Shown here: piece after piece, positions 1 to 64,000 of the stretch
How positions within the stretch are numbered: position 1 is the stretch's first letter
Layout: every line of letters starts with the position of its first letter
Source: Alphaproteobacteria bacterium
GTDB lineage: Bacteria; Pseudomonadota; Alphaproteobacteria; Sphingomonadales; Emcibacteraceae
DNA: 64,000 nt
Reading direction: 5' to 3'
NCBI GenBank assembly: GCA_030428615.1
Contig: JAUIDN010000007.1
Coordinates: 62,001 to 126,000 of the forward strand
Position numbers and translations under genes: made by a program
Notes under the pieces: generated by a model
Database searches by the model: none
What the model saw: the letters and a program-made list of their open reading frames with translations, nothing else
Told to the model about the DNA's origin: nothing

Positions 1-2546
1 GGGCGCGGGGCCGTCAGGAAACTATGTTTCTGGGCTCTGAAACCATTCGCCCGCTTATAAAACGTCTTGTGCCCGATGTGGAATTTATTACCCGACCCAG
101 ATTTTCCGAATTGATTTATGTCGAACCGAAAAAATTGAGCCGTCTGCCCCGCCGCAGTGCGCTGATCACATTCAGCACAAATAATGTTTACGCATATGCG
201 GAAATGCTGCGTCGAGCCAAGGGCGGAGTGGCTGTGGTAATGGGAGCACTAAGTCCAAGAACCAGAAACGCGCAGGTTGCGCTTTATCAGAACGGTGATG
301 TGGATCATGTGGTGGCGACAGACGCAATCGGTATGGGGCTTAATATGGATATTGATCATGTCTCCTTTGCCGCAACGTCAAAATTTGACGGCAGGCAGAT
401 GCGGGACTTGGTGCCGGCGGAGCTTTCCCAGATTGCCGGTCGTGCCGGGCGTTATATGAATAACGGTACTTTTGGGTGTCTGACGGAAGGGGCGGATTAC
501 CAGACAGGGCTTGATCCGGAAATGGTTTACGCGGTGGAAAATCATCAATTCGCGCCGCTGACCGTTTTGCAGTGGCGAAATGCATTCATTGACTTCAGCC
601 GTGCCGATGCTGTGATTCGTTCGCTTAACCACGTTCCGGACAGGTTCGGGCTAACGAGAACCATGGAAAAACTTGATATGGAAACCTTCCGAAAACTTTC
701 GGAAAATAGTAATATAAAACCCCTGTTAAATGGTACAGCGGCAGTGAAAATGTTGTGGGAAGTCTGTCAAATTCCCGATTTCAGACAGGTGTCGGACGAT
801 GAACATGCAAAGCTGTGTGCAGGCATTTATCGGCAGATTTCAGCGGATCACGGCGTGATCAAAGAAAGCTGGATTGCGGATATGATAAAGCCATATGACC
901 GTGTTACCGGTGATATTGATACGCTGTCGGCAAGGATCGCCCATGTTCGCACACTAACCTATATTTCCAATCGAAATGGCTGGTGCGAAAATCAAAAATA
1001 TTGGCAGGAAACAACAAGAAATATTGAAGACAGGCTATCAGATGCGCTACATGAACGTTTGACAAAACGCTTTGTAAGCAGGCGAACGTCTGTATTAATG
1101 CGGGAATTACGCCAAAAAGGAAAATTAATGGCAAATATTGAAACAGATGGCAGTGTATATGTAGAAGACCATTTTATTGGCAATATTGAAGGGTTTCATT
1201 TTAAAGAAGATGAAGGCGCGTTTGGCGAGGACAGCAAATTACTCCGCAACGCTGCGAGCAAAGTTCTTGCGGAAGAAATAAAAAAACGTGCAGATGACTT
1301 CAATATGGCCGAAGAAGGTGAAATAAGCCTGATATATGGTGACCCACTGACAAAAAGTACCATCAACTGGCGCGGCGTTGTCGTTGGCAGAATAGTCAAA
1401 GGCGCTTCTATTCTTGCGCCAAAAGCGATCGTCGTGCCCACTCCTGTACTTCTGGGAGATGCACTGAATATTGTTCAGGCGAAACTGGACAGGTGGCTCG
1501 CCGCGCACATCTCAGAAATTCTTGCCCCGCTTTTTGTCCTGCAGGAAGCCGTAAATGGGGCTAAGGATGAAAATGGTGAAGAGCGGATCAGCGGTATGGC
1601 GCGCGGCATTGCATTTCAGATGGTGGAGAAACTGGGTACGATTCCCAGAAGACTTATCGCCAAGGATTTCAAAGAAGTTGATAGCGCGGGAAGATTTCAG
1701 CTTAAGAAACTTGGTGTCTGGCTTGGAGCAGCCAGTCTGTATGTACCGGCGTTGCTGAAACCCGCACCGGCACAATTGCGGTTGTTTCTCTGGGCTTTAT
1801 ATAACGATCAGGATAAATTGCCGGATATCCCGCCTGCGGGACTTTGCACGATCAAAGTGGATAAGGGGGCGTCCCGCGTTTTTTATGAAGTATCCGGTTA
1901 TCGCGTTGTCGGGAATAATGCGGTTCGACTGGATATGCTTGAAAGACTGGCAAATGCGGCCCGTGAGTTATCAATGAAGGGGCAGTTCCCGATGGCCCCT
2001 GATCTGATGAGCCTCGTTGGAACCAGCGGTGATGATTTTATCGAAATTATGAATTATCTGGGATATGTGACAAAAGAATATGATGCCGCTGAAGCAGCAG
2101 AAATATTATCCAAACGCGACGATGCGAAAAAGGAGGGGGCGAAGACGGAAGAACAGGAAGCACCCGTCGCGGCAATAGGCGACAAGTCGCAGAAAGAAAC
2201 TGTTTCTGAACCCGCTGAAAAAGATCTAGCGGAAGAAAAGAATATAGAAGAAAAAGCGCTGGACACTGATCAGAAGACGGAACAAAAAGAAGCACCGGAA
2301 GTACCTGAAAAAGTGATTTTGTTTCGCCATCAGCCGGATAGTGTGCGCCCCAAAGGAAACCGAAACAACCGGCGATTTGTGCAGAAGCAGGGCAAGAAAC
2401 CGGATGTGAGAACGAAGTCGCAGAAGGGAAAGCCGGGAAGGCAGTTTTCAAAAAACCACGCGCAAAAACCCGCAGTTCTTGATCCGGATTCACCATTTGC
2501 GGCCCTAGCCGGACTGAAGGATCAAATGAAAGGCAAGAAGAAGTAA
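1..2546 (+). CDS. Helicase-related protein (Suv3-like), 5'-truncated
   Basis: C-terminal part of a DExH-type RNA/DNA helicase. The frame is open from base 3 with no stop, reading ARGRQETMFLGSETI before the first Met at 24, so the gene starts upstream of the window and the ATP-binding domain (Walker A, DExH) is missing here. What remains begins near the second RecA domain: SALITFST, then DHVVATDAIGMGLNMD and QIAGRAGRY, which are helicase motifs V and VI. A long accessory region follows. The last ~140 residues are a low-complexity tail, first Glu/Lys-rich, then Arg/Lys/Gln-rich, probably disordered and RNA-binding. It is directly followed by the S4-domain gene after a one-base gap, so the two are likely co-transcribed and act on structured RNA. 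The helicase assignment is firm; the RNA substrate is inferred from similarity to mitochondrial Suv3. Confidence 0.88.
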   Translation, partial: ARGRQETMFLGSETIRPLIKRLVPDVEFITRPRFSELIYVEPKKLSRLPRRSALITFSTNNVYAYAEMLRRAKGGVAVVMGALSPRTRNAQVALYQNGDVDHVVATDAIGMGLNMDIDHVSFAATSKFDGRQMRDLVPAELSQIAGRAGRYMNNGTFGCLTEGADYQTGLDPEMVYAVENHQFAPLTVLQWRNAFIDFSRADAVIRSLNHVPDRFGLTRTMEKLDMETFRKLSENSNIKPLLNGTAAVKMLWEVCQIPDFRQVSDDEHAKLCAGIYRQISADHGVIKESWIADMIKPYDRVTGDIDTLSARIAHVRTLTYISNRNGWCENQKYWQETTRNIEDRLSDALHERLTKRFVSRRTSVLMRELRQKGKLMANIETDGSVYVEDHFIGNIEGFHFKEDEGAFGEDSKLLRNAASKVLAEEIKKRADDFNMAEEGEISLIYGDPLTKSTINWRGVVVGRIVKGASILAPKAIVVPTPVLLGDALNIVQAKLDRWLAAHISEILAPLFVLQEAVNGAKDENGEERISGMARGIAFQMVEKLGTIPRRLIAKDFKEVDSAGRFQLKKLGVWLGAASLYVPALLKPAPAQLRLFLWALYNDQDKLPDIPPAGLCTIKVDKGASRVFYEVSGYRVVGNNAVRLDMLERLANAARELSMKGQFPMAPDLMSLVGTSGDDFIEIMNYLGYVTKEYDAAEAAEILSKRDDAKKEGAKTEEQEAPVAAIGDKSQKETVSEPAEKDLAEEKNIEEKALDTDQKTEQKEAPEVPEKVILFRHQPDSVRPKGNRNNRRFVQKQGKKPDVRTKSQKGKPGRQFSKNHAQKPAVLDPDSPFAALAGLKDQMKGKKK

Positions 2547-2547
2547 T

Positions 2548-2943
2548 ATGCCCTCTCAAAAGGACGCCCAAAGGATTGATATTTGGCTTTGGTATGCGCG
2601 CTTTTATAAAACCAGATCGCTCGCCACAAAAATGGTGCGTGGTGGTAAAGTCCGGTTAAACGGAAATATATGTAAAAAATCAAGCACATTGGTATCTGTT
2701 TCTGATGTCTTGACGTTCGCACGGGCCGATGAAATTTTAATTGCCCGCGTGCGGGAACTTGGGTCCCGCAGAGGTCCCGCTACCGAAGCACAGCAATTAT
2801 ACGAAGACCTCACCCCGCCGAAAGAGCCAAAGATGCAGGCAAGAACGAATAACGCCCGTATCGCCTCACGCGAAAAGGGGTCAGGTAGGCCAACAAAAAG
2901 GGAGCGGCGCGCCATTGATAATTTGATGCAAAAGGAATTGTGA
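2548..2943 (+). CDS. S4-domain RNA-binding protein (Hsp15-like)
   Basis: A 131-residue basic protein with an N-terminal S4 fold (residues ~5-65): RIDIWLWYARFYKTRS and VRGGKVRLNGN are the typical S4/Hsp15 signature. The C-terminal third is rich in Arg/Lys and likely disordered. The E. coli relative Hsp15 recognises stalled 50S subunits carrying nascent peptide. The gene starts one base after the helicase stop, so translation is probably coupled; this pair is a common alphaproteobacterial arrangement. Ribosome rescue is inferred from the family. No separate promoter or terminator is obvious between it and the helicase. Confidence 0.85.
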   Translation: MPSQKDAQRIDIWLWYARFYKTRSLATKMVRGGKVRLNGNICKKSSTLVSVSDVLTFARADEILIARVRELGSRRGPATEAQQLYEDLTPPKEPKMQARTNNARIASREKGSGRPTKRERRAIDNLMQKEL

Positions 2944-3196
2944 TTCGCGGCTAATTTGTTAAACCTGCCCTTTATTACGTTTCTGCGTTGTATCGGGCTG
3001 CGTTCAATTATTAACCATTACAAAGCTTCATTTTCAGTATCTTAGAATATTATTGAACGATAATTTACTTCGAACGTCAAATGTAATGCAGTATTTTGTT
3101 AACCCGAAATTGGTATAATTTTGAAGAAAGAAGCTATTTGTGGTATGAGTAGGAAATATTTCTTGTGATTTGCAAAGAGCTTGTGAGTTTGAATTT

Positions 3197-3865
3197 ATGG
3201 TGGGCAAAGTGAGTATTAAAAGAAATTTATTGGGTGTTTTGGGGACAGTCTGTCTGTCTTTTTCAGGTTTTATTTCCGGTGCGAATGCGGCGACGTTAGA
3301 TTTTACCGAAGCAGCCTTTATTGGCACAAACGGGTCTGTCGCGGGGACAACCTATTCCATAACAAGTAATGGTGCGCTCAACTGGTTTGAAAGCCAGGAC
3401 GGTAGCACATGCGTTGGTTTGGCATGTGTTCGCGATGGCCTTGGTGTGGGCGATGACGAAATTACCATTGGCGGCGAATATGTCAGGATTGATTTCGGGC
3501 AAATGGTTCGGGTTACGGGTTTTGCATTTTTAGACCTGTTCTCCAGCTTTAACGGTAACAACCGTGAAAGAGCCGTTGTTACCTACGGAAGCGGATCAAT
3601 GTTTTTCGATTCACTTCTGAGCGAAACCCCTTCGGGTGACAGCGGCTTTCTGGCAGCGTATGGTTTGGATATTGTCACGGACTATCTGATTTTTACAGCG
3701 GGGGGCACAAATGATAATTTTGGTCAGGACGATTACGCGCTGGCCGCGGTTAACGTGTCGGCCGTGCCTTTACCACCGGCCTTGATTATGTTTGGTGCTG
3801 CTATGGGCGGAATTGGATTTCTTGCGCGTAAACGCAGGAAAGAAAATAATAAGGCATTTAAATAA
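3197..3865 (+). CDS. VPLPA-CTERM (PEP-CTERM-type) sorting-domain protein
   Basis: A secreted protein of ~222 residues. The N-terminus has a Sec signal peptide (basic start, long hydrophobic stretch, cleavage near ANA-A). The C-terminus is a sorting signal: VPLPPALIMFGAAMGG, a short membrane helix, then a basic tail (ARKRRKE). Proteins with this tripartite tail are processed by exosortases and end up at the surface or in exopolysaccharide. No exosortase gene lies in the window. The body is Gly/Ser/Asp-rich and probably a beta-sandwich; function unknown. An in-frame TTG lies at 3170, but ATG 3197 or GTG 3209 (behind GGTGGG) fit the signal peptide better. The 253 bases upstream are AT-rich and hold no other gene. 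Confidence 0.82.
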   Translation: MVGKVSIKRNLLGVLGTVCLSFSGFISGANAATLDFTEAAFIGTNGSVAGTTYSITSNGALNWFESQDGSTCVGLACVRDGLGVGDDEITIGGEYVRIDFGQMVRVTGFAFLDLFSSFNGNNRERAVVTYGSGSMFFDSLLSETPSGDSGFLAAYGLDIVTDYLIFTAGGTNDNFGQDDYALAAVNVSAVPLPPALIMFGAAMGGIGFLARKRRKENNKAFK

Positions 3866-3947
3866 TAGTTTTCAAAACTTTTTATCTAATTTTAAAATCA
3901 TATTAAGTGGTTTTCGATAAGATTCCCTTGAAAGATAAGGATTTTTC

Positions 3948-4469
3948 ATGGGAATAGTTTTCAAAACCATCTTATTTGGGCTTATTGCGTCCGTTTTTAT
4001 TTCCTATTATGGCGATGAAATTGTGCATGTTCTGACAAATGAGGCTGTACTTTCCAGTGACAAAGCCTCTGGGGGACGGGCGGCGGCTTCCGGTATTGTT
4101 AACACTGTTCAGGTACCAATGCATCGGGATGGCCACTATTGGCTGGATGTGAATGTGAACGGAAATAGAACCCGATTTGTTGTGGACACGGGTGCTACCT
4201 ATATGACACTTAGTTATGATGATGCCCGCAGACTTGATATACCTTATTTCGAAAGTGACTATAATATCGTGGTGAATACGGCCGCAGGTCAAACCACGAT
4301 GGCAGAAGTTACTTTGGATGTTGTAAATGTTGATGCCATTGAGCTTTACGATGTTAAAGCATTTATCGCTCGTGAAGGCATGCTTTCCGTGTCGCTTCTC
4401 GGGATGAATTTCTTAAATAGACTGGACCGATTTGAGTTTGTAGATCAGCAACTTATCCTCGAACAATAG
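3948..4469 (+). CDS. Clan AA retropepsin-like aspartic protease, membrane anchored
   Basis: A 173-residue protein with one N-terminal membrane segment (~residues 5-20) followed by a single retropepsin-type domain. The catalytic motif is VVDTGATYMTLS (D-T-G-A), and the second psi-loop motif is LLGMNFL near the C-terminus. A single domain implies a homodimeric active site, as in retroviral proteases and the bacterial TIGR02281 group. The ATG follows AAGATAAGGA. Periplasmic location is inferred from the anchor. Substrate unknown. It lies alone between the VPLPA-CTERM gene and the TetR gene. Confidence 0.82.
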   Translation: MGIVFKTILFGLIASVFISYYGDEIVHVLTNEAVLSSDKASGGRAAASGIVNTVQVPMHRDGHYWLDVNVNGNRTRFVVDTGATYMTLSYDDARRLDIPYFESDYNIVVNTAAGQTTMAEVTLDVVNVDAIELYDVKAFIAREGMLSVSLLGMNFLNRLDRFEFVDQQLILEQ

Positions 4470-4489
4470 CTTATGTTATAATATTTATA

Positions 4490-4517
4490 TTGACACTGTA
4501 AACATTATTCCTAGAAT
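4490..4517 (+). promoter_or_regulatory. Candidate sigma-70 promoter of the TetR gene
   Basis: TTGACA at 4490-4495, a 16-base spacer and TAGAAT at 4512-4517 form a near-consensus housekeeping promoter 30 bases before the TetR start codon. The GGGGAG at 4525-4530 is 16 bases from the ATG, which is long for a Shine-Dalgarno, so the leader is very short or nearly leaderless in effect. Confidence 0.55.
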
Positions 4518-4546
4518 ATTCTTCGGGGAGCATTATATAAGTTAGC

Positions 4547-5158
4547 ATGAATACAAAAAAATCGACATACCATCACGGGAATCTGCGTGAAGTGCTTATC
4601 TCCTCCGCGCTTGAAATTCTGAAAGACGGCACATTACAGGACCTTAGTTTAAGGGCGCTGGCACGTAAGGCAGGCGTTTCGCAAACTGCGCCCTACCGGC
4701 ATTTTGAAGACAAAGAAGCTTTGATTGTTGTTCTTATTCAGGAAGGATCCTGCATATTACAGGAAGAAATGCGCGCGGCGAGTGAATCTACTAATGATCC
4801 GGTAGAGCGTTTGATCAATCTGGGGATTGCCTATTATAACTTTGCAGAAGCGCACCCGGCGCATTTCAGGCTGATGTTTGGCGGCAGTCTTGAATGTAAG
4901 GAAAAATACACTTCTTTGATTGAAATCGAACAAAAAGGTTATGAAATAGTGCAGTTTGTGATCGGGGAATGCATGAAGCTGCCTAATGCACCAAGAAAGC
5001 CACCTGAATTGGTTCGATTGGCCTGCTGGTCTTTGGTGCACGGGCTTGCTACTCTTCTTCTAAATGATGTCCACAGTGATGATATCCCGAAAGAAGAGGA
5101 TAAAAGAGCTGTTGTAAGCGAAGTTGTCTCGCTTTATACAAGAGCAATATTTGAATAA
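4547..5158 (+). CDS. TetR/AcrR-family transcriptional regulator
   Basis: A 203-residue repressor-type protein. Residues ~10-60 are a TetR helix-turn-helix: LSLRALARKAGVSQTAPYRHF is close to the family consensus, including the Y-R-H-F recognition helix. The C-terminal ligand domain resembles the WHG group (LACWSLVHGLATLLL). The ATG at 4547 is the most upstream possible, since TAA lies in frame at 4538. TerB follows 14 bases after the stop, so the two are probably co-transcribed. Ligand and target are not visible. Confidence 0.9.
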   Translation: MNTKKSTYHHGNLREVLISSALEILKDGTLQDLSLRALARKAGVSQTAPYRHFEDKEALIVVLIQEGSCILQEEMRAASESTNDPVERLINLGIAYYNFAEAHPAHFRLMFGGSLECKEKYTSLIEIEQKGYEIVQFVIGECMKLPNAPRKPPELVRLACWSLVHGLATLLLNDVHSDDIPKEEDKRAVVSEVVSLYTRAIFE

Positions 5159-5172
5159 AAGGGTAATATAAC

Positions 5173-5637
5173 GTGTCCATTTTTGCAAAACTTGGCAGCA
5201 TTTTTAACGAGGATGCTAACGTATCAGCAACGGTCAGCAAAGTGGATGCTGAAAAGCTTGCGGCGGCAGCATTAATGGTTGAGGTGGCGGTTCAGGATGG
5301 TGAATTCGATGAAGCGGAAAGACGGACCATCGAAAAAATTCTGAAAGAAAAACTAAAACTGTCAGCGGACGATGCTGATGAACTCCTTAGAAAAGCAGAA
5401 GACAAACAAAGTCAATCCATCCAGATACTCTCATTTACCAGAGAGATAAAAAATCATTTTGATGATCAGGGGCGCGCAAATATTATGGAAATGCTTTGGG
5501 AAGTTGTATTTGCGGATAAAGAAGAAGATAATTACGAAAGCAATCTGATGAGGCGGATTGCGGGGCTGCTTTATATTTCCGACAAACAAAGCGGGGATAT
5601 ACGCAAGAAGGTTATGAGACGTAGAAACCTTCTTTAA
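5173..5637 (+). CDS. TerB-family tellurite resistance-like protein
   Basis: A 154-residue all-helical protein with a TerB domain (~residues 28-140): LAAAALMVEVAVQDGEFDEAER is the conserved acidic first helix that carries the putative metal-binding acidic residues in this family. The start is GTG at 5173 just after the TetR stop. TerB-fold proteins occur in many stress contexts; no other ter gene is present, so tellurite resistance should not be assumed. It may be regulated by the neighbouring TetR protein. Confidence 0.8.
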   Translation: MSIFAKLGSIFNEDANVSATVSKVDAEKLAAAALMVEVAVQDGEFDEAERRTIEKILKEKLKLSADDADELLRKAEDKQSQSIQILSFTREIKNHFDDQGRANIMEMLWEVVFADKEEDNYESNLMRRIAGLLYISDKQSGDIRKKVMRRRNLL

Positions 5638-5675
5638 TAATCACCCGTTTTCTTTAATAAACTGAAAGGGGCGGT

Positions 5676-5981
5676 ATGATTCTGGAAGTGGCAATTCTGA
5701 ATGTAAAATCCGACATGATGGATGATTTTGAATGTGCTTTTGAGAAGGCGCAAAAAATTATAGCCCAAATGGATGGTTACATTAATCATCAGCTTCAGAA
5801 ATCGGTGGAAACCAGAGGACGGTATATTCTTCTGGTCAACTGGAGAAGTATTGAAGACCATGAAATAGGGTTTCGTCAGTCGGCGGAATATAAAGAATGG
5901 CGCACCCTTCTGCATCATTTTTATGATCCATTTCCTGATGTGGAACATTATGAAAAACTGTTTCAAAGCGGGCAGATATAG
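5676..5981 (+). CDS. Antibiotic biosynthesis monooxygenase (ABM) superfamily protein
   Basis: A 101-residue dimeric alpha-beta barrel-type protein. It begins MILEVAILNVK and contains GYINHQLQKS..GRYILLVNWRS and HEIGFRQSAEYKEWR, which match the ABM/YgiN layout of a beta-strand, helix, and hydrophobic pocket. Members are small quinol or haem monooxygenases, or purely structural. AAGGGGCGG precedes the ATG. No cofactor or substrate can be inferred. It lies just upstream of fdxA but with an independent promoter in between. Confidence 0.75.
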   Translation: MILEVAILNVKSDMMDDFECAFEKAQKIIAQMDGYINHQLQKSVETRGRYILLVNWRSIEDHEIGFRQSAEYKEWRTLLHHFYDPFPDVEHYEKLFQSGQI

Positions 5982-6022
5982 AGGACCGGTGACAGTTGTG
6001 AAAGATTATTTCAAGAATCGAT

Positions 6023-6050
6023 TTGACGTGCTCGATAAAAGTGCTATATG
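6023..6050 (+). promoter_or_regulatory. Candidate sigma-70 promoter of fdxA
   Basis: TTGACG at 6023-6028, a 16-base spacer and TATATG at 6045-6050, followed by AGGAGAG at 6093-6099 and the ATG at 6104. Good spacing supports an independent promoter for the ferredoxin. Confidence 0.5.
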
Positions 6051-6103
6051 CAATTTATATGGTATAGATATTTAATTCGACAATTGTAATTTAGGAGAGC
6101 TCA

Positions 6104-6442
6104 ATGACATATGTCGTCACAGAAGCATGTATTAATTGCAAATTTACAGACTGTGTTGAGGTTTGCCCGGTTGACTGTTTTTATGAAGGTGAGAACATGT
6201 TGATTATTAACCCAAGCGAATGTATCGATTGCGGCGTGTGTGAGCCGGAGTGTCCCGCGGAAGCAATTTTGCCTGATACTGAAGACGGGATGGACCGTTG
6301 GGTTGAGCTCGCGGAAAAGTATTCTGATGACTGGCCTAATATTACAGAACAGAAAGATCCGATGCCGGGTGCTGATGATGTAATTTCGGAATCTGATAAA
6401 TTCAGCAAATACTTTAGCGATAACCCTGGCGAGGGATCATAA
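6104..6442 (+). CDS. fdxA: 7Fe-8S ferredoxin FdxA
   Basis: A 112-residue cytosolic electron carrier. The N-terminal half holds the two clusters: C-x2-C-x4-C-x3-CP ([13 protein letters not shown]) in the modified spacing that binds a [3Fe-4S] cluster, and [12 protein letters not shown], a normal [4Fe-4S] motif. The C-terminal ~50 residues are the acidic extension typical of proteobacterial FdxA (Azotobacter FdI type). Strong ribosome-binding site (AGGAGAG). The order fdxA then carD is frequent in Alphaproteobacteria. It could serve the ferredoxin-type dehydrogenase encoded at 54.7 kb, but that is speculation. Confidence 0.95.
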
Positions 6443-6811
6443 AAGGTAACGTTTCTTTTAACGCACCTTTGTTTCATAAAGTGATCCTTATATTACGTGT
6501 GAGATAAAGGGTGTATTTTTTATTAAAATTATGTTACAATCTGCCCCGATAGAACTCGATTGTTTGATAGGGAAGAGAATAACTTACTGATTCCACGCTA
6601 TTAATTTTTGAAATACTAATTTATTTTGTCAGAGCGTTTTGAGGCTTTGATAGGGTTTTTGCGTAATTTTTTTATTTTGAAGTATGTTTTAGGCTGTGAT
6701 CAGCGGTTGTTCTGAATGATTGTGTGATATTTTGTGTAATGTGAAGAATGCTCAAGTGTCGTGTTCCCTGATTGTGAAAGATGGCTTGAGTAAATACGGA
6801 GAGTTATATTA
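6443..6811. other. AT-rich intergenic region between fdxA and carD
   Basis: 369 bases with no ORF of note. An imperfect hairpin AAAGGT...ACCTTT (6442-6470) follows fdxA but lacks a T-tract, so termination there is weak or absent. The rest is T/G-rich and probably carries the carD promoter, but no confident -35/-10 pair stands out. GGAGAG at 6799-6804 serves carD. I see no conserved RNA structure. Confidence 0.5.
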
Positions 6812-7324
6812 ATGGCTAAAACTGAAAAATTGGACTTTTCCATCGACCAGAACATCGTTTACCCAAAACATGGGGTTGGAAATATAACTGACATACAGGT
6901 TCAGGAAATTTCCGGAATGTCGATAGAATTATATGTTATTCGATTTGAGCGTGAAAGAATGACATTGAGAGTTCCGACAGATAAAGCGGTCGGTGTTGGA
7001 ATGAGATGTATTTCTGATAAAGAGACAATGGATAAAGCATTTGAAACGCTAAAAGGCAAAGCGAAAATAAAACGGACAATGTGGAGCCGACGTGCTCAGG
7101 AATATGAAACAAAAATCAATTCCGGCAGCGTTATATTCCTGGCTGAGGTTGTTCGCGACCTTTATCGTAGCGGTGACCAGTCAGAGCAATCCTACAGCGA
7201 GCGCCAAATTTTTGAAGCGGCGATCAGTCGCCTGGCGAGAGAAGTGGCCGCTGTTGAGGAAATTTGCGAAAAAGAGGCTTTGATAAAATTGGAAAGTGTT
7301 TTATCACCCGAGATAGCAGCATAG
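6812..7324 (+). CDS. carD: CarD family transcriptional regulator
   Basis: A 170-residue RNA-polymerase-binding protein. Residues ~12-70 form the CarD/TRCF RID fold (IVYPKHGVGNITDIQ, then YVIRFERERMTLRVP), which contacts the RNAP beta subunit. The helical C-terminal part (WSRRAQEYETKINSG) is the DNA-minor-groove binding region that stabilises open complexes at rRNA and stress promoters. In Alphaproteobacteria CarD (CdnL) is needed for normal growth and metabolism. A strong intrinsic terminator follows at 7347. Confidence 0.95.
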   Translation: MAKTEKLDFSIDQNIVYPKHGVGNITDIQVQEISGMSIELYVIRFERERMTLRVPTDKAVGVGMRCISDKETMDKAFETLKGKAKIKRTMWSRRAQEYETKINSGSVIFLAEVVRDLYRSGDQSEQSYSERQIFEAAISRLAREVAAVEEICEKEALIKLESVLSPEIAA

Positions 7325-7346
7325 TTTGAACATAATTGATAATTAG

Positions 7347-7376
7347 AAAAAGCCTGCTTTTATGCAGGCTTTTTTT
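7347..7376 (+). terminator. Intrinsic terminator of carD
   Basis: AGCCTGC and GCAGGCT pair around a TTTTAT loop, flanked by A5 and followed by T6-7. This is a textbook rho-independent terminator 22 bases after the carD stop. Confidence 0.92.
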
Positions 7377-7442
7377 GTTTCAAAATAACTATATTGTTGA
7401 TAAATATTTTTGCAGAATATTTAAGCGGAGAAATGAGATTTA

Positions 7443-8270
7443 ATGAATAAGAACGATTTGTCGGGCTTGGACGATAACAGATATGGTCTATTAAGGAACG
7501 CCAAACGTATTTGGGCTGTCGGTTCTATTCATGGACAGCTTGCGGAGCTGAGTTCCGTTCATAAAATACTCATCTCAAAATTTCGGCGGGGAGATAAACT
7601 CGTTTATCTAGGAAATTATTTTGGTGACACGGACCTGAATAAAGACACTATTGACGAGCTCCTGATAACGCGGCGCAGGATCATGTCGCTACCCGAAGTC
7701 TTCATGCCGGAAGATTTTGTTTATTTGCGAGGGGCTCGCGAAGAAATGTTTTTTAAGCTGTTGCAGCTACATTTTGCCCCCAACCCTGTGGAAGTCATGG
7801 AGTGGTTACTTGATCACGGTATGGGTCAGGCGATTTCCGCTTACGGTGAAAATGAAAAAACCGCGCGCGCAATAGTGCGTCAGGGAACCATGGCGTTAAC
7901 GCGCTGGACGAACACTATTCGAAGACAGATACAGGCCTGTCCCGGTCATATCGACCTTACAAGCTGCTTGAAGCGGGCCTGTATGACTGATGACGGTAAT
8001 CTTCTTTTTGTGCATGCATGTGTTGACCCCACCCGCCCTCTTACTATGCAAAAAGATCAGTTCTGGTGGGATAGCGGACGGTTTGGCCAAATTAATCAGA
8101 AGTTCTCGGATTTTTCAAAAGTGATCAGAGGATATGATCATTCAAATAAGGGCGTTGATCTTGAAAGCGAGTTCACGGCAACCATTGACGGTGGATGCGG
8201 CCGTGGCGGCAAACTTCATGCGGTATGTTTTGCACCGGACGGCTCGAAACAAGATGAAATAACCGGTTGA
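7443..8270 (+). CDS. PPP-type metallophosphatase-fold protein with degenerate active site
   Basis: A 275-residue cytosolic protein with the layout of serine/threonine phosphatase 1/bis-tetraphosphatase enzymes. The signature blocks are present but altered: VGSIHG at 26-31 in place of GDIHG, GNYFGDT at 57-63 in place of GDxxDRG, RGAREE at 96-101 in place of GNHE, and RGYDHS in place of HGH. FVHACVDP keeps the VHAG-like histidine. Thus the Asp of block I, the bridging Asp of block II and the Asn/His of block III are all lost. The fold should persist but two-metal catalysis is unlikely. GGAGAAATGAG precedes the ATG. The gene follows carD across a terminator. Possible role as a binding or regulatory pseudophosphatase. 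Confidence 0.75.
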   Translation: MNKNDLSGLDDNRYGLLRNAKRIWAVGSIHGQLAELSSVHKILISKFRRGDKLVYLGNYFGDTDLNKDTIDELLITRRRIMSLPEVFMPEDFVYLRGAREEMFFKLLQLHFAPNPVEVMEWLLDHGMGQAISAYGENEKTARAIVRQGTMALTRWTNTIRRQIQACPGHIDLTSCLKRACMTDDGNLLFVHACVDPTRPLTMQKDQFWWDSGRFGQINQKFSDFSKVIRGYDHSNKGVDLESEFTATIDGGCGRGGKLHAVCFAPDGSKQDEITG

Positions 8271-8468
8271 TGAATACGACTTCATAATTCTGAAGTGTAT
8301 TTGAGACAGATTAATCTTAAATTGAGATAAAGTGATAATTTGCTACTGGCGTTCAGGGGGGGAGTCGGCTATTTTATTTTTTGGAAGATATTCAACATAA
8401 TGGAGAATCCATCGACCAAAAGAAAATAATAACAGGTTGATTGGGTTAAAGAACATAAGAGTATTTAA

Positions 8469-9941
8469 ATGAATACGTCTAAATTATGGGCCACGTCGGC
8501 AATGTCGCTGATATTGACGGCCTGTGCAGCGCTTCCTGTTGATGATGGGGAACTATCCAATTCCATTGATATAAACGGCCAATGGCAGTCCGAAAATGAT
8601 GGTGCCGATACTGTTGAAAACGGCTGGCTGGAAGATTTCAAAATTACAGAACTGAATGATTTTGTCGACGAAGTTATGGCGCGAAACCCGAATTATAACG
8701 AAGTTGCGCTTCGAATGCAGGCGGCAGGGTTTAATGCCGACGCAGCGTCGGGGCGCCTTCTGCCCAGATTAAATGGCTCGCTAAGTGGGTCAAGAACCGG
8801 TGTGGAAACACCAGTTGCAAATACGTCAAACAGTTTTTCAGTTGGACTTGACGCCAGCTGGGAAGTGGATGTCTGGGGCAAACTGTCCGCAAATGCGGCC
8901 ACAGCCCGTTCAAATTTCGAAGTAGCGCAATATGATTTTCACGGCGCAAGGCTGTCTCTCGCCGCGCAGGTCGCACAGGCCTGGTTTGACGTCATTGAGG
9001 CAAGACAGCAACGAGAGCTAGCGACAAGCACGGTGGACAATTACGACAGGTCAACACAGATTATCCGAAACCGGTTCGAAAGGGGCCTTTCAAGCGGTCT
9101 TGATCTCCGGTTGTCAATTACCAATCTTGAAGCGGCGAAAGCGACAGAACAGCAAAGAGAAACAGCCTTTCGGGAAGCACTGCGCAGGCTGGAACTTTTC
9201 GCAGGGCGGTACCCTGCGGCTAATATTCCGGTATCTGGCTCTATACCGGATATGTTAAGCGAAGTGCCGGTCGGTGTTCCGTTGGACCTGCTTGAAAGAC
9301 GTCCGGATCTGCAGTCAGCGAAGACAAGGTTATATGCTGCCGGGTATCGTTCACAAGCAGCTGAAAAAGCTTTGCTGCCCAGCATATCAATTACCGCCCG
9401 TGGCAGTAATACTTCCGAGGAATTTGGTGAACTTCTTAAGTTTGATAATGTTTTCTGGAATTTGGTTGGCGGAATTACACAACCTATTTTTCAGGGTGGC
9501 CAGCTGCGTTACACGGCAAAGGCGGAGCAGCTGAACTTTGAAGCGCAAAAGCAGAATTATGCCCAAACACTGCTCCGTGCTTTCAAGGAAGTTGAAGACG
9601 CGCTGGATAATGATCGCTCACTCGCAGCAAGAGTGGAACATACGGAACTCGCTGCGCAGAATGCGATTGCAGCGGAACGGGTTGCGCTTGAGCAATATTC
9701 ACAGGGTCTTATCCGAATATCAACTCTTCTTCAATCACAACGCCAAAGTCTGACGCAACAAAGTCAGTTGCTTAGCATAAAACGACAACGAATTAACAAT
9801 CGAATTTCACTTTATCTTTCACTTGGGGGTGACTTTTCATCTGGCAGTGCACCAACGGCGCTTGAAAGCGCAAATATACAATCGAAAAATTATCGCTCAG
9901 GGGAGATGAGCTCGCCTGATCAGGGGGAGAGAACATTATGA
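8469..9941 (+). CDS. RND efflux outer-membrane lipoprotein, NodT family
   Basis: A 490-residue TolC-like outer-membrane channel. The lipoprotein signal ends at SLILTAC (Cys19). Two outer-membrane efflux repeats follow: the first around residues 55-265, the second around 275-460 (DLLERRPDLQSAKTRLYAAG and QPIFQGGQL are typical NodT motifs). It is the first gene of a three-gene operon; its stop overlaps the adaptor start by 4 bases. The ribosome-binding site is weak. It exports substrates captured by the inner-membrane pump at 11154. Confidence 0.93.
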   Translation: MNTSKLWATSAMSLILTACAALPVDDGELSNSIDINGQWQSENDGADTVENGWLEDFKITELNDFVDEVMARNPNYNEVALRMQAAGFNADAASGRLLPRLNGSLSGSRTGVETPVANTSNSFSVGLDASWEVDVWGKLSANAATARSNFEVAQYDFHGARLSLAAQVAQAWFDVIEARQQRELATSTVDNYDRSTQIIRNRFERGLSSGLDLRLSITNLEAAKATEQQRETAFREALRRLELFAGRYPAANIPVSGSIPDMLSEVPVGVPLDLLERRPDLQSAKTRLYAAGYRSQAAEKALLPSISITARGSNTSEEFGELLKFDNVFWNLVGGITQPIFQGGQLRYTAKAEQLNFEAQKQNYAQTLLRAFKEVEDALDNDRSLAARVEHTELAAQNAIAAERVALEQYSQGLIRISTLLQSQRQSLTQQSQLLSIKRQRINNRISLYLSLGGDFSSGSAPTALESANIQSKNYRSGEMSSPDQGERTL

Positions 9942-11161
9942 ATTTTTTAAAAAAAGTGCTGCCGGGTTTTATTGTCTTGGCTATCGGTATTGGTGTCGCC
10001 TCAACGATTATTTTTTTCGGTCCTGAACCAGATAGCCAGAAGGCAGAAATAATGGCGCGCACAATACGCTCCATCAAAGCAAAAACCACTGATATGAAGC
10101 TTTTTGTAAAAAGTCAGGGGACGGTAGCGGCAAAACAGGTTATCGATATCATTCCGCAGGTGGCGGGTGAGATAACCTATGTCTCACCGAAATTTGTTGC
10201 AGGCGGGCGCTTTGAAAAAGGCGAGATGATTTTAAAAATTGATCCACGTGATTATGAACTCGCCGTTGTTACAGCGGAAGCCAGTATTGCCGAGCGGAAG
10301 CAGCGAGTGATGCAGGAAGATGCGGAAGCGGCGCTTGCGGCGGCAGAATGGGAAGAACTTGGCCAGGGTGAAGCCACTGACCTTACATTGCGTAAGCCGC
10401 AACGTGAAGGTGCCCTTGCGGCCCTTAAATCTGCGGAAGCCAGCCTGAAGAAGGCGATGCTGGATCTGGAAAGAACGGAAATACGCGCCCCATTTGACGG
10501 GATTCTTACGGAAAAAACAGTGGATCTCGGTCAGTTTCTCAATCGTGGCAATAAAATTGGTAAATATTATTCAACGGAAACACTGGAAGTTCGCCTACCA
10601 CTCACCAACCGTGACATCGCACAATTTGATCTGGCGGGCTTGCAGTCAGGTAACCGTCAATATGGTGTGCGATTGACCGGCCAGTTTGCCAACAAGGAAA
10701 ATACCTGGAATGCGCGCGTTGTCAGAACAGAAGGAGTAATCGACGTCAATAGCCGGATATTATACGTGGTTGCGGAACTTAAAGGTCAGGAGCTTTTCTC
10801 ACCGAATGATGGGATGCCGATTACCATTGGGCAATTTGTCAGTGCCGAAATTGAAGGGCGGTCATTTGAAAATGTCGTGCGATTGCCACGCGAAAGTCTT
10901 AGGCAGGGAAATCAGGTCCTGATTGTCGATCAGGACAACAGACTTCGTACGCGCATGGTCGATGTTTTGGAGACAAACAGCGATTATATCGTGGTCGCGG
11001 CGGGCGTTGAAGACGGTGATATTGTTAATCTTTCGCAGCTAGGAATAAGCGTTGACGGTCTTTTGGTTGAAACAGACGCCCAAGCCCCGCTACCGGATAT
11101 CATTTCAGCCGCGGTGGCAGCTGACGAAAATGACATTCGTGGGGAGAATAATGATGACTGA
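9938..11161 (+). CDS. RND efflux periplasmic adaptor (membrane fusion protein)
   Basis: A 407-residue HlyD/AcrA-type adaptor. One N-terminal membrane anchor (~residues 8-28), a split lipoyl domain (VIDIIPQVAGEITYV... and EIRAPFDGILTEKTVDLGQF), and a coiled-coil hairpin between (~residues 105-175, Ala/Glu-rich) that docks to the outer-membrane channel. A beta-barrel and membrane-proximal domain follow. The start overlaps the upstream stop (ATGA) and GGGGGAGAG lies before it. The stop overlaps the permease start. Confidence 0.93.
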   Translation: MNFLKKVLPGFIVLAIGIGVASTIIFFGPEPDSQKAEIMARTIRSIKAKTTDMKLFVKSQGTVAAKQVIDIIPQVAGEITYVSPKFVAGGRFEKGEMILKIDPRDYELAVVTAEASIAERKQRVMQEDAEAALAAAEWEELGQGEATDLTLRKPQREGALAALKSAEASLKKAMLDLERTEIRAPFDGILTEKTVDLGQFLNRGNKIGKYYSTETLEVRLPLTNRDIAQFDLAGLQSGNRQYGVRLTGQFANKENTWNARVVRTEGVIDVNSRILYVVAELKGQELFSPNDGMPITIGQFVSAEIEGRSFENVVRLPRESLRQGNQVLIVDQDNRLRTRMVDVLETNSDYIVVAAGVEDGDIVNLSQLGISVDGLLVETDAQAPLPDIISAAVAADENDIRGENNDD

Positions 11162-14100
11162 TTATATTCAGTGGTTCGTTAAAAACCCTGTTGCGGTCAA
11201 TCTTATCATGCTGATGATCATGGGATTGGGGATTGTGGGTTACATTAACGTCGGTAAGACGGCCATGCCGTCTGTGGCGGCGGATGTTATCAATGTAAGT
11301 GTTCCTTACCTTGGTGCCGGACCGAAAGAAGTGGAAGACCGCATTGTTATCCGCCTTGAAGAAGCCGTTTTTGATATTAACGGTATAAAGCGACTTACGG
11401 GTCGTGCAAGCGAAGGTGTTGGATCCGTCACGATCGAAATTGAAGAAGGGGAAGATGTTGAGAGTATCCTTAATCAGGTAAAGGCGCGTGTTGACGCAAT
11501 TAATACGTTTCCGGGTCTTTCTGAACGGCCAATTGTATCGCGGTCCTTCGTACAGATGGATATTATGAATTTGGCGATTTATGGTGACGCTACAGAGTTC
11601 GAATTAAAAGAACTGGGAAGAAGCGTGCGTGACAGGCTCGCGGCGATACCGGGAGCCGCAAAAACGGTTTTAAATGGTGAACGTCAATATGAAGTTTCCA
11701 TTGAAGTATCGGAATTGCAGCTCCAGAAATTTAATCTGACTTTTGATCAGGTTTCCAACGCAATTTCAAAATCATCGACCAACCTGCCAGCGGGGAAGGT
11801 GGATAGTATCGCGGGGCAAATTCAGATTGTAACCCGTGGTCAGGCATACGTGAAACAGGATTTTGAAGATATAGTGGTTCTTCAAAATGCCGATGGAACA
11901 CGGGTGCTTCTTAAAGATGTCGCAAACGTTGTGGACGGCTTTACCGATGATCACATTTTACTCCGTATGAACGGCGAGCCGGGACTATTTATTTTTATTC
12001 GCTCAGAAAGCACCCCCGATGTTGTGACGCTCAGTAAGGAGATCAATAAAGTACTGGACGAGGAAATAAGGCCATCCTTGCCGGCCGGAATTGAAATCAC
12101 CAATTGGTTTGATACGTCTGAAATATTTAAAAGCCGTTTGGATATGCTCATGTGGAACGCTGTTACAGGGCTTGTGCTAGTGTTTTTCGGGCTTCTTGTT
12201 TTTCTCTCTCCCGCCCTTGCGGGATGGGTGACTGCCGGGATTGCGGTTTCGTTTCTTGGTTGCTTTGCCATACTGCCCTATACGGGCGTCGCTCTCAGTA
12301 TGATAAGCTTGTTTGCGTTCCTGCTTATTTTGGGAATTGTTGTGGATGACGCAATTATTATCGGTGAAAGCGTGCATCTTGAAAATCAAAAAGGTAATCA
12401 CGGGGATCAGGCAGCAATTGACGGTGCGATAAAAGTGGCTCGCCCCGTCATATTTTCAGCCATAACGACTATGATTTTCTTTTCACCAATGCTGTTTGTA
12501 GAAGGGGTTATCGGTCAATTCGTTCTTGGCATTCCTGTTGTGGTTATTTTATGCCTTACATTTTCCATTCTGGAATCGCTTTTTATTCTGCCAGCACATT
12601 TACGCCATCTAAGTGATAAAAAACCGAATGATTTTGCCCGAATATTTCTTAGACTTATCCCTGATTTCGTTATTGACGGCGTGGCGCGACTGATCAAAAG
12701 CGCACAAGACAAAGCAAAAGCTTTTCTCAGTTACTTAATTCGCGTTTTATATCGACCCGTTCTTGATAAAGCCTTACACCATAAGGGGCTGTCGCTTCTT
12801 ATCATCATCTCAGTCAGCATGGTGATAATGTCGATTCATGCGGCGGGCTGGATCAAAATGGTCTTTAATCCGGAAGTATCAATGAATTTCATTCAGGCAC
12901 GGATACAGTTTCCGGCCGGCGCGCCCTATGATATTGTTGATGATGCGGCCTATATTCTTGAAGATAAAGCGCGCCAGATTGAAGCAGAACTCAAACAGGA
13001 ATACCCTGATGTGGAACTGTTCAAAGATCTGCTTGTGATGGCCGAAGGGAGCCGATCATCAGCGTTTGCTTTTCTGGTTTTTCAAAATATAGAAGAGGTC
13101 AATTTCGACGTGGCGAAATATGCAGCGCGCTGGCGGGAATTATTACCTGTAATTCCGGATGCCCGCGAAATATCATTCGACTTTTCCACGGCGGGGGGTT
13201 CGGGGGAAAGTATAAACCTTATGCTGAAATCGCCAAATAGCGATGCCCTCGATGAGATGGCGGCAGACGTCAAGGAAGTTTACGCCCAATATAATGGTCT
13301 TTACAGCATCACGGATTCCGCCGATACGGCGCGTACGGAAGCCGTTCTTTCGATAATGCCGAGCGCTGAAAATATGGGGCTGACGTTAACCGATCTGGCG
13401 CGGCAGGTCCGTCAGGCTTTTTATGGCCAAGAAGTGCAACGCGTCGCCCGCGGAAAAGACACGGTGAAAGTGATGGTGCGTCTGCCGAAAGAAGACCGTA
13501 GGTCGTTTGATACACTGGACGAAATGCGCATTCGGACCGGGACCGGAAGCGAGGTGCCATTTGAAGCGGTTGCCGATGTTGATTATCAGCGCGCCTATAC
13601 CTCAATAAGCCGCACGGACCGTCAACGCACATTAACGGTCAAGGCAAATGTAAATAAGGACATTGCCAACACGGCAGAAATCGTCAAGGATATCCAGGAA
13701 AAATATGTTGATGTGTGGAAAGCCAAATACCCGGAGGTTGAAATTAGTTTTGAAGGACAGCAACGTAACCAGCAGGAATTTGTCGCCTCCCTTGCCAGCG
13801 GGTTCGGTTTTGCGCTTATCGCTATTTATATTTTGCTTGCGGTGGCGTTTAATTCATACAGCCAGCCATTTATTATTCTTACAGCGCTGCCCTTCGCCTA
13901 TATGGGTGCGGCACTGGGGCATTTTTTCCTTGGGATGGATTTCAGCCTCTATTCCATCTTGGGGATAGTTGCGGCAGCGGGTGTTGTTGTGAATGATAAT
14001 TTGGTGTTGCTTGATTATATCAACACGCTCCGCAAAAAGGGTGAAAGCGCCCTGCGGGCGGTTGAAATAGCGGCAGAAGAAAGGTTTCGGCCGATCTTTT

Positions 14101-14327
14101 TGACTTCATTTACGACATTTATAGGATTAATGCCGATGATGGCTGAAACCAGCCTGCAGGCACAGTTTCTGATCCCTACGGTTGTCTCGCTCGCTTTTGG
14201 GGTGCTTTATTCCACAATCGCGACATTGTTCCTGGTGCCGATTGTCTATCTTTATTTCAATGATTTCAGAAAAAATATCCTTGGAATATTTAAAGGTCCT
14301 GACTCTGGTGAGATTACGGCGGAATAA
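11154..14327 (+). CDS. RND efflux permease (AcrB/HAE1 superfamily)
   Basis: A 1057-residue proton-driven inner-membrane pump. Twelve transmembrane helices are visible in the standard 1+5, 1+5 pattern: the first near residues 15-33, a block around 340-540, and the last block around 865-1045. GIVVDDAIIIGES (TM4, the Asp pair of the proton relay) and the corresponding GIVAAAGVVVNDNLVLLDY in TM10 are present. Two large periplasmic loops lie between. ATG at 11154 is 7 bases after GGGGAG; ATG 11151 is the alternative, while an in-frame TTG at 11052 lies inside the adaptor. The substrate cannot be read from sequence. Confidence 0.94.
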   Translation: MTDYIQWFVKNPVAVNLIMLMIMGLGIVGYINVGKTAMPSVAADVINVSVPYLGAGPKEVEDRIVIRLEEAVFDINGIKRLTGRASEGVGSVTIEIEEGEDVESILNQVKARVDAINTFPGLSERPIVSRSFVQMDIMNLAIYGDATEFELKELGRSVRDRLAAIPGAAKTVLNGERQYEVSIEVSELQLQKFNLTFDQVSNAISKSSTNLPAGKVDSIAGQIQIVTRGQAYVKQDFEDIVVLQNADGTRVLLKDVANVVDGFTDDHILLRMNGEPGLFIFIRSESTPDVVTLSKEINKVLDEEIRPSLPAGIEITNWFDTSEIFKSRLDMLMWNAVTGLVLVFFGLLVFLSPALAGWVTAGIAVSFLGCFAILPYTGVALSMISLFAFLLILGIVVDDAIIIGESVHLENQKGNHGDQAAIDGAIKVARPVIFSAITTMIFFSPMLFVEGVIGQFVLGIPVVVILCLTFSILESLFILPAHLRHLSDKKPNDFARIFLRLIPDFVIDGVARLIKSAQDKAKAFLSYLIRVLYRPVLDKALHHKGLSLLIIISVSMVIMSIHAAGWIKMVFNPEVSMNFIQARIQFPAGAPYDIVDDAAYILEDKARQIEAELKQEYPDVELFKDLLVMAEGSRSSAFAFLVFQNIEEVNFDVAKYAARWRELLPVIPDAREISFDFSTAGGSGESINLMLKSPNSDALDEMAADVKEVYAQYNGLYSITDSADTARTEAVLSIMPSAENMGLTLTDLARQVRQAFYGQEVQRVARGKDTVKVMVRLPKEDRRSFDTLDEMRIRTGTGSEVPFEAVADVDYQRAYTSISRTDRQRTLTVKANVNKDIANTAEIVKDIQEKYVDVWKAKYPEVEISFEGQQRNQQEFVASLASGFGFALIAIYILLAVAFNSYSQPFIILTALPFAYMGAALGHFFLGMDFSLYSILGIVAAAGVVVNDNLVLLDYINTLRKKGESALRAVEIAAEERFRPIFLTSFTTFIGLMPMMAETSLQAQFLIPTVVSLAFGVLYSTIATLFLVPIVYLYFNDFRKNILGIFKGPDSGEITAE

Positions 14328-14333
14328 AATTTT

Positions 14334-15557
14334 TTAATCCCTGTATTTAGGAAGTAAAAGCATCATGCCCGCGGTTGATATCAGCACGATCACCGCCAGA
14401 AACAACATATTGACGTAAGATCCGTATGTTTCAAAGGCGGCACCGAACGCCAACGGGCCCGTTGATACGCCAAGCAGAAAGCCGGAAAATAACAACCCGT
14501 ATATCATCCCGAAAGACCCCAGGCCGAAATAACGGGTCGTAAGGTAGGCCAGCAAGTCCAATTCAGCCCCGATACTAAACCCGATAAGAATTGCCGCGAT
14601 GAAAGCGAGCGTGCCGATTGCACCAGTTGATAATATTGCGACACCGACGGTTGAGATAAGAATGAATATCATGGCGAGCTTTGGTGCGAAAAACCGGTCA
14701 AGAAGGAAGCCCGTCCCGACACGTGCAATGACCACTGTTGTGCCAAGCGATGAAAACACGAATGACGCCGCCAAATCATCCATCCCACGATCCATAAGCA
14801 TCGGTTTCAGGTGAAGCATCAGTCCATAAAGACAGAATGTCAGCAAGGCGACAAATATATAAAGGACCCAGAAAACTTTGTCATTCAGCACCCGCCCAAG
14901 GGTAAGAATGCTTTCAGGTCTCTCTCGCATGTTTTCATTATCCGTCACGCCATCAGGCGCCAACCCTATTTCCTGCGGCGTGTTTCTAAGCACCATAAAA
15001 ACCAGTGGAAGCGAAATAAACAGGACGATGGCGGACAGCGCATAATATCCTGACCGCCAGCCATAATTTTCGATAAGATACTGAAGCATAGGGGGGACGT
15101 ACATAAAACCGACCCCGCCACCAGCCATAGTGATGCCAAATGCGAAGCCGCGATTTTTCTTAAACCAGGCGCCAATGATCCTGAGATACGGGACCGCCGC
15201 CGACCCGGCCGCAAGCCCGCCAATAAGAAAGAAGATAAGATATAAATGCCATAATTTAGTCGTCAGAAGCGGAATAGCCGCAAGCAGCAATCCGAATAAT
15301 ATGATTGATGGGATTAATACTTCTTTTGCGCCGTGCTTGTCGACGATGCGGCCAATGATAGCGGTTGCAAACGCCTGTGTAATGGTAAATATGGTGACAG
15401 CAAGGCTGATTTCTGTTCTGTCCCAACCAAACTCAACACCTAGCGGGATCATAAAAAAACCAAGCGCGGCGAAGGCAAATTGACCGGGGCTTGCGGAAAA
15501 CCCGAAAATGGATGCTGCAACAATATTCCAGCCATAATAATATTTCGGTGTTTTCAT
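14334..15557 (-). CDS. MFS transporter (oxalate/formate antiporter-like)
   Basis: A 407-residue, 12-helix major facilitator. The start YYYGWNIVAAS is a hallmark of the monocarboxylate/OFA subgroup; GRIVDKHGAKEVL is the conserved loop 2-3 MFS motif. ATG 15557 (complement) has GGGA upstream and fits the alignment better than the in-frame start 45 bases earlier. Convergent with the RND operon, six bases apart. Likely carries small carboxylates, but substrate is not defined. Confidence 0.85.
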   Translation of the reverse strand: MKTPKYYYGWNIVAASIFGFSASPGQFAFAALGFFMIPLGVEFGWDRTEISLAVTIFTITQAFATAIIGRIVDKHGAKEVLIPSIILFGLLLAAIPLLTTKLWHLYLIFFLIGGLAAGSAAVPYLRIIGAWFKKNRGFAFGITMAGGGVGFMYVPPMLQYLIENYGWRSGYYALSAIVLFISLPLVFMVLRNTPQEIGLAPDGVTDNENMRERPESILTLGRVLNDKVFWVLYIFVALLTFCLYGLMLHLKPMLMDRGMDDLAASFVFSSLGTTVVIARVGTGFLLDRFFAPKLAMIFILISTVGVAILSTGAIGTLAFIAAILIGFSIGAELDLLAYLTTRYFGLGSFGMIYGLLFSGFLLGVSTGPLAFGAAFETYGSYVNMLFLAVIVLISTAGMMLLLPKYRD

Positions 15558-15720
15558 GGCGTTCCCAATTATTTGTGTTTTAAATGGTTTTATCACGCGC
15601 AATGGGTTTTAACAAGAAACCAGGCAGGAGCGCCAACGACCGCTATATTAAAACTTGCGTTGGAACCGTATTTTTTTAATGATGTTTCAATAATCATAAA
15701 ATAACCGTGTCTGGTGAAGA

Positions 15721-18700
15721 ATGCAGGAAAATCAATTTTATCTTTTTAAAACCAAAAGATTTGCACCGCTTTTTATCACACAATTTTTAGGGGCATTTAA
15801 CGACAACGTATTTAAAAACGCGTTGGTGGTCCTTATTACCTATGATGTGGGTGTGCGTGCCGGTTGGCAGCCGGGTATTCTTGTTTTGATTGCTGCAGGT
15901 ATATTTATTCTTCCCTTCTTCTTGTTTTCTGCGATGGCGGGTCAATATGCAGATAAGCTTGAAAAATCGGCAATGATCGCAAAGATTAAACTTGTTGAAA
16001 TTTTTCTCATGATATTGGCGGCAGTGGGGTTTTTCATGGGAAATCTCTATCTGTTGATGGTGGTTCTGTTCATGATGGGCACGCAGTCGACTTTTTTCGG
16101 CCCGATTAAATACAGCATTCTTCCTGATCACCTTAAAGAAGACGAATTGATCGGCGGCAACGGTCTTATTGAAATGGGGACGTTTCTCGCCATCCTGTTA
16201 GGGACAATTATCGGTGGATTACTGATCATGGCCGATTTTGGCATCGAGATTGTCTCCGCATTGGTGATTTCAATTTCTGTGTTGGGGTATCTTGCGTGTA
16301 AAAAAATACCAGAAGCACCGGGGGTTTCCCCTGATCTTGAGATTAATTTTAATTTTATCGGGGAGACTTTCAATATCCTCGCAAAGGCAAAAGCAAAGCG
16401 GCGTGTCTTCCTGTCGATATTGGGGATTTCATGGTTCTGGTTGTATGGCGCAACTTACCTGGCGCAATTTCCCACATTTGCCAATGAAATCTTAAAATCA
16501 AACGAAGAGGTCGTTACCCTCCTTCTCAGCACTTTTTCTGTAGGCATCGGCATCGGGTCCGTCATCTGCAATAAGCTGGTGAAAGGCATGGTGACCGCCC
16601 GGTTTGTACCACTCGCAGCTCTTGTGATGACTTTTTTTAGTGTGGATCTTTATTTTGCAAGTTCCAATGTCGTAACGCCGGATTTAAGTGTTCTTGGTGA
16701 ATTGTTCGGTGCGCGTGCGTTCCTGTCGGAACCAGCCAACTGGCGCGTGGTTGGAGATTTGCTGGGCATTGCGATCGCAGGCGGCATTTATATCGTCCCG
16801 CTTTACGCGATTATGCAGACGGAAAGCGAAGTGCAGGAAAGATCCCGGATTATTGCCGCCTGTAATATATTAAATTCGTTGTTCATGGTCTTTTCGTCGC
16901 TGGGCAGTATGGCATTATTGATGCTTGGTTTCACACTCCCTGAAATATTTCTGACCATTGCTATTTTAAATGGGTTTGTTGCGCTTTATATCTGTCAGCT
17001 TCTTCCACAGGATTTGGTTCAATCAATCATAAGGACCTTGCTGCGGACTTTTTATCGGGTGGAAATTACGGGACTTGAAAATTACCGAAAAGCAGGAAAA
17101 AGGGCGGTGATCATCGCCAATCACACATCGTTTCTGGATGGATTGCTCCTTGGCGCTTTCTTACCGGACCGGCTTACCTTCGCCATTAATACCCACATTG
17201 CGGAAAAATGGTGGGTAAGGCCTGCATTTGCTTTTTTTGATTTATTTCCGATTGATCCCACCAATCCTATGGCGACGAAATCGATGGTCAAGAACCTGCA
17301 GAAGGACCGCCGCTGCGTCATTTTTCCCGAGGGCCGCATTACATTGACGGGTGCTTTAATGAAAGTATATGAAGGGCCGGGAACAATAGCGTTTCTTGCC
17401 GATGCTCCGCTTCTGCCCATAAGAATTGATGGTGCGGATAGAACGGTTTTTTCCAGATTAAAAGGCGTTGTGCGTCAGCGCTGGTTTACAAAAATTACAT
17501 TAAATATTCAGGAACCGGTGCATTTTGACGTGCCGGAAGGAATGAATGCGCGTGAACGGCGCGGCTGGATCGGTCGTGAGCTTTATGATGTGATGTCAAA
17601 TGTCATTTTTAACACCAGCAATACTGATAGAACCTTGTTTCATGCGTTGATTGACGCCAAAAAAATGCATGGGGGTAAACATATCATTCTTGAGGATATC
17701 GACCGCGCACCCATAAATTATAACAGGCTAATATTAGGGGCATTTGTCATGGGCAGGAAGATCGCCCAAATGACTGAACCGAAAGAGCGTGTTGGCGTGA
17801 TGCTTCCCAATTCGGTTGCAGCGGTGGTCACCTTTTTTGCTTTGCTTGCTTATGGTCGGGTTCCGGCAATGCTTAATTTTTCAACGGGCCCCGGAAATAT
17901 GATTGCTGCCTGCAAGGCGGCGGAGATCGAAAAAGTTCTGACATCAAAGAAGTTTGTTGAAATGGCGTCACTTGATGAGGCGGTTGATGCCCTTGGGAAG
18001 AACTCGGAGATTATCTATCTGGAGGATGTAAGGGAAGACATTGGCCTTTGGGATAAATTTTTCGGATTTTTACTAAGCCGATCAGCCAGCTTTTTTCATA
18101 ATAAGGTCGCATCAAAACCAAAAAGTAATGATGACGCGGTTATCCTTTTCACATCCGGATCGGAAGGAACACCAAAAGGCGTGGTGTTAAGCCACAGGAA
18201 TATTCAGTCAAACCGGTATCAATTAAGCGCACGGGTGGATTTCACACCCAGTGACCGGGTGTTTAACGCGCTACCGATATTTCATTCTTTTGGTCTTACG
18301 GGGGGGCTTTTGCTTCCTATTCTTTCGGGGCTTAAAATATTCTTGTACCCTTCCCCGCTGCATTACCGGATTGTACCGGAACTTGTTTATGATACCAATG
18401 CGACAATCATGTTTGGTACCGACACATTCTTAAGCGGATATGCCCGGTTTGCCCACGCCTATGATTTTTATTCCATGCGGTATGTGTTTGCAGGGGCGGA
18501 AAAACTAAAGCCGGAAACCCGCCGTCTTTGGGCGGATCAGTTTGGTGTGCGTATTCTTGAAGGATACGGTGCCACTGAAACATCACCGGTTCTTTCGACA
18601 AATACCGCGATGCAGGCGAAAAACGGAACCGTCGGCCGTTTAATGCCGGGCATTGAATATAAACTTGAAAAAGTTCCCGGCATCGAAGAAGGCGGAAAGC

Positions 18701-19161
18701 TTTTGGTTAAGGGGCCAAACATCATGAAAGGGTATCTACGGGTGGATAACCCAGGTGTACTCGAAGAGCCGGATGATGGATGGTACGATACCGGTGATAT
18801 TGTTGAAATTGATGATGAGGGTTATATCAAAATCGCGGGCCGGGCAAAAAGGTTTGCTAAAATCGCCGGGGAGATGGTGTCAATCACCGCTGTTGAAGGC
18901 ATCGTCAGCGCGCTATGGCCGGATGATACCCATGCCGTGGTGTCGCTTCCCGATGAGAAAAGGGGGGAACAACTAGTCCTCATGACAACATTTTTGGATG
19001 CAACAAAAGACGTCATACTGGAAGCCGTTAAGGCCGCCGGTCATTCTGAATTGCTGGTGCCTAGAAACATCCTGCATGTGGACGAAGTTCCCGTGTTGGG
19101 AACGGGAAAAACGGATTATGTAGAAGCCCAGAAGGTGGCAGAGCAAGAAATAAAGTCTTAA
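15721..19161 (+). CDS. aas: LplT-PlsC-acyl-ACP synthetase fusion (Aas-like)
   Basis: An 1146-residue three-part protein for lysophospholipid salvage. Residues 1-~430: MFS domain related to LplT, which flips lysophospholipid inward. Residues ~440-640: PlsC acyltransferase with NHTSFLDG (H468, D473: the HX4D catalytic pair) and FPEGRIT. Residues ~650-1146: AMP-forming acyl-ACP synthetase with TSGSEGTPKG (~811-820), GYGATETSPV and YDTGDI. In E. coli LplT and Aas are separate; here transport, acyl activation and re-acylation sit in one chain. ATG follows GGTGAAGA. The next MFS gene lies 64 bases downstream in the same direction. Confidence 0.92.
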   Translation: MQENQFYLFKTKRFAPLFITQFLGAFNDNVFKNALVVLITYDVGVRAGWQPGILVLIAAGIFILPFFLFSAMAGQYADKLEKSAMIAKIKLVEIFLMILAAVGFFMGNLYLLMVVLFMMGTQSTFFGPIKYSILPDHLKEDELIGGNGLIEMGTFLAILLGTIIGGLLIMADFGIEIVSALVISISVLGYLACKKIPEAPGVSPDLEINFNFIGETFNILAKAKAKRRVFLSILGISWFWLYGATYLAQFPTFANEILKSNEEVVTLLLSTFSVGIGIGSVICNKLVKGMVTARFVPLAALVMTFFSVDLYFASSNVVTPDLSVLGELFGARAFLSEPANWRVVGDLLGIAIAGGIYIVPLYAIMQTESEVQERSRIIAACNILNSLFMVFSSLGSMALLMLGFTLPEIFLTIAILNGFVALYICQLLPQDLVQSIIRTLLRTFYRVEITGLENYRKAGKRAVIIANHTSFLDGLLLGAFLPDRLTFAINTHIAEKWWVRPAFAFFDLFPIDPTNPMATKSMVKNLQKDRRCVIFPEGRITLTGALMKVYEGPGTIAFLADAPLLPIRIDGADRTVFSRLKGVVRQRWFTKITLNIQEPVHFDVPEGMNARERRGWIGRELYDVMSNVIFNTSNTDRTLFHALIDAKKMHGGKHIILEDIDRAPINYNRLILGAFVMGRKIAQMTEPKERVGVMLPNSVAAVVTFFALLAYGRVPAMLNFSTGPGNMIAACKAAEIEKVLTSKKFVEMASLDEAVDALGKNSEIIYLEDVREDIGLWDKFFGFLLSRSASFFHNKVASKPKSNDDAVILFTSGSEGTPKGVVLSHRNIQSNRYQLSARVDFTPSDRVFNALPIFHSFGLTGGLLLPILSGLKIFLYPSPLHYRIVPELVYDTNATIMFGTDTFLSGYARFAHAYDFYSMRYVFAGAEKLKPETRRLWADQFGVRILEGYGATETSPVLSTNTAMQAKNGTVGRLMPGIEYKLEKVPGIEEGGKLLVKGPNIMKGYLRVDNPGVLEEPDDGWYDTGDIVEIDDEGYIKIAGRAKRFAKIAGEMVSITAVEGIVSALWPDDTHAVVSLPDEKRGEQLVLMTTFLDATKDVILEAVKAAGHSELLVPRNILHVDEVPVLGTGKTDYVEAQKVAEQEIKS

Positions 19162-19225
19162 ATTTTTAGCGCTTTTTGCGCCAAAGGCTGTTAATGTCCA
19201 TTCAACAAAAACAGGGTATGTCAAA

Positions 19226-20425
19226 ATGGATGAAGTAAACGCGAATAAAGCAAAATTGGCGCTCATTTACATGGCAGTCATCATGGCACTGGTATTTTCA
19301 GTGTGGAATGTGATGCTTAACAATTTTGCGATAGAAAGAGCCAATTTTACCGGGTCCGATATGGGCGATCTTCAGTCAATTCGCGAATTGCCCGGCTTTC
19401 TTGCTTTTACCGCCGTATTTGTTCTTCTTCTAATGAGCGAACAGACATTGGCAATCCTGGCCCTGTTTTTACTTTCTGTTGGTGTTTTTGCCACCGGTTT
19501 TTTTCCCAGCAAATATGGCCTTCTTGCCACAACAATGGTGATGTCCGTCGGGTTTCATTATTTTGAAACCATCAATAGCAGCCTGACGCTACAATGGCTG
19601 CCACAAAGTGAGGCACCGGCGTTTCTGGGCAGGGTGCTTGGGATAGGTTCGTTTGTTGGACTTATTGCGTATGGTTTGGTGTGGCTTTTTGCTACTTTTC
19701 TGCAATTTGACTATGTGATTATTTATTCGGTGGTCGGGCTTATCGGTATTGCGATGGTGATTCATTTATGGATGTTGTTTCCACAATTCCAGTCAATTAT
19801 TCCGCAAAGAAAAAATCTGTTTCTAAAAAAAAGATATAGTGTTTATTATCTTCTGACTTTTCTTAAAGGCGCTCGTCGTCAGATTTTCATGGTATTTGCA
19901 GCGTTTTTGCTTGTGGAAAAATTTGGTTATAGCCTGTCTGAAATAACACTGTTGTTCCTGATTAATAAGGGCGCCAATATTTTTGTTGCACCTTTAATCG
20001 GTAAAGTTATTGAAAAAATTGGCGAACGACGGGCGCTGTCAATAGAATATGCGGGCCTCATTGCCGTTTTTACCGGATACGCGGTTGTTGATAATGCGAT
20101 GATTGCCGCAGGACTTTATATATTGGATCATTTGTTTTTTGCCATGGCGATTGCCATTAAAACCTATTTTCAGAAAATCGCTGATCGCGAGGATATGGCA
20201 GGAACCGCCAGCGTCAGTTTTACAATTGATCATATTGCGTCCGTAATCATACCCGTAACTTTTGGAATGGTTTGGATGTATAATCCGTCATTGGTTTTTT
20301 ATGCGGGTGCCGGCTTTGCCGTGTTGTCGCTTATTGCGGCCAACCTTATCCCGCGTGTTCCCGCGCCGGGTAACGAATTTATCTGGTCTGCCAAAAATCG
20401 TGCTGTAAAAACCAATGAAGCTTAA
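19226..20425 (+). CDS. MFS transporter
   Basis: A 399-residue integral membrane protein with about 11-12 hydrophobic helices and typical MFS halves. Strong motifs of a named subfamily are not evident to me; GKVIEKIGERRAL resembles the loop 8-9 MFS motif. It follows the lysophospholipid-acylating fusion by 64 bases in the same direction and may be co-expressed, so a lipid-related substrate is possible but unproven. Its stop overlaps that of the convergent M48 protease gene by three bases. Confidence 0.8.
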   Translation: MDEVNANKAKLALIYMAVIMALVFSVWNVMLNNFAIERANFTGSDMGDLQSIRELPGFLAFTAVFVLLLMSEQTLAILALFLLSVGVFATGFFPSKYGLLATTMVMSVGFHYFETINSSLTLQWLPQSEAPAFLGRVLGIGSFVGLIAYGLVWLFATFLQFDYVIIYSVVGLIGIAMVIHLWMLFPQFQSIIPQRKNLFLKKRYSVYYLLTFLKGARRQIFMVFAAFLLVEKFGYSLSEITLLFLINKGANIFVAPLIGKVIEKIGERRALSIEYAGLIAVFTGYAVVDNAMIAAGLYILDHLFFAMAIAIKTYFQKIADREDMAGTASVSFTIDHIASVIIPVTFGMVWMYNPSLVFYAGAGFAVLSLIAANLIPRVPAPGNEFIWSAKNRAVKTNEA

Positions 20426-21930
20426 TCATCCATCACAATCAGCTTAAGCCTTTGCCCTGCTCTAAGTTGTTGTCCATCCGAAAGGCCATTAAGCGCCGTA
20501 AAACGTTCCACTTTGAAATCATCAAATGCCATGTAACGGGCGATGCTTTCGATGGTGTCGCCGTTTTGCACTGTGACAATTTTTATTTTCCGGCCCTTGA
20601 CCTGATCTGCTTCCGCCTGACTTATTTGGTTAAAACTGTAAGACATCCGCTGAAGCCCTTCCGAAAGGCTTTGATATTTACTTTGTGGTGTTAGCATCAG
20701 AAAGTGATAAGCATTGTCGCCTGAATGATGAATAGCCATAAGACGCACAATATAATTTTGATTGTTGAGCGCCATTGTTGTGTACCCGGTCATTGCATCC
20801 ATTCCATTAACCTGCGTGGTCTGAACGCCTTCCATCGCATTCTCGATTTTGTATGCCGCCCATACTTCCTGCCCGTATTGGGTAATGGTTTTATCTTTCA
20901 TGCTCGCGCCGGAAAATATAACCGAACTCCCTTCGGCGCTACCCGTGCCCCGCGCCACAACGGCATCAGATGTATTTTGCAGAAGATAATTTTGCGGCAC
21001 CGTAAATTTCAGCTTCATCACGGGATGGACAAATTCGCGGCCATTGATGATGCCCTGTTTTGGATCATCACCATATCTCATGCCGTCTATCATGCTAAAG
21101 TAAAGGTCCTGATTCCTGTCACGTGAATTTGGCGAAATCTGCGTGTTTGCGGCGGCGGTGCGTGCCCGTGCAACCCGGTCCTGTGTATTGGGGTGGGTTG
21201 AGAAAAAATCTGATTGTTCCGGTTCATTTGCCCTATTGGCAAGAATAAGCTGTAATTTATGTTCCGCATCCAGCGAACTGAGCATATCCGCGGCGGCATA
21301 AGGGTCGTACCCGGCCCGACTGGAGTATCGCACGCCAAGCTCATCCGACTGATATTCCTGATTACGCGAATAGCTCATCAAATAAACCTGCGCCCCCTGA
21401 CCAAGGCTATCCATAAGCGCGCTATCGCCGGTAACGACACCGGCGAGTACCGTTCCCAAGCCGGCGAACATTTGATTATTGTATCTTTTGGCAGAATGCC
21501 GCGCCGTGACATGACCGATCTCATGGCCGACAACCGATGCAAGCGCAGATTCGCTGTTGACCATTGCAAGAATTCCCCTTGTCACATAAACATACCCGCC
21601 CGGCAGTGCGAACGCATTTACCAGCGGCGTGTCAAGCACTGTAAAGGTAAACTTATAATCGCTTAATTCTGAATTGGCGACAAGGCTCTGGCCAAGATTA
21701 TCGACATATGCCGTAAGCTGCGGATCATCATAGGTGCCACCGTTTTGCTGCAATATCGCGGGGTGCTGCTGTTGGCCAATCTGCAATTCTTTTGCCGGCG
21801 ACATAAAGGGTGTGAAATCCCGCTCCCCGGTCGCAGGGTTTACCGTGGTACATGCCTGAAGCGTCAGGGGCAAGATCACTAAAAGTGTTTTGGATAGTAT
21901 GTTTTTATAAATTTTATGCCACATTTTCAA
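20422..21930 (-). CDS. M48-family metalloprotease lipoprotein with C-terminal LysM
   Basis: A 502-residue periplasmic protease. The lipoprotein signal ends at LTLQAC (Cys27). The zinc site is HEIGH at 136-140 with a downstream Glu in the NQEYQSDELG segment, as in BepA/YfgC, the outer-membrane protein quality-control protease. A C-terminal ~50-residue LysM domain (VTVQNGDTIESIARYM...LRAGQRLKLI) should bind peptidoglycan, tying the protease to the wall. The start ATG overlaps the stop of the SNase-like gene by four bases, so the two form an operon. Confidence 0.9.
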   Translation of the reverse strand: MKMWHKIYKNILSKTLLVILPLTLQACTTVNPATGERDFTPFMSPAKELQIGQQQHPAILQQNGGTYDDPQLTAYVDNLGQSLVANSELSDYKFTFTVLDTPLVNAFALPGGYVYVTRGILAMVNSESALASVVGHEIGHVTARHSAKRYNNQMFAGLGTVLAGVVTGDSALMDSLGQGAQVYLMSYSRNQEYQSDELGVRYSSRAGYDPYAAADMLSSLDAEHKLQLILANRANEPEQSDFFSTHPNTQDRVARARTAAANTQISPNSRDRNQDLYFSMIDGMRYGDDPKQGIINGREFVHPVMKLKFTVPQNYLLQNTSDAVVARGTGSAEGSSVIFSGASMKDKTITQYGQEVWAAYKIENAMEGVQTTQVNGMDAMTGYTTMALNNQNYIVRLMAIHHSGDNAYHFLMLTPQSKYQSLSEGLQRMSYSFNQISQAEADQVKGRKIKIVTVQNGDTIESIARYMAFDDFKVERFTALNGLSDGQQLRAGQRLKLIVMDD

Positions 21931-22739
21931 TTTTCTCTGTCAATAATAACCAGCTGCTCCGGATGGGTCAGATCGATGGATGGTCCATTATAATATTTTA
22001 ACCAGCCACGAACAATTATATTCTTACCCGCCAAATCGGACAGATTTATGTCCATTTGATCAAACATTCTTTTAACCCTTGTTGGCACGACGATGGTAAA
22101 ATCCGTTTTGTAATCCTCACCAAAATTTAAATAAGTGTTGCCGCGCACGGTGGCTACTTCATAAACTGTGCCAGAAATGATTTGGAAGCTGTTTGTATAA
22201 CGGCCACTCTCCTGTTGCGGGCGAATTTGATAATATTCCAATTTCCAGATACCACGTTTTGCCCGGTAAGCGTCCTGCTCAAGCGCGAGCATTTCTTCCA
22301 CTACACTCCGGTTATCGGCAAAACTATAGACCCGTGCCATGCCGCGTTTTAGCATTTCACCCTGGACCCATGTACCGTCCTCAAGGAACAAATGTGCCAG
22401 CAAGCGGCCGTATCTGTCCATCGTCTCTCCGCCGTAAAAAAGGCTTACATGCTTATTTAAGGTCAAATCGCTTAACGTGTCTTTCGCTTCCGGTCCTAAG
22501 GGCCAGTCCTTAAAATTTTTACGTCCCAAGGCAATTTTTGGGGCTTGCAAACCGACAAGGCGGACCTCACGGCCATTTTCCAGCGTTAAAGTATCGCCAT
22601 CTATTACATTAATGACCCGGGATGTGAAAAAATCCTTTTCCGCAGGTTTAAGCCGGGCCATAACATCTTCATTGGCATGGACGGTCAGCGACGGCTGAAC
22701 GAAAATAAGTAAGAATAATAAAAATCTGCGGATAGGCAT
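21927..22739 (-). CDS. Thermonuclease (SNase) family protein with altered active site
   Basis: A 270-residue secreted protein with signal peptide (cleaved near VHA-NE) and one SNase-type OB fold (~residues 40-175). Compared with staphylococcal nuclease, Asp21 (D49 in VIDGDT), Arg35 (R60) and Arg87 (R112 in DRYGR) are kept, but the calcium ligand Asp40 is Gln65, Thr41 is Ala66 and the general base Glu43 is Lys68 (LVGLQAPK). Classical nuclease activity is therefore doubtful. The C-terminal ~90 residues form an extra domain. It is translationally coupled to the M48-LysM protease, which suggests an envelope role. Confidence 0.82.
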   Translation of the reverse strand: MPIRRFLLFLLIFVQPSLTVHANEDVMARLKPAEKDFFTSRVINVIDGDTLTLENGREVRLVGLQAPKIALGRKNFKDWPLGPEAKDTLSDLTLNKHVSLFYGGETMDRYGRLLAHLFLEDGTWVQGEMLKRGMARVYSFADNRSVVEEMLALEQDAYRAKRGIWKLEYYQIRPQQESGRYTNSFQIISGTVYEVATVRGNTYLNFGEDYKTDFTIVVPTRVKRMFDQMDINLSDLAGKNIIVRGWLKYYNGPSIDLTHPEQLVIIDREN

Positions 22740-22817
22740 GCCTGTATCTTAATCACAGAGGCGTATGGTGTAAATTTATATTGTGGATATATCGGTGCGA
22801 AATGATAATAATAAACC

Positions 22818-23582
22818 ATGCCAGATATTTCGTCAGAGTTCTTGTTTTACCTTGTTACCGCCATTGCTGTGATGACAACGGGCATTTCAAAGGGGGGATT
22901 TGGTGGTATCGCCATGATGTCGGTGCCGCTGATGTCTCTGGTCATGTCACCTGTTATTGCCGCCGCAATTATGTTGCCGTTACTTTTGGTGATGGATGCG
23001 TTTAGTATCTTTGCCTGGCGAAAGAACGCGGCCTGGCATCATTTGATGGTTTTATTGCCGGGGGCCTTGGTAGGCATCATCATCGGCGCTTTATCTGCGC
23101 GCTATGTCAGCGAAAATATGGTCCGTCTGATAGTTGGGGTTATCGCAGTAAGTTTCTTTTTTTATAGCCTCATACCGAAGAAGGAGCTTACCGAAATAGA
23201 ACGCGGCAAAAGTAACAGATTAACGGGCGGCTTCTGGGGTTCTATTGCCGGATTTACCAGTTATATAGCGCATGCAGGGTCGCCACCCTATCACGTATAT
23301 TTGATTCCAAAAAAGCTGTCCAAAGGTGCTTTTGCCGCTACGGGGGCGTGGTTTTTTGCGATAGTGAACGTTATCAAACTGCCTGCTTTCATAATAACCG
23401 GTCAGCTTAATATGGCCACTTTTTATCAGGCACTCGTTTTTGTCCCACTTGTACCTGTCGGTGTTTATTGTGGCCTCTGGCTGAATAAGCGGTTTGACCA
23501 TGAACTGTTTTACAAAGTAATTATGGCGGCTGTATTGCTTATTGGCCTCAAGTTGATAATTGACGGGCTGTCGCTATTCTGA
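22818..23582 (+). CDS. TauE/SafE-family sulfite or organic anion exporter
   Basis: A 254-residue membrane protein with about eight helices. TTGISKGGFGGIAMMSVP at the N-terminus is the family signature, repeated less clearly in the second half (SIAGFTSYIAHAGSPPYHVYLIP). Members export sulfite, sulfoacetate or other small anions. The ribosome-binding site is weak. The 3' end overlaps the convergent PepSY gene by nine bases. A second family member lies at 39906. Confidence 0.87.
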   Translation: MPDISSEFLFYLVTAIAVMTTGISKGGFGGIAMMSVPLMSLVMSPVIAAAIMLPLLLVMDAFSIFAWRKNAAWHHLMVLLPGALVGIIIGALSARYVSENMVRLIVGVIAVSFFFYSLIPKKELTEIERGKSNRLTGGFWGSIAGFTSYIAHAGSPPYHVYLIPKKLSKGAFAATGAWFFAIVNVIKLPAFIITGQLNMATFYQALVFVPLVPVGVYCGLWLNKRFDHELFYKVIMAAVLLIGLKLIIDGLSLF

Positions 23583-24719
23583 TTGCCTCCCCGGGGCCGG
23601 AGTTCTTTTCTTCTTCGTCAGGGGTCTGACATATTTACGATATGCGAGTGCCAGACCGGTCCAGACCATAACCGTGGCAAACAGGGACACCAGTCCCGCA
23701 ATCGTTTGACCAATGATCCCAAGCGCTTCCCCTGTATGAAGAAAACGAACGTAGGAGCGTGCCTGCCGACCCGCTGAATAATCCTGGAATGGTTCCCATT
23801 TGACCGTTTCGCCGTTCGCGCGGCTCAGGTAAAGATCCGCTTTTTTCTGCGGCTCGCCACCAGTGCCGGTATCAATGGAGAAATGCACATTTTCGTCTGT
23901 CTCTTTTGGGTAAGTCATAGTGATGGATGTCCAGTTTTCGCGCCGTTCGGCCGCTTTCTGGAACATTGTTTCAAACGGTATAAGCTGATCAAACGTTACC
24001 GGTTCGACATCGTTTTCTGCCGCCTGTCCCCTAACCGGGGGCTCTTCGCCCGCGAGGGTATATACAAGCTTGTTGGCCCAGCTGTAATAAAATACCGCCG
24101 CAGTGGCAATAATCACAACCAATGGGATGGCCGACCATATTCCCATCACATTGTGCCAGTTAAAATCGCGCGCGCGGGATGAGCGTGTTTTTCTAAAAAA
24201 CAATACTTTTTTGACATTTTGCCAATTTACTACTCGTGGTATCCAAAGATACATGCCGGATAGAACGATAAACAAGAACATAAGGTTAGCGGCACCTGTG
24301 AAAATTCTTGCTGTCGCCCTGCTTTCACCTTCCATGGCAAGCCAACGATGTAACCCCCTAAGTTCGCTTAGATAATATTTTACATCTTTGGGCCCGTTGC
24401 CAAGAATTTCGCCGTTATAGCGGTTAATATAGAAATAATCACCGCCACGCACGACGACGGGCGCTTCGGGATTGTTTTCGATTTTAACTGATCTTAAATC
24501 CCGCTCGCCCATATTTTCCCTATTCATTGTGATGATTTCATCAATAGGCAGCGCGGGCGCATCGGCGGGCACGGCGGTGTCATAATCACTTTCCGCCCAT
24601 GCAATAATTTGTCGTTCATAGGTAAGAAGAACACCGGTAACCGACATAATAAAAATAAGAATGCCTGCAAGAACACCGCAAATTAAATGCGGCCAATATA
24701 TGAGTTTATGAATAGTCAT
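23574..24719 (-). CDS. PepSY-associated TM protein (siderophore/iron-uptake reductase-like)
   Basis: A 381-residue inner-membrane protein with four helices (around residues 10-32, 138-160, 195-218 and 340-362) and a large periplasmic PepSY-like segment. The first helix opening HKLIYWPHLICGVLAG and the conserved LHRWL and NWHNVMGIW histidines match the PepSY_TM family, many of which are ferric-siderophore reductases or haem-coordinating. It is read away from an AT-rich palindrome that may be an iron-responsive operator. Confidence 0.86.
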   Translation of the reverse strand: MTIHKLIYWPHLICGVLAGILIFIMSVTGVLLTYERQIIAWAESDYDTAVPADAPALPIDEIITMNRENMGERDLRSVKIENNPEAPVVVRGGDYFYINRYNGEILGNGPKDVKYYLSELRGLHRWLAMEGESRATARIFTGAANLMFLFIVLSGMYLWIPRVVNWQNVKKVLFFRKTRSSRARDFNWHNVMGIWSAIPLVVIIATAAVFYYSWANKLVYTLAGEEPPVRGQAAENDVEPVTFDQLIPFETMFQKAAERRENWTSITMTYPKETDENVHFSIDTGTGGEPQKKADLYLSRANGETVKWEPFQDYSAGRQARSYVRFLHTGEALGIIGQTIAGLVSLFATVMVWTGLALAYRKYVRPLTKKKRTPAPGRQSE

Positions 24720-24738
24720 GCACTTGTTAGTTACATTG

Positions 24739-24793
24739 TTAATATTAATAATAAGTTTATAAGCGAATTATTAATATTAATAATGATTATTAG
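24739..24793. promoter_or_regulatory. AT-rich palindrome, possible Fur/Irr-type operator
   Basis: In the divergent gap between the PepSY and PhoD genes, ATTATTAATATTAATAAT at 24767-24784 is a perfect 18-base palindrome. Its core TTAATATTAATAAT is repeated directly at 24739-24752, and the palindrome runs into TAATGATTATTAG, which resembles a Fur half-site pair. AT-rich chance is possible. Confidence 0.4.
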
Positions 24794-24905
24794 AAAGTAA
24801 AGTACTTTTCTTTCCTAGAGGATATGTGTTTCTTAATTTTGTAATGTATCAATGATAAGTTTCCTGTATCATTATTTATATAAAGGGAACAAAGGAAAAT
24901 CGAGG

Positions 24906-26612
24906 ATGACCAAAAAAAATTTTGTAAAAAGACGTGATGTTTTAAAAACCGTGCCAGTTGGTGCCGCATTTGCAGTAAGCGGCTGTTCGACGGACAAGGA
25001 TGCTCAAAACATAGCGCCCGTAACATTTGATCACGGGGTGGCAAGTGGTGACCCGCTTCAGGATCGGGTGATAATCTGGACGCGGGTTAATCCGGTTGAC
25101 CCCGCTTTTAAAGGCGAAATAGATGTAACCTGGCAGGTTGCAACGAACGAGGATTTTTCAGACATTTTAAAAAGCGGAAAATTCACAACCAACCCAGACA
25201 GGGATTTTACCGTCAAGGAAGATGTCACGGGATTGTCCGAAGGAAAAAAATACTATTACCGCTTTTCCGTTGGTGACAAAAAATCGACGGTTGGAGAGAC
25301 GAAAACATTAAGATCAGGCGGGCTGGATCCCATTCGCCTCGCTGTTGCGTCATGCTCAAACTACCCTTGGGGATATTTTAACGGGTATCGTTCCATTGCC
25401 GAAACCGGACCGTTCGATGCGGTTATTCATTTGGGCGACTATATATATGAATATGGCGATGGCCAGTATGGTTCACCTAACGCGGAAAAAATGGGCCGGT
25501 TACTTGATCCGCCACATGAAATACTGACCATTGATGATTACAGACGTCGTTACGCTCAATACCGCGCGGACGAGGATCTTCAGGAAGTGCATCGGAAATA
25601 TCCCTTCATCGTTACGTGGGATGATCATGAATTTGCCAATAATGCCTATATTACGGGGGCCCAGAATCATAGCGAAGATGAAGGCGACTGGCAAACAAGA
25701 AGGCGCGTTGCAACAAAAGTCTATATGGAATGGATGCCGGTTCGTGTCACAAACAGCGAACTGCCGACGGTAAGGTCGTTTGAATTTGGAAAGCTGGCGA
25801 CACTTGCGATGCTTGATACGCGAATTGTCGGACGCGAAAGACCACTTGAATATGGTCGTGACGTTGAAATGATTGAAGTTGACGGGCCAAACGGTAAAGA
25901 AATGAAGCCGGATTATGCTGCGTTTCACAAGCGGTTGGAAACGGAAGAAAGATCACTTCTGGGTAGTGCGCAGGAAGCATGGCTTGATAAAACACTGGAA
26001 AAATCAAGCAAAGATGGCATTCCCTGGCAAATACTTGGTCAACAAATCATCATGAGTTACCGTCCTGAGCCACCATTATCAAATGTCTTTACACCGGAAG
26101 AAATACTCGCTTTACCACCCGGCGAGCAACGCAGCATTAATGTTGCCGAGGAATTTGGCGGTTATTATAACCCGGATGCATGGGACGGATATCAACCGGC
26201 CCGCCGCCGGGTGTTTGACATGTTTGAAAAATATCCCGGAAACCCAATTGTTCTGACGGGTGATACGCACTGTGGTTGGGCAATGTCACTTACAGATAAA
26301 AAAGATGGTAAGCATTACGGCGCTGAGTTCGCGGTGCAGGGTGTAACATCACCCGGGCGTGGCGACAGGATTGGTAGAGTTGCGCAAGTGGAGCAGGCTT
26401 ACTACGACCATCTGCCGCACATGGCTTATGCCAGCATATTGGGGCGCGGATATATGACGCTTGAAATCAATGCTCATGACACCGTAACCAATTGGCATTT
26501 CGTATCAACGATTGAAAGCAAGGACTTTACAACGGAAATACGAAAATCCCTGAAATATACCGCTGGGGATTGTGCTGATGGACAAGTGACGCTGGAGGAT
26601 GTAACATCCTGA
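24906..26612 (+). CDS. phoD: PhoD-like alkaline phosphatase/phosphodiesterase
   Basis: A 568-residue exported metallophosphoesterase. The N-terminus carries a twin-arginine-like motif (KRRDVLK) and hydrophobic stretch ending in a lipobox (AVSGC). Residues ~30-130 form the Fn3-like PhoD N-domain (DHGVASGDPLQDRVIIWTR). The catalytic domain shows LAVASCSNY, IHLGDYIYEYG, VTWDDHEFANN and LTGDTHCGW, the Fe/Ca-binding motifs of PhoD. ATG 24906 is preceded by AGGAAAATCGAGG; an in-frame ATG at 24852 lacks this. First gene of a probable three-gene operon. It releases phosphate from phosphodiesters outside the cytoplasm. No Pho box was recognised. Confidence 0.92.
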   Translation: MTKKNFVKRRDVLKTVPVGAAFAVSGCSTDKDAQNIAPVTFDHGVASGDPLQDRVIIWTRVNPVDPAFKGEIDVTWQVATNEDFSDILKSGKFTTNPDRDFTVKEDVTGLSEGKKYYYRFSVGDKKSTVGETKTLRSGGLDPIRLAVASCSNYPWGYFNGYRSIAETGPFDAVIHLGDYIYEYGDGQYGSPNAEKMGRLLDPPHEILTIDDYRRRYAQYRADEDLQEVHRKYPFIVTWDDHEFANNAYITGAQNHSEDEGDWQTRRRVATKVYMEWMPVRVTNSELPTVRSFEFGKLATLAMLDTRIVGRERPLEYGRDVEMIEVDGPNGKEMKPDYAAFHKRLETEERSLLGSAQEAWLDKTLEKSSKDGIPWQILGQQIIMSYRPEPPLSNVFTPEEILALPPGEQRSINVAEEFGGYYNPDAWDGYQPARRRVFDMFEKYPGNPIVLTGDTHCGWAMSLTDKKDGKHYGAEFAVQGVTSPGRGDRIGRVAQVEQAYYDHLPHMAYASILGRGYMTLEINAHDTVTNWHFVSTIESKDFTTEIRKSLKYTAGDCADGQVTLEDVTS

Positions 26613-26640
26613 ACGACTTTAATCGTTTAAAGGTTTGGGA

Positions 26641-27513
26641 ATGTTAAAAAAAATTATTATCCTTTTCTTTCTGACTGGTTGCGCGGCCTTTGCGCAACAG
26701 TCGGAAACACTGGAAGAATATAGAAATTATCTTCAGGCAGTTTTGAAGACAGCGCCAAATGAACAAGTTGTGTCAGAATTTTATCGACGGTCATTTGCCT
26801 TTTGGCGGGCCAATAAAATTGACTATAACAACGAGCCGGATAAATTTAGCAGCACAATGGCCCTCTATCATCAGGGGCGCGACAAATTTCCCCGTGACCG
26901 ATCAATAAAACTGGATCGCTTTGAAGATACTATCGATATGTTCAGGCGTTTTGACCGCAGGGATAGATTGCCTGACAATCCCATCCTTTTTGTTGGCAGC
27001 TCAAGCATAGTTTTTTGGGAAACGGCGGTGTCATTTCCGGAGTACCCGGTCATTAACCGCGGTTTCGGTGGTGCCAGTCTGCCGGAAATAATGTATTATT
27101 ACGATGATGTCATCAAGAAACATAACCCATCAATGATGGTTGTTTATTGTGATATCGACGTGGAAAATGGAAAATCGCCTGACTTTGCGGTTGATGCATT
27201 TAAAACCCTGATTGAAAAGGTTGAACAGGATTTCTCCGATATTCCGGTTTTACTATTATCCATGAAACCAACATTGGTTGACGATATTCTTGGAAGAGAC
27301 GTGCGTAAAAATAAAATGATTACCAATCAGAAACTGAGCGAATATGCCGACAGTAAAAATAATATCTACTATATTGATATTACCACCCCGATGATGGCGA
27401 ATGGAAAATTGAAAGACGATATTTTTATAGCCGACGGAATGCATCTGAACGCCAAGGGCTATACATTGTGGGACCCGGTCATTCGAAAAATGATCAACAA
27501 TATACGAGAGTAA
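26641..27513 (+). CDS. SGNH/GDSL-family hydrolase, secreted
   Basis: A 290-residue exported esterase-type protein. Signal peptide or lipobox at FFLTGC (Cys14). The SGNH blocks: FVGSSSI (block I, nucleophile Ser121, with Ser in place of the usual Asp before it), NRGFGGAS (block II Gly), a divergent block III (YCDIDVENG) and DGMHLNAKGY (Asp/His dyad). ATG 26641 is preferred to the in-frame TTG six bases earlier. It follows phoD by 28 bases and probably shares its transcript, so a phospholipid- or lipid-ester substrate is plausible. Confidence 0.82.
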   Translation: MLKKIIILFFLTGCAAFAQQSETLEEYRNYLQAVLKTAPNEQVVSEFYRRSFAFWRANKIDYNNEPDKFSSTMALYHQGRDKFPRDRSIKLDRFEDTIDMFRRFDRRDRLPDNPILFVGSSSIVFWETAVSFPEYPVINRGFGGASLPEIMYYYDDVIKKHNPSMMVVYCDIDVENGKSPDFAVDAFKTLIEKVEQDFSDIPVLLLSMKPTLVDDILGRDVRKNKMITNQKLSEYADSKNNIYYIDITTPMMANGKLKDDIFIADGMHLNAKGYTLWDPVIRKMINNIRE

Positions 27514-27573
27514 AATAATGATTTCCCCGGTCGGCGTTGATTTTAGATAAATTTCCAAAGCGGAGATATATTT

Positions 27574-28545
27574 GTGAAAAAGGCCAAAGAAAAATTTGTT
27601 CCCAGTGAAGAACAGATGGCGCTTATGCCGGATGTTTCCGGTAATGATGTCAATGGCCTTGGGGAGACGGAAATCAGGCGCCCATCACCAATTTACTGGC
27701 AAACACCGGAGCTCACGCCCTTTGGCCCGCTTATGCAATTCTTTGTCGATCGTGCACCGCGGGATGAACATCTTTACAAAACACAAATGAAAACCGATGA
27801 AATCCGGGCCAGAACAGTGCCGCCGGTTTCAAAAAAGCGGGTTGAAAAGGATGCGGTCGACTGGTCGCAACTGGTTAAGGAAGTTGGTTTTGAAAGCGGC
27901 GCAGTTGCCGTTGGCATCACTAAAATGCGGCCGGAATGGATTATTGATACGTTTGACGTCCCTTATGAAAATGTGGTGACCATTGGGGTTGCCATGGATT
28001 TTGAAAACCTAAAAACGGCACCAGATGTTCCTGCTGCTGCGGAAGTGGTGAAACAATATGGGCGTGCGCATCTTGTGACACATTCTATCGCCGCATGGAT
28101 TCACGAACAGGGCTGGAATGCGGTCTCATATGGCGGGTCAAATAATGTGCCCATATTGCTTATTCCGCCGGCCATCGAAAGTGGCCTTGGCGAACTTGGT
28201 AAACATGGCTCGTTGATCAACCGCGAACAGGGTTCCGTTTTGCGTCTGGGCGGCCTGGTAACGGATATGCCGCTGGAATACGATAGTCCGGATGAATTTG
28301 GTGTGGATGATTTCTGCCTGAACTGTAAAGCCTGCCAGAATGCCTGTCCGCCGGAAGCAATCCACAGTGAAAAGAAAATGGTCCGGGGCATAGAAAAATG
28401 GTATGTGGATTTTGACAAATGCCTACCATATTTTAATGAGCATACGGGCTGCGGGATCTGCCTTGCCGTCTGCCCGTGGAGCAGACCGGGTGTGCCGGAA
28501 AATCTTATTAAAAAGATCGCAAAAAGAAAATATCATAAACTTTAA
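27574..28545 (+). CDS. RdhA-like 4Fe-4S protein (reductive dehalogenase/QueG relative)
   Basis: A 323-residue soluble protein. The C-terminal part binds two [4Fe-4S] clusters: FCLNCKACQNACPP and, with an extra upstream Cys, CGICLAVCPW, the arrangement seen in reductive dehalogenases and QueG. Upstream, GELGKHGSLINREQGSVLRLGG matches the corrinoid-binding region of RdhA. No Tat signal and a shorter length than respiratory RdhA (450-550 residues), so it is cytosolic. GTG start at 27574 behind CGGAGA. No RdhB membrane anchor is nearby. Dehalogenation is not demonstrated; its stop overlaps that of the convergent TonB-receptor gene. Confidence 0.75.
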   Translation: MKKAKEKFVPSEEQMALMPDVSGNDVNGLGETEIRRPSPIYWQTPELTPFGPLMQFFVDRAPRDEHLYKTQMKTDEIRARTVPPVSKKRVEKDAVDWSQLVKEVGFESGAVAVGITKMRPEWIIDTFDVPYENVVTIGVAMDFENLKTAPDVPAAAEVVKQYGRAHLVTHSIAAWIHEQGWNAVSYGGSNNVPILLIPPAIESGLGELGKHGSLINREQGSVLRLGGLVTDMPLEYDSPDEFGVDDFCLNCKACQNACPPEAIHSEKKMVRGIEKWYVDFDKCLPYFNEHTGCGICLAVCPWSRPGVPENLIKKIAKRKYHKL

Positions 28546-30566
28546 AATGATCCTTTGAGCCGAATTCTAAAGCGTTTATCATAAAATTGCTCTCTATCTT
28601 CAATAAATGAAATTAACCCAGACGCCCGATTGGGATCATAAACCGTTCGCAGCCGGTCCTCATTGGCGTTAACCAGATTATCCACGGATCCGATCAGCAC
28701 CAGACCATCAAATATTCGGTAATTGATGCTAAAGCTTATATACAAACGATCATGATCTGATTGGATAAACTGGTCTATCAGTTTATTTTGGGTTGGCCCA
28801 TAATACCAAAACTGAAAGCTGTAACCGAGACCCATTTTTTCAAAATCCTGCCTTAAAATACCCGTTGCGACATATTTTTCTGTGTCATTAAAAATGCGCT
28901 TTTCATCGGTAAACGCATCCGTGGTCTGTGTATCGAAATATTCAAACTGACCGTCAAGAACGAGATTTTCAAGTCCGATGAAGCCAAATTTAAGACTGGT
29001 GCTGACACCTATCGTGTTTCGTGTGGCAGTACCCACATTACCGACACCGGCAATATTAGGTCCGACTTCAATAAATTCAATATGATCAGATATTCTTTCA
29101 TGTTTCAGGCTTAGTTTAATGTGTCCTTGGTCGTTGGATAGTTTGCGTTCGTAGGACGTTTCAAACATCCATGTTTTCTCAGGGACCAAATCCCGATTAC
29201 CGCCGATTAGGGTATTATCATCGTTGATGGACGATGCAAAATCATTGAAATCAAGTTGCGATACATCCCGTCTGATTGAAAACTGAAATTGGTTTTTCTT
29301 CGTGGGCTTATACCTTAGATCAAAAGAAGGTTTTAAATATGAAAATGACTTAGAGCGATCACCATTCTCCCTTTCCTGGGTAATTTTGGAATATTCAAAT
29401 TTAATCTCGCTATCGAATTGAATTTGCGGGTTAAGCGAAGTGGAGTAGTTTATAAAACTCTCGTTCCGTGTTTCCCTAACGGTCACCATATTTGCCGGGT
29501 CCAGTCCCGCGGTAACGCGGTTAAGGCTTAATTCATTTCCAAATCCGATCTCCCCAACATTATTTAAAGTTGCTGTTATAGATGGTCGGAAAATCGTTTC
29601 GACGGCATCACTTTCAAAGGTCGTATCGCTGTCAACCGATGGCATCTCAGCGTCAATCAAAGCGTCGCGAACTTGACGGGTTTTGGTGTTTGACCGTGAA
29701 AAAAGGCCGATAATTTTATAGTGCCAATTTGATGAAAAGCGCCCGGCATAATCGCCGCCGGCTTCGAAGCCGGGTTTGTCGGTGTTGATCTGAAGCAGCG
29801 ATGAGCCGTTGAGTACACTTTCTCCGTCAGGGTTAAATTCTGCAACCTGACCATTCCAGTCGTTTGAAGACCGTGATTTGCTTGTTTTGATGTTCAATCT
29901 TAATTGATCTGTCTCGGAAACGCGGTATGCGATATTGGCTGATAACGATCTATCATGAAAATATTGCTCTCCAACATCGCTGATGAACCTTATTTTCCTT
30001 TGTTCATCGTTTAAAATAGTGTCATTGCGAAATTCATCGGTAATATATCCGGATTGCGCGGCCTCAATAAAATAATCGACACGTCCCGCGCTACCGCTAT
30101 AGGAAACTGAACCAAGTGGAAACAGCCGCCCACCCGGCAAAATACGTGTTCCGATATCAAATGTGCCGCTACCGCTATTCTCCTCCGCTACGAGCACGAC
30201 GTTTAATAAGGATTCCTGGCTTGAAATCTTAATATCCGGTGAACTGCCACGAATGATTTCGATGCGAAGCACCCGGTCCGCTGAAATACGCCCAAGAGCG
30301 GCTTCACTGTCAATGTTTTTTCCTGATAGCCTTTTTCCGTTGATAAGAACACCATCGTCATTATTTGCAAAACCCCGATCGTTATTGTCATCATTTCGAC
30401 TGAGAATAACCTGACCTCCGGGTATTTTTGTCGCAAGATCAAGCGCTGTTACAACATTAACGATCTGTGATAAATAATGTTTATCATAAACGGTGACGGC
30501 ACCTTCCTGTGCGGACGCGATGGGGGCGAACAAAAAAATAAGAAGACCGACAGGTCCGATACGCAT
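28542..30566 (-). CDS. TonB-dependent outer-membrane receptor-like protein
   Basis: A 674-residue outer-membrane beta-barrel. Signal peptide cleaved near ASAQ, a plug domain (~residues 45-135: DGVLINGKRLSGKNID and VLRIEIIRGSSPDIK are plug motifs), then a barrel of alternating amphipathic strands ending in an aromatic C-terminal residue (KRFRIRLKGSF). The substrate is unknown. GGAGAAA precedes the start. It lies 90 bases downstream of the LytTR gene on the same strand and is likely under its control. The stop overlaps the convergent RdhA-like gene by four bases. Confidence 0.85.
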   Translation of the reverse strand: MRIGPVGLLIFLFAPIASAQEGAVTVYDKHYLSQIVNVVTALDLATKIPGGQVILSRNDDNNDRGFANNDDGVLINGKRLSGKNIDSEAALGRISADRVLRIEIIRGSSPDIKISSQESLLNVVLVAEENSGSGTFDIGTRILPGGRLFPLGSVSYSGSAGRVDYFIEAAQSGYITDEFRNDTILNDEQRKIRFISDVGEQYFHDRSLSANIAYRVSETDQLRLNIKTSKSRSSNDWNGQVAEFNPDGESVLNGSSLLQINTDKPGFEAGGDYAGRFSSNWHYKIIGLFSRSNTKTRQVRDALIDAEMPSVDSDTTFESDAVETIFRPSITATLNNVGEIGFGNELSLNRVTAGLDPANMVTVRETRNESFINYSTSLNPQIQFDSEIKFEYSKITQERENGDRSKSFSYLKPSFDLRYKPTKKNQFQFSIRRDVSQLDFNDFASSINDDNTLIGGNRDLVPEKTWMFETSYERKLSNDQGHIKLSLKHERISDHIEFIEVGPNIAGVGNVGTATRNTIGVSTSLKFGFIGLENLVLDGQFEYFDTQTTDAFTDEKRIFNDTEKYVATGILRQDFEKMGLGYSFQFWYYGPTQNKLIDQFIQSDHDRLYISFSINYRIFDGLVLIGSVDNLVNANEDRLRTVYDPNRASGLISFIEDREQFYDKRFRIRLKGSF

Positions 30567-30656
30567 AACGGTTTCTCCAACAGAAATATTGGAAAAAGCA
30601 TAACCACACCGGAGGTTTGTGAAAGGGCATTGCAGCGAAGAGGTTATTTGATGCAG

Positions 30657-31463
30657 TTAACGGGGATTAAATTGGTGTCGATTAAAAAATTCCTCAATCT
30701 TCTTGCGACCGTCTTTGCTGACAGGTCGCGTAACATCATTCTTAAGGCGTACCAGATATTTGCTGTTTTCTGCCTTTTCAATTGATGTGATAAAGTTAAG
30801 CCGCACGATGGTTGATCGATGAACTCTTGAAAATTGTTCTTTAGGCAATGTTTCTTCAAACGAACTTAACGATTGACGAACAAGATAGTTTTCGTCATTT
30901 GTATGAACCCGGCAGCAATAATCCTCAGCCTCAATCCATTCGATATTATCAATGGCAACGGATGATTGGCGCCCGGTGGTTTTTAAAAGCAGGTAATTCG
31001 GGCGATTATCGTGCTGTGTTCCTTTTTCCGGCGTAACACCAAGAAGTTGACGAAGAGCGAACACACCAAGCAGTAGCCAGTAATACAGAAAATCAATAAT
31101 CGTCCACATAATGAAAAAGAATAAAAAGGCTCCATATCTTGTGTTTTCAGCCTCAAGAAACGGGCTAAAGTTGCTGCTGATGATAAAAAACCAGCCGGCG
31201 TGAATGGTCAGGATGAGAAAACAGAGCAGCCCGTGGCGCGCAATCCACAAGGGGATCGGCTGTTCTACGATTGGATGGCGATGATCAAATTTATTCAAAA
31301 TCTGCCCGAACAGAACCCATGGTCCCCACACCCCTGTTTGCCAGATCAGGACACTGATGAACGGCTCCGCGTATGGTGCTGGTAATACGCGAACATAAAT
31401 TATGAGCGAGAACGCAACGATGATTAAAATGGTGCCGATTAAAACAATCTGGAAACGGCTCAT
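30657..31463 (-). CDS. Membrane-bound LytTR-family transcriptional regulator
   Basis: A 268-residue one-component regulator. Four hydrophobic helices (around residues 5-27, 38-56, 76-97, 108-140) precede a cytosolic LytTR DNA-binding domain (~residues 160-262): DNIEWIEAEDYCCRVHTND, the HRSTIVRLNFI motif and the LKNDVTRPVSKDG terminus are typical. There is no receiver domain, so the membrane part is the likely sensor. Directly upstream of the TonB-receptor gene on the same strand, suggesting it senses a ligand or envelope state connected with that receptor. Confidence 0.85.
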   Translation of the reverse strand: MSRFQIVLIGTILIIVAFSLIIYVRVLPAPYAEPFISVLIWQTGVWGPWVLFGQILNKFDHRHPIVEQPIPLWIARHGLLCFLILTIHAGWFFIISSNFSPFLEAENTRYGAFLFFFIMWTIIDFLYYWLLLGVFALRQLLGVTPEKGTQHDNRPNYLLLKTTGRQSSVAIDNIEWIEAEDYCCRVHTNDENYLVRQSLSSFEETLPKEQFSRVHRSTIVRLNFITSIEKAENSKYLVRLKNDVTRPVSKDGRKKIEEFFNRHQFNPR

Positions 31464-31547
31464 GATTTATCCCTTCACAGATGCTCTAAAATAGTCGTTC
31501 ATAACAGCTGCTTTTAGCATAAAAGTAAAAAAACATACTCCGTGCTA

Positions 31548-31997
31548 TTAATTTGGTGGCGGATTAAGGCTGAAGGAATCAACCACTATTTTCCATTCGC
31601 CTGTTTCCTGCCGTTTCCAGATGGAAGCATATTTGCCATGCTGTTTTTTTATGGTCCCGTCATCCTGCTTTGTATTTATGGAAAAAAGTCCCCAAGTGTA
31701 TCCCATATCGCCTGAAATGTCGCCAGCCTCCGGTTCCCAGGTAACAGTCGTATTGGGTTTGTCACCGGCATCACGAAGGACCGCTTCCAATCCCACCTTC
31801 GGCGCTTCGCCTGGGGGCAGCGTGACCGCGTCCTCTGCCAGATATTTGGCAAATGCATTATAGGTGCCATGTTCTAATCGGTATTTCACAAATTCCCGAT
31901 CAAGGGCAAAAAGCATTTTCACACTGTCTTTTTCCTGGGCCATTGCGGTGATGGGCATGATAAAGATCGCCGCGAGAATAAATTTTACCAGTCGCAT
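31548..31997 (-). CDS. SnoaL/NTF2-like (DUF4440-type) secreted protein
   Basis: A 149-residue protein with a signal peptide (cleaved near AMA-Q) and one NTF2-like alpha+beta cone (~residues 25-149): LFALDREFVKYRLEHG, the AVTLPPGEAPKVG turn and the C-terminal WKRQETGEWKIVVDSFS strand pair fit the family of ketosteroid-isomerase-like lipocalin-shaped domains. ATG 31997 follows AAGGAGAAG; an upstream in-frame ATG would break the signal peptide. Ligand unknown. Confidence 0.78.
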   Translation of the reverse strand: MRLVKFILAAIFIMPITAMAQEKDSVKMLFALDREFVKYRLEHGTYNAFAKYLAEDAVTLPPGEAPKVGLEAVLRDAGDKPNTTVTWEPEAGDISGDMGYTWGLFSINTKQDDGTIKKQHGKYASIWKRQETGEWKIVVDSFSLNPPPN

Positions 31998-32105
31998 TTT
32001 CTTCTCCTTTAATATGGTGTGATGGTTGACGTTAACATAATAATTCACTCAAACAACACACGATTTTAAAAGGGTATGGCTGAATTATGGTTAACGGCTA
32101 CTGCC

Positions 32106-32135
32106 TTGACAAACCTCGTTCAAATGGTACCATTT
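32106..32135 (+). promoter_or_regulatory. Candidate promoter with embedded 14-base palindrome
   Basis: TTGACA at 32106-32111 and a weak TACCAT at 32128-32133 are 16 bases apart. AAATGGTACCATTT at 32122-32135 is a perfect palindrome covering the -10 region, the usual position of a repressor operator. It lies just upstream of the first six-codon ORF. Confidence 0.45.
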
Positions 32136-32176
32136 TTCGTGAGTATATTGTTATTGGGCAAAAAAGGGAGGATAAA

Positions 32177-32197
32177 ATGAGCGGTGCAATAAATTAA
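32177..32197 (+). CDS. Candidate micro-ORF 1 (MSGAIN)
   Basis: A six-codon ORF with stop TAA. GGGAGG at 32166-32171 is a near-perfect Shine-Dalgarno at 5 bases from the ATG. It is nearly identical in protein to micro-ORF 2, 90 bases downstream; two codons differ only in the third base (AGC/AGT, GGT/GGC), as expected if the peptide sequence is selected. Could be a leader peptide, a signal peptide molecule, or a translational regulator of the short transcript. Confidence 0.4.
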   Translation: MSGAIN

Positions 32198-32266
32198 GGT
32201 TGGAAGTATCCACCAATATATCTATTAAAAAACAATCATTTATCAACAAAGTAAAAGGAGTAGACA

Positions 32267-32287
32267 ATGAGTGGCGCAGTTACTTAA
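32267..32287 (+). CDS. Candidate micro-ORF 2 (MSGAVT)
   Basis: A second six-codon ORF ending in TAA, with AAGGAG at 32255-32260, six bases before the ATG. Only the last two residues differ from micro-ORF 1 (Ile to Val and Asn to Thr). An intrinsic terminator follows 44 bases after its stop, so it lies in a short independent transcript and is not the leader of the acylase gene unless the terminator is bypassed. Confidence 0.4.
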   Translation: MSGAVT

Positions 32288-32330
32288 TATTCAGTCTAAC
32301 TAAGTTAGAAAACGAATCTTTAACAAAAAA

Positions 32331-32380
32331 ACACCCTGGAAAATATGGTTAACGCTTATCTTTTCAGGGTGTGTTTTTTT
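32331..32380 (+). terminator. Intrinsic terminator closing the micro-ORF unit
   Basis: ACACCCTG and CAGGGTGT pair, extended by AAAA/TTTT with one bulged G, around a ~16-base loop, followed by T7. It separates the micro-ORFs from the acylase promoter at 32407. Confidence 0.85.
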
Positions 32381-32406
32381 GTCTTTGACCAAATAGCATG
32401 ACCTGT

Positions 32407-32436
32407 TTGACACATGGCTTGTTTCCTGCTTATTGT
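32407..32436 (+). promoter_or_regulatory. Candidate promoter of the penicillin-acylase-family gene
   Basis: TTGACA at 32407-32412 and TATTGT at 32431-32436 (18-base spacer) lie 31 bases before the start codon at 32467, downstream of the terminator. Confidence 0.45.
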
Positions 32437-32466
32437 CTAGTCTGTAATAAATATTGGGAGAATGTT

Positions 32467-34680
32467 ATGTCGGCTGTCAAAAAAAGCCTTTTCATATTAT
32501 CGGTGTTGATTTTCGTCGTATCCTGTAGCGCGGAGCAGGAAACCGCACAAACAATGGACGACGCGGAAGTCATGCATCAATCGCAGAATGTGACCATCTA
32601 TCGTGATCAGTGGGGTGTTCCGCATATCCATGGTAAAACAGACGGGGATACCGCCTTTGGCATGGGATATGCGCAGGCCGAGGACAATTTCAATCAGCTT
32701 GAGTTGGGCTTTATCATGGGTATCGGGCGCTCCGCAGAAGTGCTGGGCGAAGAAGCGTTGCTTGCGGATTGGGTTGTACATTCATTTGAAAATAACGAGC
32801 TCTCGATACGTGATTATGAAAATGCAAGTCCAGCGGTAAAGGCGCTGCTTGATGGGTATGCGGCGGGCATCAATTATTATATTGAAACACACCCGGATCT
32901 TGAAGTCAGACTGCTTAATCATATTGAGCCCTGGTATTCGCTGGCGCTTATTCGCCGCTGGTACCATTTGGGTGGCTTTCTGGGCCGTCTTCGTTTTTCA
33001 ACAGAGGAACGCACCGCAGCCTTTGAAGCGATTAATGGTGAAATGCTGACCATGGCGCAGCTGGAAATACCGGAATATGACCCGGAAGACAGAAAGGAAT
33101 TTGGCTCAAATTCCTGGGCGGCAAATGGCCCTAAGATCGAGGGGACAGGATCATACCTGTTTATAAATCCGCATCTTCCGGCCTTTGGGATTGGTCAGAC
33201 ATATGAAGCGCATATGATATCGGACGAAGGATGGAATTTTACCGGATATGCCAGATTTGGCTATCCGGTTCCCTATATTGGCTTTAACGAAAATCTTGGC
33301 TGGATGAGCACTGATAATTTCAGCAACCAGGAAGACAGCTGGATTGAGCATTTTGATGATCCGGAAAGTCCGCTTTCCTACCGCTATGGTGACGGTACAC
33401 GTAAAGCAACCGAATGGACCGGTGAAATAAAAATAAAGGGCGGTGAAGTGCGCACGGTCAAATACCGTAAAACGCACCATGGTGCGGTGGTTGCCATGCG
33501 GGACGGCCAATTTCTTTCAGGCATGATGGCACGTTACGATGAACCGGGCTGGCTTGATCAATGGTACAATATGGGGCGTGCCGGAAATATTGATGAATTT
33601 ACCAAAGCAATCGAACCGCAGGCAATGCAATTCGGCAACATCATGTATGCGGATCGGGATGCTAATATCTGGTATATTTATAATGGTGCCGTTCCTATCA
33701 GAACCGAAGGCTTTGACTGGAACACGGCCGTTGATGGAAGCAATCCCGATACGGATTGGAAGGGATACCATACGCTTTACGAACTCCCGCAGGTTAAAAA
33801 CCCTGTTTCCAATATGATGCAAAACACCAATACAACGCCATTTATGGTTAGCATGTCGGAAAGTGATGCCAGAGAAGAAAATTATCCGACCTATATGGTG
33901 CGTGAAGGCGATAACGCAAGAAGCCGCAACGCAAGGCGTATTTTACACAAACATGAAACATTTGATTTTGCGACTTGGGAATATGAAAGCCTTGATACGA
34001 CGATGATGGAATGGAATGTATCAAAACCACTTATTATGGGTGCCTATGCGTCAACTTCTGCGGCCAACCCGGCGCGCGCGGAGAAGCTGGCCCCGGTAAT
34101 TGAAATGTTGGATGCGTGGGATGGGGTGGCCTCACTCGAGACACCGGAGCCAACAATTTATGTTGATTGGTTTGAGGGACTATACAGACCAAAGCCGCGT
34201 GGCTATGAAGCGTCTGACGAGGAAATAATGGTGGCACTTGAGCAGGCGATGGATAAACTGGTCGAAGACTGGGGAACATGGCAGGTGACCTGGGGTGATA
34301 TGAACCGGTCACAAAGACCGCCACTTGATGCCAGTGGTAATCCGATTTTTGATGATAATGCGAAAAGCATTGCGACCCCCGGTGTGCCGAGCTGGTCCGG
34401 CGGCAGCCAGATTTCGTTTAACATCCGGCGGGAAGGTTTGATCCGTCGCTACAAAACTGGCGGTAACAGCTACACAGCCATTGTTGATTTCCCAAATGAC
34501 CGAAGCGTGAAAACAAACGCCAAATCGGTTCATGTGTTTGGGGCTAGTGCCGATCCGAATTCACCCAATAATATGGATCAGGCAGCGTTACTTGCAGCAA
34601 AAATGTATAAAAAGGCGTGGTTATACCTTGATGATGTAAAAGCAAATGCGGCCCGATCCTATCATCCGGGTGAGGAATAA
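32467..34680 (+). CDS. Penicillin acylase family (Ntn-hydrolase) lipoprotein
   Basis: A 737-residue exported amidase precursor. Lipobox at FVVSC. The precursor should cleave itself before Ser214 in FGSNSWAANGP, giving an alpha chain of ~190 residues and a beta chain whose N-terminal Ser is the nucleophile; THHGAVVA and the NTNTTPF asparagine are the usual beta-chain helper residues. Relatives hydrolyse penicillins, acyl-homoserine lactones (PvdQ, QuiP) or other N-acyl amides. ATG 32467 behind GGGAG fits the signal; an in-frame ATG at 32398 lies before the promoter. The serine hydrolase gene follows in the same direction after 42 bases. Confidence 0.9.
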   Translation: MSAVKKSLFILSVLIFVVSCSAEQETAQTMDDAEVMHQSQNVTIYRDQWGVPHIHGKTDGDTAFGMGYAQAEDNFNQLELGFIMGIGRSAEVLGEEALLADWVVHSFENNELSIRDYENASPAVKALLDGYAAGINYYIETHPDLEVRLLNHIEPWYSLALIRRWYHLGGFLGRLRFSTEERTAAFEAINGEMLTMAQLEIPEYDPEDRKEFGSNSWAANGPKIEGTGSYLFINPHLPAFGIGQTYEAHMISDEGWNFTGYARFGYPVPYIGFNENLGWMSTDNFSNQEDSWIEHFDDPESPLSYRYGDGTRKATEWTGEIKIKGGEVRTVKYRKTHHGAVVAMRDGQFLSGMMARYDEPGWLDQWYNMGRAGNIDEFTKAIEPQAMQFGNIMYADRDANIWYIYNGAVPIRTEGFDWNTAVDGSNPDTDWKGYHTLYELPQVKNPVSNMMQNTNTTPFMVSMSESDAREENYPTYMVREGDNARSRNARRILHKHETFDFATWEYESLDTTMMEWNVSKPLIMGAYASTSAANPARAEKLAPVIEMLDAWDGVASLETPEPTIYVDWFEGLYRPKPRGYEASDEEIMVALEQAMDKLVEDWGTWQVTWGDMNRSQRPPLDASGNPIFDDNAKSIATPGVPSWSGGSQISFNIRREGLIRRYKTGGNSYTAIVDFPNDRSVKTNAKSVHVFGASADPNSPNNMDQAALLAAKMYKKAWLYLDDVKANAARSYHPGEE

Positions 34681-34722
34681 AGCGATGAAAAGATGGATAT
34701 TCTTTACTATGGGGATTGGAAA

Positions 34723-36189
34723 ATGAAATATTTTGTCTCGGTTTTATTCATGTTTTTGTTCGTGTTTTCAGGTGCGCAGGCGCAGAATTCCCTACCGGAA
34801 GATTTTGATGCAACAGTTCTGGAAAATATGAAAAAATGGCATGCACCCGGATTGGGTCTGGCGATCGTCAGAGACGGTCAGACTGTTTTGGCGAAAGGCT
34901 ACGGCGTAAAGTCATTTAAAACGATGGAACCTGTAAATGAAAATACGCTGTTTCAGGCAGGATCAACGACAAAAGCCTTTGCCGCCATGTCAATTGCGAT
35001 GCTGATTGATCAGGGAAAAGCAAACTGGGATGATCCGGTGATAAAATATATTCCTGAATTCAGGATGGAAGACAAATATGTCCAAAACCATCTGACCATT
35101 CGGGATGCCCTTAGCCACCGGAGTGGCGTTTCATATCTTTCCAACCTGAATTTGTTTTTTGGCAAAAACCTGTCCGAAACATGGGACATGATGTCAAATA
35201 ATGGGCAGCAGGCCAGTTTCAGGGAAAAATGGGATTATAACAATACGACCTTCGCGTTAAGCGGCAAAGTGGTGGAGCGGATAAGCGGGCTTCCCTTTCA
35301 TGAATTCGTCAGACAAAATATTCTTGAGCCGTTGGGAATGAAGAATAGTGTTATGCTCGATGAAGAAGTGCGGACAAGTGGAAACCGCGCGCAGGCGCAT
35401 CAGCACTATGAAGGTACGGACTATGAAATTCCTTATCCATACATAGAATATACAAAATCAGCAGGCATGCTGAATTCAACGCCTGTCGATATGACGAAAT
35501 GGATGAAATTTTTGCTAGCCAAGGGGGTCTGGGAGGGCAAGAGGCTTGTTTCTGAAGAACATATCGAAGAGATGCTGAAGCCTCAAATGCTTCTTGAACC
35601 AAAAGATATATATCCGGCGGCGGCGAGTTATAACCACAATTACTATGCTTATGGCCTGGCCTGGTTTGTGCATGATTATAAAGGACAAAAAATAGCAATG
35701 CACACCGGCAGTATTGACGGCATGGTGGCTATTATCGGAATTTTGCCGGAGCAGAATATAGGCGTCTATGTTTTCATAAACAGTGATCATATTGAATACC
35801 GACATGCGCTTATGTATTCCGTGATTGATATTCTTTTAAATAACGAACGGACAAACTGGTCAGAAAAACTGTATCAGGTTTATCATCCTGAAAATGGAGA
35901 TGCGTATGAGACAGCAATGGCCCACCCCGATATAAAATCGGAAGACCTTATTGGCACATATAAGCTAAAGGGTACTTACCCTCTAATAATAAAGGAAATA
36001 GATGGTGTTCTGAAAGGGTATCTGGGTATTCAGGTCACGGAAATTGAACAGCAAAGTGATGGCCGCTTCTTGCTGATTGATCCCGAAACAAGGGAAATAC
36101 CGCGGAAAAACTTTTTGACCGTGACCGTCAATGAAGATGGTGATGTGAAGAACGTTTCCTTAAGTGGGATGACGTTTGAAAAACAATAA
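34723..36189 (+). CDS. Class C beta-lactamase-fold serine hydrolase with C-terminal domain
   Basis: A 488-residue periplasmic protein with signal peptide (cleaved near AQA-Q). Motifs: S81-T-T-K84 (nucleophile and base), Y172-N-N174, and HTGSIDG in place of KTG. Residues ~25-380 form the beta-lactamase/PBP4-like domain; ~390-488 a DUF3471-type beta domain common in D-aminopeptidase-like or esterase-like members. ATG 34723 follows GGGGATTGGAAA. Probable operon with the acylase upstream. Could act on beta-lactams, D-amino peptides or esters. Confidence 0.88.
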   Translation: MKYFVSVLFMFLFVFSGAQAQNSLPEDFDATVLENMKKWHAPGLGLAIVRDGQTVLAKGYGVKSFKTMEPVNENTLFQAGSTTKAFAAMSIAMLIDQGKANWDDPVIKYIPEFRMEDKYVQNHLTIRDALSHRSGVSYLSNLNLFFGKNLSETWDMMSNNGQQASFREKWDYNNTTFALSGKVVERISGLPFHEFVRQNILEPLGMKNSVMLDEEVRTSGNRAQAHQHYEGTDYEIPYPYIEYTKSAGMLNSTPVDMTKWMKFLLAKGVWEGKRLVSEEHIEEMLKPQMLLEPKDIYPAAASYNHNYYAYGLAWFVHDYKGQKIAMHTGSIDGMVAIIGILPEQNIGVYVFINSDHIEYRHALMYSVIDILLNNERTNWSEKLYQVYHPENGDAYETAMAHPDIKSEDLIGTYKLKGTYPLIIKEIDGVLKGYLGIQVTEIEQQSDGRFLLIDPETREIPRKNFLTVTVNEDGDVKNVSLSGMTFEKQ

Positions 36190-36195
36190 AGGTCG

Positions 36196-36975
36196 CTAAC
36201 CGACACGCCCGTAAAAGGTCATGCTGGCGCTTTCGGATATGGCAATGTTTGGTTCTGAATTATAGGCAAACACGACCAGCATGCGGGTTTTCCCGCCGAT
36301 TGTTGGGGTTACTCTGTGTATTGCGTTACGCCCACGAAATAAAACCAGTGTTCCTTCGGGCATAGTCAATGTCTTGACCGTGGCCTTTCCGTCAAGGATG
36401 TTTTCAACCGCGTCAACATTCATTTCACCCTTATCGGCATCACGGACATTTTCTACATATTCAAACACGCCACCCGCTTCGGGTGTTTGTATCATCAGGG
36501 TTGCCGCAAAAGACGAATTGTCAAAATGCCAGCCAAGTTCCCTGCCCTCGTCAGCATAATGTAAGTTTATCGAAGACAGGCTATCGGCATAATCATAAAG
36601 ATTTTCTTCTCCCAAAACATTGCATAGGAATTCTCGAAAAATTTCGCTGTCATAAAGAACATGCAAGGGGGACGAATGTGGGATTTGATCATCGGTAATG
36701 CATCCCTTGGATGAGATTACTTCCCTGTTTCTTGGATGATCAAGCGGATAATTCGGGTCGGGGTCGGTTAAATAAACATTATGTTTTTGAGCGCAGAAAT
36801 AAGCTTTATGCTGATTTTGTATTCCTTCGGCCCGCACTTGGTCCACCACGACGGGCAGAAGAAATTCTTCAAGGACCAAAACACCATTTTTATCAACGGT
36901 ATGCTTGCAGCTCTTCTGAAACTCCTCACTCTCAATGGGGTGTTGATTAATATTTACTACTTCGTTTAAATCCAT
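36196..36975 (-). CDS. HalD/BesD-like Fe(II)/2-oxoglutarate-dependent oxygenase
   Basis: A 259-residue soluble enzyme. The double-stranded beta-helix carries H150-F-D152, distal H220 (NAIHRVTP) and R231 (GKTRMLVVFAY) for 2-oxoglutarate. The overall pattern, including HKAYFCAQKHNVYLT and WHFDNSSFAATLMIQ, resembles the family of free-amino-acid halogenases (BesD/HalD) and their relatives. True halogenases replace the Asp by Gly to make room for chloride; here Asp152 is present, so hydroxylation or another oxidation is expected. Possible substrate: a free amino acid. It lies downstream of a serine hydrolase and LysE on the same strand. Weak ribosome-binding site. Confidence 0.78.
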   Translation of the reverse strand: MDLNEVVNINQHPIESEEFQKSCKHTVDKNGVLVLEEFLLPVVVDQVRAEGIQNQHKAYFCAQKHNVYLTDPDPNYPLDHPRNREVISSKGCITDDQIPHSSPLHVLYDSEIFREFLCNVLGEENLYDYADSLSSINLHYADEGRELGWHFDNSSFAATLMIQTPEAGGVFEYVENVRDADKGEMNVDAVENILDGKATVKTLTMPEGTLVLFRGRNAIHRVTPTIGGKTRMLVVFAYNSEPNIAISESASMTFYGRVG

Positions 36976-36989
36976 TTCTATCTACAATA

Positions 36990-38258
36990 TTAATCTACTA
37001 TGGCCTGATAAATCATCGCGTTTAGTTTTTCGGCGTCATCCATATTTCGTGCTGGGATGAGCTGCGTCAGATAAACCATAACCATTTTTTCTTTCGGATC
37101 GACCCAATATGTCGAATGATAAGCACCGCCCCAACCGTAATTGCCTTCTGAGCCGGGCTCGCCATAAGCCCCAAGATCGGTGATAATCTGAAAGCCCAGC
37201 CCGAATTTACGTCCCGTTCTGAAATCGGGGATATGGCCAATATGGTTTTCGGTCATAAGTTCAACAGTTTTCGGGCTCAGTATTCTTACACCATTTAGTT
37301 CACCGCCGTTCAGCAGCATTTGCAAAAACATTCCGTAATCTTTGGCGGTTGATAAAAGCCCGGCACCACCGGAATAACTTTTACGGGGTCCGTTTAGATA
37401 GTGTCCCTGCCCGATGTGCGCGGCACCGATCAATTCACCGGGGTTCGGCGCAGCGACGCTTTTGCCATCAAATGAAGAATACACTTTGGCAATGCGGTCT
37501 TTCTTTTCTTCGGGTAGGTAAAAATAAGTGTCGTTCATGTTAAGCGGCTTTAAGATGTTGTTGGTGATAAAATCATTTAGCGTTTCACCTGAAACAACTT
37601 CAACCACAACCCCTAGAATATCCGTATTATAACCATATACGAAAGCTTCCCCGGGTTGCATTGCATTGGGTAACGCTGCCATCCGTCTAATGGTTTCCCT
37701 GACGGGTTCATCGCGGTCGGCAAAATACCAGCCCTGAATACCCGCCGCCTTCCACGCTTCCGCCCCGGGGCCCATACCATAATCAATCCCGGCTGTATGT
37801 GTCAGCAGGTCACGAAGCGTTATTTGCCTTTTTGCCGGAACGACATAAAAGCTGCCTTCGCCGTCCTGCACGGCAACGGTGGTTTCTGCAAATTCCGGAA
37901 GGTATTTTGCGAGGGGATCATTGATCAGTAATTTTCCCTGCTCCTGTAATATCATGATAGCGACACTGGTGAGTGCCTTGCTCTGTGAGGCAATGCGAAA
38001 AATGGCATCATTTTGCATTGGTGCCTGTGCTTCCCGGTCACGCCAGCCAAATGATTTATGATAGGCGACTTCACCGTTTCTCGCGACATAGACAACTGAC
38101 CCCGCCAGTTTTTCCTGATCAACATATTCCTGCATGACGGCGTCAATTCGGGACAGTCTTGCCGGGTCCATTTTGTGACCCGGTTTTTCACAGGCCGTAA
38201 TCAGGATTGCAATCGGAACAATCGCGAAGAATATTATTCTTTTAATATGTGACCTCAT
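36990..38258 (-). CDS. Class C beta-lactamase-fold serine hydrolase, lipoprotein
   Basis: A 422-residue exported hydrolase. Lipobox at ILITAC (Cys23). Catalytic S91-Q-S-K94 (SQSKALTS), the Tyr motif in VYGYNTDILG (EstB-like), and GWGGAYHSTYWVDPK near the C-terminus where KTG would be. The EstB-like pattern suggests an esterase or lactamase of broad specificity. GGGGAG precedes the start. It is downstream of LysE (67 bases) and 14 bases upstream of the 2OG oxygenase. Confidence 0.88.
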   Translation of the reverse strand: MRSHIKRIIFFAIVPIAILITACEKPGHKMDPARLSRIDAVMQEYVDQEKLAGSVVYVARNGEVAYHKSFGWRDREAQAPMQNDAIFRIASQSKALTSVAIMILQEQGKLLINDPLAKYLPEFAETTVAVQDGEGSFYVVPAKRQITLRDLLTHTAGIDYGMGPGAEAWKAAGIQGWYFADRDEPVRETIRRMAALPNAMQPGEAFVYGYNTDILGVVVEVVSGETLNDFITNNILKPLNMNDTYFYLPEEKKDRIAKVYSSFDGKSVAAPNPGELIGAAHIGQGHYLNGPRKSYSGGAGLLSTAKDYGMFLQMLLNGGELNGVRILSPKTVELMTENHIGHIPDFRTGRKFGLGFQIITDLGAYGEPGSEGNYGWGGAYHSTYWVDPKEKMVMVYLTQLIPARNMDDAEKLNAMIYQAIVD

Positions 38259-38325
38259 TTTAAAACTCCCCTTTTAAAAATATAGTATTGTTTTACGGGC
38301 TTACCTTATGTCCCAAAAGCCCTTC

Positions 38326-38955
38326 CTAACGCGTTTCTGTGAGCGCCAGTTTAATGGCAAACCCCACAAAAATGGTGCCTGCTGCACGATTAAGGTATGT
38401 TTGCGCCTTGTCGGACCTTTTCAAAAAATCGCCTAGCGACCCTGCGAGATAAGCGATTGCAATAAACACAATCAGGAACGCTGCGATAAATGATGCCGCA
38501 AGTTCAACGGTCTGCCGCGCGATGGCACCAAGTGACGGATTGATAAACTGTGGAAAAAACGCAAGAAAAAATACAGCTATCTTCGGGTTGCTGATATTCA
38601 TGATAATGCCGCGCCGGTAAAGCGTCAGATAGCCTATACGCGTGCTCTTTTTCTTTGGGATTTTTGATCCCGATGCTCTAAAAGCCCCCCAGGCAAGATA
38701 TAAAAGATAACAGACGCCAAATATTTTAAGTGCGGCGAATGCATATGCGGAAGACGTGATGATTACTGTGACGCCAAATATCACCGCTGCCGTATGACAC
38801 ATGATGCCGGTTAGCAAACCGAGTGTCAGACAAATACCGGCAAGTGGCCCTTCCAGAGCGGATTGGGTCAGTAGAAATAAGTTATCCGGCCCCGGCACCA
38901 GTGCTAGAATAAAAGATGCCGTGAATATTGCCATAAGCACTTCGGTAGAAACCAT
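38326..38955 (-). CDS. LysE/RhtB-family amino-acid exporter
   Basis: A 209-residue membrane protein with six helices. LVPGPDNLFLLTQSALEGPLAG is the LysE signature, and SNPKIAVFFLAFFPQFI is the conserved motif of the second half. It exports amino acids or derivatives such as lysine, homoserine or threonine. GGAGAA precedes the start. First gene of a minus-strand group with a serine hydrolase and a HalD-like oxygenase. Confidence 0.92.
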   Translation of the reverse strand: MVSTEVLMAIFTASFILALVPGPDNLFLLTQSALEGPLAGICLTLGLLTGIMCHTAAVIFGVTVIITSSAYAFAALKIFGVCYLLYLAWGAFRASGSKIPKKKSTRIGYLTLYRRGIIMNISNPKIAVFFLAFFPQFINPSLGAIARQTVELAASFIAAFLIVFIAIAYLAGSLGDFLKRSDKAQTYLNRAAGTIFVGFAIKLALTETR

Positions 38956-39097
38956 CTGTATTCTCCTTCACCTTCTTTAATACCATAGACCGTCAGGTCA
39001 TAAAATCAACTGCTCTCTTTTTTTGGAAATCCCTCTGGCTTGCAGTTTTTATAACGGTATGTCATTGTGATGTTGAAATAAATAAGGGAGCGATACA

Positions 39098-39886
39098 ATG
39101 AAAAATATTTTAGCGGCACTATGCTTTATTATGTTGTCCTTAAATGTTTTTTCTGTCAGTGCGCAGGAACTGAATCTGGAAAAGAAAGGGCCGGGTTTTC
39201 ATAAGCTGGTCGCGATGCACCCCGATGGAACGTATCAATATTATGTCATCAATATCCCCGAAGGGTATGATGATAGCAAACCGACCCCTCTAATTCTGGG
39301 TCTTCATTACGGGTTTAGGCCCGCGGAAGGATCAACAATCCCGGATCCTTACTGGTCAGAAGGATTTTTTAAAAAAATTTATGAGCAGGCGTTCAAGCCC
39401 TTAAACGCGATATTCCTGGCAGCGGATTCGGTCAATGGAAACTGGTCAACGCCGGAAAATGAAGAAGCGGTTATGCGGTTATTGGATAGCGTGATCGCCA
39501 CATATAATATTGATCCGCGCAAAACGATCGTCACCGGTTATAGTATAGGCGGGTTCGGCACGTGGCATTGGGCATCAAAATTTCAGGACCGCTTCGCCGG
39601 CGCTATTCCCATTGCGGCTAACCCGACAGATATGAACCGCGTTCGCGAAGAGCGAAAATTAATCGAAGCCGATTGGAAAATACCGCTTTATGTCATTCAC
39701 TCGCGCGTGGATGGCTTGATCGATATGGAGCCTACTGAACAATATGTTCATAAGCTGAAAGCAGAAGGGAAGGACGTTACCTTCCAAATATTGGAAGTCA
39801 TCACACATCACCAGGAAAATCTTCTACCGGAGCCAATGGGTAAAACAGTCCCATGGATAAAGCGTGTCTGGGAAAATGCGGAGTGA
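39098..39886 (+). CDS. Secreted alpha/beta-hydrolase (esterase/peptidase type)
   Basis: A 262-residue exported hydrolase: signal peptide (cleaved near VSAQ), alpha/beta fold with nucleophile elbow GYSIGG (Ser149), an oxyanion-type strand PLILGLHYG, the acid after RVDGLIDM and a His in ITHHQEN. It resembles PHB-depolymerase/feruloyl-esterase-like or prolyl-oligopeptidase-like hydrolases. AAGGGAG precedes the ATG. TauE follows after 19 bases in the same direction. Substrate not determined. Confidence 0.82.
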   Translation: MKNILAALCFIMLSLNVFSVSAQELNLEKKGPGFHKLVAMHPDGTYQYYVINIPEGYDDSKPTPLILGLHYGFRPAEGSTIPDPYWSEGFFKKIYEQAFKPLNAIFLAADSVNGNWSTPENEEAVMRLLDSVIATYNIDPRKTIVTGYSIGGFGTWHWASKFQDRFAGAIPIAANPTDMNRVREERKLIEADWKIPLYVIHSRVDGLIDMEPTEQYVHKLKAEGKDVTFQILEVITHHQENLLPEPMGKTVPWIKRVWENAE

Positions 39887-39905
39887 TATTGGCGGGCCTT
39901 AAAAA

Positions 39906-40634
39906 ATGACTTGGGCCATTCTTCTTTTTGTAACGTTTCTGGCGTCGGCAGTTCAGTCGGCGACCGGCTTTGCATTTGCCATGATCGTGGTGCCGGCTTA
40001 TCTGCTGTTGCTTGGTAGTGCAGATGCGGTGCAGATGACTATTATTCTGTCAGTTGTCATGTCGCTTAGCCACCTGCCAAAGCTCCGCTCAAATATACCT
40101 ATGGATATTTTTAAATTCCTTGCGATTGGGGCGCTGATCGGGTTTCCGGTCGGGCTTTATATTTATAGCCGCATTGATCTGACAGTATTAAAGGCAATGG
40201 TTGCTATATTTGTCATAATGATCAGTGCACAAAATGCATGGGCAATGTGGCAGCGAAAAAAACCAAAGAAAACCAAAGCCGGAAAAACTCTTTATCTTAC
40301 AGGGTTTGTTTCCGGAATTCTCGGTGCCTGTCTGGCAATGCCGGGCCCGCTCGTCATGCTTTATTTATCAAGAACTACCTTAAGCAAAGATGAAATCCGG
40401 GCCACCATGATATCATTTTTTGTTTTTGCCTATATCGCGATCTTGGTTTTACAGATGGTCGTCATCGGCATAGCAAAAGAAACATGGGTAAACAGCGCAA
40501 CGATGATTCCCGCAGCTCTTTTGGGCGTTCTGGCGGGGCATCAACTTTCGAAAAAAATTGATGAGCGACTTTTTAGGGAAATTATTCTTTCCATTTTGAT
40601 CTTAACCGGCGTTATGATGTTGATTAACTTATAG
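39906..40634 (+). CDS. TauE/SafE-family anion exporter
   Basis: A 242-residue membrane protein with about eight helices. VQSATGFAFAMIVVPAYLLL at the N-terminus and GILGACLAMPGPLVMLYLS mid-protein are the two copies of the family signature. It lies between an esterase gene and a D-cysteine desulfhydrase gene in the same direction (16 bases to the latter); export of sulfur anions released from cysteine would fit, but is inferred. Confidence 0.88.
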   Translation: MTWAILLFVTFLASAVQSATGFAFAMIVVPAYLLLLGSADAVQMTIILSVVMSLSHLPKLRSNIPMDIFKFLAIGALIGFPVGLYIYSRIDLTVLKAMVAIFVIMISAQNAWAMWQRKKPKKTKAGKTLYLTGFVSGILGACLAMPGPLVMLYLSRTTLSKDEIRATMISFFVFAYIAILVLQMVVIGIAKETWVNSATMIPAALLGVLAGHQLSKKIDERLFREIILSILILTGVMMLINL

Positions 40635-40650
40635 ATAGAGAAAATATCGA

Positions 40651-41658
40651 ATGTTAAGCAAAAAATTTCCCAGAGCGATGCTGGCACATACGCCAACCCC
40701 GATCGAAAAACTTCCCCGGCTGAGTAAATTACTTTCAGGACCGAATATTTATGTGAAGCGGGACGACTGCACGGGCCTAGCTTTTGGGGGAAATAAGGCA
40801 AGACAGCTTGAATATTATATAGGGGAAGCGCTCCAGAAGAAAGCGGATACAATATTAATTACAAGCGCTGTACAGTCCAATTATTTGCGGTCCGCAGTTG
40901 CTGCCGCGCGAAAATACGGACTGGATATTGAAGTGCAGCAGGAAGAACGCGTGCCCGGACAACCTTCGGAATATTATAAATCGGGAAATGCTTATCTGCT
41001 TAAATTAATGGGTGCGAAGCTCCATCATTACCCTGTCGGGGAAGACGAAGAAGGGGCAGACAATGCAATGTATGATCGTGCGGAAGTTTTGCGTAAAAAG
41101 GGAAAAAGACCTTATGTAATCCCGCTCGCTGGAACGCATACGCCGCTTGGGGCGTTGGGGTACGTTGACTGCGCCGAGGAAATTTTATCGCAGCTATCGG
41201 ATGGATCGATATGGATTGATGCTTTCATAACGGCGTCAGGAAGCGGGACAACCCACACCGGCCTGCTTGCGGGGCTGCGGGCGCGAGGTTCCAAAATTCC
41301 TGTTCACGGTATTTGTGTACGCCGGGATCAAAAATCTCAATCGGAACGGGTGCTAAAGAAAACCAACGAGGTCGGGAAAATGATCGGTCACGAAAATCTG
41401 ATCAGTGAAAAAGATATTCTAATAACCGATGCGACATTATCACCGGGATATGGCCGATTGAATGATCAGGTAAGGGAAGCGATTAATCTTGCAGCGCGTG
41501 AGGAAGGGTTGCTCGTTGATCCTGTTTATACCGGAAAAGCACTGGCGGGTCTTATCCATCTGATCCGGACGGGTAGATTCTCTAAATCGCAGAATGTTAT
41601 GTTTATTCACACTGGCGGCACACCCGCACTTTTTGGCTATCCTGATTTAATTGAATAA
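40651..41658 (+). CDS. D-cysteine desulfhydrase/ACC deaminase family PLP enzyme
   Basis: A 335-residue fold-type II PLP enzyme. The cofactor lysine is K49 in FGGNKARQLEYY; YVKRDDCTG is the conserved N-terminal motif; HTGGTPALFGY closes the protein. The catalytic Ser lies in VQSNYLR, where the family usually has QSNH; the His-to-Tyr change may alter specificity. D-cysteine desulfhydrase would give pyruvate, sulfide and ammonia; ACC deaminase, 2-oxobutyrate. The usual distinguishing residues cannot be settled here. The previous gene encodes a TauE-type exporter. Confidence 0.85.
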   Translation: MLSKKFPRAMLAHTPTPIEKLPRLSKLLSGPNIYVKRDDCTGLAFGGNKARQLEYYIGEALQKKADTILITSAVQSNYLRSAVAAARKYGLDIEVQQEERVPGQPSEYYKSGNAYLLKLMGAKLHHYPVGEDEEGADNAMYDRAEVLRKKGKRPYVIPLAGTHTPLGALGYVDCAEEILSQLSDGSIWIDAFITASGSGTTHTGLLAGLRARGSKIPVHGICVRRDQKSQSERVLKKTNEVGKMIGHENLISEKDILITDATLSPGYGRLNDQVREAINLAAREEGLLVDPVYTGKALAGLIHLIRTGRFSKSQNVMFIHTGGTPALFGYPDLIE

Positions 41659-41823
41659 ATTCAACTGGATATGCCGGGGAACATGAATTCTGTTTTAATG
41701 TATGAAAATTTAGGCTATTTAGGATTATAGAGCTTGATTTTATCAGGTGGGCTATTGCTTTAGGGTTCTGGCCAATCGGGGTGGGGAATATTTAAGCCAA
41801 TAAGAATAGGGTTTTAGTGTAGA

Positions 41824-42675
41824 ATGTGTCCAGCTATTGTGGAAGACGGACACCAAAGGGGATTTATCATCCCCATTGGTGGTGCAGAAGATAAAGAATC
41901 CAATCCGTCTATTTTAAAAAAATTTACAGAAATATCCGGTGGAAAAGATGCGAAAATAGTGATCATCCCGACGGCATCGCGGTTAGATGATACAGGTGAA
42001 CGCTACGAAGAAATATTTAGCAAAATTGGCGCGGGTGAAGTTAGCCATATTGATATTACAAGCCGGGAAGACTGTAATAATCCTGAATTTGCCAGCCGCT
42101 GCGAAGAAGCTTCGGGAATTTTTATTACCGGCGGTAATCAGCTTCGACTTGCAACCATTCTGGGCGGTACCGCCGTGGCACAGGTGATCAGGACGGCAAA
42201 TGCCAGAGGTGTTCATGTCGCCGGAACGTCTGCAGGCGCTTCTATTATGTCCGAACATATGATTGCCGGGGGTGATTCAAACGAAGCCCCAAAAGAAGGC
42301 GGCGCCATACTGGCGCCGGGTCTGGGGCTTACCAACGCGATGATTATTGATCAACATTTCTCGGAAAGAAACCGTCTTGGTCGGTTGTTGTCTGCGGTTG
42401 CTTTTAATCCATTCCTGATGGGAATGGGCATTGATGAAGATACGGCAGCGTTTATCGGCCCCGATAACGTGTGCGAAGCTATCGGAAGCGGTACGGTAAC
42501 CATTGTTGATGGTGGCGATCTTACTTATTCTTCGGCATATGGCACAGACAATCGCCGCGCGCTTGGGCTATTGGGACTTAAACTTGATATCCTGCATGAA
42601 GGGTGTCTTTATAATTTCAACATTCGGGAAGCTTTCCCGCCACTTGAAGATCGCCAAAATATCTGCAAAATATAA
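41824..42675 (+). CDS. cphB: Cyanophycinase
   Basis: A 283-residue S51-family serine peptidase that cuts cyanophycin to beta-Asp-Arg dipeptides. The nucleophile is Ser136 in GTSAGAS; FITGGNQLRL, DQHFSERNRLGRLL and GIDEDTAAF are family motifs. No signal peptide, so it is the intracellular type that mobilises stored polymer. First gene of the cluster; cphA begins 28 bases later. A weak ribosome-binding site suggests modest translation. Confidence 0.94.
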   Translation: MCPAIVEDGHQRGFIIPIGGAEDKESNPSILKKFTEISGGKDAKIVIIPTASRLDDTGERYEEIFSKIGAGEVSHIDITSREDCNNPEFASRCEEASGIFITGGNQLRLATILGGTAVAQVIRTANARGVHVAGTSAGASIMSEHMIAGGDSNEAPKEGGAILAPGLGLTNAMIIDQHFSERNRLGRLLSAVAFNPFLMGMGIDEDTAAFIGPDNVCEAIGSGTVTIVDGGDLTYSSAYGTDNRRALGLLGLKLDILHEGCLYNFNIREAFPPLEDRQNICKI

Positions 42676-42703
42676 TATGGTATAAAAAATGAGAGGGACT
42701 TAG

Positions 42704-45502
42704 ATGAAAATATTGAAAACAAACCTTTATTTAGGGCCTAATCAGTACGCAAAATTTAAGGTTATCCGCCATATTATGGATATTGGTATCCTCGAAGACT
42801 GGCCTTCCGCCAAAATAGGATCAAATTTTATTGATGGTTTGATTGAAGCCCTTCCGGGGCTGGAGGAGCACGGTTGTTCCTACCGCGAACCGGGCGGGTT
42901 TATCAGACGCCTTCGAGAAGACGAAGGCACATGGATGGGCCACATAACCGAGCATGTCGCGCTCGAACTGCAATGTGTTGCGGGTAATGAAGTAACTTTC
43001 GGGCGAACCCGCTCCACCGGTGAGGCTGGCCAATATAATATGGTTTATGCCTATATTCATAAGGATGTTGGGCTGGCGGCATGTGAACTTGCCATCAAGT
43101 TGCTTATGCACCTTCTTCCGAAAGAATTGCAGGATCTAACGGGTTATGAAATAGAAGAAGATTTTAACTGGGATGAAGAACTTCGACATTTCATCAAGCA
43201 GGCACAGCGTCATGCATTCGGCCCAAGCACGGCATCGTTGGTCGCGGCAGCAGAAGAACGTGATATACCCTGGCTTCGTCTGAATAAATACAGTCTTGTG
43301 CAATTTGGCCACGGTAAACATCAGAAGCGGATTCAGGCGACGATCACATCGGAAACCAGTCATATTGCCGTGGAGATTTCCTGTGACAAGGAAGACACCC
43401 ATAATCTTTTAAATGATCTTGGCCTGCCAGTACCGCAACAACATATGATTTATAGTCCGCGTGAAGCAGTTATGGCGGCGAGAAGAATTGGTTATCCAGT
43501 GGTGGTAAAACCCTTAAACGCAAATCACGGTCGTGGGGTTTCGATAAATCTGACTTCCGATGAAGAAGTCGAAGCCGCATTTGAAGTAGCGCGTGAGCAG
43601 GGTACAAGCCGGGCGGTACTTGTCGAAAGTTATATGACGGGATTTGATCACCGGATGCTGGTGGTTGATAATGAACTTGTCGCGGTTGCAAAACGTGTGC
43701 CGGGCCATGTTGTGGGTGACGGAAAACATAATATTGGCGAACTTATTGATATTGTAAATTCCGACCCGCGTCGCGGTGTCGGTCATGAAAAGGTACTTAC
43801 CGTTCTTGAAATTGACAGCCAGGCAAGAAGGTTGATGGATAACGCGGGATATAATAAAGGAACGGTGCTTAAAAAGGACGAAATATTTTATCTTCGTGAT
43901 ACGGCCAATCTTTCAACCGGAGGAACGGCCATTGACCTGACGGATGTCGTGCATCCCGATAATCGGGAAATGGCGCAGCGCGCCATTCAGGCGGTCGGAC
44001 TGGATGTAGGCGGGGTCGATTTTCTAACCGATGATATCTCCCAGTCCTATAAGGATGTTGGTGGCGGTATCGTTGAAGTAAACGCGGCCCCGGGGTTTCG
44101 GATGCATGTAGCACCCAGTGAGGGTGAACCAAGGGATGTTTCGGGCAAGGTAATCGAAATGCTGTTTCCGCCGGGAACGCCAAGCCGCATTCCAATTGCT
44201 GCAATTACCGGTACGAACGGTAAAACGACAACATCACGAATGCTTGCCCATATCATTAAAACATGTGGCAAAACGGTGGGCCTGACAACCACAGACGGCA
44301 TTTATGTCGACGGGAAACAAACCGTGAAGGGGGACACGACCGGACCAAGGTCGGCGCAAATGGTTCTGCGCGACCCAACCGTTGAATTTGCAGTTCTTGA
44401 AACGGCACGCGGCGGTCTGGTCAGAAGTGGGCTGGGTTATGCCAGTACCGATGTTTCGGCCTGTCTTAATGTCGCCTCTGATCACTTGGGGCTTGGCGGT
44501 GTTGATACACTTGAACAGCTTGCTGAAATTAAGCGGATTGTAATTGAAGCGGCGACAGATACGGTTGTGCTTAACGCGGATGATAAAAATTGTCTGTTAA
44601 TGGCCGATTATGCGGATGCGGATAACATTTTTTATGTCACGATGCATCATGACCATGCGCTTGTGAAACAACATATTGATGCGGGCGGAAAGGCTTGTGT
44701 GCTGGAAAAAGGGATGAATGGTGATCTCATCACTATATATGATAATTGCAGGCACATCCCTGTTTTGTGGTCTCATCTGATTCCGGCTACGATAGAAGGA
44801 AAGGCGCTTCATAATGTACAAAATGCCATGTTCGCTGTGGCGATGGCCTATAGTTTTGATCAGGACCTTGATCAAATTCGTCTTGGCCTTAAAACCTTTA
44901 ATACAACCTTCTCACAGGCACCGGGACGAATGAATGTGTTTGATGAACATAGCTTCCGGGTAATACTGGATTATGCGCATAACCCGGCGGCATTTGGCGT
45001 CATGACGGATCTTGTCGATAAGCTTGACGGTCATGAACGAAAATTGGTTGTCGCATCCTGCCCGGGGGACAGAAGGGATGAAGATGTCGTCGAATCTGCC
45101 GAAGTTCTCGCCGGCCATTTCGATCATTATTTCCTGAAAGCAGACGATAACAGACGTGGTCGCGAAAATGATGAAATACCGAATATGCTTAAAAAACACC
45201 TGATGGAAAATGGTGTCGACGAAGAAGCGATAACCGTTATTGCGGATGAAGTTGACGCGATTGACGCCGCTCTTAAGGCTGCTGCGGAAAAAGACTTACT
45301 TGTGGTGATCGGCGATAACGTAACCCGATCATGGAAACAAATTATCAATTTTGGTGACGGCAGGCCCGCACAGCAGGCATTAAAATCAGATGAGACGGTT
45401 TTTGCGACAGCTTATGAAGACCTGATTGATGATAACCAGCAGCTTATCCGCGACGAACGTGGTGTGCGTCTGGCGCGGGATGATGACGAGGATGGTGATT
45501 AA
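42704..45502 (+). CDS. cphA: Cyanophycin synthetase
   Basis: A 932-residue polymerase that alternately adds Asp to the backbone and Arg to the Asp side chain, one ATP each. Residues 1-~165: N-domain; ~215-480: ATP-grasp domain (VVVKPLNANHGRGVSINL, VEVNAAPGFRMH); ~490-900: Mur ligase-like domain with GTNGKT at 503-508 and LDYAHNPAAFG. GHGKH at 202-206 marks the end of the N-domain. Length is slightly above the usual ~870-900 because of an acidic tail. AGAGGG precedes the ATG. Together with cphB and the isoaspartyl peptidase it gives a full nitrogen/carbon storage cycle. Confidence 0.95.
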   Translation: MKILKTNLYLGPNQYAKFKVIRHIMDIGILEDWPSAKIGSNFIDGLIEALPGLEEHGCSYREPGGFIRRLREDEGTWMGHITEHVALELQCVAGNEVTFGRTRSTGEAGQYNMVYAYIHKDVGLAACELAIKLLMHLLPKELQDLTGYEIEEDFNWDEELRHFIKQAQRHAFGPSTASLVAAAEERDIPWLRLNKYSLVQFGHGKHQKRIQATITSETSHIAVEISCDKEDTHNLLNDLGLPVPQQHMIYSPREAVMAARRIGYPVVVKPLNANHGRGVSINLTSDEEVEAAFEVAREQGTSRAVLVESYMTGFDHRMLVVDNELVAVAKRVPGHVVGDGKHNIGELIDIVNSDPRRGVGHEKVLTVLEIDSQARRLMDNAGYNKGTVLKKDEIFYLRDTANLSTGGTAIDLTDVVHPDNREMAQRAIQAVGLDVGGVDFLTDDISQSYKDVGGGIVEVNAAPGFRMHVAPSEGEPRDVSGKVIEMLFPPGTPSRIPIAAITGTNGKTTTSRMLAHIIKTCGKTVGLTTTDGIYVDGKQTVKGDTTGPRSAQMVLRDPTVEFAVLETARGGLVRSGLGYASTDVSACLNVASDHLGLGGVDTLEQLAEIKRIVIEAATDTVVLNADDKNCLLMADYADADNIFYVTMHHDHALVKQHIDAGGKACVLEKGMNGDLITIYDNCRHIPVLWSHLIPATIEGKALHNVQNAMFAVAMAYSFDQDLDQIRLGLKTFNTTFSQAPGRMNVFDEHSFRVILDYAHNPAAFGVMTDLVDKLDGHERKLVVASCPGDRRDEDVVESAEVLAGHFDHYFLKADDNRRGRENDEIPNMLKKHLMENGVDEEAITVIADEVDAIDAALKAAAEKDLLVVIGDNVTRSWKQIINFGDGRPAQQALKSDETVFATAYEDLIDDNQQLIRDERGVRLARDDDEDGD

Positions 45503-45516
45503 ACCGGAACGTGCTC

Positions 45517-47262
45517 ATGACCATCAATATAGAAGAAATTGAAGATTATCTGGACATCAGGATACCCACATCAGATAAACTGATCCTTGAGAGTAGCCGA
45601 CGGGTAACAGGCCCCGGACTGCTATGGGAGAAACCGGGAGCGATTCTGGATGTTTTTTCAGATCATTTTGATAAGCAACAGATAATTGACATTTGGTTGG
45701 AAGAAATTAACCGCGTTCTCAGGGCTATCGACTGGCAGGGAAGCGAAACCAAAACCCGTATTTTTGATACGGGGGTTAATCTGGCTATATCGGCGACGAT
45801 CGATCTTCTATATTCCGCCGTATTTGTCGTTGAAACCAGTTGGCAGTTAACGGCGTGCAGACTGCTGGGCGAGCAGGCCGACGATTTTGAAAAACTCATA
45901 AATGATTTAAAAAAAGTCATTTCAATGGAGCAGAACCCGCCGGTTCTGGCGTTGCAGCGGGTAGCGGAAAGTAAAAACATAGACGTATTATGGGACGATG
46001 ATTACGTATCGCTCGGTCATGGGAAAGGGTCGCAAAAATGGGGAATAAATGAAATCCCATCACCGGATGATGTTGATTGGGGTGCGCTCCATAATGTGCC
46101 CGTCGCGCTTATAACCGGAACCAATGGAAAATCGACCAGCGTTCGCCTTTCTACGGCTATCGCGGAAGCGGCGGGACTTGTTGGTGGGTCAACGTCAACA
46201 GATTACGTGAAACTTGGGCATGATGTTCTTGATTATGGGGATTATTCCGGACCGGGTGGTGCCCGAATGCTGCTTCGCGATAAACGACTTGAAATAGCGT
46301 TTTTGGAAGTAGCACGCGGCGGTATTTTACGGCGTGGATTACCATTAAGGCAGGCGTCAGGCGCATTGGTTACGAATATTGCCGCTGATCATCTTGGGGA
46401 ATATGGAATAAATACCGTGGAACATCTCGCGGATGCAAAATTCGCCGTCGCCAGGACACTCTCAAACGATGGTATCCTTGTACTTAACGCGGATGATCCT
46501 TTGGTGGTGAATAATGGCCTAAAATCACCAAACACTATTTGCTGGTATTCGTTGGATGCAGCTAACAAACAGGTTCGAAGCGCCATTGGTAAGGGAGCAC
46601 TTTGTTGTTGGTTTGAAAATGAAAAAATCCATTATTTTGATGGGGAGTCTGTATCTCTTTCAATTCCGGTTGCTGATATCCCGATCACAATGGGCGGCGC
46701 AGCGAGATTTAACATTCACAATTCCATGGGGGCGTTATGCCTTGCCAAGGCGATGGGCATAAAGAATGCCGCGATCATCAGGGGACTAACGACATTCACG
46801 AGCACACCGCAAGACAATCCGGGCAGGTGTAACGAATTTCTGGTACGGGGCGCACGCGTATTCGTTGATTTTGCGCATAACCCTCACTCAATAAAGGCCG
46901 TCGCAGATATGCTGGGTAATTTGCCATCTGCCAAGAAGTATTTATTGATCGGACAAGCGGGGGACAGGTCCGATCAGGATATTCGTGATCTGACCAAAGG
47001 AGCGCTTCAGTTTAAACCGGATGTGGTGGTTACGATGGATATGGAGGATTATTTACGGGGACGTGAGCGCGGTGAAGCCGCTGCCATCATCCGGGAAGAA
47101 TGCTTGAACGCGGGGATTAAAGCCGAAAATGTACCCCACTTCTCATCACCATCTGAAGGAGCCCGCTATATCATTGACCGACTACGGGACGGTGATCTTG
47201 CCTTGCTTCTCGCACTTGCGGAACGTGACAAGGTTTTTAAAATGCTTGAAGAGGCATCTTAG
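45517..47262 (+). CDS. CphA-like Mur ligase lacking the ATP-grasp domain
   Basis: A 581-residue paralogue of CphA. Residues 1-~175 resemble the CphA N-domain, ending in GHGKGSQKW (167-175), which matches GHGKHQKRI in CphA. Only ~26 residues later comes the Mur-ligase P-loop GTNGKS at 201-206, whereas CphA has ~300 residues (the ATP-grasp domain) between these points. The Mur part is intact (DFAHNPHSIKAV, GQAGDRSDQD). ATG 45517 lies behind CCGGAA; GTG 45511 is the alternative. It may add Arg or another amino acid to the polymer, or assist CphA. It is the third gene of the cph operon. Confidence 0.85.
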   Translation: MTINIEEIEDYLDIRIPTSDKLILESSRRVTGPGLLWEKPGAILDVFSDHFDKQQIIDIWLEEINRVLRAIDWQGSETKTRIFDTGVNLAISATIDLLYSAVFVVETSWQLTACRLLGEQADDFEKLINDLKKVISMEQNPPVLALQRVAESKNIDVLWDDDYVSLGHGKGSQKWGINEIPSPDDVDWGALHNVPVALITGTNGKSTSVRLSTAIAEAAGLVGGSTSTDYVKLGHDVLDYGDYSGPGGARMLLRDKRLEIAFLEVARGGILRRGLPLRQASGALVTNIAADHLGEYGINTVEHLADAKFAVARTLSNDGILVLNADDPLVVNNGLKSPNTICWYSLDAANKQVRSAIGKGALCCWFENEKIHYFDGESVSLSIPVADIPITMGGAARFNIHNSMGALCLAKAMGIKNAAIIRGLTTFTSTPQDNPGRCNEFLVRGARVFVDFAHNPHSIKAVADMLGNLPSAKKYLLIGQAGDRSDQDIRDLTKGALQFKPDVVVTMDMEDYLRGRERGEAAAIIREECLNAGIKAENVPHFSSPSEGARYIIDRLRDGDLALLLALAERDKVFKMLEEAS

Positions 47263-48149
47263 CGGCAAGGCGCGAACGTGGTTGATACAAGTTCACTGCT
47301 GCTTGATACAGCCGCGCGCTTCATACCATCAGAATTAAATGCCATGGCAATTTCGCCTTTCTCATTTACCGCAATTAATCCGCCGTCGCCACCGAGGCGC
47401 TCAACTTCATCAAGCATGCGCCAAAGTGCTTGCTCCAAGGTGTCACCCGCCAGCTTATAACCGTTTGCAGCGGTCAGCGCGCCACCAGCACGGATAAAAT
47501 ACTCACCAGTTCCGGTGCATGAGAGGGCAATTTTCTGGTCAGCCCATGTGCCAATGCCGATAATCGGTGTGTCGCCGACGCGCCCGGCGGGTTTTCCGAA
47601 AACGCCGCCAGTTGACGTTGCTGCCGCCAGATTCCCGTGAATATCCAACGCAACGGCGCCAACGGTGCCGTGCATCATATCGTCTTGCTCAATATCTTCC
47701 TGCGAAACCCCGATGGGAAGAACGTAATATTCCGATGGGTTATCAATCCCTTCCAAACCTTGCTCTTTTGCAAAAGAGTTGGCCCCTTCGCCTGTTATCA
47801 TCACACAGGATGAGTTTGAGAGCACGGCTCTGGCGACCGTGATCGGGCTCACAACATCGCGGATGGCGGAAACAGCCCCGGCATTTTGCGTGCTTCCATC
47901 CATAATGCTTGCGTCCAGTTCCACCTGCCCTGCGGTATTTGGGGCGGATCCTTTCCCGGCGACATAAAGCCCGGAAATTTCCATTTCAGCCACCATTTTT
48001 TCCACAACATCAAGCGAAGAAATACCTGTTTTTAGCATTTCCTCTCCCCGCTTTGCGAGGTCGGCCAAATGAGCTTCGGTCACGCTGTAATCTTCGCCAG
48101 GTTTCGGGCCGGCACCGCCATGAAGTGCTAGTGCATAACGATCCGCCAT
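47259..48149 (-). CDS. iaaA: Isoaspartyl peptidase/L-asparaginase
   Basis: A 296-residue Ntn hydrolase of the plant-type asparaginase family. The precursor should self-cleave before Thr162 in MMHGTVGAVALD, giving alpha and beta subunits; GRVGDTPIIGIGTWAD and CTGTGEYFIRAG are the substrate-binding motifs. It hydrolyses beta-aspartyl dipeptides, here most simply beta-Asp-Arg from the cyanophycinase, yielding free Asp and Arg. Convergent with the cph operon (stop codons overlap by four bases) yet on the opposite strand, so it needs a separate promoter. Confidence 0.93.
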   Translation of the reverse strand: MADRYALALHGGAGPKPGEDYSVTEAHLADLAKRGEEMLKTGISSLDVVEKMVAEMEISGLYVAGKGSAPNTAGQVELDASIMDGSTQNAGAVSAIRDVVSPITVARAVLSNSSCVMITGEGANSFAKEQGLEGIDNPSEYYVLPIGVSQEDIEQDDMMHGTVGAVALDIHGNLAAATSTGGVFGKPAGRVGDTPIIGIGTWADQKIALSCTGTGEYFIRAGGALTAANGYKLAGDTLEQALWRMLDEVERLGGDGGLIAVNEKGEIAMAFNSDGMKRAAVSSSSELVSTTFAPCR

Positions 48150-48229
48150 CGCAGTTATCCTTTCAGTTTTTCAAGATTGCTGTATGGCAAATTTTCTTTG
48201 TTCTGTATAGGTATATTTTTGGCCCCGTG

Positions 48230-49069
48230 TTATTTCACAGGACACTTGTCCCCGGCCGTCATGCCCGTGGTTTTGCCATTCAAAAAAGTTAGCGTTGCAT
48301 ATGTAGAAATGCCGGGAACATCATTATACCTTTCCACATCAGCAGTGGCCTGTTCGACGATAAGATTATATTTCATTCCAGGTGTAAGATTTTCGGCGGG
48401 AATTATGTAGCTTCTGTCTTTATATGTCAGGTAGGGTTTTCCGTTAAAGGGCCTGCCGCTATGGGCGATGTTATTGCCAAAACAATCAAAGGCCAGAACA
48501 AAAACCAGATCGGCAAGTTCGCTGCCATTTACTTTCATATTGCCCCTCATGGGTGTCCAATGGATCTTCAGATCGTGTTTTGGGTTGATCATTTTTGGCG
48601 ATACGGCCTGCCCATTTTGCGACAGGGAAAGCGTGGCGGGTTTCGGCATGATATCTGTTGTCTCACGTCGTTTGATGGTAAGGGGCTGGTTTTTAATGGA
48701 CCCGTTCGGTGTGTCGTAACTAAAATAATATGTGCCGTCCGGATGCTTTTCATGTAGCTCCCCGGCGTTCATGACCCGTGCCCCGTGGGCAAGAAACTGT
48801 CTTCCTTCAGGGTTGAAGGGCAGGTTTAAGGTGGGGTCGTTCCGACTGGTTAGAGATCCCCCAAGGACTTCACCATTTTCTTTCGGCATTATTTCAGCAA
48901 CAAAATGGTGATCACGAAGCGTATGTTCCCCGGTTTCCGATTGCAGATAAATTGACATTTTTCCGAGTACTAAAAACAACACGTCATCAGCCACCGATGT
49001 ATTTTCTTCGGCGATGGCGGTTACAAAAAACAATAAACAGCCAAGTGCCAGAATTTTTTTAATCATCAT
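48230..49069 (-). CDS. Secreted protein of unknown function
   Basis: A 279-residue exported protein with an N-terminal signal peptide (cleaved near AIA-E). The remainder is rich in beta-strand and polar residues with a single pair of cysteines (in FDCFGN and DKCPVK), which might form a disulfide. I do not recognise the family. The N-terminal part mentions no catalytic motif. Its start overlaps the DUF1697 stop by four bases, making it the third gene of a small minus-strand operon. Confidence 0.7.
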   Translation of the reverse strand: MMIKKILALGCLLFFVTAIAEENTSVADDVLFLVLGKMSIYLQSETGEHTLRDHHFVAEIMPKENGEVLGGSLTSRNDPTLNLPFNPEGRQFLAHGARVMNAGELHEKHPDGTYYFSYDTPNGSIKNQPLTIKRRETTDIMPKPATLSLSQNGQAVSPKMINPKHDLKIHWTPMRGNMKVNGSELADLVFVLAFDCFGNNIAHSGRPFNGKPYLTYKDRSYIIPAENLTPGMKYNLIVEQATADVERYNDVPGISTYATLTFLNGKTTGMTAGDKCPVK

Positions 49070-49611
49070 TCTTTCCCAAGATCACATAATTTTATCACGG
49101 TTCTAAGGTTACGCGCGGTTGCCTTTAGCTTTAGCTTGCTTTCTATAAAATTCGTTGAAAGTTTTGATTTCCCCGCGCCTTCCGGCAGATGAAAATAAAG
49201 AGTTTTTTCGTTGATACTCATTCTGTCGGGTGGTGACACATATTGCATTAACGCATCAATATTCTGTTTTGACGGCACGTCTGAGAGAAACGCAAGAAAT
49301 GTTTTGCTGCCGTCCTCAACGGGATCAATATCCTGAAAAGGCATGTTCTTTTTTGCGTTTTCGAATTCTTGGATGCCAATAACGTCAACATAAACACTGA
49401 ACGGATATGTATTTGCAATTTCATCTTCGAGTGTTTGTTTGATGTCGGAAATATCGATGGATGTGTGATCGAAAACAACATTCCCGCTTTGAATATATGT
49501 CACTACATTCTTGCATCCTATTTCTTCATAAAGTGTTTTTAGGTCTACCATCTTGATCTTGTTATGACCGGAAACATTGATACCGCGCAGCAGGGAAATA
49601 TATCTATTCAT
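49066..49611 (-). CDS. DUF1697 domain-containing protein
   Basis: A 181-residue cytosolic protein that matches DUF1697 along its length: YISLLRGINVSGHNKIKM at the start, VTYIQSGNVVFD, and the C-terminal RNLRTVIKL are characteristic. Function unknown in general. Four-base overlaps with both neighbours (YkgJ-like upstream, secreted protein downstream) show tight translational coupling. Confidence 0.9.
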   Translation of the reverse strand: MNRYISLLRGINVSGHNKIKMVDLKTLYEEIGCKNVVTYIQSGNVVFDHTSIDISDIKQTLEDEIANTYPFSVYVDVIGIQEFENAKKNMPFQDIDPVEDGSKTFLAFLSDVPSKQNIDALMQYVSPPDRMSINEKTLYFHLPEGAGKSKLSTNFIESKLKLKATARNLRTVIKLCDLGKE

Positions 49612-50201
49612 TTGTTCTTCACCGGAATGATTTCGATTTTGCCATCTTTGATGATGATCTTATCTTTTTTCTCTTTAACGCATATCTTAAAAGCGGCGGA
49701 AAGTTTTTCTTTTACCAGTTCCAGATTGCCGCTTTCGATCGGACCCAACAAAAGATTATTGAGAAATGTCATGGTTGCGGCTGTCCGTGGTTGCCCATAT
49801 GAAAGAAAACAAGGAAACCCTTGTGTGATATACCCGGCCAATATGTTAATGAAATCAGTGTCATGAATAACTTTTTTGGGACCAATGACCTCAAAATCAA
49901 GCGCTATTTTATTTTCATATCCTTGCGGGATGTCTTCAAACACCCTTTTAATCACAATACCCTTAAGATCGGGGCGCCAGCTTTCATCCAGCCCCGGGAT
50001 ATAACGCCACATGCAATACCAGTCGCGGCAGGTTTTGGGCCTGTCCTGATATATTTTGCATCCGCCAGCTTTTATCATGTTTTTGCACTTAACGCCGGGT
50101 AATTTCTGAAGCGCCGGGTCATCTATCGTCAGATTGACGCAGCATACCGTGCATGCGCCACATTCCCGGTCTTCTACCAGTAATGAATTATCCTTATCCA
50201 T
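49608..50201 (-). CDS. YkgJ-family cysteine cluster protein
   Basis: A 197-residue cytosolic protein with the cysteine pattern C-x2-C-x2-CC (ECGACTVCCV) followed by more Cys in KCKNMIKAGGCKIYQDRPKTCRDWYC. This is the YkgJ/UPF0153 motif thought to bind zinc or an Fe-S cluster. The C-terminal half lacks recognised motifs. First gene of a three-gene overlap cluster with DUF1697 and a secreted protein. No function is established. Confidence 0.8.
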   Translation of the reverse strand: MDKDNSLLVEDRECGACTVCCVNLTIDDPALQKLPGVKCKNMIKAGGCKIYQDRPKTCRDWYCMWRYIPGLDESWRPDLKGIVIKRVFEDIPQGYENKIALDFEVIGPKKVIHDTDFINILAGYITQGFPCFLSYGQPRTAATMTFLNNLLLGPIESGNLELVKEKLSAAFKICVKEKKDKIIIKDGKIEIIPVKNK

Positions 50202-50222
50202 AACACCGCTATGATTGGACTA

Positions 50223-50561
50223 TTAACTGGCCGGTTTGGGGCCATATTGGTTATCGCCTTCACTCTCTTTGATACAAAATATAATTATCACAATAAGCCC
50301 GATAAGCGGGATCAGCATAATCAACTGCCACCAGCCGCTTTTTCCAATATCATGAAGCCGTCTTGCGGTAATGGCAATTCCGGGTATAAAAACAACCAAT
50401 GAATATAAAATTGATAAAAAAGGCATAGAAATCATGCTTCCCACGAGACCGATGCCAAAACTGATTACCAGGTTTATCAGGACAAACATCCAGAACCCCT
50501 GCCTTCCTGTGCGACTGTGAAAATCTGCAAATTGTTTAAACGCTTGTGTATAATGTTCCAT
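50223..50561 (-). CDS. DUF805-family membrane protein
   Basis: A 112-residue inner-membrane protein with three helices. FADFHSRTGRQGFWMFVLIN at the N-terminus and ITARRLHDIGKSGWW in the middle are DUF805 signatures. Function unknown. A short gap separates it from the YkgJ gene. Confidence 0.88.
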   Translation of the reverse strand: MEHYTQAFKQFADFHSRTGRQGFWMFVLINLVISFGIGLVGSMISMPFLSILYSLVVFIPGIAITARRLHDIGKSGWWQLIMLIPLIGLIVIIIFCIKESEGDNQYGPKPAS

Positions 50562-50634
50562 AATGCACTTCCCTATTTTGTGTCTAAGATCTTAACTTTA
50601 CTATGTCTGAGCTAAACTGCAAACAAACTGCGAC

Positions 50635-51033
50635 TTAATTATCTTCAACCACGGCGGTTGTTTCAATTTCTATCTTGGCGGCATCTTCCATCAAGGCTGA
50701 AACTTCAACACAGGCCATAACCGGATAGTTTTTCCCAATAATCTCGCGGTAAATGGCGCCCATTTCTTTCAGGCTCGAAAGATATTCTCTTTTGTCCGTA
50801 ATATACCACGTCATACGCACAATATGTTCCGGCCCGGCCCCGTCCTGACTAAGAACAGCAACAATATTTTCCAATGTTTTTCGAAATTGATCGGTAAGTT
50901 TATCGCTTTCAAATTCTTCCTGTTCGTTCCATCCGACCAAACCTGCCACATAAATAGTCCGGCCTGCGCCAACGCTTATGGCGTTTGAATATCCTTTTGG
51001 GCGTGGCCAGCCTTCCGGCAACAAATGCTTCAT
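50635..51033 (-). CDS. Rid-family (YjgF) protein, lacks the RidA arginine
   Basis: A 132-residue trimer-forming protein. The fold markers are present (TIYVAGLVGW, GAGPEHIVRMTWYITD, IEIETTAVV), but in the CVEVSALMED segment the position of the catalytic Arg of RidA (CVEVARLP) is Ala, so ordinary imine deaminase activity is unlikely; it belongs to a Rid1-7-like subgroup. AAAGGA precedes the start. It is the last gene of the minus-strand catabolic operon. Rid-type proteins accompany anthranilate-CoA pathways and may act on enamine or imine intermediates formed when the amino group is lost. Confidence 0.88.
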   Translation of the reverse strand: MKHLLPEGWPRPKGYSNAISVGAGRTIYVAGLVGWNEQEEFESDKLTDQFRKTLENIVAVLSQDGAGPEHIVRMTWYITDKREYLSSLKEMGAIYREIIGKNYPVMACVEVSALMEDAAKIEIETTAVVEDN

Positions 51034-51038
51034 ATAGA

Positions 51039-52217
51039 CTATCCTTTAAATTCGTTCAAAAGCTGCTTGGCGATCACGACTTTTTGTACTTCTGTCGCGC
51101 CCTCATAAATTCTGAGCGCACGTATTTCCCGATAGAGTTCTTCGACTTTCACGCCTTTGACAACACCCATACCGCCGAAAATCTGGATGGCCTTGTCAAT
51201 GACAATCTGCGCACATTCTGTGGCGTGCATTTTTGCCATTGCTGCTTCGCGGGTCACACGGCGGTCTTTGGTATCGCGGGTCCAGGCGGCGCGGTAAACA
51301 AGCAGTGCGCTGCTGTCCACATCGAGCGCACATTCAGCCAGCATCGCCTGCACCAGTTGCAGGTTATGAAGCGGGGCCCCAAATAAGTGACGGTTGTTTG
51401 TACGACCTATGGCTTCTGATAGGGCGCGCCGCGCAAAGCCAAGTGCCGCCGCACCGACCGTCGATCTGAATATGTCAAGTGTCGCCATCGCTGCTTTGAA
51501 GCCCGAACCCGATGGACCCAGCAATTTTTCTTTGGCTATTTTGCAGTTTCTAAATGCCAGTGTGGCAAGGGGGTGTGGGGCGATGACTTCTATCCGTTCC
51601 GTGATCTCCAACCCGGGGGTTTCGGCATCAACAATCAATGCGGATAGTCCCTTGGCCCCTGGGCCTTCACCTGTTCGGGCGAACACAACATAATAGTCGG
51701 CTATGCCGCCATTTGAAATAAATGTTTTGGACCCGTTAAGAATGTAATGATCGCCATTATTCACCGCTGTCGTGGTCATATTGGCGACATCTGATCCGCT
51801 GTCCAGTTCGGTGAGCGCAAATGCCGCCATTTTCTTGCCACCCGCTACGTCAGGGAGATAGTTTTCTTTTATAACTTCGTCGCCGAAAAGCGTTATGGTC
51901 CCGCTTCCCAAACCCTGCATTGCAAAAACAAAATCAGCAAGTCCGTCATAACGCGCCAGAGCTTCCCTTATGATACAAAGCGATCTGACATCAAGATCGT
52001 CAAAAACGCCCCCATACGCTTTTGGAATCACATATTTAAGCCACCCATCCTTCGCGAGTAATTCAAGGATCACCTTACACGCCCGATCAACATCCGAATG
52101 ATCAATGTGATTTAAATTTTTCTCACACCATTTATCAAGACCCGCAGCAAGTTTTCGGTGGTGATCCTCAAAAAACGGCCATTCAAGGTATGTTTGATCA
52201 ATTTTATTTATGCTCAT
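51039..52217 (-). CDS. Acyl-CoA dehydrogenase
   Basis: A 392-residue flavoenzyme. Motifs: [15 protein letters not shown] (FAD/substrate loop), [47 protein letters not shown], where Glu of YEGA(T/S) is the catalytic-base position of the short-chain group. FAD-dependent alpha,beta-dehydrogenation of a CoA ester is expected. Sits between RidA-like (5 bases downstream) and enoyl-CoA hydratase (3 bases upstream), so one transcript. Likely acts on a ring-opened or alicyclic acyl-CoA. Confidence 0.92.
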
Positions 52218-52220
52218 TAA

Positions 52221-53036
52221 TCAATCGCCCTCAAACGTCGGTTTTTCTTTATTCACAAATGCATGGTATGCGCGTTCGAAATCTTTGGTCTGCATGCAGA
52301 TGGCCTGCGCCTGTGCTTCTGCCTCAATCGCCGCGTCAAGGCCCATATTCCATTCCTGATTAAGCTGGTTTTTGGTAATGCCGTTGGCAAATGTTGGCCC
52401 CGCTGCTATTTTTTTGGCTATTTCCTTCGCTGTTTCGATGAGCTGGTCAGCATTAACCAGTTTATTGAAATAACCCCATCGTTCGCCTTCTTCGCCTGAC
52501 ATGGTGCGCCCAAGGAACAGTAACTCCGCCGCCCGCCCCTGTCCGATAATGCGCGGAAGGATCGCACAGGCCCCCATGTCACAGCCCGCAAGGCCAACTT
52601 TATTGAATAAAAAGGCCGTTTTACATTCGGGTGTCCCAATCCGAAGATCACTTGCCATCGGAATAATGGCACCGGCCCCAACCGATATACCATCAACGGC
52701 GGCGATAACCGGTTGCGGACAGGCACGGATCGCCTTGACCAGATCGCCTGTCATTCTTGTAAAATCAAGAAGCCCCGTCATATCCATCTTGACCAATGGT
52801 CCGATGATATCGTGCACATCGCCGCCTGATGAGAAGTTGCCGCCGTTGGGGGCAAAAATAACGGCTTTTACATCTTTGATATATACAAGGTTTCTGAATG
52901 TATCCCTTAGTTCCGCGTAACTTTCAAATGTAAGCGGGTTTTTTCGCTCCGGCCGGTCAAGGGATATGGTGGCAACACCATCATCGAAGGACCATCTGAA
53001 ATGATCTGGGTTAAACGTTTCTGGGTTCATTTTCAT
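52221..53036 (-). CDS. Enoyl-CoA hydratase/isomerase family protein
   Basis: A 271-residue crotonase. FSSGGDVHD and [23 protein letters not shown] carry the oxyanion-hole pattern; the catalytic-Glu region [18 protein letters not shown] has Asp or Gly where the hydratase Glu pair lies, so it may be an isomerase, hydrolase or ring-opening member instead of a standard hydratase. Start at 53036, or 53030 which has better spacing to AAAGGGA. Third-to-last step gene of the island on the minus strand. Confidence 0.88.
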
Positions 53037-53041
53037 TCCCT

Positions 53042-53791
53042 TTAATTGCCGTCTATGACAACGGCGGTGCCATTTACATCATCGCTTGCGGGATCGCATA
53101 ATTTTATGACTTCTGACGCTATTTCCTCCGGTTCCACAAGTCTTTTCTGGTTTGCGATTTTAAGAATTTCTTTTAGTGCTTCTTCCCGGGTGCGGCCTGT
53201 TTTTTCCATTATATTCTTAATACTGTCCGTGACAATATCTGTATTTGTAAATGCTGGGCAAATCGCGTTTATGGTTGTCGTGCCGTTCGTTAGCTCAAGT
53301 GCCAGTGATTTGGTCAGCCCGATAACACCATGTTTCGCGGCGGAATACGCGCTGGTATAGGCGCAACCCTCAAGACCGGCGATACTGGCAATGTTAATAA
53401 CCCTTCCGTGATCCATAGACTTAATTTGTTCTAAAACCGCTTGTGTCATAAGAAAAACACTATCAAGATTTACGGCAAGAGTATCTTTCCATGCCTGAAA
53501 ACCGGTTTTGTGAAAGGGGGCCGAATAGGCCGCACCCGCATTGTTAACAAGGATCGAAATGGGTAAGGTTTCAGCCGCTTTTTTAACCGCAATGGCGACA
53601 CTCTTCTGATCAGTGACATCGACACTGATAGCATGTATCCGATCATTTTCACTTGCTGCCTTGTCAAGTCTGTCTTTATTACGGCCCATGATTGTGACCG
53701 TTGCGCCAACGTTCACTAATGCCCGTGTTATCGCAAGGCCAATACCGGACCCGCCTCCGGTTACCACGGCATGTTTTCCGCTTAATAACAT
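53042..53791 (-). CDS. SDR-family 3-hydroxyacyl-CoA dehydrogenase-like oxidoreductase
   Basis: A 249-residue short-chain dehydrogenase: TGGGSGIG (cofactor loop), NNAG, and the S-Y-K triad in ...[10 protein letters not shown]-terminal FYD-type end (GTAVVIDGN) is classical. Likely oxidises a 3-hydroxyacyl- or alicyclic hydroxy-CoA. First gene of the minus-strand operon; the divergent promoter region upstream contains TTACATGTAA. Confidence 0.92.
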
Positions 53792-53811
53792 CTGTGCTCC
53801 CTACTCAAAGA

Positions 53812-53821
53812 TTACATGTAA
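53812..53821. promoter_or_regulatory. TTACATGTAA palindrome, candidate MarR operator 1
   Basis: A perfect ten-base palindrome in the 152-base divergent gap between the SDR operon and the cyclase operon. Nearly the same motif (TTACACGTAA) lies in the other divergent gap at 60927. Extended alignment with the reverse complement of the second site gives TTAC(A/G)TGTAAA(G/C)TA. Confidence 0.55.
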
Positions 53822-53943
53822 AGTAAAAAGACAAACACAATGGTGCAAGTAAATTAATTCACCGGACGATTATATGATATTATTTGCAAAATCAAATGAT
53901 TCGCAATTATAGTAAAAGAAACCAGGACGAAAGGGAGAAACCG

Positions 53944-54723
53944 ATGGGTAATGTATTAAATGATCTGGCAGACGGTCTGCTTGACGGTAGCGTAAAGGTC
54001 GTTGATCTGACACAGGTATTGGGTCCGGATACGCCGATAATTCATCTTCCGGAAGAAATAGCTGTGAACTCACCGCCCTTCTCTATGAAGGAAATTTCAA
54101 AGTATGATGATAATGGCCCGGCTTGGTATTGGAACACAATCACATTGGGGGAACATACGGGAACCCATTTTGATGCGCCCATTCACTGGGTGAGTGGCAA
54201 GGATTATGCGGATGGCGGTTGCGATACGTTACCGGCGCAAAATCTGGTTGGCCCGGCATGCGTTATTGATTGCAGTGTCGAGACGGCGGCTGACCCGGAC
54301 TACCTGCTTACGGCCGACGGCGTAAAAGAATGGGAAGCGAAGCACGGCGATATTAAGGCCGGCTCATGGGTTTTGATGCGCACTGACTGGCTGAAACTTG
54401 TGGGGCTTGAGAATTTTCTAAATGCCGATGACACGGGGCCTCATTCACCGGGGCCGACGGACTGCTGTATTAATTATCTGATTGAAAAAGATGTGATGGG
54501 CTGGGGTGTTGAAACCGTTGGTACTGATGCCGGGCAGGCGGCCATGTTTGAAACCCCGTTTCCTGCTCATTCCATGATGCATGGTGCTAATAAATATGGC
54601 CTTGCAAGTCTTACCAATCTTGATCAATTACCGCCGACGGGGGCAATTATTATTGTCCCGCCGCTAAAAATTGAAAACGGCTCAGGTAGCCCGCTTCGGG
54701 TGCTGGCCATGACGGCGGCCTGA
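53944..54723 (+). CDS. Cyclase-family metallohydrolase, candidate isatin hydrolase
   Basis: A 259-residue hydrolase of the KynB/isatin hydrolase (cyclase) superfamily. The metal motif is GEHTGTHFDAPIHW (His-x3-His-x-Asp, Mn binding). N-terminal VVDLTQVLGPDTPIIHLP and the ISKYDDNGPAWYWN segment resemble isatin hydrolases more than kynurenine formamidases (~210 residues). Isatin hydrolase opens isatin to isatinate; kynurenine formamidase is the alternative. ATG 53944 follows AAGGGAGAAA. First gene of a plus-strand operon with IorAB (gap 7 bases). Confidence 0.8.
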   Translation: MGNVLNDLADGLLDGSVKVVDLTQVLGPDTPIIHLPEEIAVNSPPFSMKEISKYDDNGPAWYWNTITLGEHTGTHFDAPIHWVSGKDYADGGCDTLPAQNLVGPACVIDCSVETAADPDYLLTADGVKEWEAKHGDIKAGSWVLMRTDWLKLVGLENFLNADDTGPHSPGPTDCCINYLIEKDVMGWGVETVGTDAGQAAMFETPFPAHSMMHGANKYGLASLTNLDQLPPTGAIIIVPPLKIENGSGSPLRVLAMTAA

Positions 54724-54730
54724 CTAATTT

Positions 54731-56860
54731 ATGGCAGAACGATCTTTCAAGCAGGAAGTTGAAAAGCTGAGGCTCGCAGATGGAGATGAGTTTCGCGGTG
54801 AGGGTATCCTCGCGGTGACAAAAGCCCTGCTTCAGGCAGGTGTTTCATATGTCGGCGGGTATCAGGGCTCACCCGTTTCACATTTGATGGATGTTCTTGC
54901 CGATGCGGAAGATATCATGAATGAACTGAATGTTCATTTTGAAACGTCTGCAAGTGAGGCAACGGCCGCTGCCATGCTTGCGGCGTCCGTCAATTACCCG
55001 CTCCGTGGCGCGGTAACTTGGAAATCAACGGTTGGCACCAATGTTGCCAGCGATGCGCTTGCAAACGTATCGTCCGGTGGGGTGACGGGGGGTGCTCTGG
55101 TTATCATCGGTGAGGATTATGGTGAAGGTTCCTCAATTATGCAGGAACGCAGTCATGCTTTTGCGATGAAATCACAAATCTGGCTACTTGACCCGCGTCC
55201 CAACCTGACATCAATTGTGAATGCCGTCGAGACCGGGTTTGAATTATCGGAAGCATCAAATACACCGGTGATGCTGGAGCTTCGCATTCGCGCCTGTCAC
55301 GTTTATGGTCGATTTACAACGAAAGACAACAAGCGCCCTGAATTTACCCTTCAGGATGCAATGGAAAACCCGAACCGTGATACATCGCGGATTGTACTGC
55401 CACCGGCAAACTACTTGCATGAACATGAAAAACTAAAAGAACGTTGGCCGGCGGCGATTGAATTCATTAAATCACGAAAGCTTAATGAATTTCTTGGCGC
55501 TGAAACCGGGGAGATCGGCATCATTGTTCAGGGCGGGCTTTATAACAGCCTTATTCGTGCGATGGAGCTTCTGGGGCTAAGTGATGCCTTCGGCGATGCC
55601 AGTATCCCGATTTACGTGATGAATGTCACATATCCGGTGGTTGATACAGAAATTCTGGAATTTATGAAAGATAAGAAAGCTGTTCTCTTAGTGGAAGAAG
55701 GTCACCCCAATTATATCGAACAGGAATTGAATACCATTTTAAGGCAGGCGGGATGTGAAACCATTCTGAATGGCAAGGATCTGATCACCGATATCGGCGA
55801 ATATACCAGCGATGTTATTAAGAAGGGGGTTGAAAAATTTGCCCGCGCCAATGGTCTGCTCGGTAACAGTAGGTTTGAAACCGCAAAGTTTACACCGATT
55901 GACGTGCCGATGCGACCAGCCGGGTTTTGCACAGGATGTCCTGAACGCCCCATGTTCACAGCGATCCAGCTTGTGGAGCAGGATATTGGCCCGTTTCACG
56001 TCAGCGCCGATATCGGGTGTCATCTATTTTCTATTTTACCGCCCTTCAACATCGGCAATACGACGATGGGGTACGGTCTTGGTTGGGCGGGGGCTTCCGC
56101 TTTTAACAAGAATGCGCAAAAAAGAACTTTATCCATTATGGGGGACGGCGGATTCTGGCATAATGGTCTTACCTCCGGCGTTGGTAATGCGGTTTTTAAT
56201 CAGACCGATAATGTGTTGATGATTGTTGACAATAATTATTCGGCCGCAACCGGCGGACAGGATTTGCTTTCCTCCAAAGGGGAACATGAAAAACGAAGCA
56301 CGCAGCATGATATTGCTGAAGCGGTCCGCGGGGTTGGTATAAACTGGGTCAAAACGGTCCGTACCTATGATCTGGTTGAAATGCACCGAACGCTATTGGA
56401 TGCCATGACAACAAAAGTCAGGGGCCCAAAGGTAATTGTGGCACAGGGAGAATGTCAGCTCAATCGTCAAAGGCGGGTGAAACCGAAGTTTAAAAGGGAT
56501 GTAAAGGCGGGCAAGCGTGTTGAACGCGATCGTTTCTACGTTGATAGCGATACCTGCACCGGGGATCATAGCTGTATCCGCATGTCGGGTTGCCCATCAC
56601 TTACCTTAAAAGAAAATCCCGATCCGTTAAAATCTGATCCGGTGGCCTATGTGGATAATAGCTGCGTGGGCTGCGGGCATTGCGGCGAAGTGGCGCATGC
56701 GGCGGTGCTTTGCCCTTCCTTTTCGAAAGTGAGCCTTGTTTATAACCCCAATCTTTGGGACAGGATTAAAGATACCATGCGCGGGGCGGTCATCGGATGG
56801 ATGCAATCACGTGCTGAAAGAAAACGCCGAAACCGGCTTCAAAAAGCGGGGCTCTTATGA
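54731..56860 (+). CDS. Indolepyruvate-ferredoxin-oxidoreductase-type alpha subunit (IorA-like)
   Basis: A 709-residue TPP- and Fe-S-dependent 2-oxoacid oxidoreductase subunit. Pyrimidine domain ~residues 25-250; TPP-binding GDGGFWHNGLTSG...DNNYSAATGGQ (~470-520); two C-terminal clusters, CTGDHSCIRMSGCP and CVGCGHCGEVAHAAVLCP (~605-660). Substrates are aryl-2-oxoacids with CoA, producing aryl-acyl-CoA, CO2 and reduced ferredoxin. Indolepyruvate is the textbook substrate, but genes around deal with anthraniloyl-CoA, so isatinate (2-aminophenylglyoxylate) is an attractive alternative. Stop overlaps the beta subunit start (ATGA). Confidence 0.9.
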   Translation: MAERSFKQEVEKLRLADGDEFRGEGILAVTKALLQAGVSYVGGYQGSPVSHLMDVLADAEDIMNELNVHFETSASEATAAAMLAASVNYPLRGAVTWKSTVGTNVASDALANVSSGGVTGGALVIIGEDYGEGSSIMQERSHAFAMKSQIWLLDPRPNLTSIVNAVETGFELSEASNTPVMLELRIRACHVYGRFTTKDNKRPEFTLQDAMENPNRDTSRIVLPPANYLHEHEKLKERWPAAIEFIKSRKLNEFLGAETGEIGIIVQGGLYNSLIRAMELLGLSDAFGDASIPIYVMNVTYPVVDTEILEFMKDKKAVLLVEEGHPNYIEQELNTILRQAGCETILNGKDLITDIGEYTSDVIKKGVEKFARANGLLGNSRFETAKFTPIDVPMRPAGFCTGCPERPMFTAIQLVEQDIGPFHVSADIGCHLFSILPPFNIGNTTMGYGLGWAGASAFNKNAQKRTLSIMGDGGFWHNGLTSGVGNAVFNQTDNVLMIVDNNYSAATGGQDLLSSKGEHEKRSTQHDIAEAVRGVGINWVKTVRTYDLVEMHRTLLDAMTTKVRGPKVIVAQGECQLNRQRRVKPKFKRDVKAGKRVERDRFYVDSDTCTGDHSCIRMSGCPSLTLKENPDPLKSDPVAYVDNSCVGCGHCGEVAHAAVLCPSFSKVSLVYNPNLWDRIKDTMRGAVIGWMQSRAERKRRNRLQKAGLL

Positions 56861-58380
56861 CCAAACAACGTATTTCCATAGCAATTGCTGCGCTTGGCGG
56901 ACAGGGTGGTGGTGTTTTAAGTAACTGGATCGTCGACTTGGCGGAAGATAATGGATATCTTGCACAATATACGGCAATTGCCGGTGTTGCGCAGCGCACG
57001 GGGGCTACAATTTACGCAATTGAGCTTTTCCCGGAAAATGAGATCACAAAAAATGGTAAGGAACCGGTTCTCGCGTTGATGCCGGTATCAGGTGATGTCG
57101 ATATCTGTATCGCATCTGAACTCATGGAAGCGGGACGTGCGGTAAACCGCGGCATTGTTACCCCTGACAAAACCACGCTGATCACATCCGACCACCGTGT
57201 TTATGCCATTGAAGAAAAAGAAAATCTCAGCGATGGGCGCTTTAAGGATAATGAAGTGCGCGAAGCAATTCAGGACGCTGCGAAGGAACTGATCATTTTT
57301 GATATGGAAGAACTGGTGCTTCAGTCATCCAGTGTCATTTCAAGTGTTCTTTTTGGGGCGCTTGCAGGGTCGGGGACGCTTCCGTTTGCACGGGATGCAT
57401 TTGAAAACACCATAAAAAAATCCGGACGTGCCGTTGAAACGAATCTGGCCGGATTTGAACTTGGATTTGATGCGGCAACAGGAAAAAATCCCCCCGATCA
57501 GGTGCCGTGTGGAGAGACTATAACCGTTCGGGATGAGGACCTTCTGGACAGGATTGAAAGCTTTCCAGCCGAAGCAAGGGCGATCATAACATACGGTGTT
57601 CACAGGTTGGTTGATTATCAGGATGCGGATTACGCCAAACTTTATCTTGAAAGGCTTGAAAGCCTAAACGGGGCACCCGGCGATCTTTTAGGCGAAGTGG
57701 CACGCCATCTTGCCCTTTGGATGGGGTTTGAAGACGTTATAAGGGTCGCCGACCTTAAAACGAGGGCGGAGCGAACAGAAAAAATCGCCACGGAAATTCG
57801 CGCCGCAGACAATCAGATTTGGTACAGTCATGATTATTTCCATCCGCGTTTTGATGAATTTACCGATATTCTACCAAATACTTTAGGCAATTGGATGAAT
57901 GAATCAAAAATCATGAAAATGTTACTTTCGCCACTATTTTCCAAAGGACGCATCATAAGACCCAAAACAATATCCGGGTTCATGCTTTTAAGGTCGATTG
58001 CCGGTATGCGATTTATGCGGCAAGCGTCACGAAGATACCATATGGAAAACAAGCGCATCATGGCGTGGCTTGAACTGATCAGAAAATATAAGGATGGCAA
58101 TCTGGAATTGGCGATGGAAATCGCATTATGCCCCCGCATCATTAAAGGCTACGGTGAGACCCACGCGCGCGGCATTAACAGATTTTCCCGCATCATGTCT
58201 TTCATAAACATCGATGAAAATGATCCGGAACTTTCTAAGAAAACAGCGGAACTTAGGGACGCAGCGTTGGCCGACGCGAAGGGAACGGCATTTAACACAT
58301 CACTTGAAAATTATCAGGCAAAGGATTTGATTTCCAATGACGGAAAAAACCGTGAATTTAAATGGGCCGGATCATCCTGA
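56857..58380 (+). CDS. IorB-like beta subunit with large C-terminal extension
   Basis: A 507-residue partner of the IorA-like protein. Residues ~5-195: the gamma-type domain (ALGGQGGGVLSNWIVDLAE and IAGVAQRTGATIYA), forming the CoA/TPP-side interface. Residues ~200-507: an extension absent from archaeal IorB (~200 residues), helical, like the DUF6537-type tail found in aerobic proteobacterial relatives. Overlaps the upstream gene by four bases and the MarR gene by 44. Confidence 0.88.
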   Translation: MTKQRISIAIAALGGQGGGVLSNWIVDLAEDNGYLAQYTAIAGVAQRTGATIYAIELFPENEITKNGKEPVLALMPVSGDVDICIASELMEAGRAVNRGIVTPDKTTLITSDHRVYAIEEKENLSDGRFKDNEVREAIQDAAKELIIFDMEELVLQSSSVISSVLFGALAGSGTLPFARDAFENTIKKSGRAVETNLAGFELGFDAATGKNPPDQVPCGETITVRDEDLLDRIESFPAEARAIITYGVHRLVDYQDADYAKLYLERLESLNGAPGDLLGEVARHLALWMGFEDVIRVADLKTRAERTEKIATEIRAADNQIWYSHDYFHPRFDEFTDILPNTLGNWMNESKIMKMLLSPLFSKGRIIRPKTISGFMLLRSIAGMRFMRQASRRYHMENKRIMAWLELIRKYKDGNLELAMEIALCPRIIKGYGETHARGINRFSRIMSFINIDENDPELSKKTAELRDAALADAKGTAFNTSLENYQAKDLISNDGKNREFKWAGSS

Positions 58381-58828
58381 TTTTATTCTGGATGATTACC
58401 CGCTCTATAACCTGAACAGGACGTCCGCAACCTATATCGATGCGATGTCAAAGGCCCTTAAGTCCGTTGATATGGACCAGCCAAGCTGGAGGGTTCTTAT
58501 GCTGCTCGGCGATAAAAATCCAAGTACGGTGGGTGAGCTTTCCCGGCGATCAGTAACCAAAATATCAACCATCACCCGCATTCTTATGCGCATGGAAAAA
58601 GAAGGGCTTGTGGTTCGAAAGCCCTATCCCGAAGATAACCGCGTGATTGAGGTCTTTATTCTGGAAAAGGGGCAGAAAGTTCTGGGTGATCTTCGCGGAC
58701 TGGCAAACGAGGTTTATAAATCGGCATTTGACGGGATTTCCAATGAAGATATAATATCATTTACCGAAACTTTGATGAAGGTAAGACAAAATCTCAGCGA
58801 AATCAGGCAATTAAGTGAAATCAGTTAA
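58337..58828 (+). CDS. MarR-family transcriptional regulator 1
   Basis: A 163-residue winged-helix protein: STVGELSRRSVTKISTITRILMRMEKEGLVVRKPYPEDNR is the classic recognition helix and wing. The first 44 bases overlap the IorB-like gene, so the regulator is translationally coupled to the enzyme. No better downstream start precedes the fold. Two bases separate it from the ligase gene. Aryl-CoA thioesters are known inducers for MarR regulators of aromatic catabolism (BadR, HbaR type), so anthraniloyl-CoA is a likely ligand. Confidence 0.93.
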   Translation: MTEKTVNLNGPDHPDFILDDYPLYNLNRTSATYIDAMSKALKSVDMDQPSWRVLMLLGDKNPSTVGELSRRSVTKISTITRILMRMEKEGLVVRKPYPEDNRVIEVFILEKGQKVLGDLRGLANEVYKSAFDGISNEDIISFTETLMKVRQNLSEIRQLSEIS

Positions 58829-58830
58829 TT

Positions 58831-60405
58831 ATGACCAATAGCGCTCACATCGATACATTTGCTAAAGACAGACTGCCCCCAAAGTCGCAGTGGCCGGAGT
58901 TTTTATTTGGTGAAGATGTGCCCGCCTATCCGGATTATCTTAATGCGGCGGAAGAACTTCTGCAAAACGGTTTTATCGACAGACCCGCGGTGCTTATGGA
59001 TGATGTCGTCTGGACCTATCGCGATCTGAACAAAAAAGCCAACCAGATAGCCACTGTCCTTACGGAAGATTACGGACTTGTCCCGGGAAACCGGGTTTTG
59101 CTTCGTGGCAATAATAGTCCGATGCTCGCGGCACTTTGGTACGGTGTTTTAAAAGCCGGCGGCATCGTCATTACCACCATGACCATGCTCAGACAAAAGG
59201 AACTTGATGCGATCATTGATGTGGGCAGGCCCGATATACTCATTATTGAAAATGATCTTCCAATTGATGTTCTTGATAGCTGCCGGGATGCCGCGCGGGT
59301 CGTTGCCGGGTATGATGAAGTTATCGGGAAAATGGCGATAAAAAGCGGCGAGTTTGATGCCGTTAGAACCGCTTCCGATGATGTGGCAATGCTTGCCTTT
59401 ACGTCCGGTACGACGGGACTGCCGAAGGCGACGATGCATTTTCACCGTGACATCATGGCAATGGCAGATAGTTTTGCTAAATTCACCTTAAAGCCAACAT
59501 GTGATGATGTTTTTTGTGGCTCTCCGCCGCTTGCGTTTACATTTGGCCTTGGGGGGCTTCTTGTTTTTCCGGCTCGTTTTGGGGCCAGCGTGGTTTATTT
59601 TCATGGTGCGGGGCCGGATGTTCTTCTGGATGTAATTGAAAAATATAAGGTCACGACTTTATTTACCGCCCCAACCGCCTATAAGGTTCTCAGTCAGAAA
59701 GCGTCGGGGCGTGATCTTTCAAGCCTAAAGACCTGCGTATCAGCGGGAGAAAATTTACCCCTTTCCATATCGGACCAGTTTCATGATGAAACCGGCATAA
59801 GGCTTATTGACGGGATCGGGGCCACGGAAATGATCCATGTATTTATTTCCGCTTCGGGTGATGACATCAGGCCCGGTTCCACCGGTAAAGCGGTTCCCGG
59901 CTACAAAGCCGAAATATGGGATGATGAAAATAATCCGCTCCCCGCGGGCAAAACCGGAAGGCTGGCGATTAGGGGGCCGACAGGGTGCAGGTACCTTAAT
60001 GGTGATCGACAAGGGGAATATGTCATTAACGGCTGGAACGTGACGGGCGATATATTTCGTCAGGATGAAGACGGGTATTTCTGGTTTGTCGCGCGCGGCG
60101 ATGACATTATTATTTCGGCGGGTTACAATATCGCTGCCCCCGAAGTTGAACAGGCGGTATTGGCGCATGATGCTGTATCTGAATGTGCGGTTATTGGGGT
60201 GCCGGACCCGGATCGCGGGACAATCGTAAAAGCATTCATCGTTTTGAAAGACGGTGTAAATGGTGATGAAGAATTGGTGAAAGATATTCAGATTTTTGTT
60301 AAATCAACCGTCGCACCCTATAAATATCCACGTGCGATAGAATTTCTGGAAAGTCTGCCAAAATCGGCGACCGGCAAGTTACTCAGAAAAAATTTGAAAC
60401 GCTAA
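58831..60405 (+). CDS. 2-aminobenzoate-CoA ligase-type AMP-forming ligase
   Basis: A 524-residue adenylating enzyme of the benzoate-CoA ligase group. A3/P-loop TSGTTGLPKA (~191-200), GIGATEMIHVFISA (A5), GWNVTGDIF and GDDIIISAGYNIAAPEVE (A7-A8), KSATGKLLRKNL with the terminal catalytic Lys (A10). Opening PPKSQWPEF is typical for 2-aminobenzoate-CoA ligases. Makes anthraniloyl-CoA from anthranilate, ATP and CoA. Last gene of the plus-strand operon; convergent with MarR 2 (stop codons overlap). Confidence 0.85.
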   Translation: MTNSAHIDTFAKDRLPPKSQWPEFLFGEDVPAYPDYLNAAEELLQNGFIDRPAVLMDDVVWTYRDLNKKANQIATVLTEDYGLVPGNRVLLRGNNSPMLAALWYGVLKAGGIVITTMTMLRQKELDAIIDVGRPDILIIENDLPIDVLDSCRDAARVVAGYDEVIGKMAIKSGEFDAVRTASDDVAMLAFTSGTTGLPKATMHFHRDIMAMADSFAKFTLKPTCDDVFCGSPPLAFTFGLGGLLVFPARFGASVVYFHGAGPDVLLDVIEKYKVTTLFTAPTAYKVLSQKASGRDLSSLKTCVSAGENLPLSISDQFHDETGIRLIDGIGATEMIHVFISASGDDIRPGSTGKAVPGYKAEIWDDENNPLPAGKTGRLAIRGPTGCRYLNGDRQGEYVINGWNVTGDIFRQDEDGYFWFVARGDDIIISAGYNIAAPEVEQAVLAHDAVSECAVIGVPDPDRGTIVKAFIVLKDGVNGDEELVKDIQIFVKSTVAPYKYPRAIEFLESLPKSATGKLLRKNLKR

Positions 60406-60857
60406 TCAAGCGAATTGCGGGCAGTATTCAGAAATGAAGTAAACTCCTTCATATGATCAATGTCGATTGCTTCGAGCGCCTGTTCAATCCAAAGCGCGTT
60501 ATTTTCGGCCATTTCTTCAAAAAGCGCTTTCCCCTTATCTGAACTTCTGACGATGTAGCTGCGGCGATCATCTTGCTTCGCTTCTTTTGCGATTAGACCA
60601 TCCTTCTGCATGCGGTCAAGAAGGCCTGTAATATTACCTTTTGATGCGATCAGCCGTGCGGCAAGTTCGCCGACGGTGAGCCCATTTTGTTTTTCCCGGT
60701 CAAGCTGTGAAAGAACATCAAAGCGGGAAATATTCTGTCCGTAATTCTGACGGAGTTTGTCATCAATTATTTGTTCAAGCTTGTTTGAATAACGTAGAAG
60801 TTCAATCCAAAGTTTGAGACTTTGTTTTTGTCTTTCTGTATATTTCCCATCGGACAT
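60402..60857 (-). CDS. MarR-family transcriptional regulator 2
   Basis: A 151-residue winged-helix protein: LTVGELAARLIASKGNITGLLDRMQKDGLIAKEAKQDDRRSY. An in-frame TTG at 60881 is possible, but ATG 60857 follows GGGAG at a usable distance. Divergent from the 2-aminobenzoyl-CoA monooxygenase/reductase gene; the TTACACGTAA palindrome lies between. Probably represses this promoter and itself. Confidence 0.93.
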   Translation of the reverse strand: MSDGKYTERQKQSLKLWIELLRYSNKLEQIIDDKLRQNYGQNISRFDVLSQLDREKQNGLTVGELAARLIASKGNITGLLDRMQKDGLIAKEAKQDDRRSYIVRSSDKGKALFEEMAENNALWIEQALEAIDIDHMKEFTSFLNTARNSLD

Positions 60858-60926
60858 ATTTTCTAATCTCCCTAATGACAAACACTATATCCGGGAGCGG
60901 TGAAACTTCAAGCACACAAAAATAGT

Positions 60927-60936
60927 TTACACGTAA
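60927..60936. promoter_or_regulatory. TTACACGTAA, candidate MarR operator 2
   Basis: Lies in the 122-base divergent gap between MarR 2 and the monooxygenase/reductase gene. Differs from the palindrome at 53812 by one base. The pair suggests one regulator controls both operons of the island. Confidence 0.55.
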
Positions 60937-60979
60937 GATAATTTTGATTAGGCTATTTCCGACATAGAGGAGAACATTG

Positions 60980-63325
60980 ATGAAAATATCGGTGATAGGG
61001 GGCGGGCCCGGCGGCCTTTACTTCGCTTTACTCACAAAAAAGGCACGACCCGACTGGGATATTGAGGTATTTGAACAGAACCGTCCCGATGACACCTTCG
61101 GGTTTGGTGTTGTATTTTCTGATGACACATTGGATGAATTTCTCAGCCGTGATCCGGAATCCTATGAGCTTATCCGTGATGAATTTGCTTATTGGGATGA
61201 TATTATCATCCGTTACAAAGGTGAAGAAGTGCGCTGCAGCGGCAACGGTTTTGCCGGCTGTTCAAGGCTTAATCTTCTTAAAATTCTGCAGAATCGTTGC
61301 CGGGATCTTGGTGTAAAAATCACGTTTGGCAAACGGATTGACGTTGAAAATCTTGAAACGGATTTTGCATCATCTGACATGATCCTTGCCAGTGACGGGA
61401 TCGGGTCTTCAATCCGCGAACATTATAAAGACTATTTTGATCCCACCATAAGCATAAAATCAAATCGTTTTACCTGGATGGGCTCAAAACGAAAAGTTGA
61501 GGATTTTACCTATTTTTTCAAGGACACGAAATACGGTCCGATATGCGCCCATACTTATCAATATGATGCTCACACCTCAACCTGGGTATTTGAAATGTCT
61601 GATGAGTGCTGGCAAAAATGGCAATTTGAAGAATTTGATGAACAGGGGTCCGCGAATAAATTACAGGAAATATTTGCGGAAGAACTTGAAGGGCACGACC
61701 TGATCATCAACAGGTCCATGTGGCGGCAATTTCCGCGTATATATTGCAACAACTGGTATCACAAAAATATCGCGATTCTCGGTGACGCCAAAGCGTCAGC
61801 GCATTTTTCAATTGGCTCGGGAACGAAACTGGCGATGGAATGCGCAATCGCGCTTTCCGATGCCATGATTGAACATGGTGAAAGCTCCATTGAAAATGCC
61901 TTTAAGGCGTACGTCGAAGAACGTGAAACGCCGGTACAGATACTGCAACATAATGCGGACGTGTCGATGGCGTGGTTTGAACATATGGACCGCTCATGGG
62001 ATATGGATTTGATGCAATTTGCGGCGGTTGTGATGTGCCGCTCAAAATCCGTCACTTATGATAATCTGATTTTACGGGACGCAGGTTTTGCTGAAAAACT
62101 GGATACGGCATGGTACGAACGATACTACCGCGAAAGCGGTTATGACTACCGTGAAAGCCGCCCTACTCCGATGTTCACAAAATTTAAGCTCGGCGGACTT
62201 GAGCTTCGAAACAGGGTTGTGATGTCGCCAATGGCGCAATATTCGGCCGATGAAAATGGTAATCTGACCGACTGGCATTTTATTCATTACGGCGGTGCTG
62301 CGCGCGGCGGAATGGCGCTTATGTATGTTGAAATGACTTGTCCCTCCCCGGAAGCAAGAATTACGCGGGGGTGTCCGGGCCTCTGGACCGATGAGCATGA
62401 AGCACAATGGAAGCGAATTGTTGATTTTATCCATGAAAACACAGAAACCAAAATATGTATGCAGCTTGGTCATGCCGGACGGAAAGGATCAACGCAACGG
62501 GGTTGGGAAGAAATGGATTATCCGATTGATGATCCGGGCAAAAACTGGCCCCTTCTTTCCGCGTCACCAATTCCCTATTTTGACGAAGTTTCCCAGACGC
62601 CAAAAGCCATGGACCGAAATGATATGGACAAAGTCATAAAGGACTTTAAGGCGGCGACAACACGTGCTGACCGTGCAGGGTTTGATATGATCGAAATGCA
62701 CGCCGCACATGGATATCTGATTGCATCTTTCCTGTCGCCCCTTACAAATATTCGCTCAGATGAATATGGCGGATCAATTGAAAACAGAATGCGTTTTCCG
62801 CTGGAAGTGTTTGCTGCGATGCGGGATGCCTGGCCCCAGGAAAAGCCGATGTCGATTCGAATTTCTGCCTGCGACTGGAAAGAAGGCGGCATAAGCGAAG
62901 AAGACACCTTCTATATTGCCAATGCGTTTAAAGATGCGGGTGTGGATCTGATTGATGTATCGGCGGGGCAAACCGTACCGGATCAAAAGCCGGTTTACGG
63001 CCGGATGTTCCAGCTTGGTTTTGCCGAAGCGATCCGCAACGTCCCAAAGGTGGCGACTATGGCGGTGGGAAATATTACTGAACCCGCACAGGTAAATACA
63101 ATTCTTCATACGCGCCGCGCTGATCTTGTCGCCATTGGCAGGCCGCATCTGTGGAACCCGTTCTTCTGCCGTGAAGCTGCGGCCTGGTATGGAGTGTCAC
63201 TGGATGAAGGGGACTGGGAAAAACAATATCTTGCTGGAAAAGCGCAGGCCTATAGCTTAAAAGAGAAAGCACGGCAACAACAGTTGGAATGGCAACAAAA
63301 GGCAAAGCCAAGCCGTCATAAATAA
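60980..63325 (+). CDS. 2-aminobenzoyl-CoA monooxygenase/reductase (bifunctional)
   Basis: A 781-residue two-domain flavoenzyme. Residues 1-~390: FAD monooxygenase of the salicylate/salicylyl-CoA hydroxylase type with GGGPGG at 7-12 and GDAKASAHFSIGSGTKLAME. Residues ~398-781: old yellow enzyme domain (TKFKLGGLELRNRVVMSPM, MCMQLGHAGRKGS-like motif, IGRPHLWNPFF). This fusion is the hallmark of the Azoarcus evansii enzyme that attacks anthraniloyl-CoA using O2 and NADPH and reduces the hydroxylated ring to 2-amino-5-oxocyclohex-1-ene-carboxyl-CoA. ATG 60980 follows GAGGAGA; an in-frame TTG lies three bases before. Databases often label it salicylyl-CoA 5-hydroxylase/oxidoreductase. First gene of the second plus-strand operon. 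Confidence 0.9.
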   Translation: MKISVIGGGPGGLYFALLTKKARPDWDIEVFEQNRPDDTFGFGVVFSDDTLDEFLSRDPESYELIRDEFAYWDDIIIRYKGEEVRCSGNGFAGCSRLNLLKILQNRCRDLGVKITFGKRIDVENLETDFASSDMILASDGIGSSIREHYKDYFDPTISIKSNRFTWMGSKRKVEDFTYFFKDTKYGPICAHTYQYDAHTSTWVFEMSDECWQKWQFEEFDEQGSANKLQEIFAEELEGHDLIINRSMWRQFPRIYCNNWYHKNIAILGDAKASAHFSIGSGTKLAMECAIALSDAMIEHGESSIENAFKAYVEERETPVQILQHNADVSMAWFEHMDRSWDMDLMQFAAVVMCRSKSVTYDNLILRDAGFAEKLDTAWYERYYRESGYDYRESRPTPMFTKFKLGGLELRNRVVMSPMAQYSADENGNLTDWHFIHYGGAARGGMALMYVEMTCPSPEARITRGCPGLWTDEHEAQWKRIVDFIHENTETKICMQLGHAGRKGSTQRGWEEMDYPIDDPGKNWPLLSASPIPYFDEVSQTPKAMDRNDMDKVIKDFKAATTRADRAGFDMIEMHAAHGYLIASFLSPLTNIRSDEYGGSIENRMRFPLEVFAAMRDAWPQEKPMSIRISACDWKEGGISEEDTFYIANAFKDAGVDLIDVSAGQTVPDQKPVYGRMFQLGFAEAIRNVPKVATMAVGNITEPAQVNTILHTRRADLVAIGRPHLWNPFFCREAAAWYGVSLDEGDWEKQYLAGKAQAYSLKEKARQQQLEWQQKAKPSRHK

Positions 63326-63350
63326 TTTTCTCTAAAAAGGATCAGGGCAT

Positions 63351-63767
63351 ATGGCCACATTCAAGGTGACAAGAAAAATCCGTTTCGGGCAAACCGATGC
63401 GGCAGGGATTACATATTACCCCCGGCTCGTGGAAATGATTAATGATATTGTCGAAGATTTTTTCGCGGATGCCGTCAAGTTCAGCTATAAGGAAATGATC
63501 GTCGAAACTGACTATGGGGTGCCCACGGTTAATTTGAATGTAACCTTTAAGCGGCCTGCGGAACTTGAAGATTATGTTGACTGGTACCTGAACGTGACGA
63601 AAATCGGCAGGTCTTCCTTCACCGTTGAAATAGACGCCAAAGTCGGCGATCTGGACATCATCAATGCGATCGTGACGCTTGCATATATTAAGGGAAAAGG
63701 CGCGGATATGAAAAGTCACCCACTTCCCGAGCATGTGAAAGAAGTCATGAAAGAATATCTGAAATAA
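63351..63767 (+). CDS. 4-hydroxybenzoyl-CoA-type hotdog thioesterase
   Basis: A 138-residue hotdog-fold protein. FGQTDAAGITYYPRLVEM is the catalytic loop (Asp) of the 4HBT family; the remainder has alternating strand and helix of the single hotdog. It releases aryl or ring-derived acids from CoA, either as a safety valve or to drain a dead-end CoA ester. AAGGATCAGGG-type spacing precedes the ATG. Same operon as the monooxygenase/reductase; a similar gene accompanies the Azoarcus anthranilate cluster. Confidence 0.9.
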   Translation: MATFKVTRKIRFGQTDAAGITYYPRLVEMINDIVEDFFADAVKFSYKEMIVETDYGVPTVNLNVTFKRPAELEDYVDWYLNVTKIGRSSFTVEIDAKVGDLDIINAIVTLAYIKGKGADMKSHPLPEHVKEVMKEYLK

Positions 63768-63779
63768 AGGTAACGACGA

Positions 63780-64000
63780 GTGTCTGTTGTAACATCAAGA
63801 ATTGAAAATAATATTTCGATTATTACCATCGATAACCCGCCGGTAAATGCGCTTTCACATGCGGTGAGGCAGGGACTTTCAGATGAATTGAAGGGTGTCT
63901 CAAAAAATGATGATGTTGCAGCCATCATTATCATCTGCAATGGACGAACATTTTGTGCGGGTGCTGACATATCGGAATTCGGCAAGCCACCGAAAAGCCC
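63780..64000 (+). CDS. Crotonase domain of a probable enoyl-CoA hydratase/3-hydroxyacyl-CoA dehydrogenase, truncated at 3' end
   Basis: The first 73 codons of a gene cut by the window. GTG at 63780 opens VVTSRIENNISII, then DNPPVNALSH (an FadJ/FadB-like crotonase start) and TFCAGADISEF, the oxyanion-hole strand. The start lies 12 bases after the thioesterase stop. Full-length product is probably a multifunctional FadJ-type protein that would do hydration and 3-hydroxyacyl-CoA dehydrogenation in the lower pathway. Only the beginning can be assessed. Confidence 0.8.
   Translation, partial: MSVVTSRIENNISIITIDNPPVNALSHAVRQGLSDELKGVSKNDDVAAIIIICNGRTFCAGADISEFGKPPKS

Follow-up and report, generated by a model that had tools for sequence, protein, structure and literature searches.

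What does an enzyme pair of the indolepyruvate ferredoxin oxidoreductase (IorAB) type do directly behind a cyclase resembling isatin hydrolase, in a cluster for anthraniloyl-CoA? Isatin is a breakdown product of indole, and the pair belongs to a family known from loci that degrade the plant hormone auxin. The window analyzed here is a stretch of 64,000 nucleotides from an alphaproteobacterium of the Emcibacteraceae. An earlier note on this DNA had proposed that the pair converts isatinate directly to anthraniloyl-CoA.

Gene layout of the locus

The arrangement described in that note, a cyclase followed after 7 bases by an IorAB-like pair, was confirmed. The three open reading frames are intact; the cyclase gene starts with ATG and stops with TGA at 54721-54723, the spacer occupies 54724-54730, and the IorA and IorB genes overlap by 4 bases (Table 1). 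The setting is indeed a real 2-aminobenzoyl-CoA monooxygenase (ABM) cluster, with ABM, an AMP-ligase, an SDR dehydrogenase, an enoyl-CoA hydratase, an acyl-CoA dehydrogenase, RidA, and a thioesterase. The window ABM has an OYE domain at residues 399-734 and a weak N-terminal FAD_binding_3 match (E value of 8e-4, under its cut-off). It scored 999 bits, below the cut-off of 1078, against NF006101, a model named salicylyl-CoA 5-hydroxylase/oxidoreductase, at positions 2-770, and presumably acts on 2-aminobenzoyl-CoA. Genes in the compared loci were called by tblastn with a protein panel.

Table 1. Genes of the isatin hydrolase-IadAB run and the neighboring ABM cluster (window coordinates)
Feature	Position	Strand	Evidence
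RidA-family protein, ABM cluster	50635..51033	-	PF01042; conserved ABM neighbor
Acyl-CoA dehydrogenase, ABM cluster	51039..52217	-	PF00441; conserved ABM neighbor
Enoyl-CoA hydratase, ABM cluster	52221..53036	-	PF00378; conserved ABM neighbor
SDR dehydrogenase, ABM cluster	53042..53791	-	PF00106; conserved ABM neighbor
Isatin hydrolase (IadI-type cyclase; Mn2+ amidohydrolase by signature)	53944..54723	+	phmmer, motifs
IadA-type IorA, TPP-dependent 2-oxoacid oxidoreductase alpha subunit, C-terminal Fe-S domain	54731..56860	+	TPP_enzyme_C, TIGR03336
IadB-type IorB, POR gamma domain and DUF6537	56857..58380	+	PF01558, PF20169, NF006179
MarR-family regulator, part of hydrolase-IadAB gene run	58337..58828	+	PF01047
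Aryl-CoA ligase, ABM-partner type (probable 2-aminobenzoate-CoA ligase)	58831..60405	+	AMP-binding; co-occurrence with ABM
Second MarR-family regulator	60402..60881	-	PF12802
ABM, fused flavin monooxygenase/OYE, probable 2-aminobenzoyl-CoA monooxygenase/reductase	60977..63325	+	PF00724; NF006101
4HBT-type thioesterase	63351..63767	+	PF03061

The cyclase carries the isatin hydrolase signature

The resemblance of the cyclase to isatin hydrolase was borne out by a phmmer match to the Labrenzia isatin hydrolase B (4j0n) with an E value of 8e-103, compared to only 3e-5 for the best kynurenine formamidase. Isatin hydrolases are characterized by an Mn site (HxGTHxD), a WxW pocket, and a GLAS or GLQC motif (PMC6117287). 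All of these are present in the window protein, which has WYW at 61, HTGTHFDAP at 71, GTDAGQ at 193, PFPAH at 205, and GLAS at 219. Among 62 homologues measured in IadA loci, the Mn site and WxW pocket were found in all 62 and GLAS or GLQC in 54. By signature, the window cyclase is an isatin hydrolase, with that activity predicted. An identity as formylkynurenine formamidase, which the note had set against its own proposal, was ruled out by the signature and the scores: the protein reached 29.8 bits against the KynB model TIGR03035 (curated cut-off, 223), less than a second cyclase of the same genome (69.8 bits).

The oxidoreductase pair belongs to the IadA/IadB family

The TPP domain and the gamma domain of 2-oxoacid:acceptor oxidoreductases are both present in the window pair. 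In profile searches, IorA scored 299 bits against TIGR03336, under the curated cut-off of 651, and IorB scored 610 bits against NF006179, above the cut-off of 348. By sequence comparison, the two proteins are members of the known IadA/IadB family of iad auxin-degradation loci and are distinct from canonical indolepyruvate oxidoreductase (IOR). In a quick tree, the window IadA grouped with the IadA proteins of iad loci and canonical IOR fell outside, with a branch value of 100 and two outgroup rows only. Among the matches listed, other IOR-type proteins were at most 30% identical to the window IadA, except one short fragment at 32%, and none fell between 32% and 53%. In the C-terminal Fe-S domain, D612 of IadA occupies the place of a Cys ligand and is Asp in all 112 family members. 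At the second ligand position of cluster motif 1, seven canonical-type rows (L065, L066, and L265-L269) have Cys and 112 of 112 IadA-type rows have Asp; seven Fe-S cysteines are likewise invariant in the latter. A YQG(A/S)P motif was considered as an isatinate signature and dropped, because the two 1,160-amino-acid fused aerobic IORs examined carry the similar YRGSP. The structure model, of moderate confidence (pLDDT of 71, pTM of 0.55), matched the folds of both OFORs (8ys5 and 5c4i) and TPP decarboxylases, and because of this mixture it does not separate oxidative from plain decarboxylation.

The IadA-type family is present in at least 29 of 398 phylum genomes, and a scan of species genomes gave at least 592 matching stretches, possibly several per gene. 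In the available text of the auxin literature, IadA and IadB are used as markers exclusive to iad-like loci, which make up one of the two types of aerobic auxin degradation in bacteria, and both proteins are annotated as indolepyruvate ferredoxin oxidoreductase (PMC9613470). We found no reaction assigned to either protein in the accessible portions of these sources (PMC9613470 and PMC12633357).

Co-occurrence with isatin hydrolase and ABM

Co-occurrence was surveyed in 398 genomes, with genome lists compiled by hand from the listed matches at identities of at least 59% for IadA, 53% for the hydrolase, 45% for the ligase, and 42% for ABM over nearly the whole protein (in G019, two pieces). Among the matches listed, isatin hydrolase was found in 23 of the 25 genomes with a close IadA but in only 2 of the 373 others; the two genes occurred together in 23 genomes and each alone in 2 (Fisher's test, 7e-33, kinship ignored). 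ABM was present in all 25 close-IadA genomes listed. These counts support a tie of the IorAB pair to isatin hydrolase and ABM across distant bacteria. Two genomes among these matches speak against it: G327 had the hydrolase, ligase, and ABM without a close IadA, and G237 had the hydrolase but lacked both a close IadA and ABM. The association of hydrolase and IorAB as such was known already, as IadA/IadB of published iad loci, in the text available (PMC9613470).

Proposed reaction

Isatin hydrolase would open isatin to isatinate (2-aminophenylglyoxylate), which IadA/IadB would decarboxylate oxidatively on TPP. Two electrons would leave through the IadAB Fe-S domain to an acceptor, and the acyl group would be passed to CoA, yielding anthraniloyl-CoA (2-aminobenzoyl-CoA), on which the adjacent ABM would act. 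The adjoining ligase would offer another way in, admitting free anthranilate that stems from hydrolysis, leakage, uptake, or tryptophan, and in the window organism ABM would thus be fed by both routes. IadAB is best explained as a CoA-acylating isatinate oxidoreductase, an assignment that, judged from sequence, is reasonably probable. Beside the observed gene identities, hydrolase signature, co-occurrence, linkage, and ligase-free ABM genomes, we infer the IadAB substrate, the CoA product, the electron acceptor, and the isatin source.

More tentatively, and with somewhat less than even confidence, we suggest that isatinate:acceptor oxidoreduction with acylation of CoA is the dedicated role of IadAB, that the enzyme tolerates oxygen, and that Asp ligates an Fe-S cluster in it. 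Both iad auxin degradation and the stand-alone breakdown of isatin across Proteobacteria, Actinomycetota, and Acidobacteriota would thereby gain their missing last step; cells would form anthraniloyl-CoA as the physiological product, with anthranilate appearing in cultures as a by-product or leak.

Ligase retention and the nature of the product

The earlier note held that free anthranilate and ATP are bypassed. As worded, this is not supported here, because the gene run of the window encodes an ABM-type ligase, two genes downstream of IadAB; the sister metagenome-assembled genome L085 keeps one also. What stands of the proposal for the isatinate step is backed by the hydrolase signature, the ties to ABM, and four ligase-free genomes.

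Among the matches listed, all 66 genomes with an ABM-type ligase homologue (at least 45% identity) also carried ABM, and five ABM genomes had no such ligase, four of which (G055, G296, G349, and G376) had IadAB and the hydrolase. These four represent four families, are listed as 100% complete, and gave best-scoring ligase matches of only 31 to 33% identity when every candidate was scored. The first scan had scored three candidates per genome, and the five ligase-poor genomes and three others were rescored in full. Genome-level ligase absence was thus seen in 4 of 25 genomes with a close IadA versus 1 of 46 without, a borderline difference among the matches listed (Fisher's test, 0.049).

Where the sequence on either side of ABM was read for at least 7 kb, a ligase lay within 10 kb of ABM in 37 of 42 loci from genomes without a close IadA, 5 of 7 with IadA elsewhere, and 4 of 11 with IadAB no more than 35 kb away, among the matches listed; the 42 count G099 twice and take in two genomes with a distant IadA only, G191 and G231. 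Twelve of 16 listed IadAB-linked ABM loci had no ligase within 10 kb, with 5 of the 16 read for less than 7 kb on a side. Three of the twelve belong to genomes without any listed ABM-type ligase (G055, G296, and G376); in G349, IadAB and ABM are on different contigs. The genomes of the other nine keep a listed ligase elsewhere, on another contig or far off (G051, G071, G111, G123, G171, G265, and G274), about 36 kb away (G392), or beside a second ABM (G225), and six of the twelve belong to one genus group. A strict loss of the ligase with IadAB was therefore softened, most of these loci sitting in genomes that keep a ligase. Independent pairs on the ABM tree gave ligase absence with IadA in 1 to 4 pairs and against it in 0 to 1 (means, 2.1 to 2.5 and 0.0 to 0.1), too few for significance. 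Twenty-four named genomes with IadAB were hand-picked from 80 named loci; 23 have ABM, and 13 of these, including six isolates, show no ligase, a proportion that is no frequency estimate because the choice leaned to loci without ligase. Sphingomonas flavalba and Novosphingobium sp. Leaf2 are examples of ligase-free strains carrying IadAB.

These data bear on the alternative that IadAB takes isatinate without forming a CoA ester, giving 2-aminobenzaldehyde or free anthranilate, from which the ligase then makes anthraniloyl-CoA. We consider this unlikely. Ligase retention in the window and in L085 fits it, but the ABM genomes with hydrolase, IadAB, and no ABM-type ligase do not, and a plain decarboxylase could do without the seven invariant Fe-S cysteines and D612. 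From their formulas, we take C7H7NO to be 2-aminobenzaldehyde and C8H7NO3 to be isatinic acid. In the available text on Variovorax, a C7H7NO compound and anthranilic acid are reported, as this alternative would have it (PMC9613470 and PMC12633357), but C7H7NO accumulates in strains built without iadAB. According to the accessible text (PMC12633357), strong accumulation of C8H7NO3 is confined to strains that overexpress iadC-K2, a region that excludes iadA and iadB, judged by gene numbers (PMC12633357 and PMC9613470); the build-up could come from overexpression alone. Because an iadC-K2 strain restores anthranilic acid in the same text (PMC12633357), IadAB appears not to be needed for free anthranilate in Variovorax.

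Other substrates

It is quite unlikely that IadAB is instead an upstream indolepyruvate or arylpyruvate oxidoreductase, making or salvaging indoleacetate. The closest annotated families bear that name, and iadA comes first in the published auxin operon, adjoining the regulator iadR, in the text available (PMC9613470). However, the identity gap, the cluster ligand, and further motifs set the pair apart from canonical IOR, and IadAB stays tied to hydrolase and ABM where iadD is absent from the locus. An indoleacetate-upstream route is not supported in the window genome, where the Rieske oxygenase IadDE was not found; the only Ring_hydroxyl_A match is GbcA-like (glycine-betaine-monooxygenase-like), and that Pfam model does detect IadD of the Achromobacter xylosoxidans locus L134. 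The hydrolase-IadAB module thus stands alone here, since the iad oxygenase is apparently missing from the genome.

A different aryl-2-oxoacid, for example phenylglyoxylate, with the hydrolase neighborhood secondary, is a very unlikely substrate. It could account for IadAB loci without a hydrolase: 19 of 112 IadA loci had too little flank for a negative call, and in 30 of the 93 callable loci no hydrolase was nearby. TRAP or TctC importer homologues lay within 5 kb in 13 of these 30, versus 1 of 63 loci with a hydrolase, although 3 of the 13 are weak matches (L052, 33%; L098, 35%; L121, 39% identity). From this contrast in carboxylate importers, the substrate common to these loci looks like an organic acid, which is also indirect support for the isatinate step. 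Against another substrate, the quick tree sets a clade of seven IadA proteins that never has a hydrolase apart from the window's clade, and the link of close IadA to both hydrolase and ABM is strong.

A tryptophan-to-anthranilate cluster with a kynurenine formamidase and an incidental IorAB is extremely improbable: the genome encodes two homologues of tryptophan dioxygenase and, 3.6 kb beyond the ABM gene, a protein weakly resembling kynureninase, but no kynureninase above its cut-off, and the cyclase signature and scores speak against it.

Significance and comparison with known systems

Ferredoxin-type oxidoreductases are usually regarded as anaerobic. If IadAB makes anthraniloyl-CoA, the auxin pathway would end in an energy-saving, membrane-trapped CoA ester, and not in anthranilate, feeding ABM directly, and a ferredoxin-type oxidoreductase would be placed in a widespread aerobic aromatic pathway. 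The proposal also offers a clear assay for proteins that at present carry the indolepyruvate oxidoreductase annotation.

Canonical IorAB (TIGR03336 and TIGR03334) shares the TPP domain, the POR gamma domain, and the C-terminal two-cluster domain with the window pair, at about 28 to 29% identity. IadA has Asp in place of Cys in cluster motif 1, YQG(A/S)P in place of YPGTP, and CPE in place of CPH, and the window IorB has 507 amino acids with DUF6537, whereas the TIGR03334 model has 189 positions. Phenylglyoxylate dehydrogenase is an anaerobic system of Aromatoleum/Azoarcus; the chemistry proposed for IadAB on an aryl-2-oxoacid would be alike. With the Labrenzia aggregata isatin hydrolases A and B (4j0n, 5nna, and 5nnb), the window cyclase has the Mn site, WxW pocket, GLAS, and Asp-His dyad in common, and no signature difference was apparent in the sequences.

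The model organism of the 2-aminobenzoyl-CoA pathway is Azoarcus evansii. This pathway, named in the available part of PMC6221969, has ABM with a ligase and beta-oxidation-type neighbors, as in the window; its known entry is the ligase from anthranilate, to which the window would add one from isatinate. In the iad loci of Variovorax, Achromobacter, and Bradyrhizobium, MarR regulators are present as in the window, in the text available (PMC9613470 and PMC12633357), and the L134 proteins are 63% (IadA) and 56% (IadI-type cyclase) identical to those of the window. Unlike in the iad locus, the window hydrolase and IorAB share a gene run with an ABM-type ligase, beside ABM.

Identity of the hydrolase and the IorAB pair

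The earlier note had read a cyclase-family gene followed after 7 bases by an IorA/IorB-like pair, and this was borne out: all three genes are intact, and IorA and IorB overlap by 4 bases. The draft genome holding them comprises 3.4 Mb in 41 contigs and is 98.8% complete. Its nearest named relative at this locus, among the matches listed, is an Emcibacteraceae MAG (L085) with an 88% identical IorA and the same gene order; L085 also has ORFs resembling the FadB-like and CDGSH plus cupin proteins of the table. No kynureninase over its cut-off was found in the window genome.

Features of the locus, its surroundings and related contigs (ABM, fused monooxygenase/OYE protein)
Location	Coordinates	Feature	Position or direction
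Window	32398-36189	Penicillin-amidase-family protein, then beta-lactamase-fold protein	
Window	41824-48149	Peptidase S51 (cyanophycinase-like), cyanophycin synthetase (Cyanophycin_syn, ATP-grasp, Mur ligase domains), second Mur-ligase protein, Asparaginase_2-family protein; probable cyanophycin cluster	
Window	53944-54723	Cyclase-family (isatin hydrolase-like)	
Window	54731-56860	IorA-like (IadA)	
Window	56857-58380	IorB-like (IadB)	
Window		MarR	Overlaps IorB, same direction
Window	58831-60405	AMP-forming ligase	2 bases past MarR, same direction as IorAB
Window		Second MarR, ABM, thioesterase	Around IorAB run
Window		SDR, enoyl-CoA hydratase, acyl-CoA dehydrogenase, RidA	Around IorAB run, opposite strand
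L063 (just past window end)	17-6491	FadB-like protein; CDGSH plus cupin protein; class V aminotransferase weakly like kynureninase; 785-aa transketolase-like TPP enzyme	Downstream of ABM cluster
L079 (other contig, same genome)	9282-13677	Tryptophan-2,3-dioxygenase homologue	Adjoins 3-hydroxyanthranilate dioxygenase and genes resembling, by eye, the following steps
L078 (other contig, same genome)	9039-9893	Tryptophan-2,3-dioxygenase homologue, over cut-off	

In a sequence search against solved structures, isatin hydrolases ranked first for the window cyclase (8e-103 to 5e-90), and kynurenine formamidases reached only 3e-5 or worse. According to the accessible text of PMC6117287, an Mn site with GLAS or GLQC is the signature of isatin hydrolase activity, and WxW or FxW is the pocket motif. 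The window protein carries WYW at 61, HTGTHFDAP at 71 and GLAS at 219, with the dyad Asp and His in GTDAGQ (193) and PFPAH (205). The Mn site and WxW pocket recurred in all 62 measured homologues from IadA loci, one further homologue being too short, and GLAS or GLQC in 54 of the 62. The identity that the earlier note had set against its own proposal, an N-formylkynurenine formamidase, was rejected, the arylformamidase model scoring 29.8 bits where its cut-off is 223 and the isatin-hydrolase signature being present.

Matches to the window IorA at 53% identity or more occurred in at least 29 of 398 genomes of the phylum, with a clean gap below, the other listed matches lying at or under 30% except for a short fragment of 32% identity. 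In 112 of 112 aligned members, seven Fe-S cysteines are conserved together with an aspartate (D612); canonical alpha subunits have cysteine at the D612 place (7/7 canonical-type rows compared), and from its position D612 may bind an Fe-S cluster. Two fused 1,160-aa aerobic IOR-type enzymes (L270, L271) have aspartate in the other cluster motif, CxxDxxC being the second motif there and the first in IadA. From these two fused sequences, two aerobic lineages seem each to have swapped one cysteine for aspartate, in different clusters. The IorA phylogeny that the earlier note had called for did set 7 hydrolase-free members (one clade, support 97) apart from the other 105, which form the main clade (support 85), in a quick tree with uneven support within and a program warning of long branches at that split.

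Co-occurrence and the proposed route

Among the matches listed in the 398 genomes, close IadA (at least 59% identity) was found in 25, isatin hydrolase (at least 53%) in 25 and both in 23; full-length ABM was found in 71, among them every one of the 25 close-IadA genomes. Fisher tests, which ignore relatedness, gave 7e-33 for IadA with hydrolase and 3e-21 for IadA with ABM. The exceptions, again among the matches listed, were G327 and G237 (hydrolase without close IadA) and G019 and G262 (the reverse). In 18 loci the hydrolase immediately precedes IorA and in 3 it immediately follows IorB; in three genomes (G225, G296, G319) it is on other contigs than IadA. Nocardioides and Pimelobacter (L109, L157, L161) show the association too, as do two Acidobacteriota MAGs (L139, L152). 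At L195, in G327, the hydrolase sits between an ABM-type ligase and ABM with no close IadA among the matches listed, and would be a natural case of its working without the pair.

The reading we consider most likely, with moderate confidence, is that the hydrolase would convert isatin to isatinate and IadAB would convert isatinate to anthraniloyl-CoA by CoA-dependent oxidative decarboxylation, feeding ABM, and that in the window strain the ligase would open a parallel route to ABM. Of this reading, the gene context stands on strong evidence; the chemistry we infer.

In 13 of 30 hydrolase-negative IadAB loci, a homologue of a carboxylate importer lay no more than 5 kb from IorA, three of the matches being weak (33 to 39%); the 63 hydrolase-positive loci had one TctC match and zero TRAP. 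TRAP genes (DctP or DctM) at L047, L103, L112, L115, L125, L135 and L164, and TctC at L056-L058, are possibly uptake routes for an aryl-2-oxoacid; TRAP also occurs at L052 and L098, and TctC at L121 and, beside TRAP, at L112. Pfam confirmed the families in L112, L103 and L057. A LysR gene lies just upstream at L103, which has the IadAB pair, no hydrolase and a TRAP importer. The pattern suggests that the hydrolase produces the substrate acid in the cell or else the acid is imported, the cargo of the importers being putative.

Can IadAB replace the ligase?

Were anthraniloyl-CoA the product of IadAB, the ligase would be dispensable in ABM genomes that carry the pair. Among the matches listed, a window-type ligase (at least 45%) was found in 66 of the 398 genomes, all 66 with ABM. 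Five ABM genomes lacked it. Four of these, from four different families (G055, G296, G349, G376), each carry IadAB and hydrolase, and with all candidate ligases scored their best match was 31 to 33%; the fifth, G241, has neither IadAB nor hydrolase and a 35% ligase in its operon. Absence thus stood at 4/25 with and 1/46 without close IadA (Fisher 0.049, borderline).

Where the sequence read covered 7 kb or more on each side of ABM, a ligase lay within 10 kb in 37/42 loci without close IadA, 5/7 with IadA elsewhere and 4/11 with IadAB within 35 kb, the window among the last four; six of the other seven genomes have a ligase elsewhere, and one (G055) has none. Independent pairs on a 73-row ABM tree numbered 1 to 4 in the predicted direction and 0 or 1 in the opposite (means 2.1-2.5 versus 0.0-0.1), too few for significance. 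ABM was present in 23 of 24 hand-picked named IadAB genomes, and the ligase was absent from 13 of the 23; 10 of those 13 encode the hydrolase at the IadAB locus. The 13 include six isolates: Sphingomonas laterariae, S. flavalba, Novosphingobium sp. Leaf2, N. sediminicola, Nocardioides acrostichi and Agrobacterium sp. a22-2, whose IadAB locus lacks the hydrolase.

Comparison with known iad auxin loci

The accessible text of PMC9613470 numbers iadA as gene 72 and iadC as gene 70, so the overexpressed iadC-K2 region leaves out iadA and iadB. In that of PMC12633357, the Variovorax host of this construct has its iad locus deleted, a C8H7NO3 compound builds up strongly in no strains but those overexpressing iadC-K2, the authors exclude N-formylanthranilate as its identity, and the same construct restores anthranilic acid. 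Free anthranilate can therefore arise without IadAB. C8H7NO3 is the formula of isatinic acid, and the build-up of the compound could be due to the missing IadAB; that reading is ours, and overexpression alone could also cause it.

No reaction for IadA or IadB was found in the accessible text of PMC9613470, PMC10374108, PMC11630574 and PMC12633357, and we recognised no description of the isatinate-to-anthraniloyl-CoA step among the open-licence papers listed. The Ring_hydroxyl_A model, which recognises IadD of the Achromobacter xylosoxidans iad locus (L134), has a single match in the window genome, and this is glycine-betaine-monooxygenase-like; the iad oxygenase thus appears absent from the window genome, where the module would stand alone. 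The iad letters were reportedly coined by Nascimento 2021, and letters C to J for L134 are our own assignment, after the published order. That locus reads IadA, IadB, reductase, Rieske alpha, small subunit, ligase, thiolase, IadH, cyclase and SDR; the cyclases of L134 and of the window share 56% identity.
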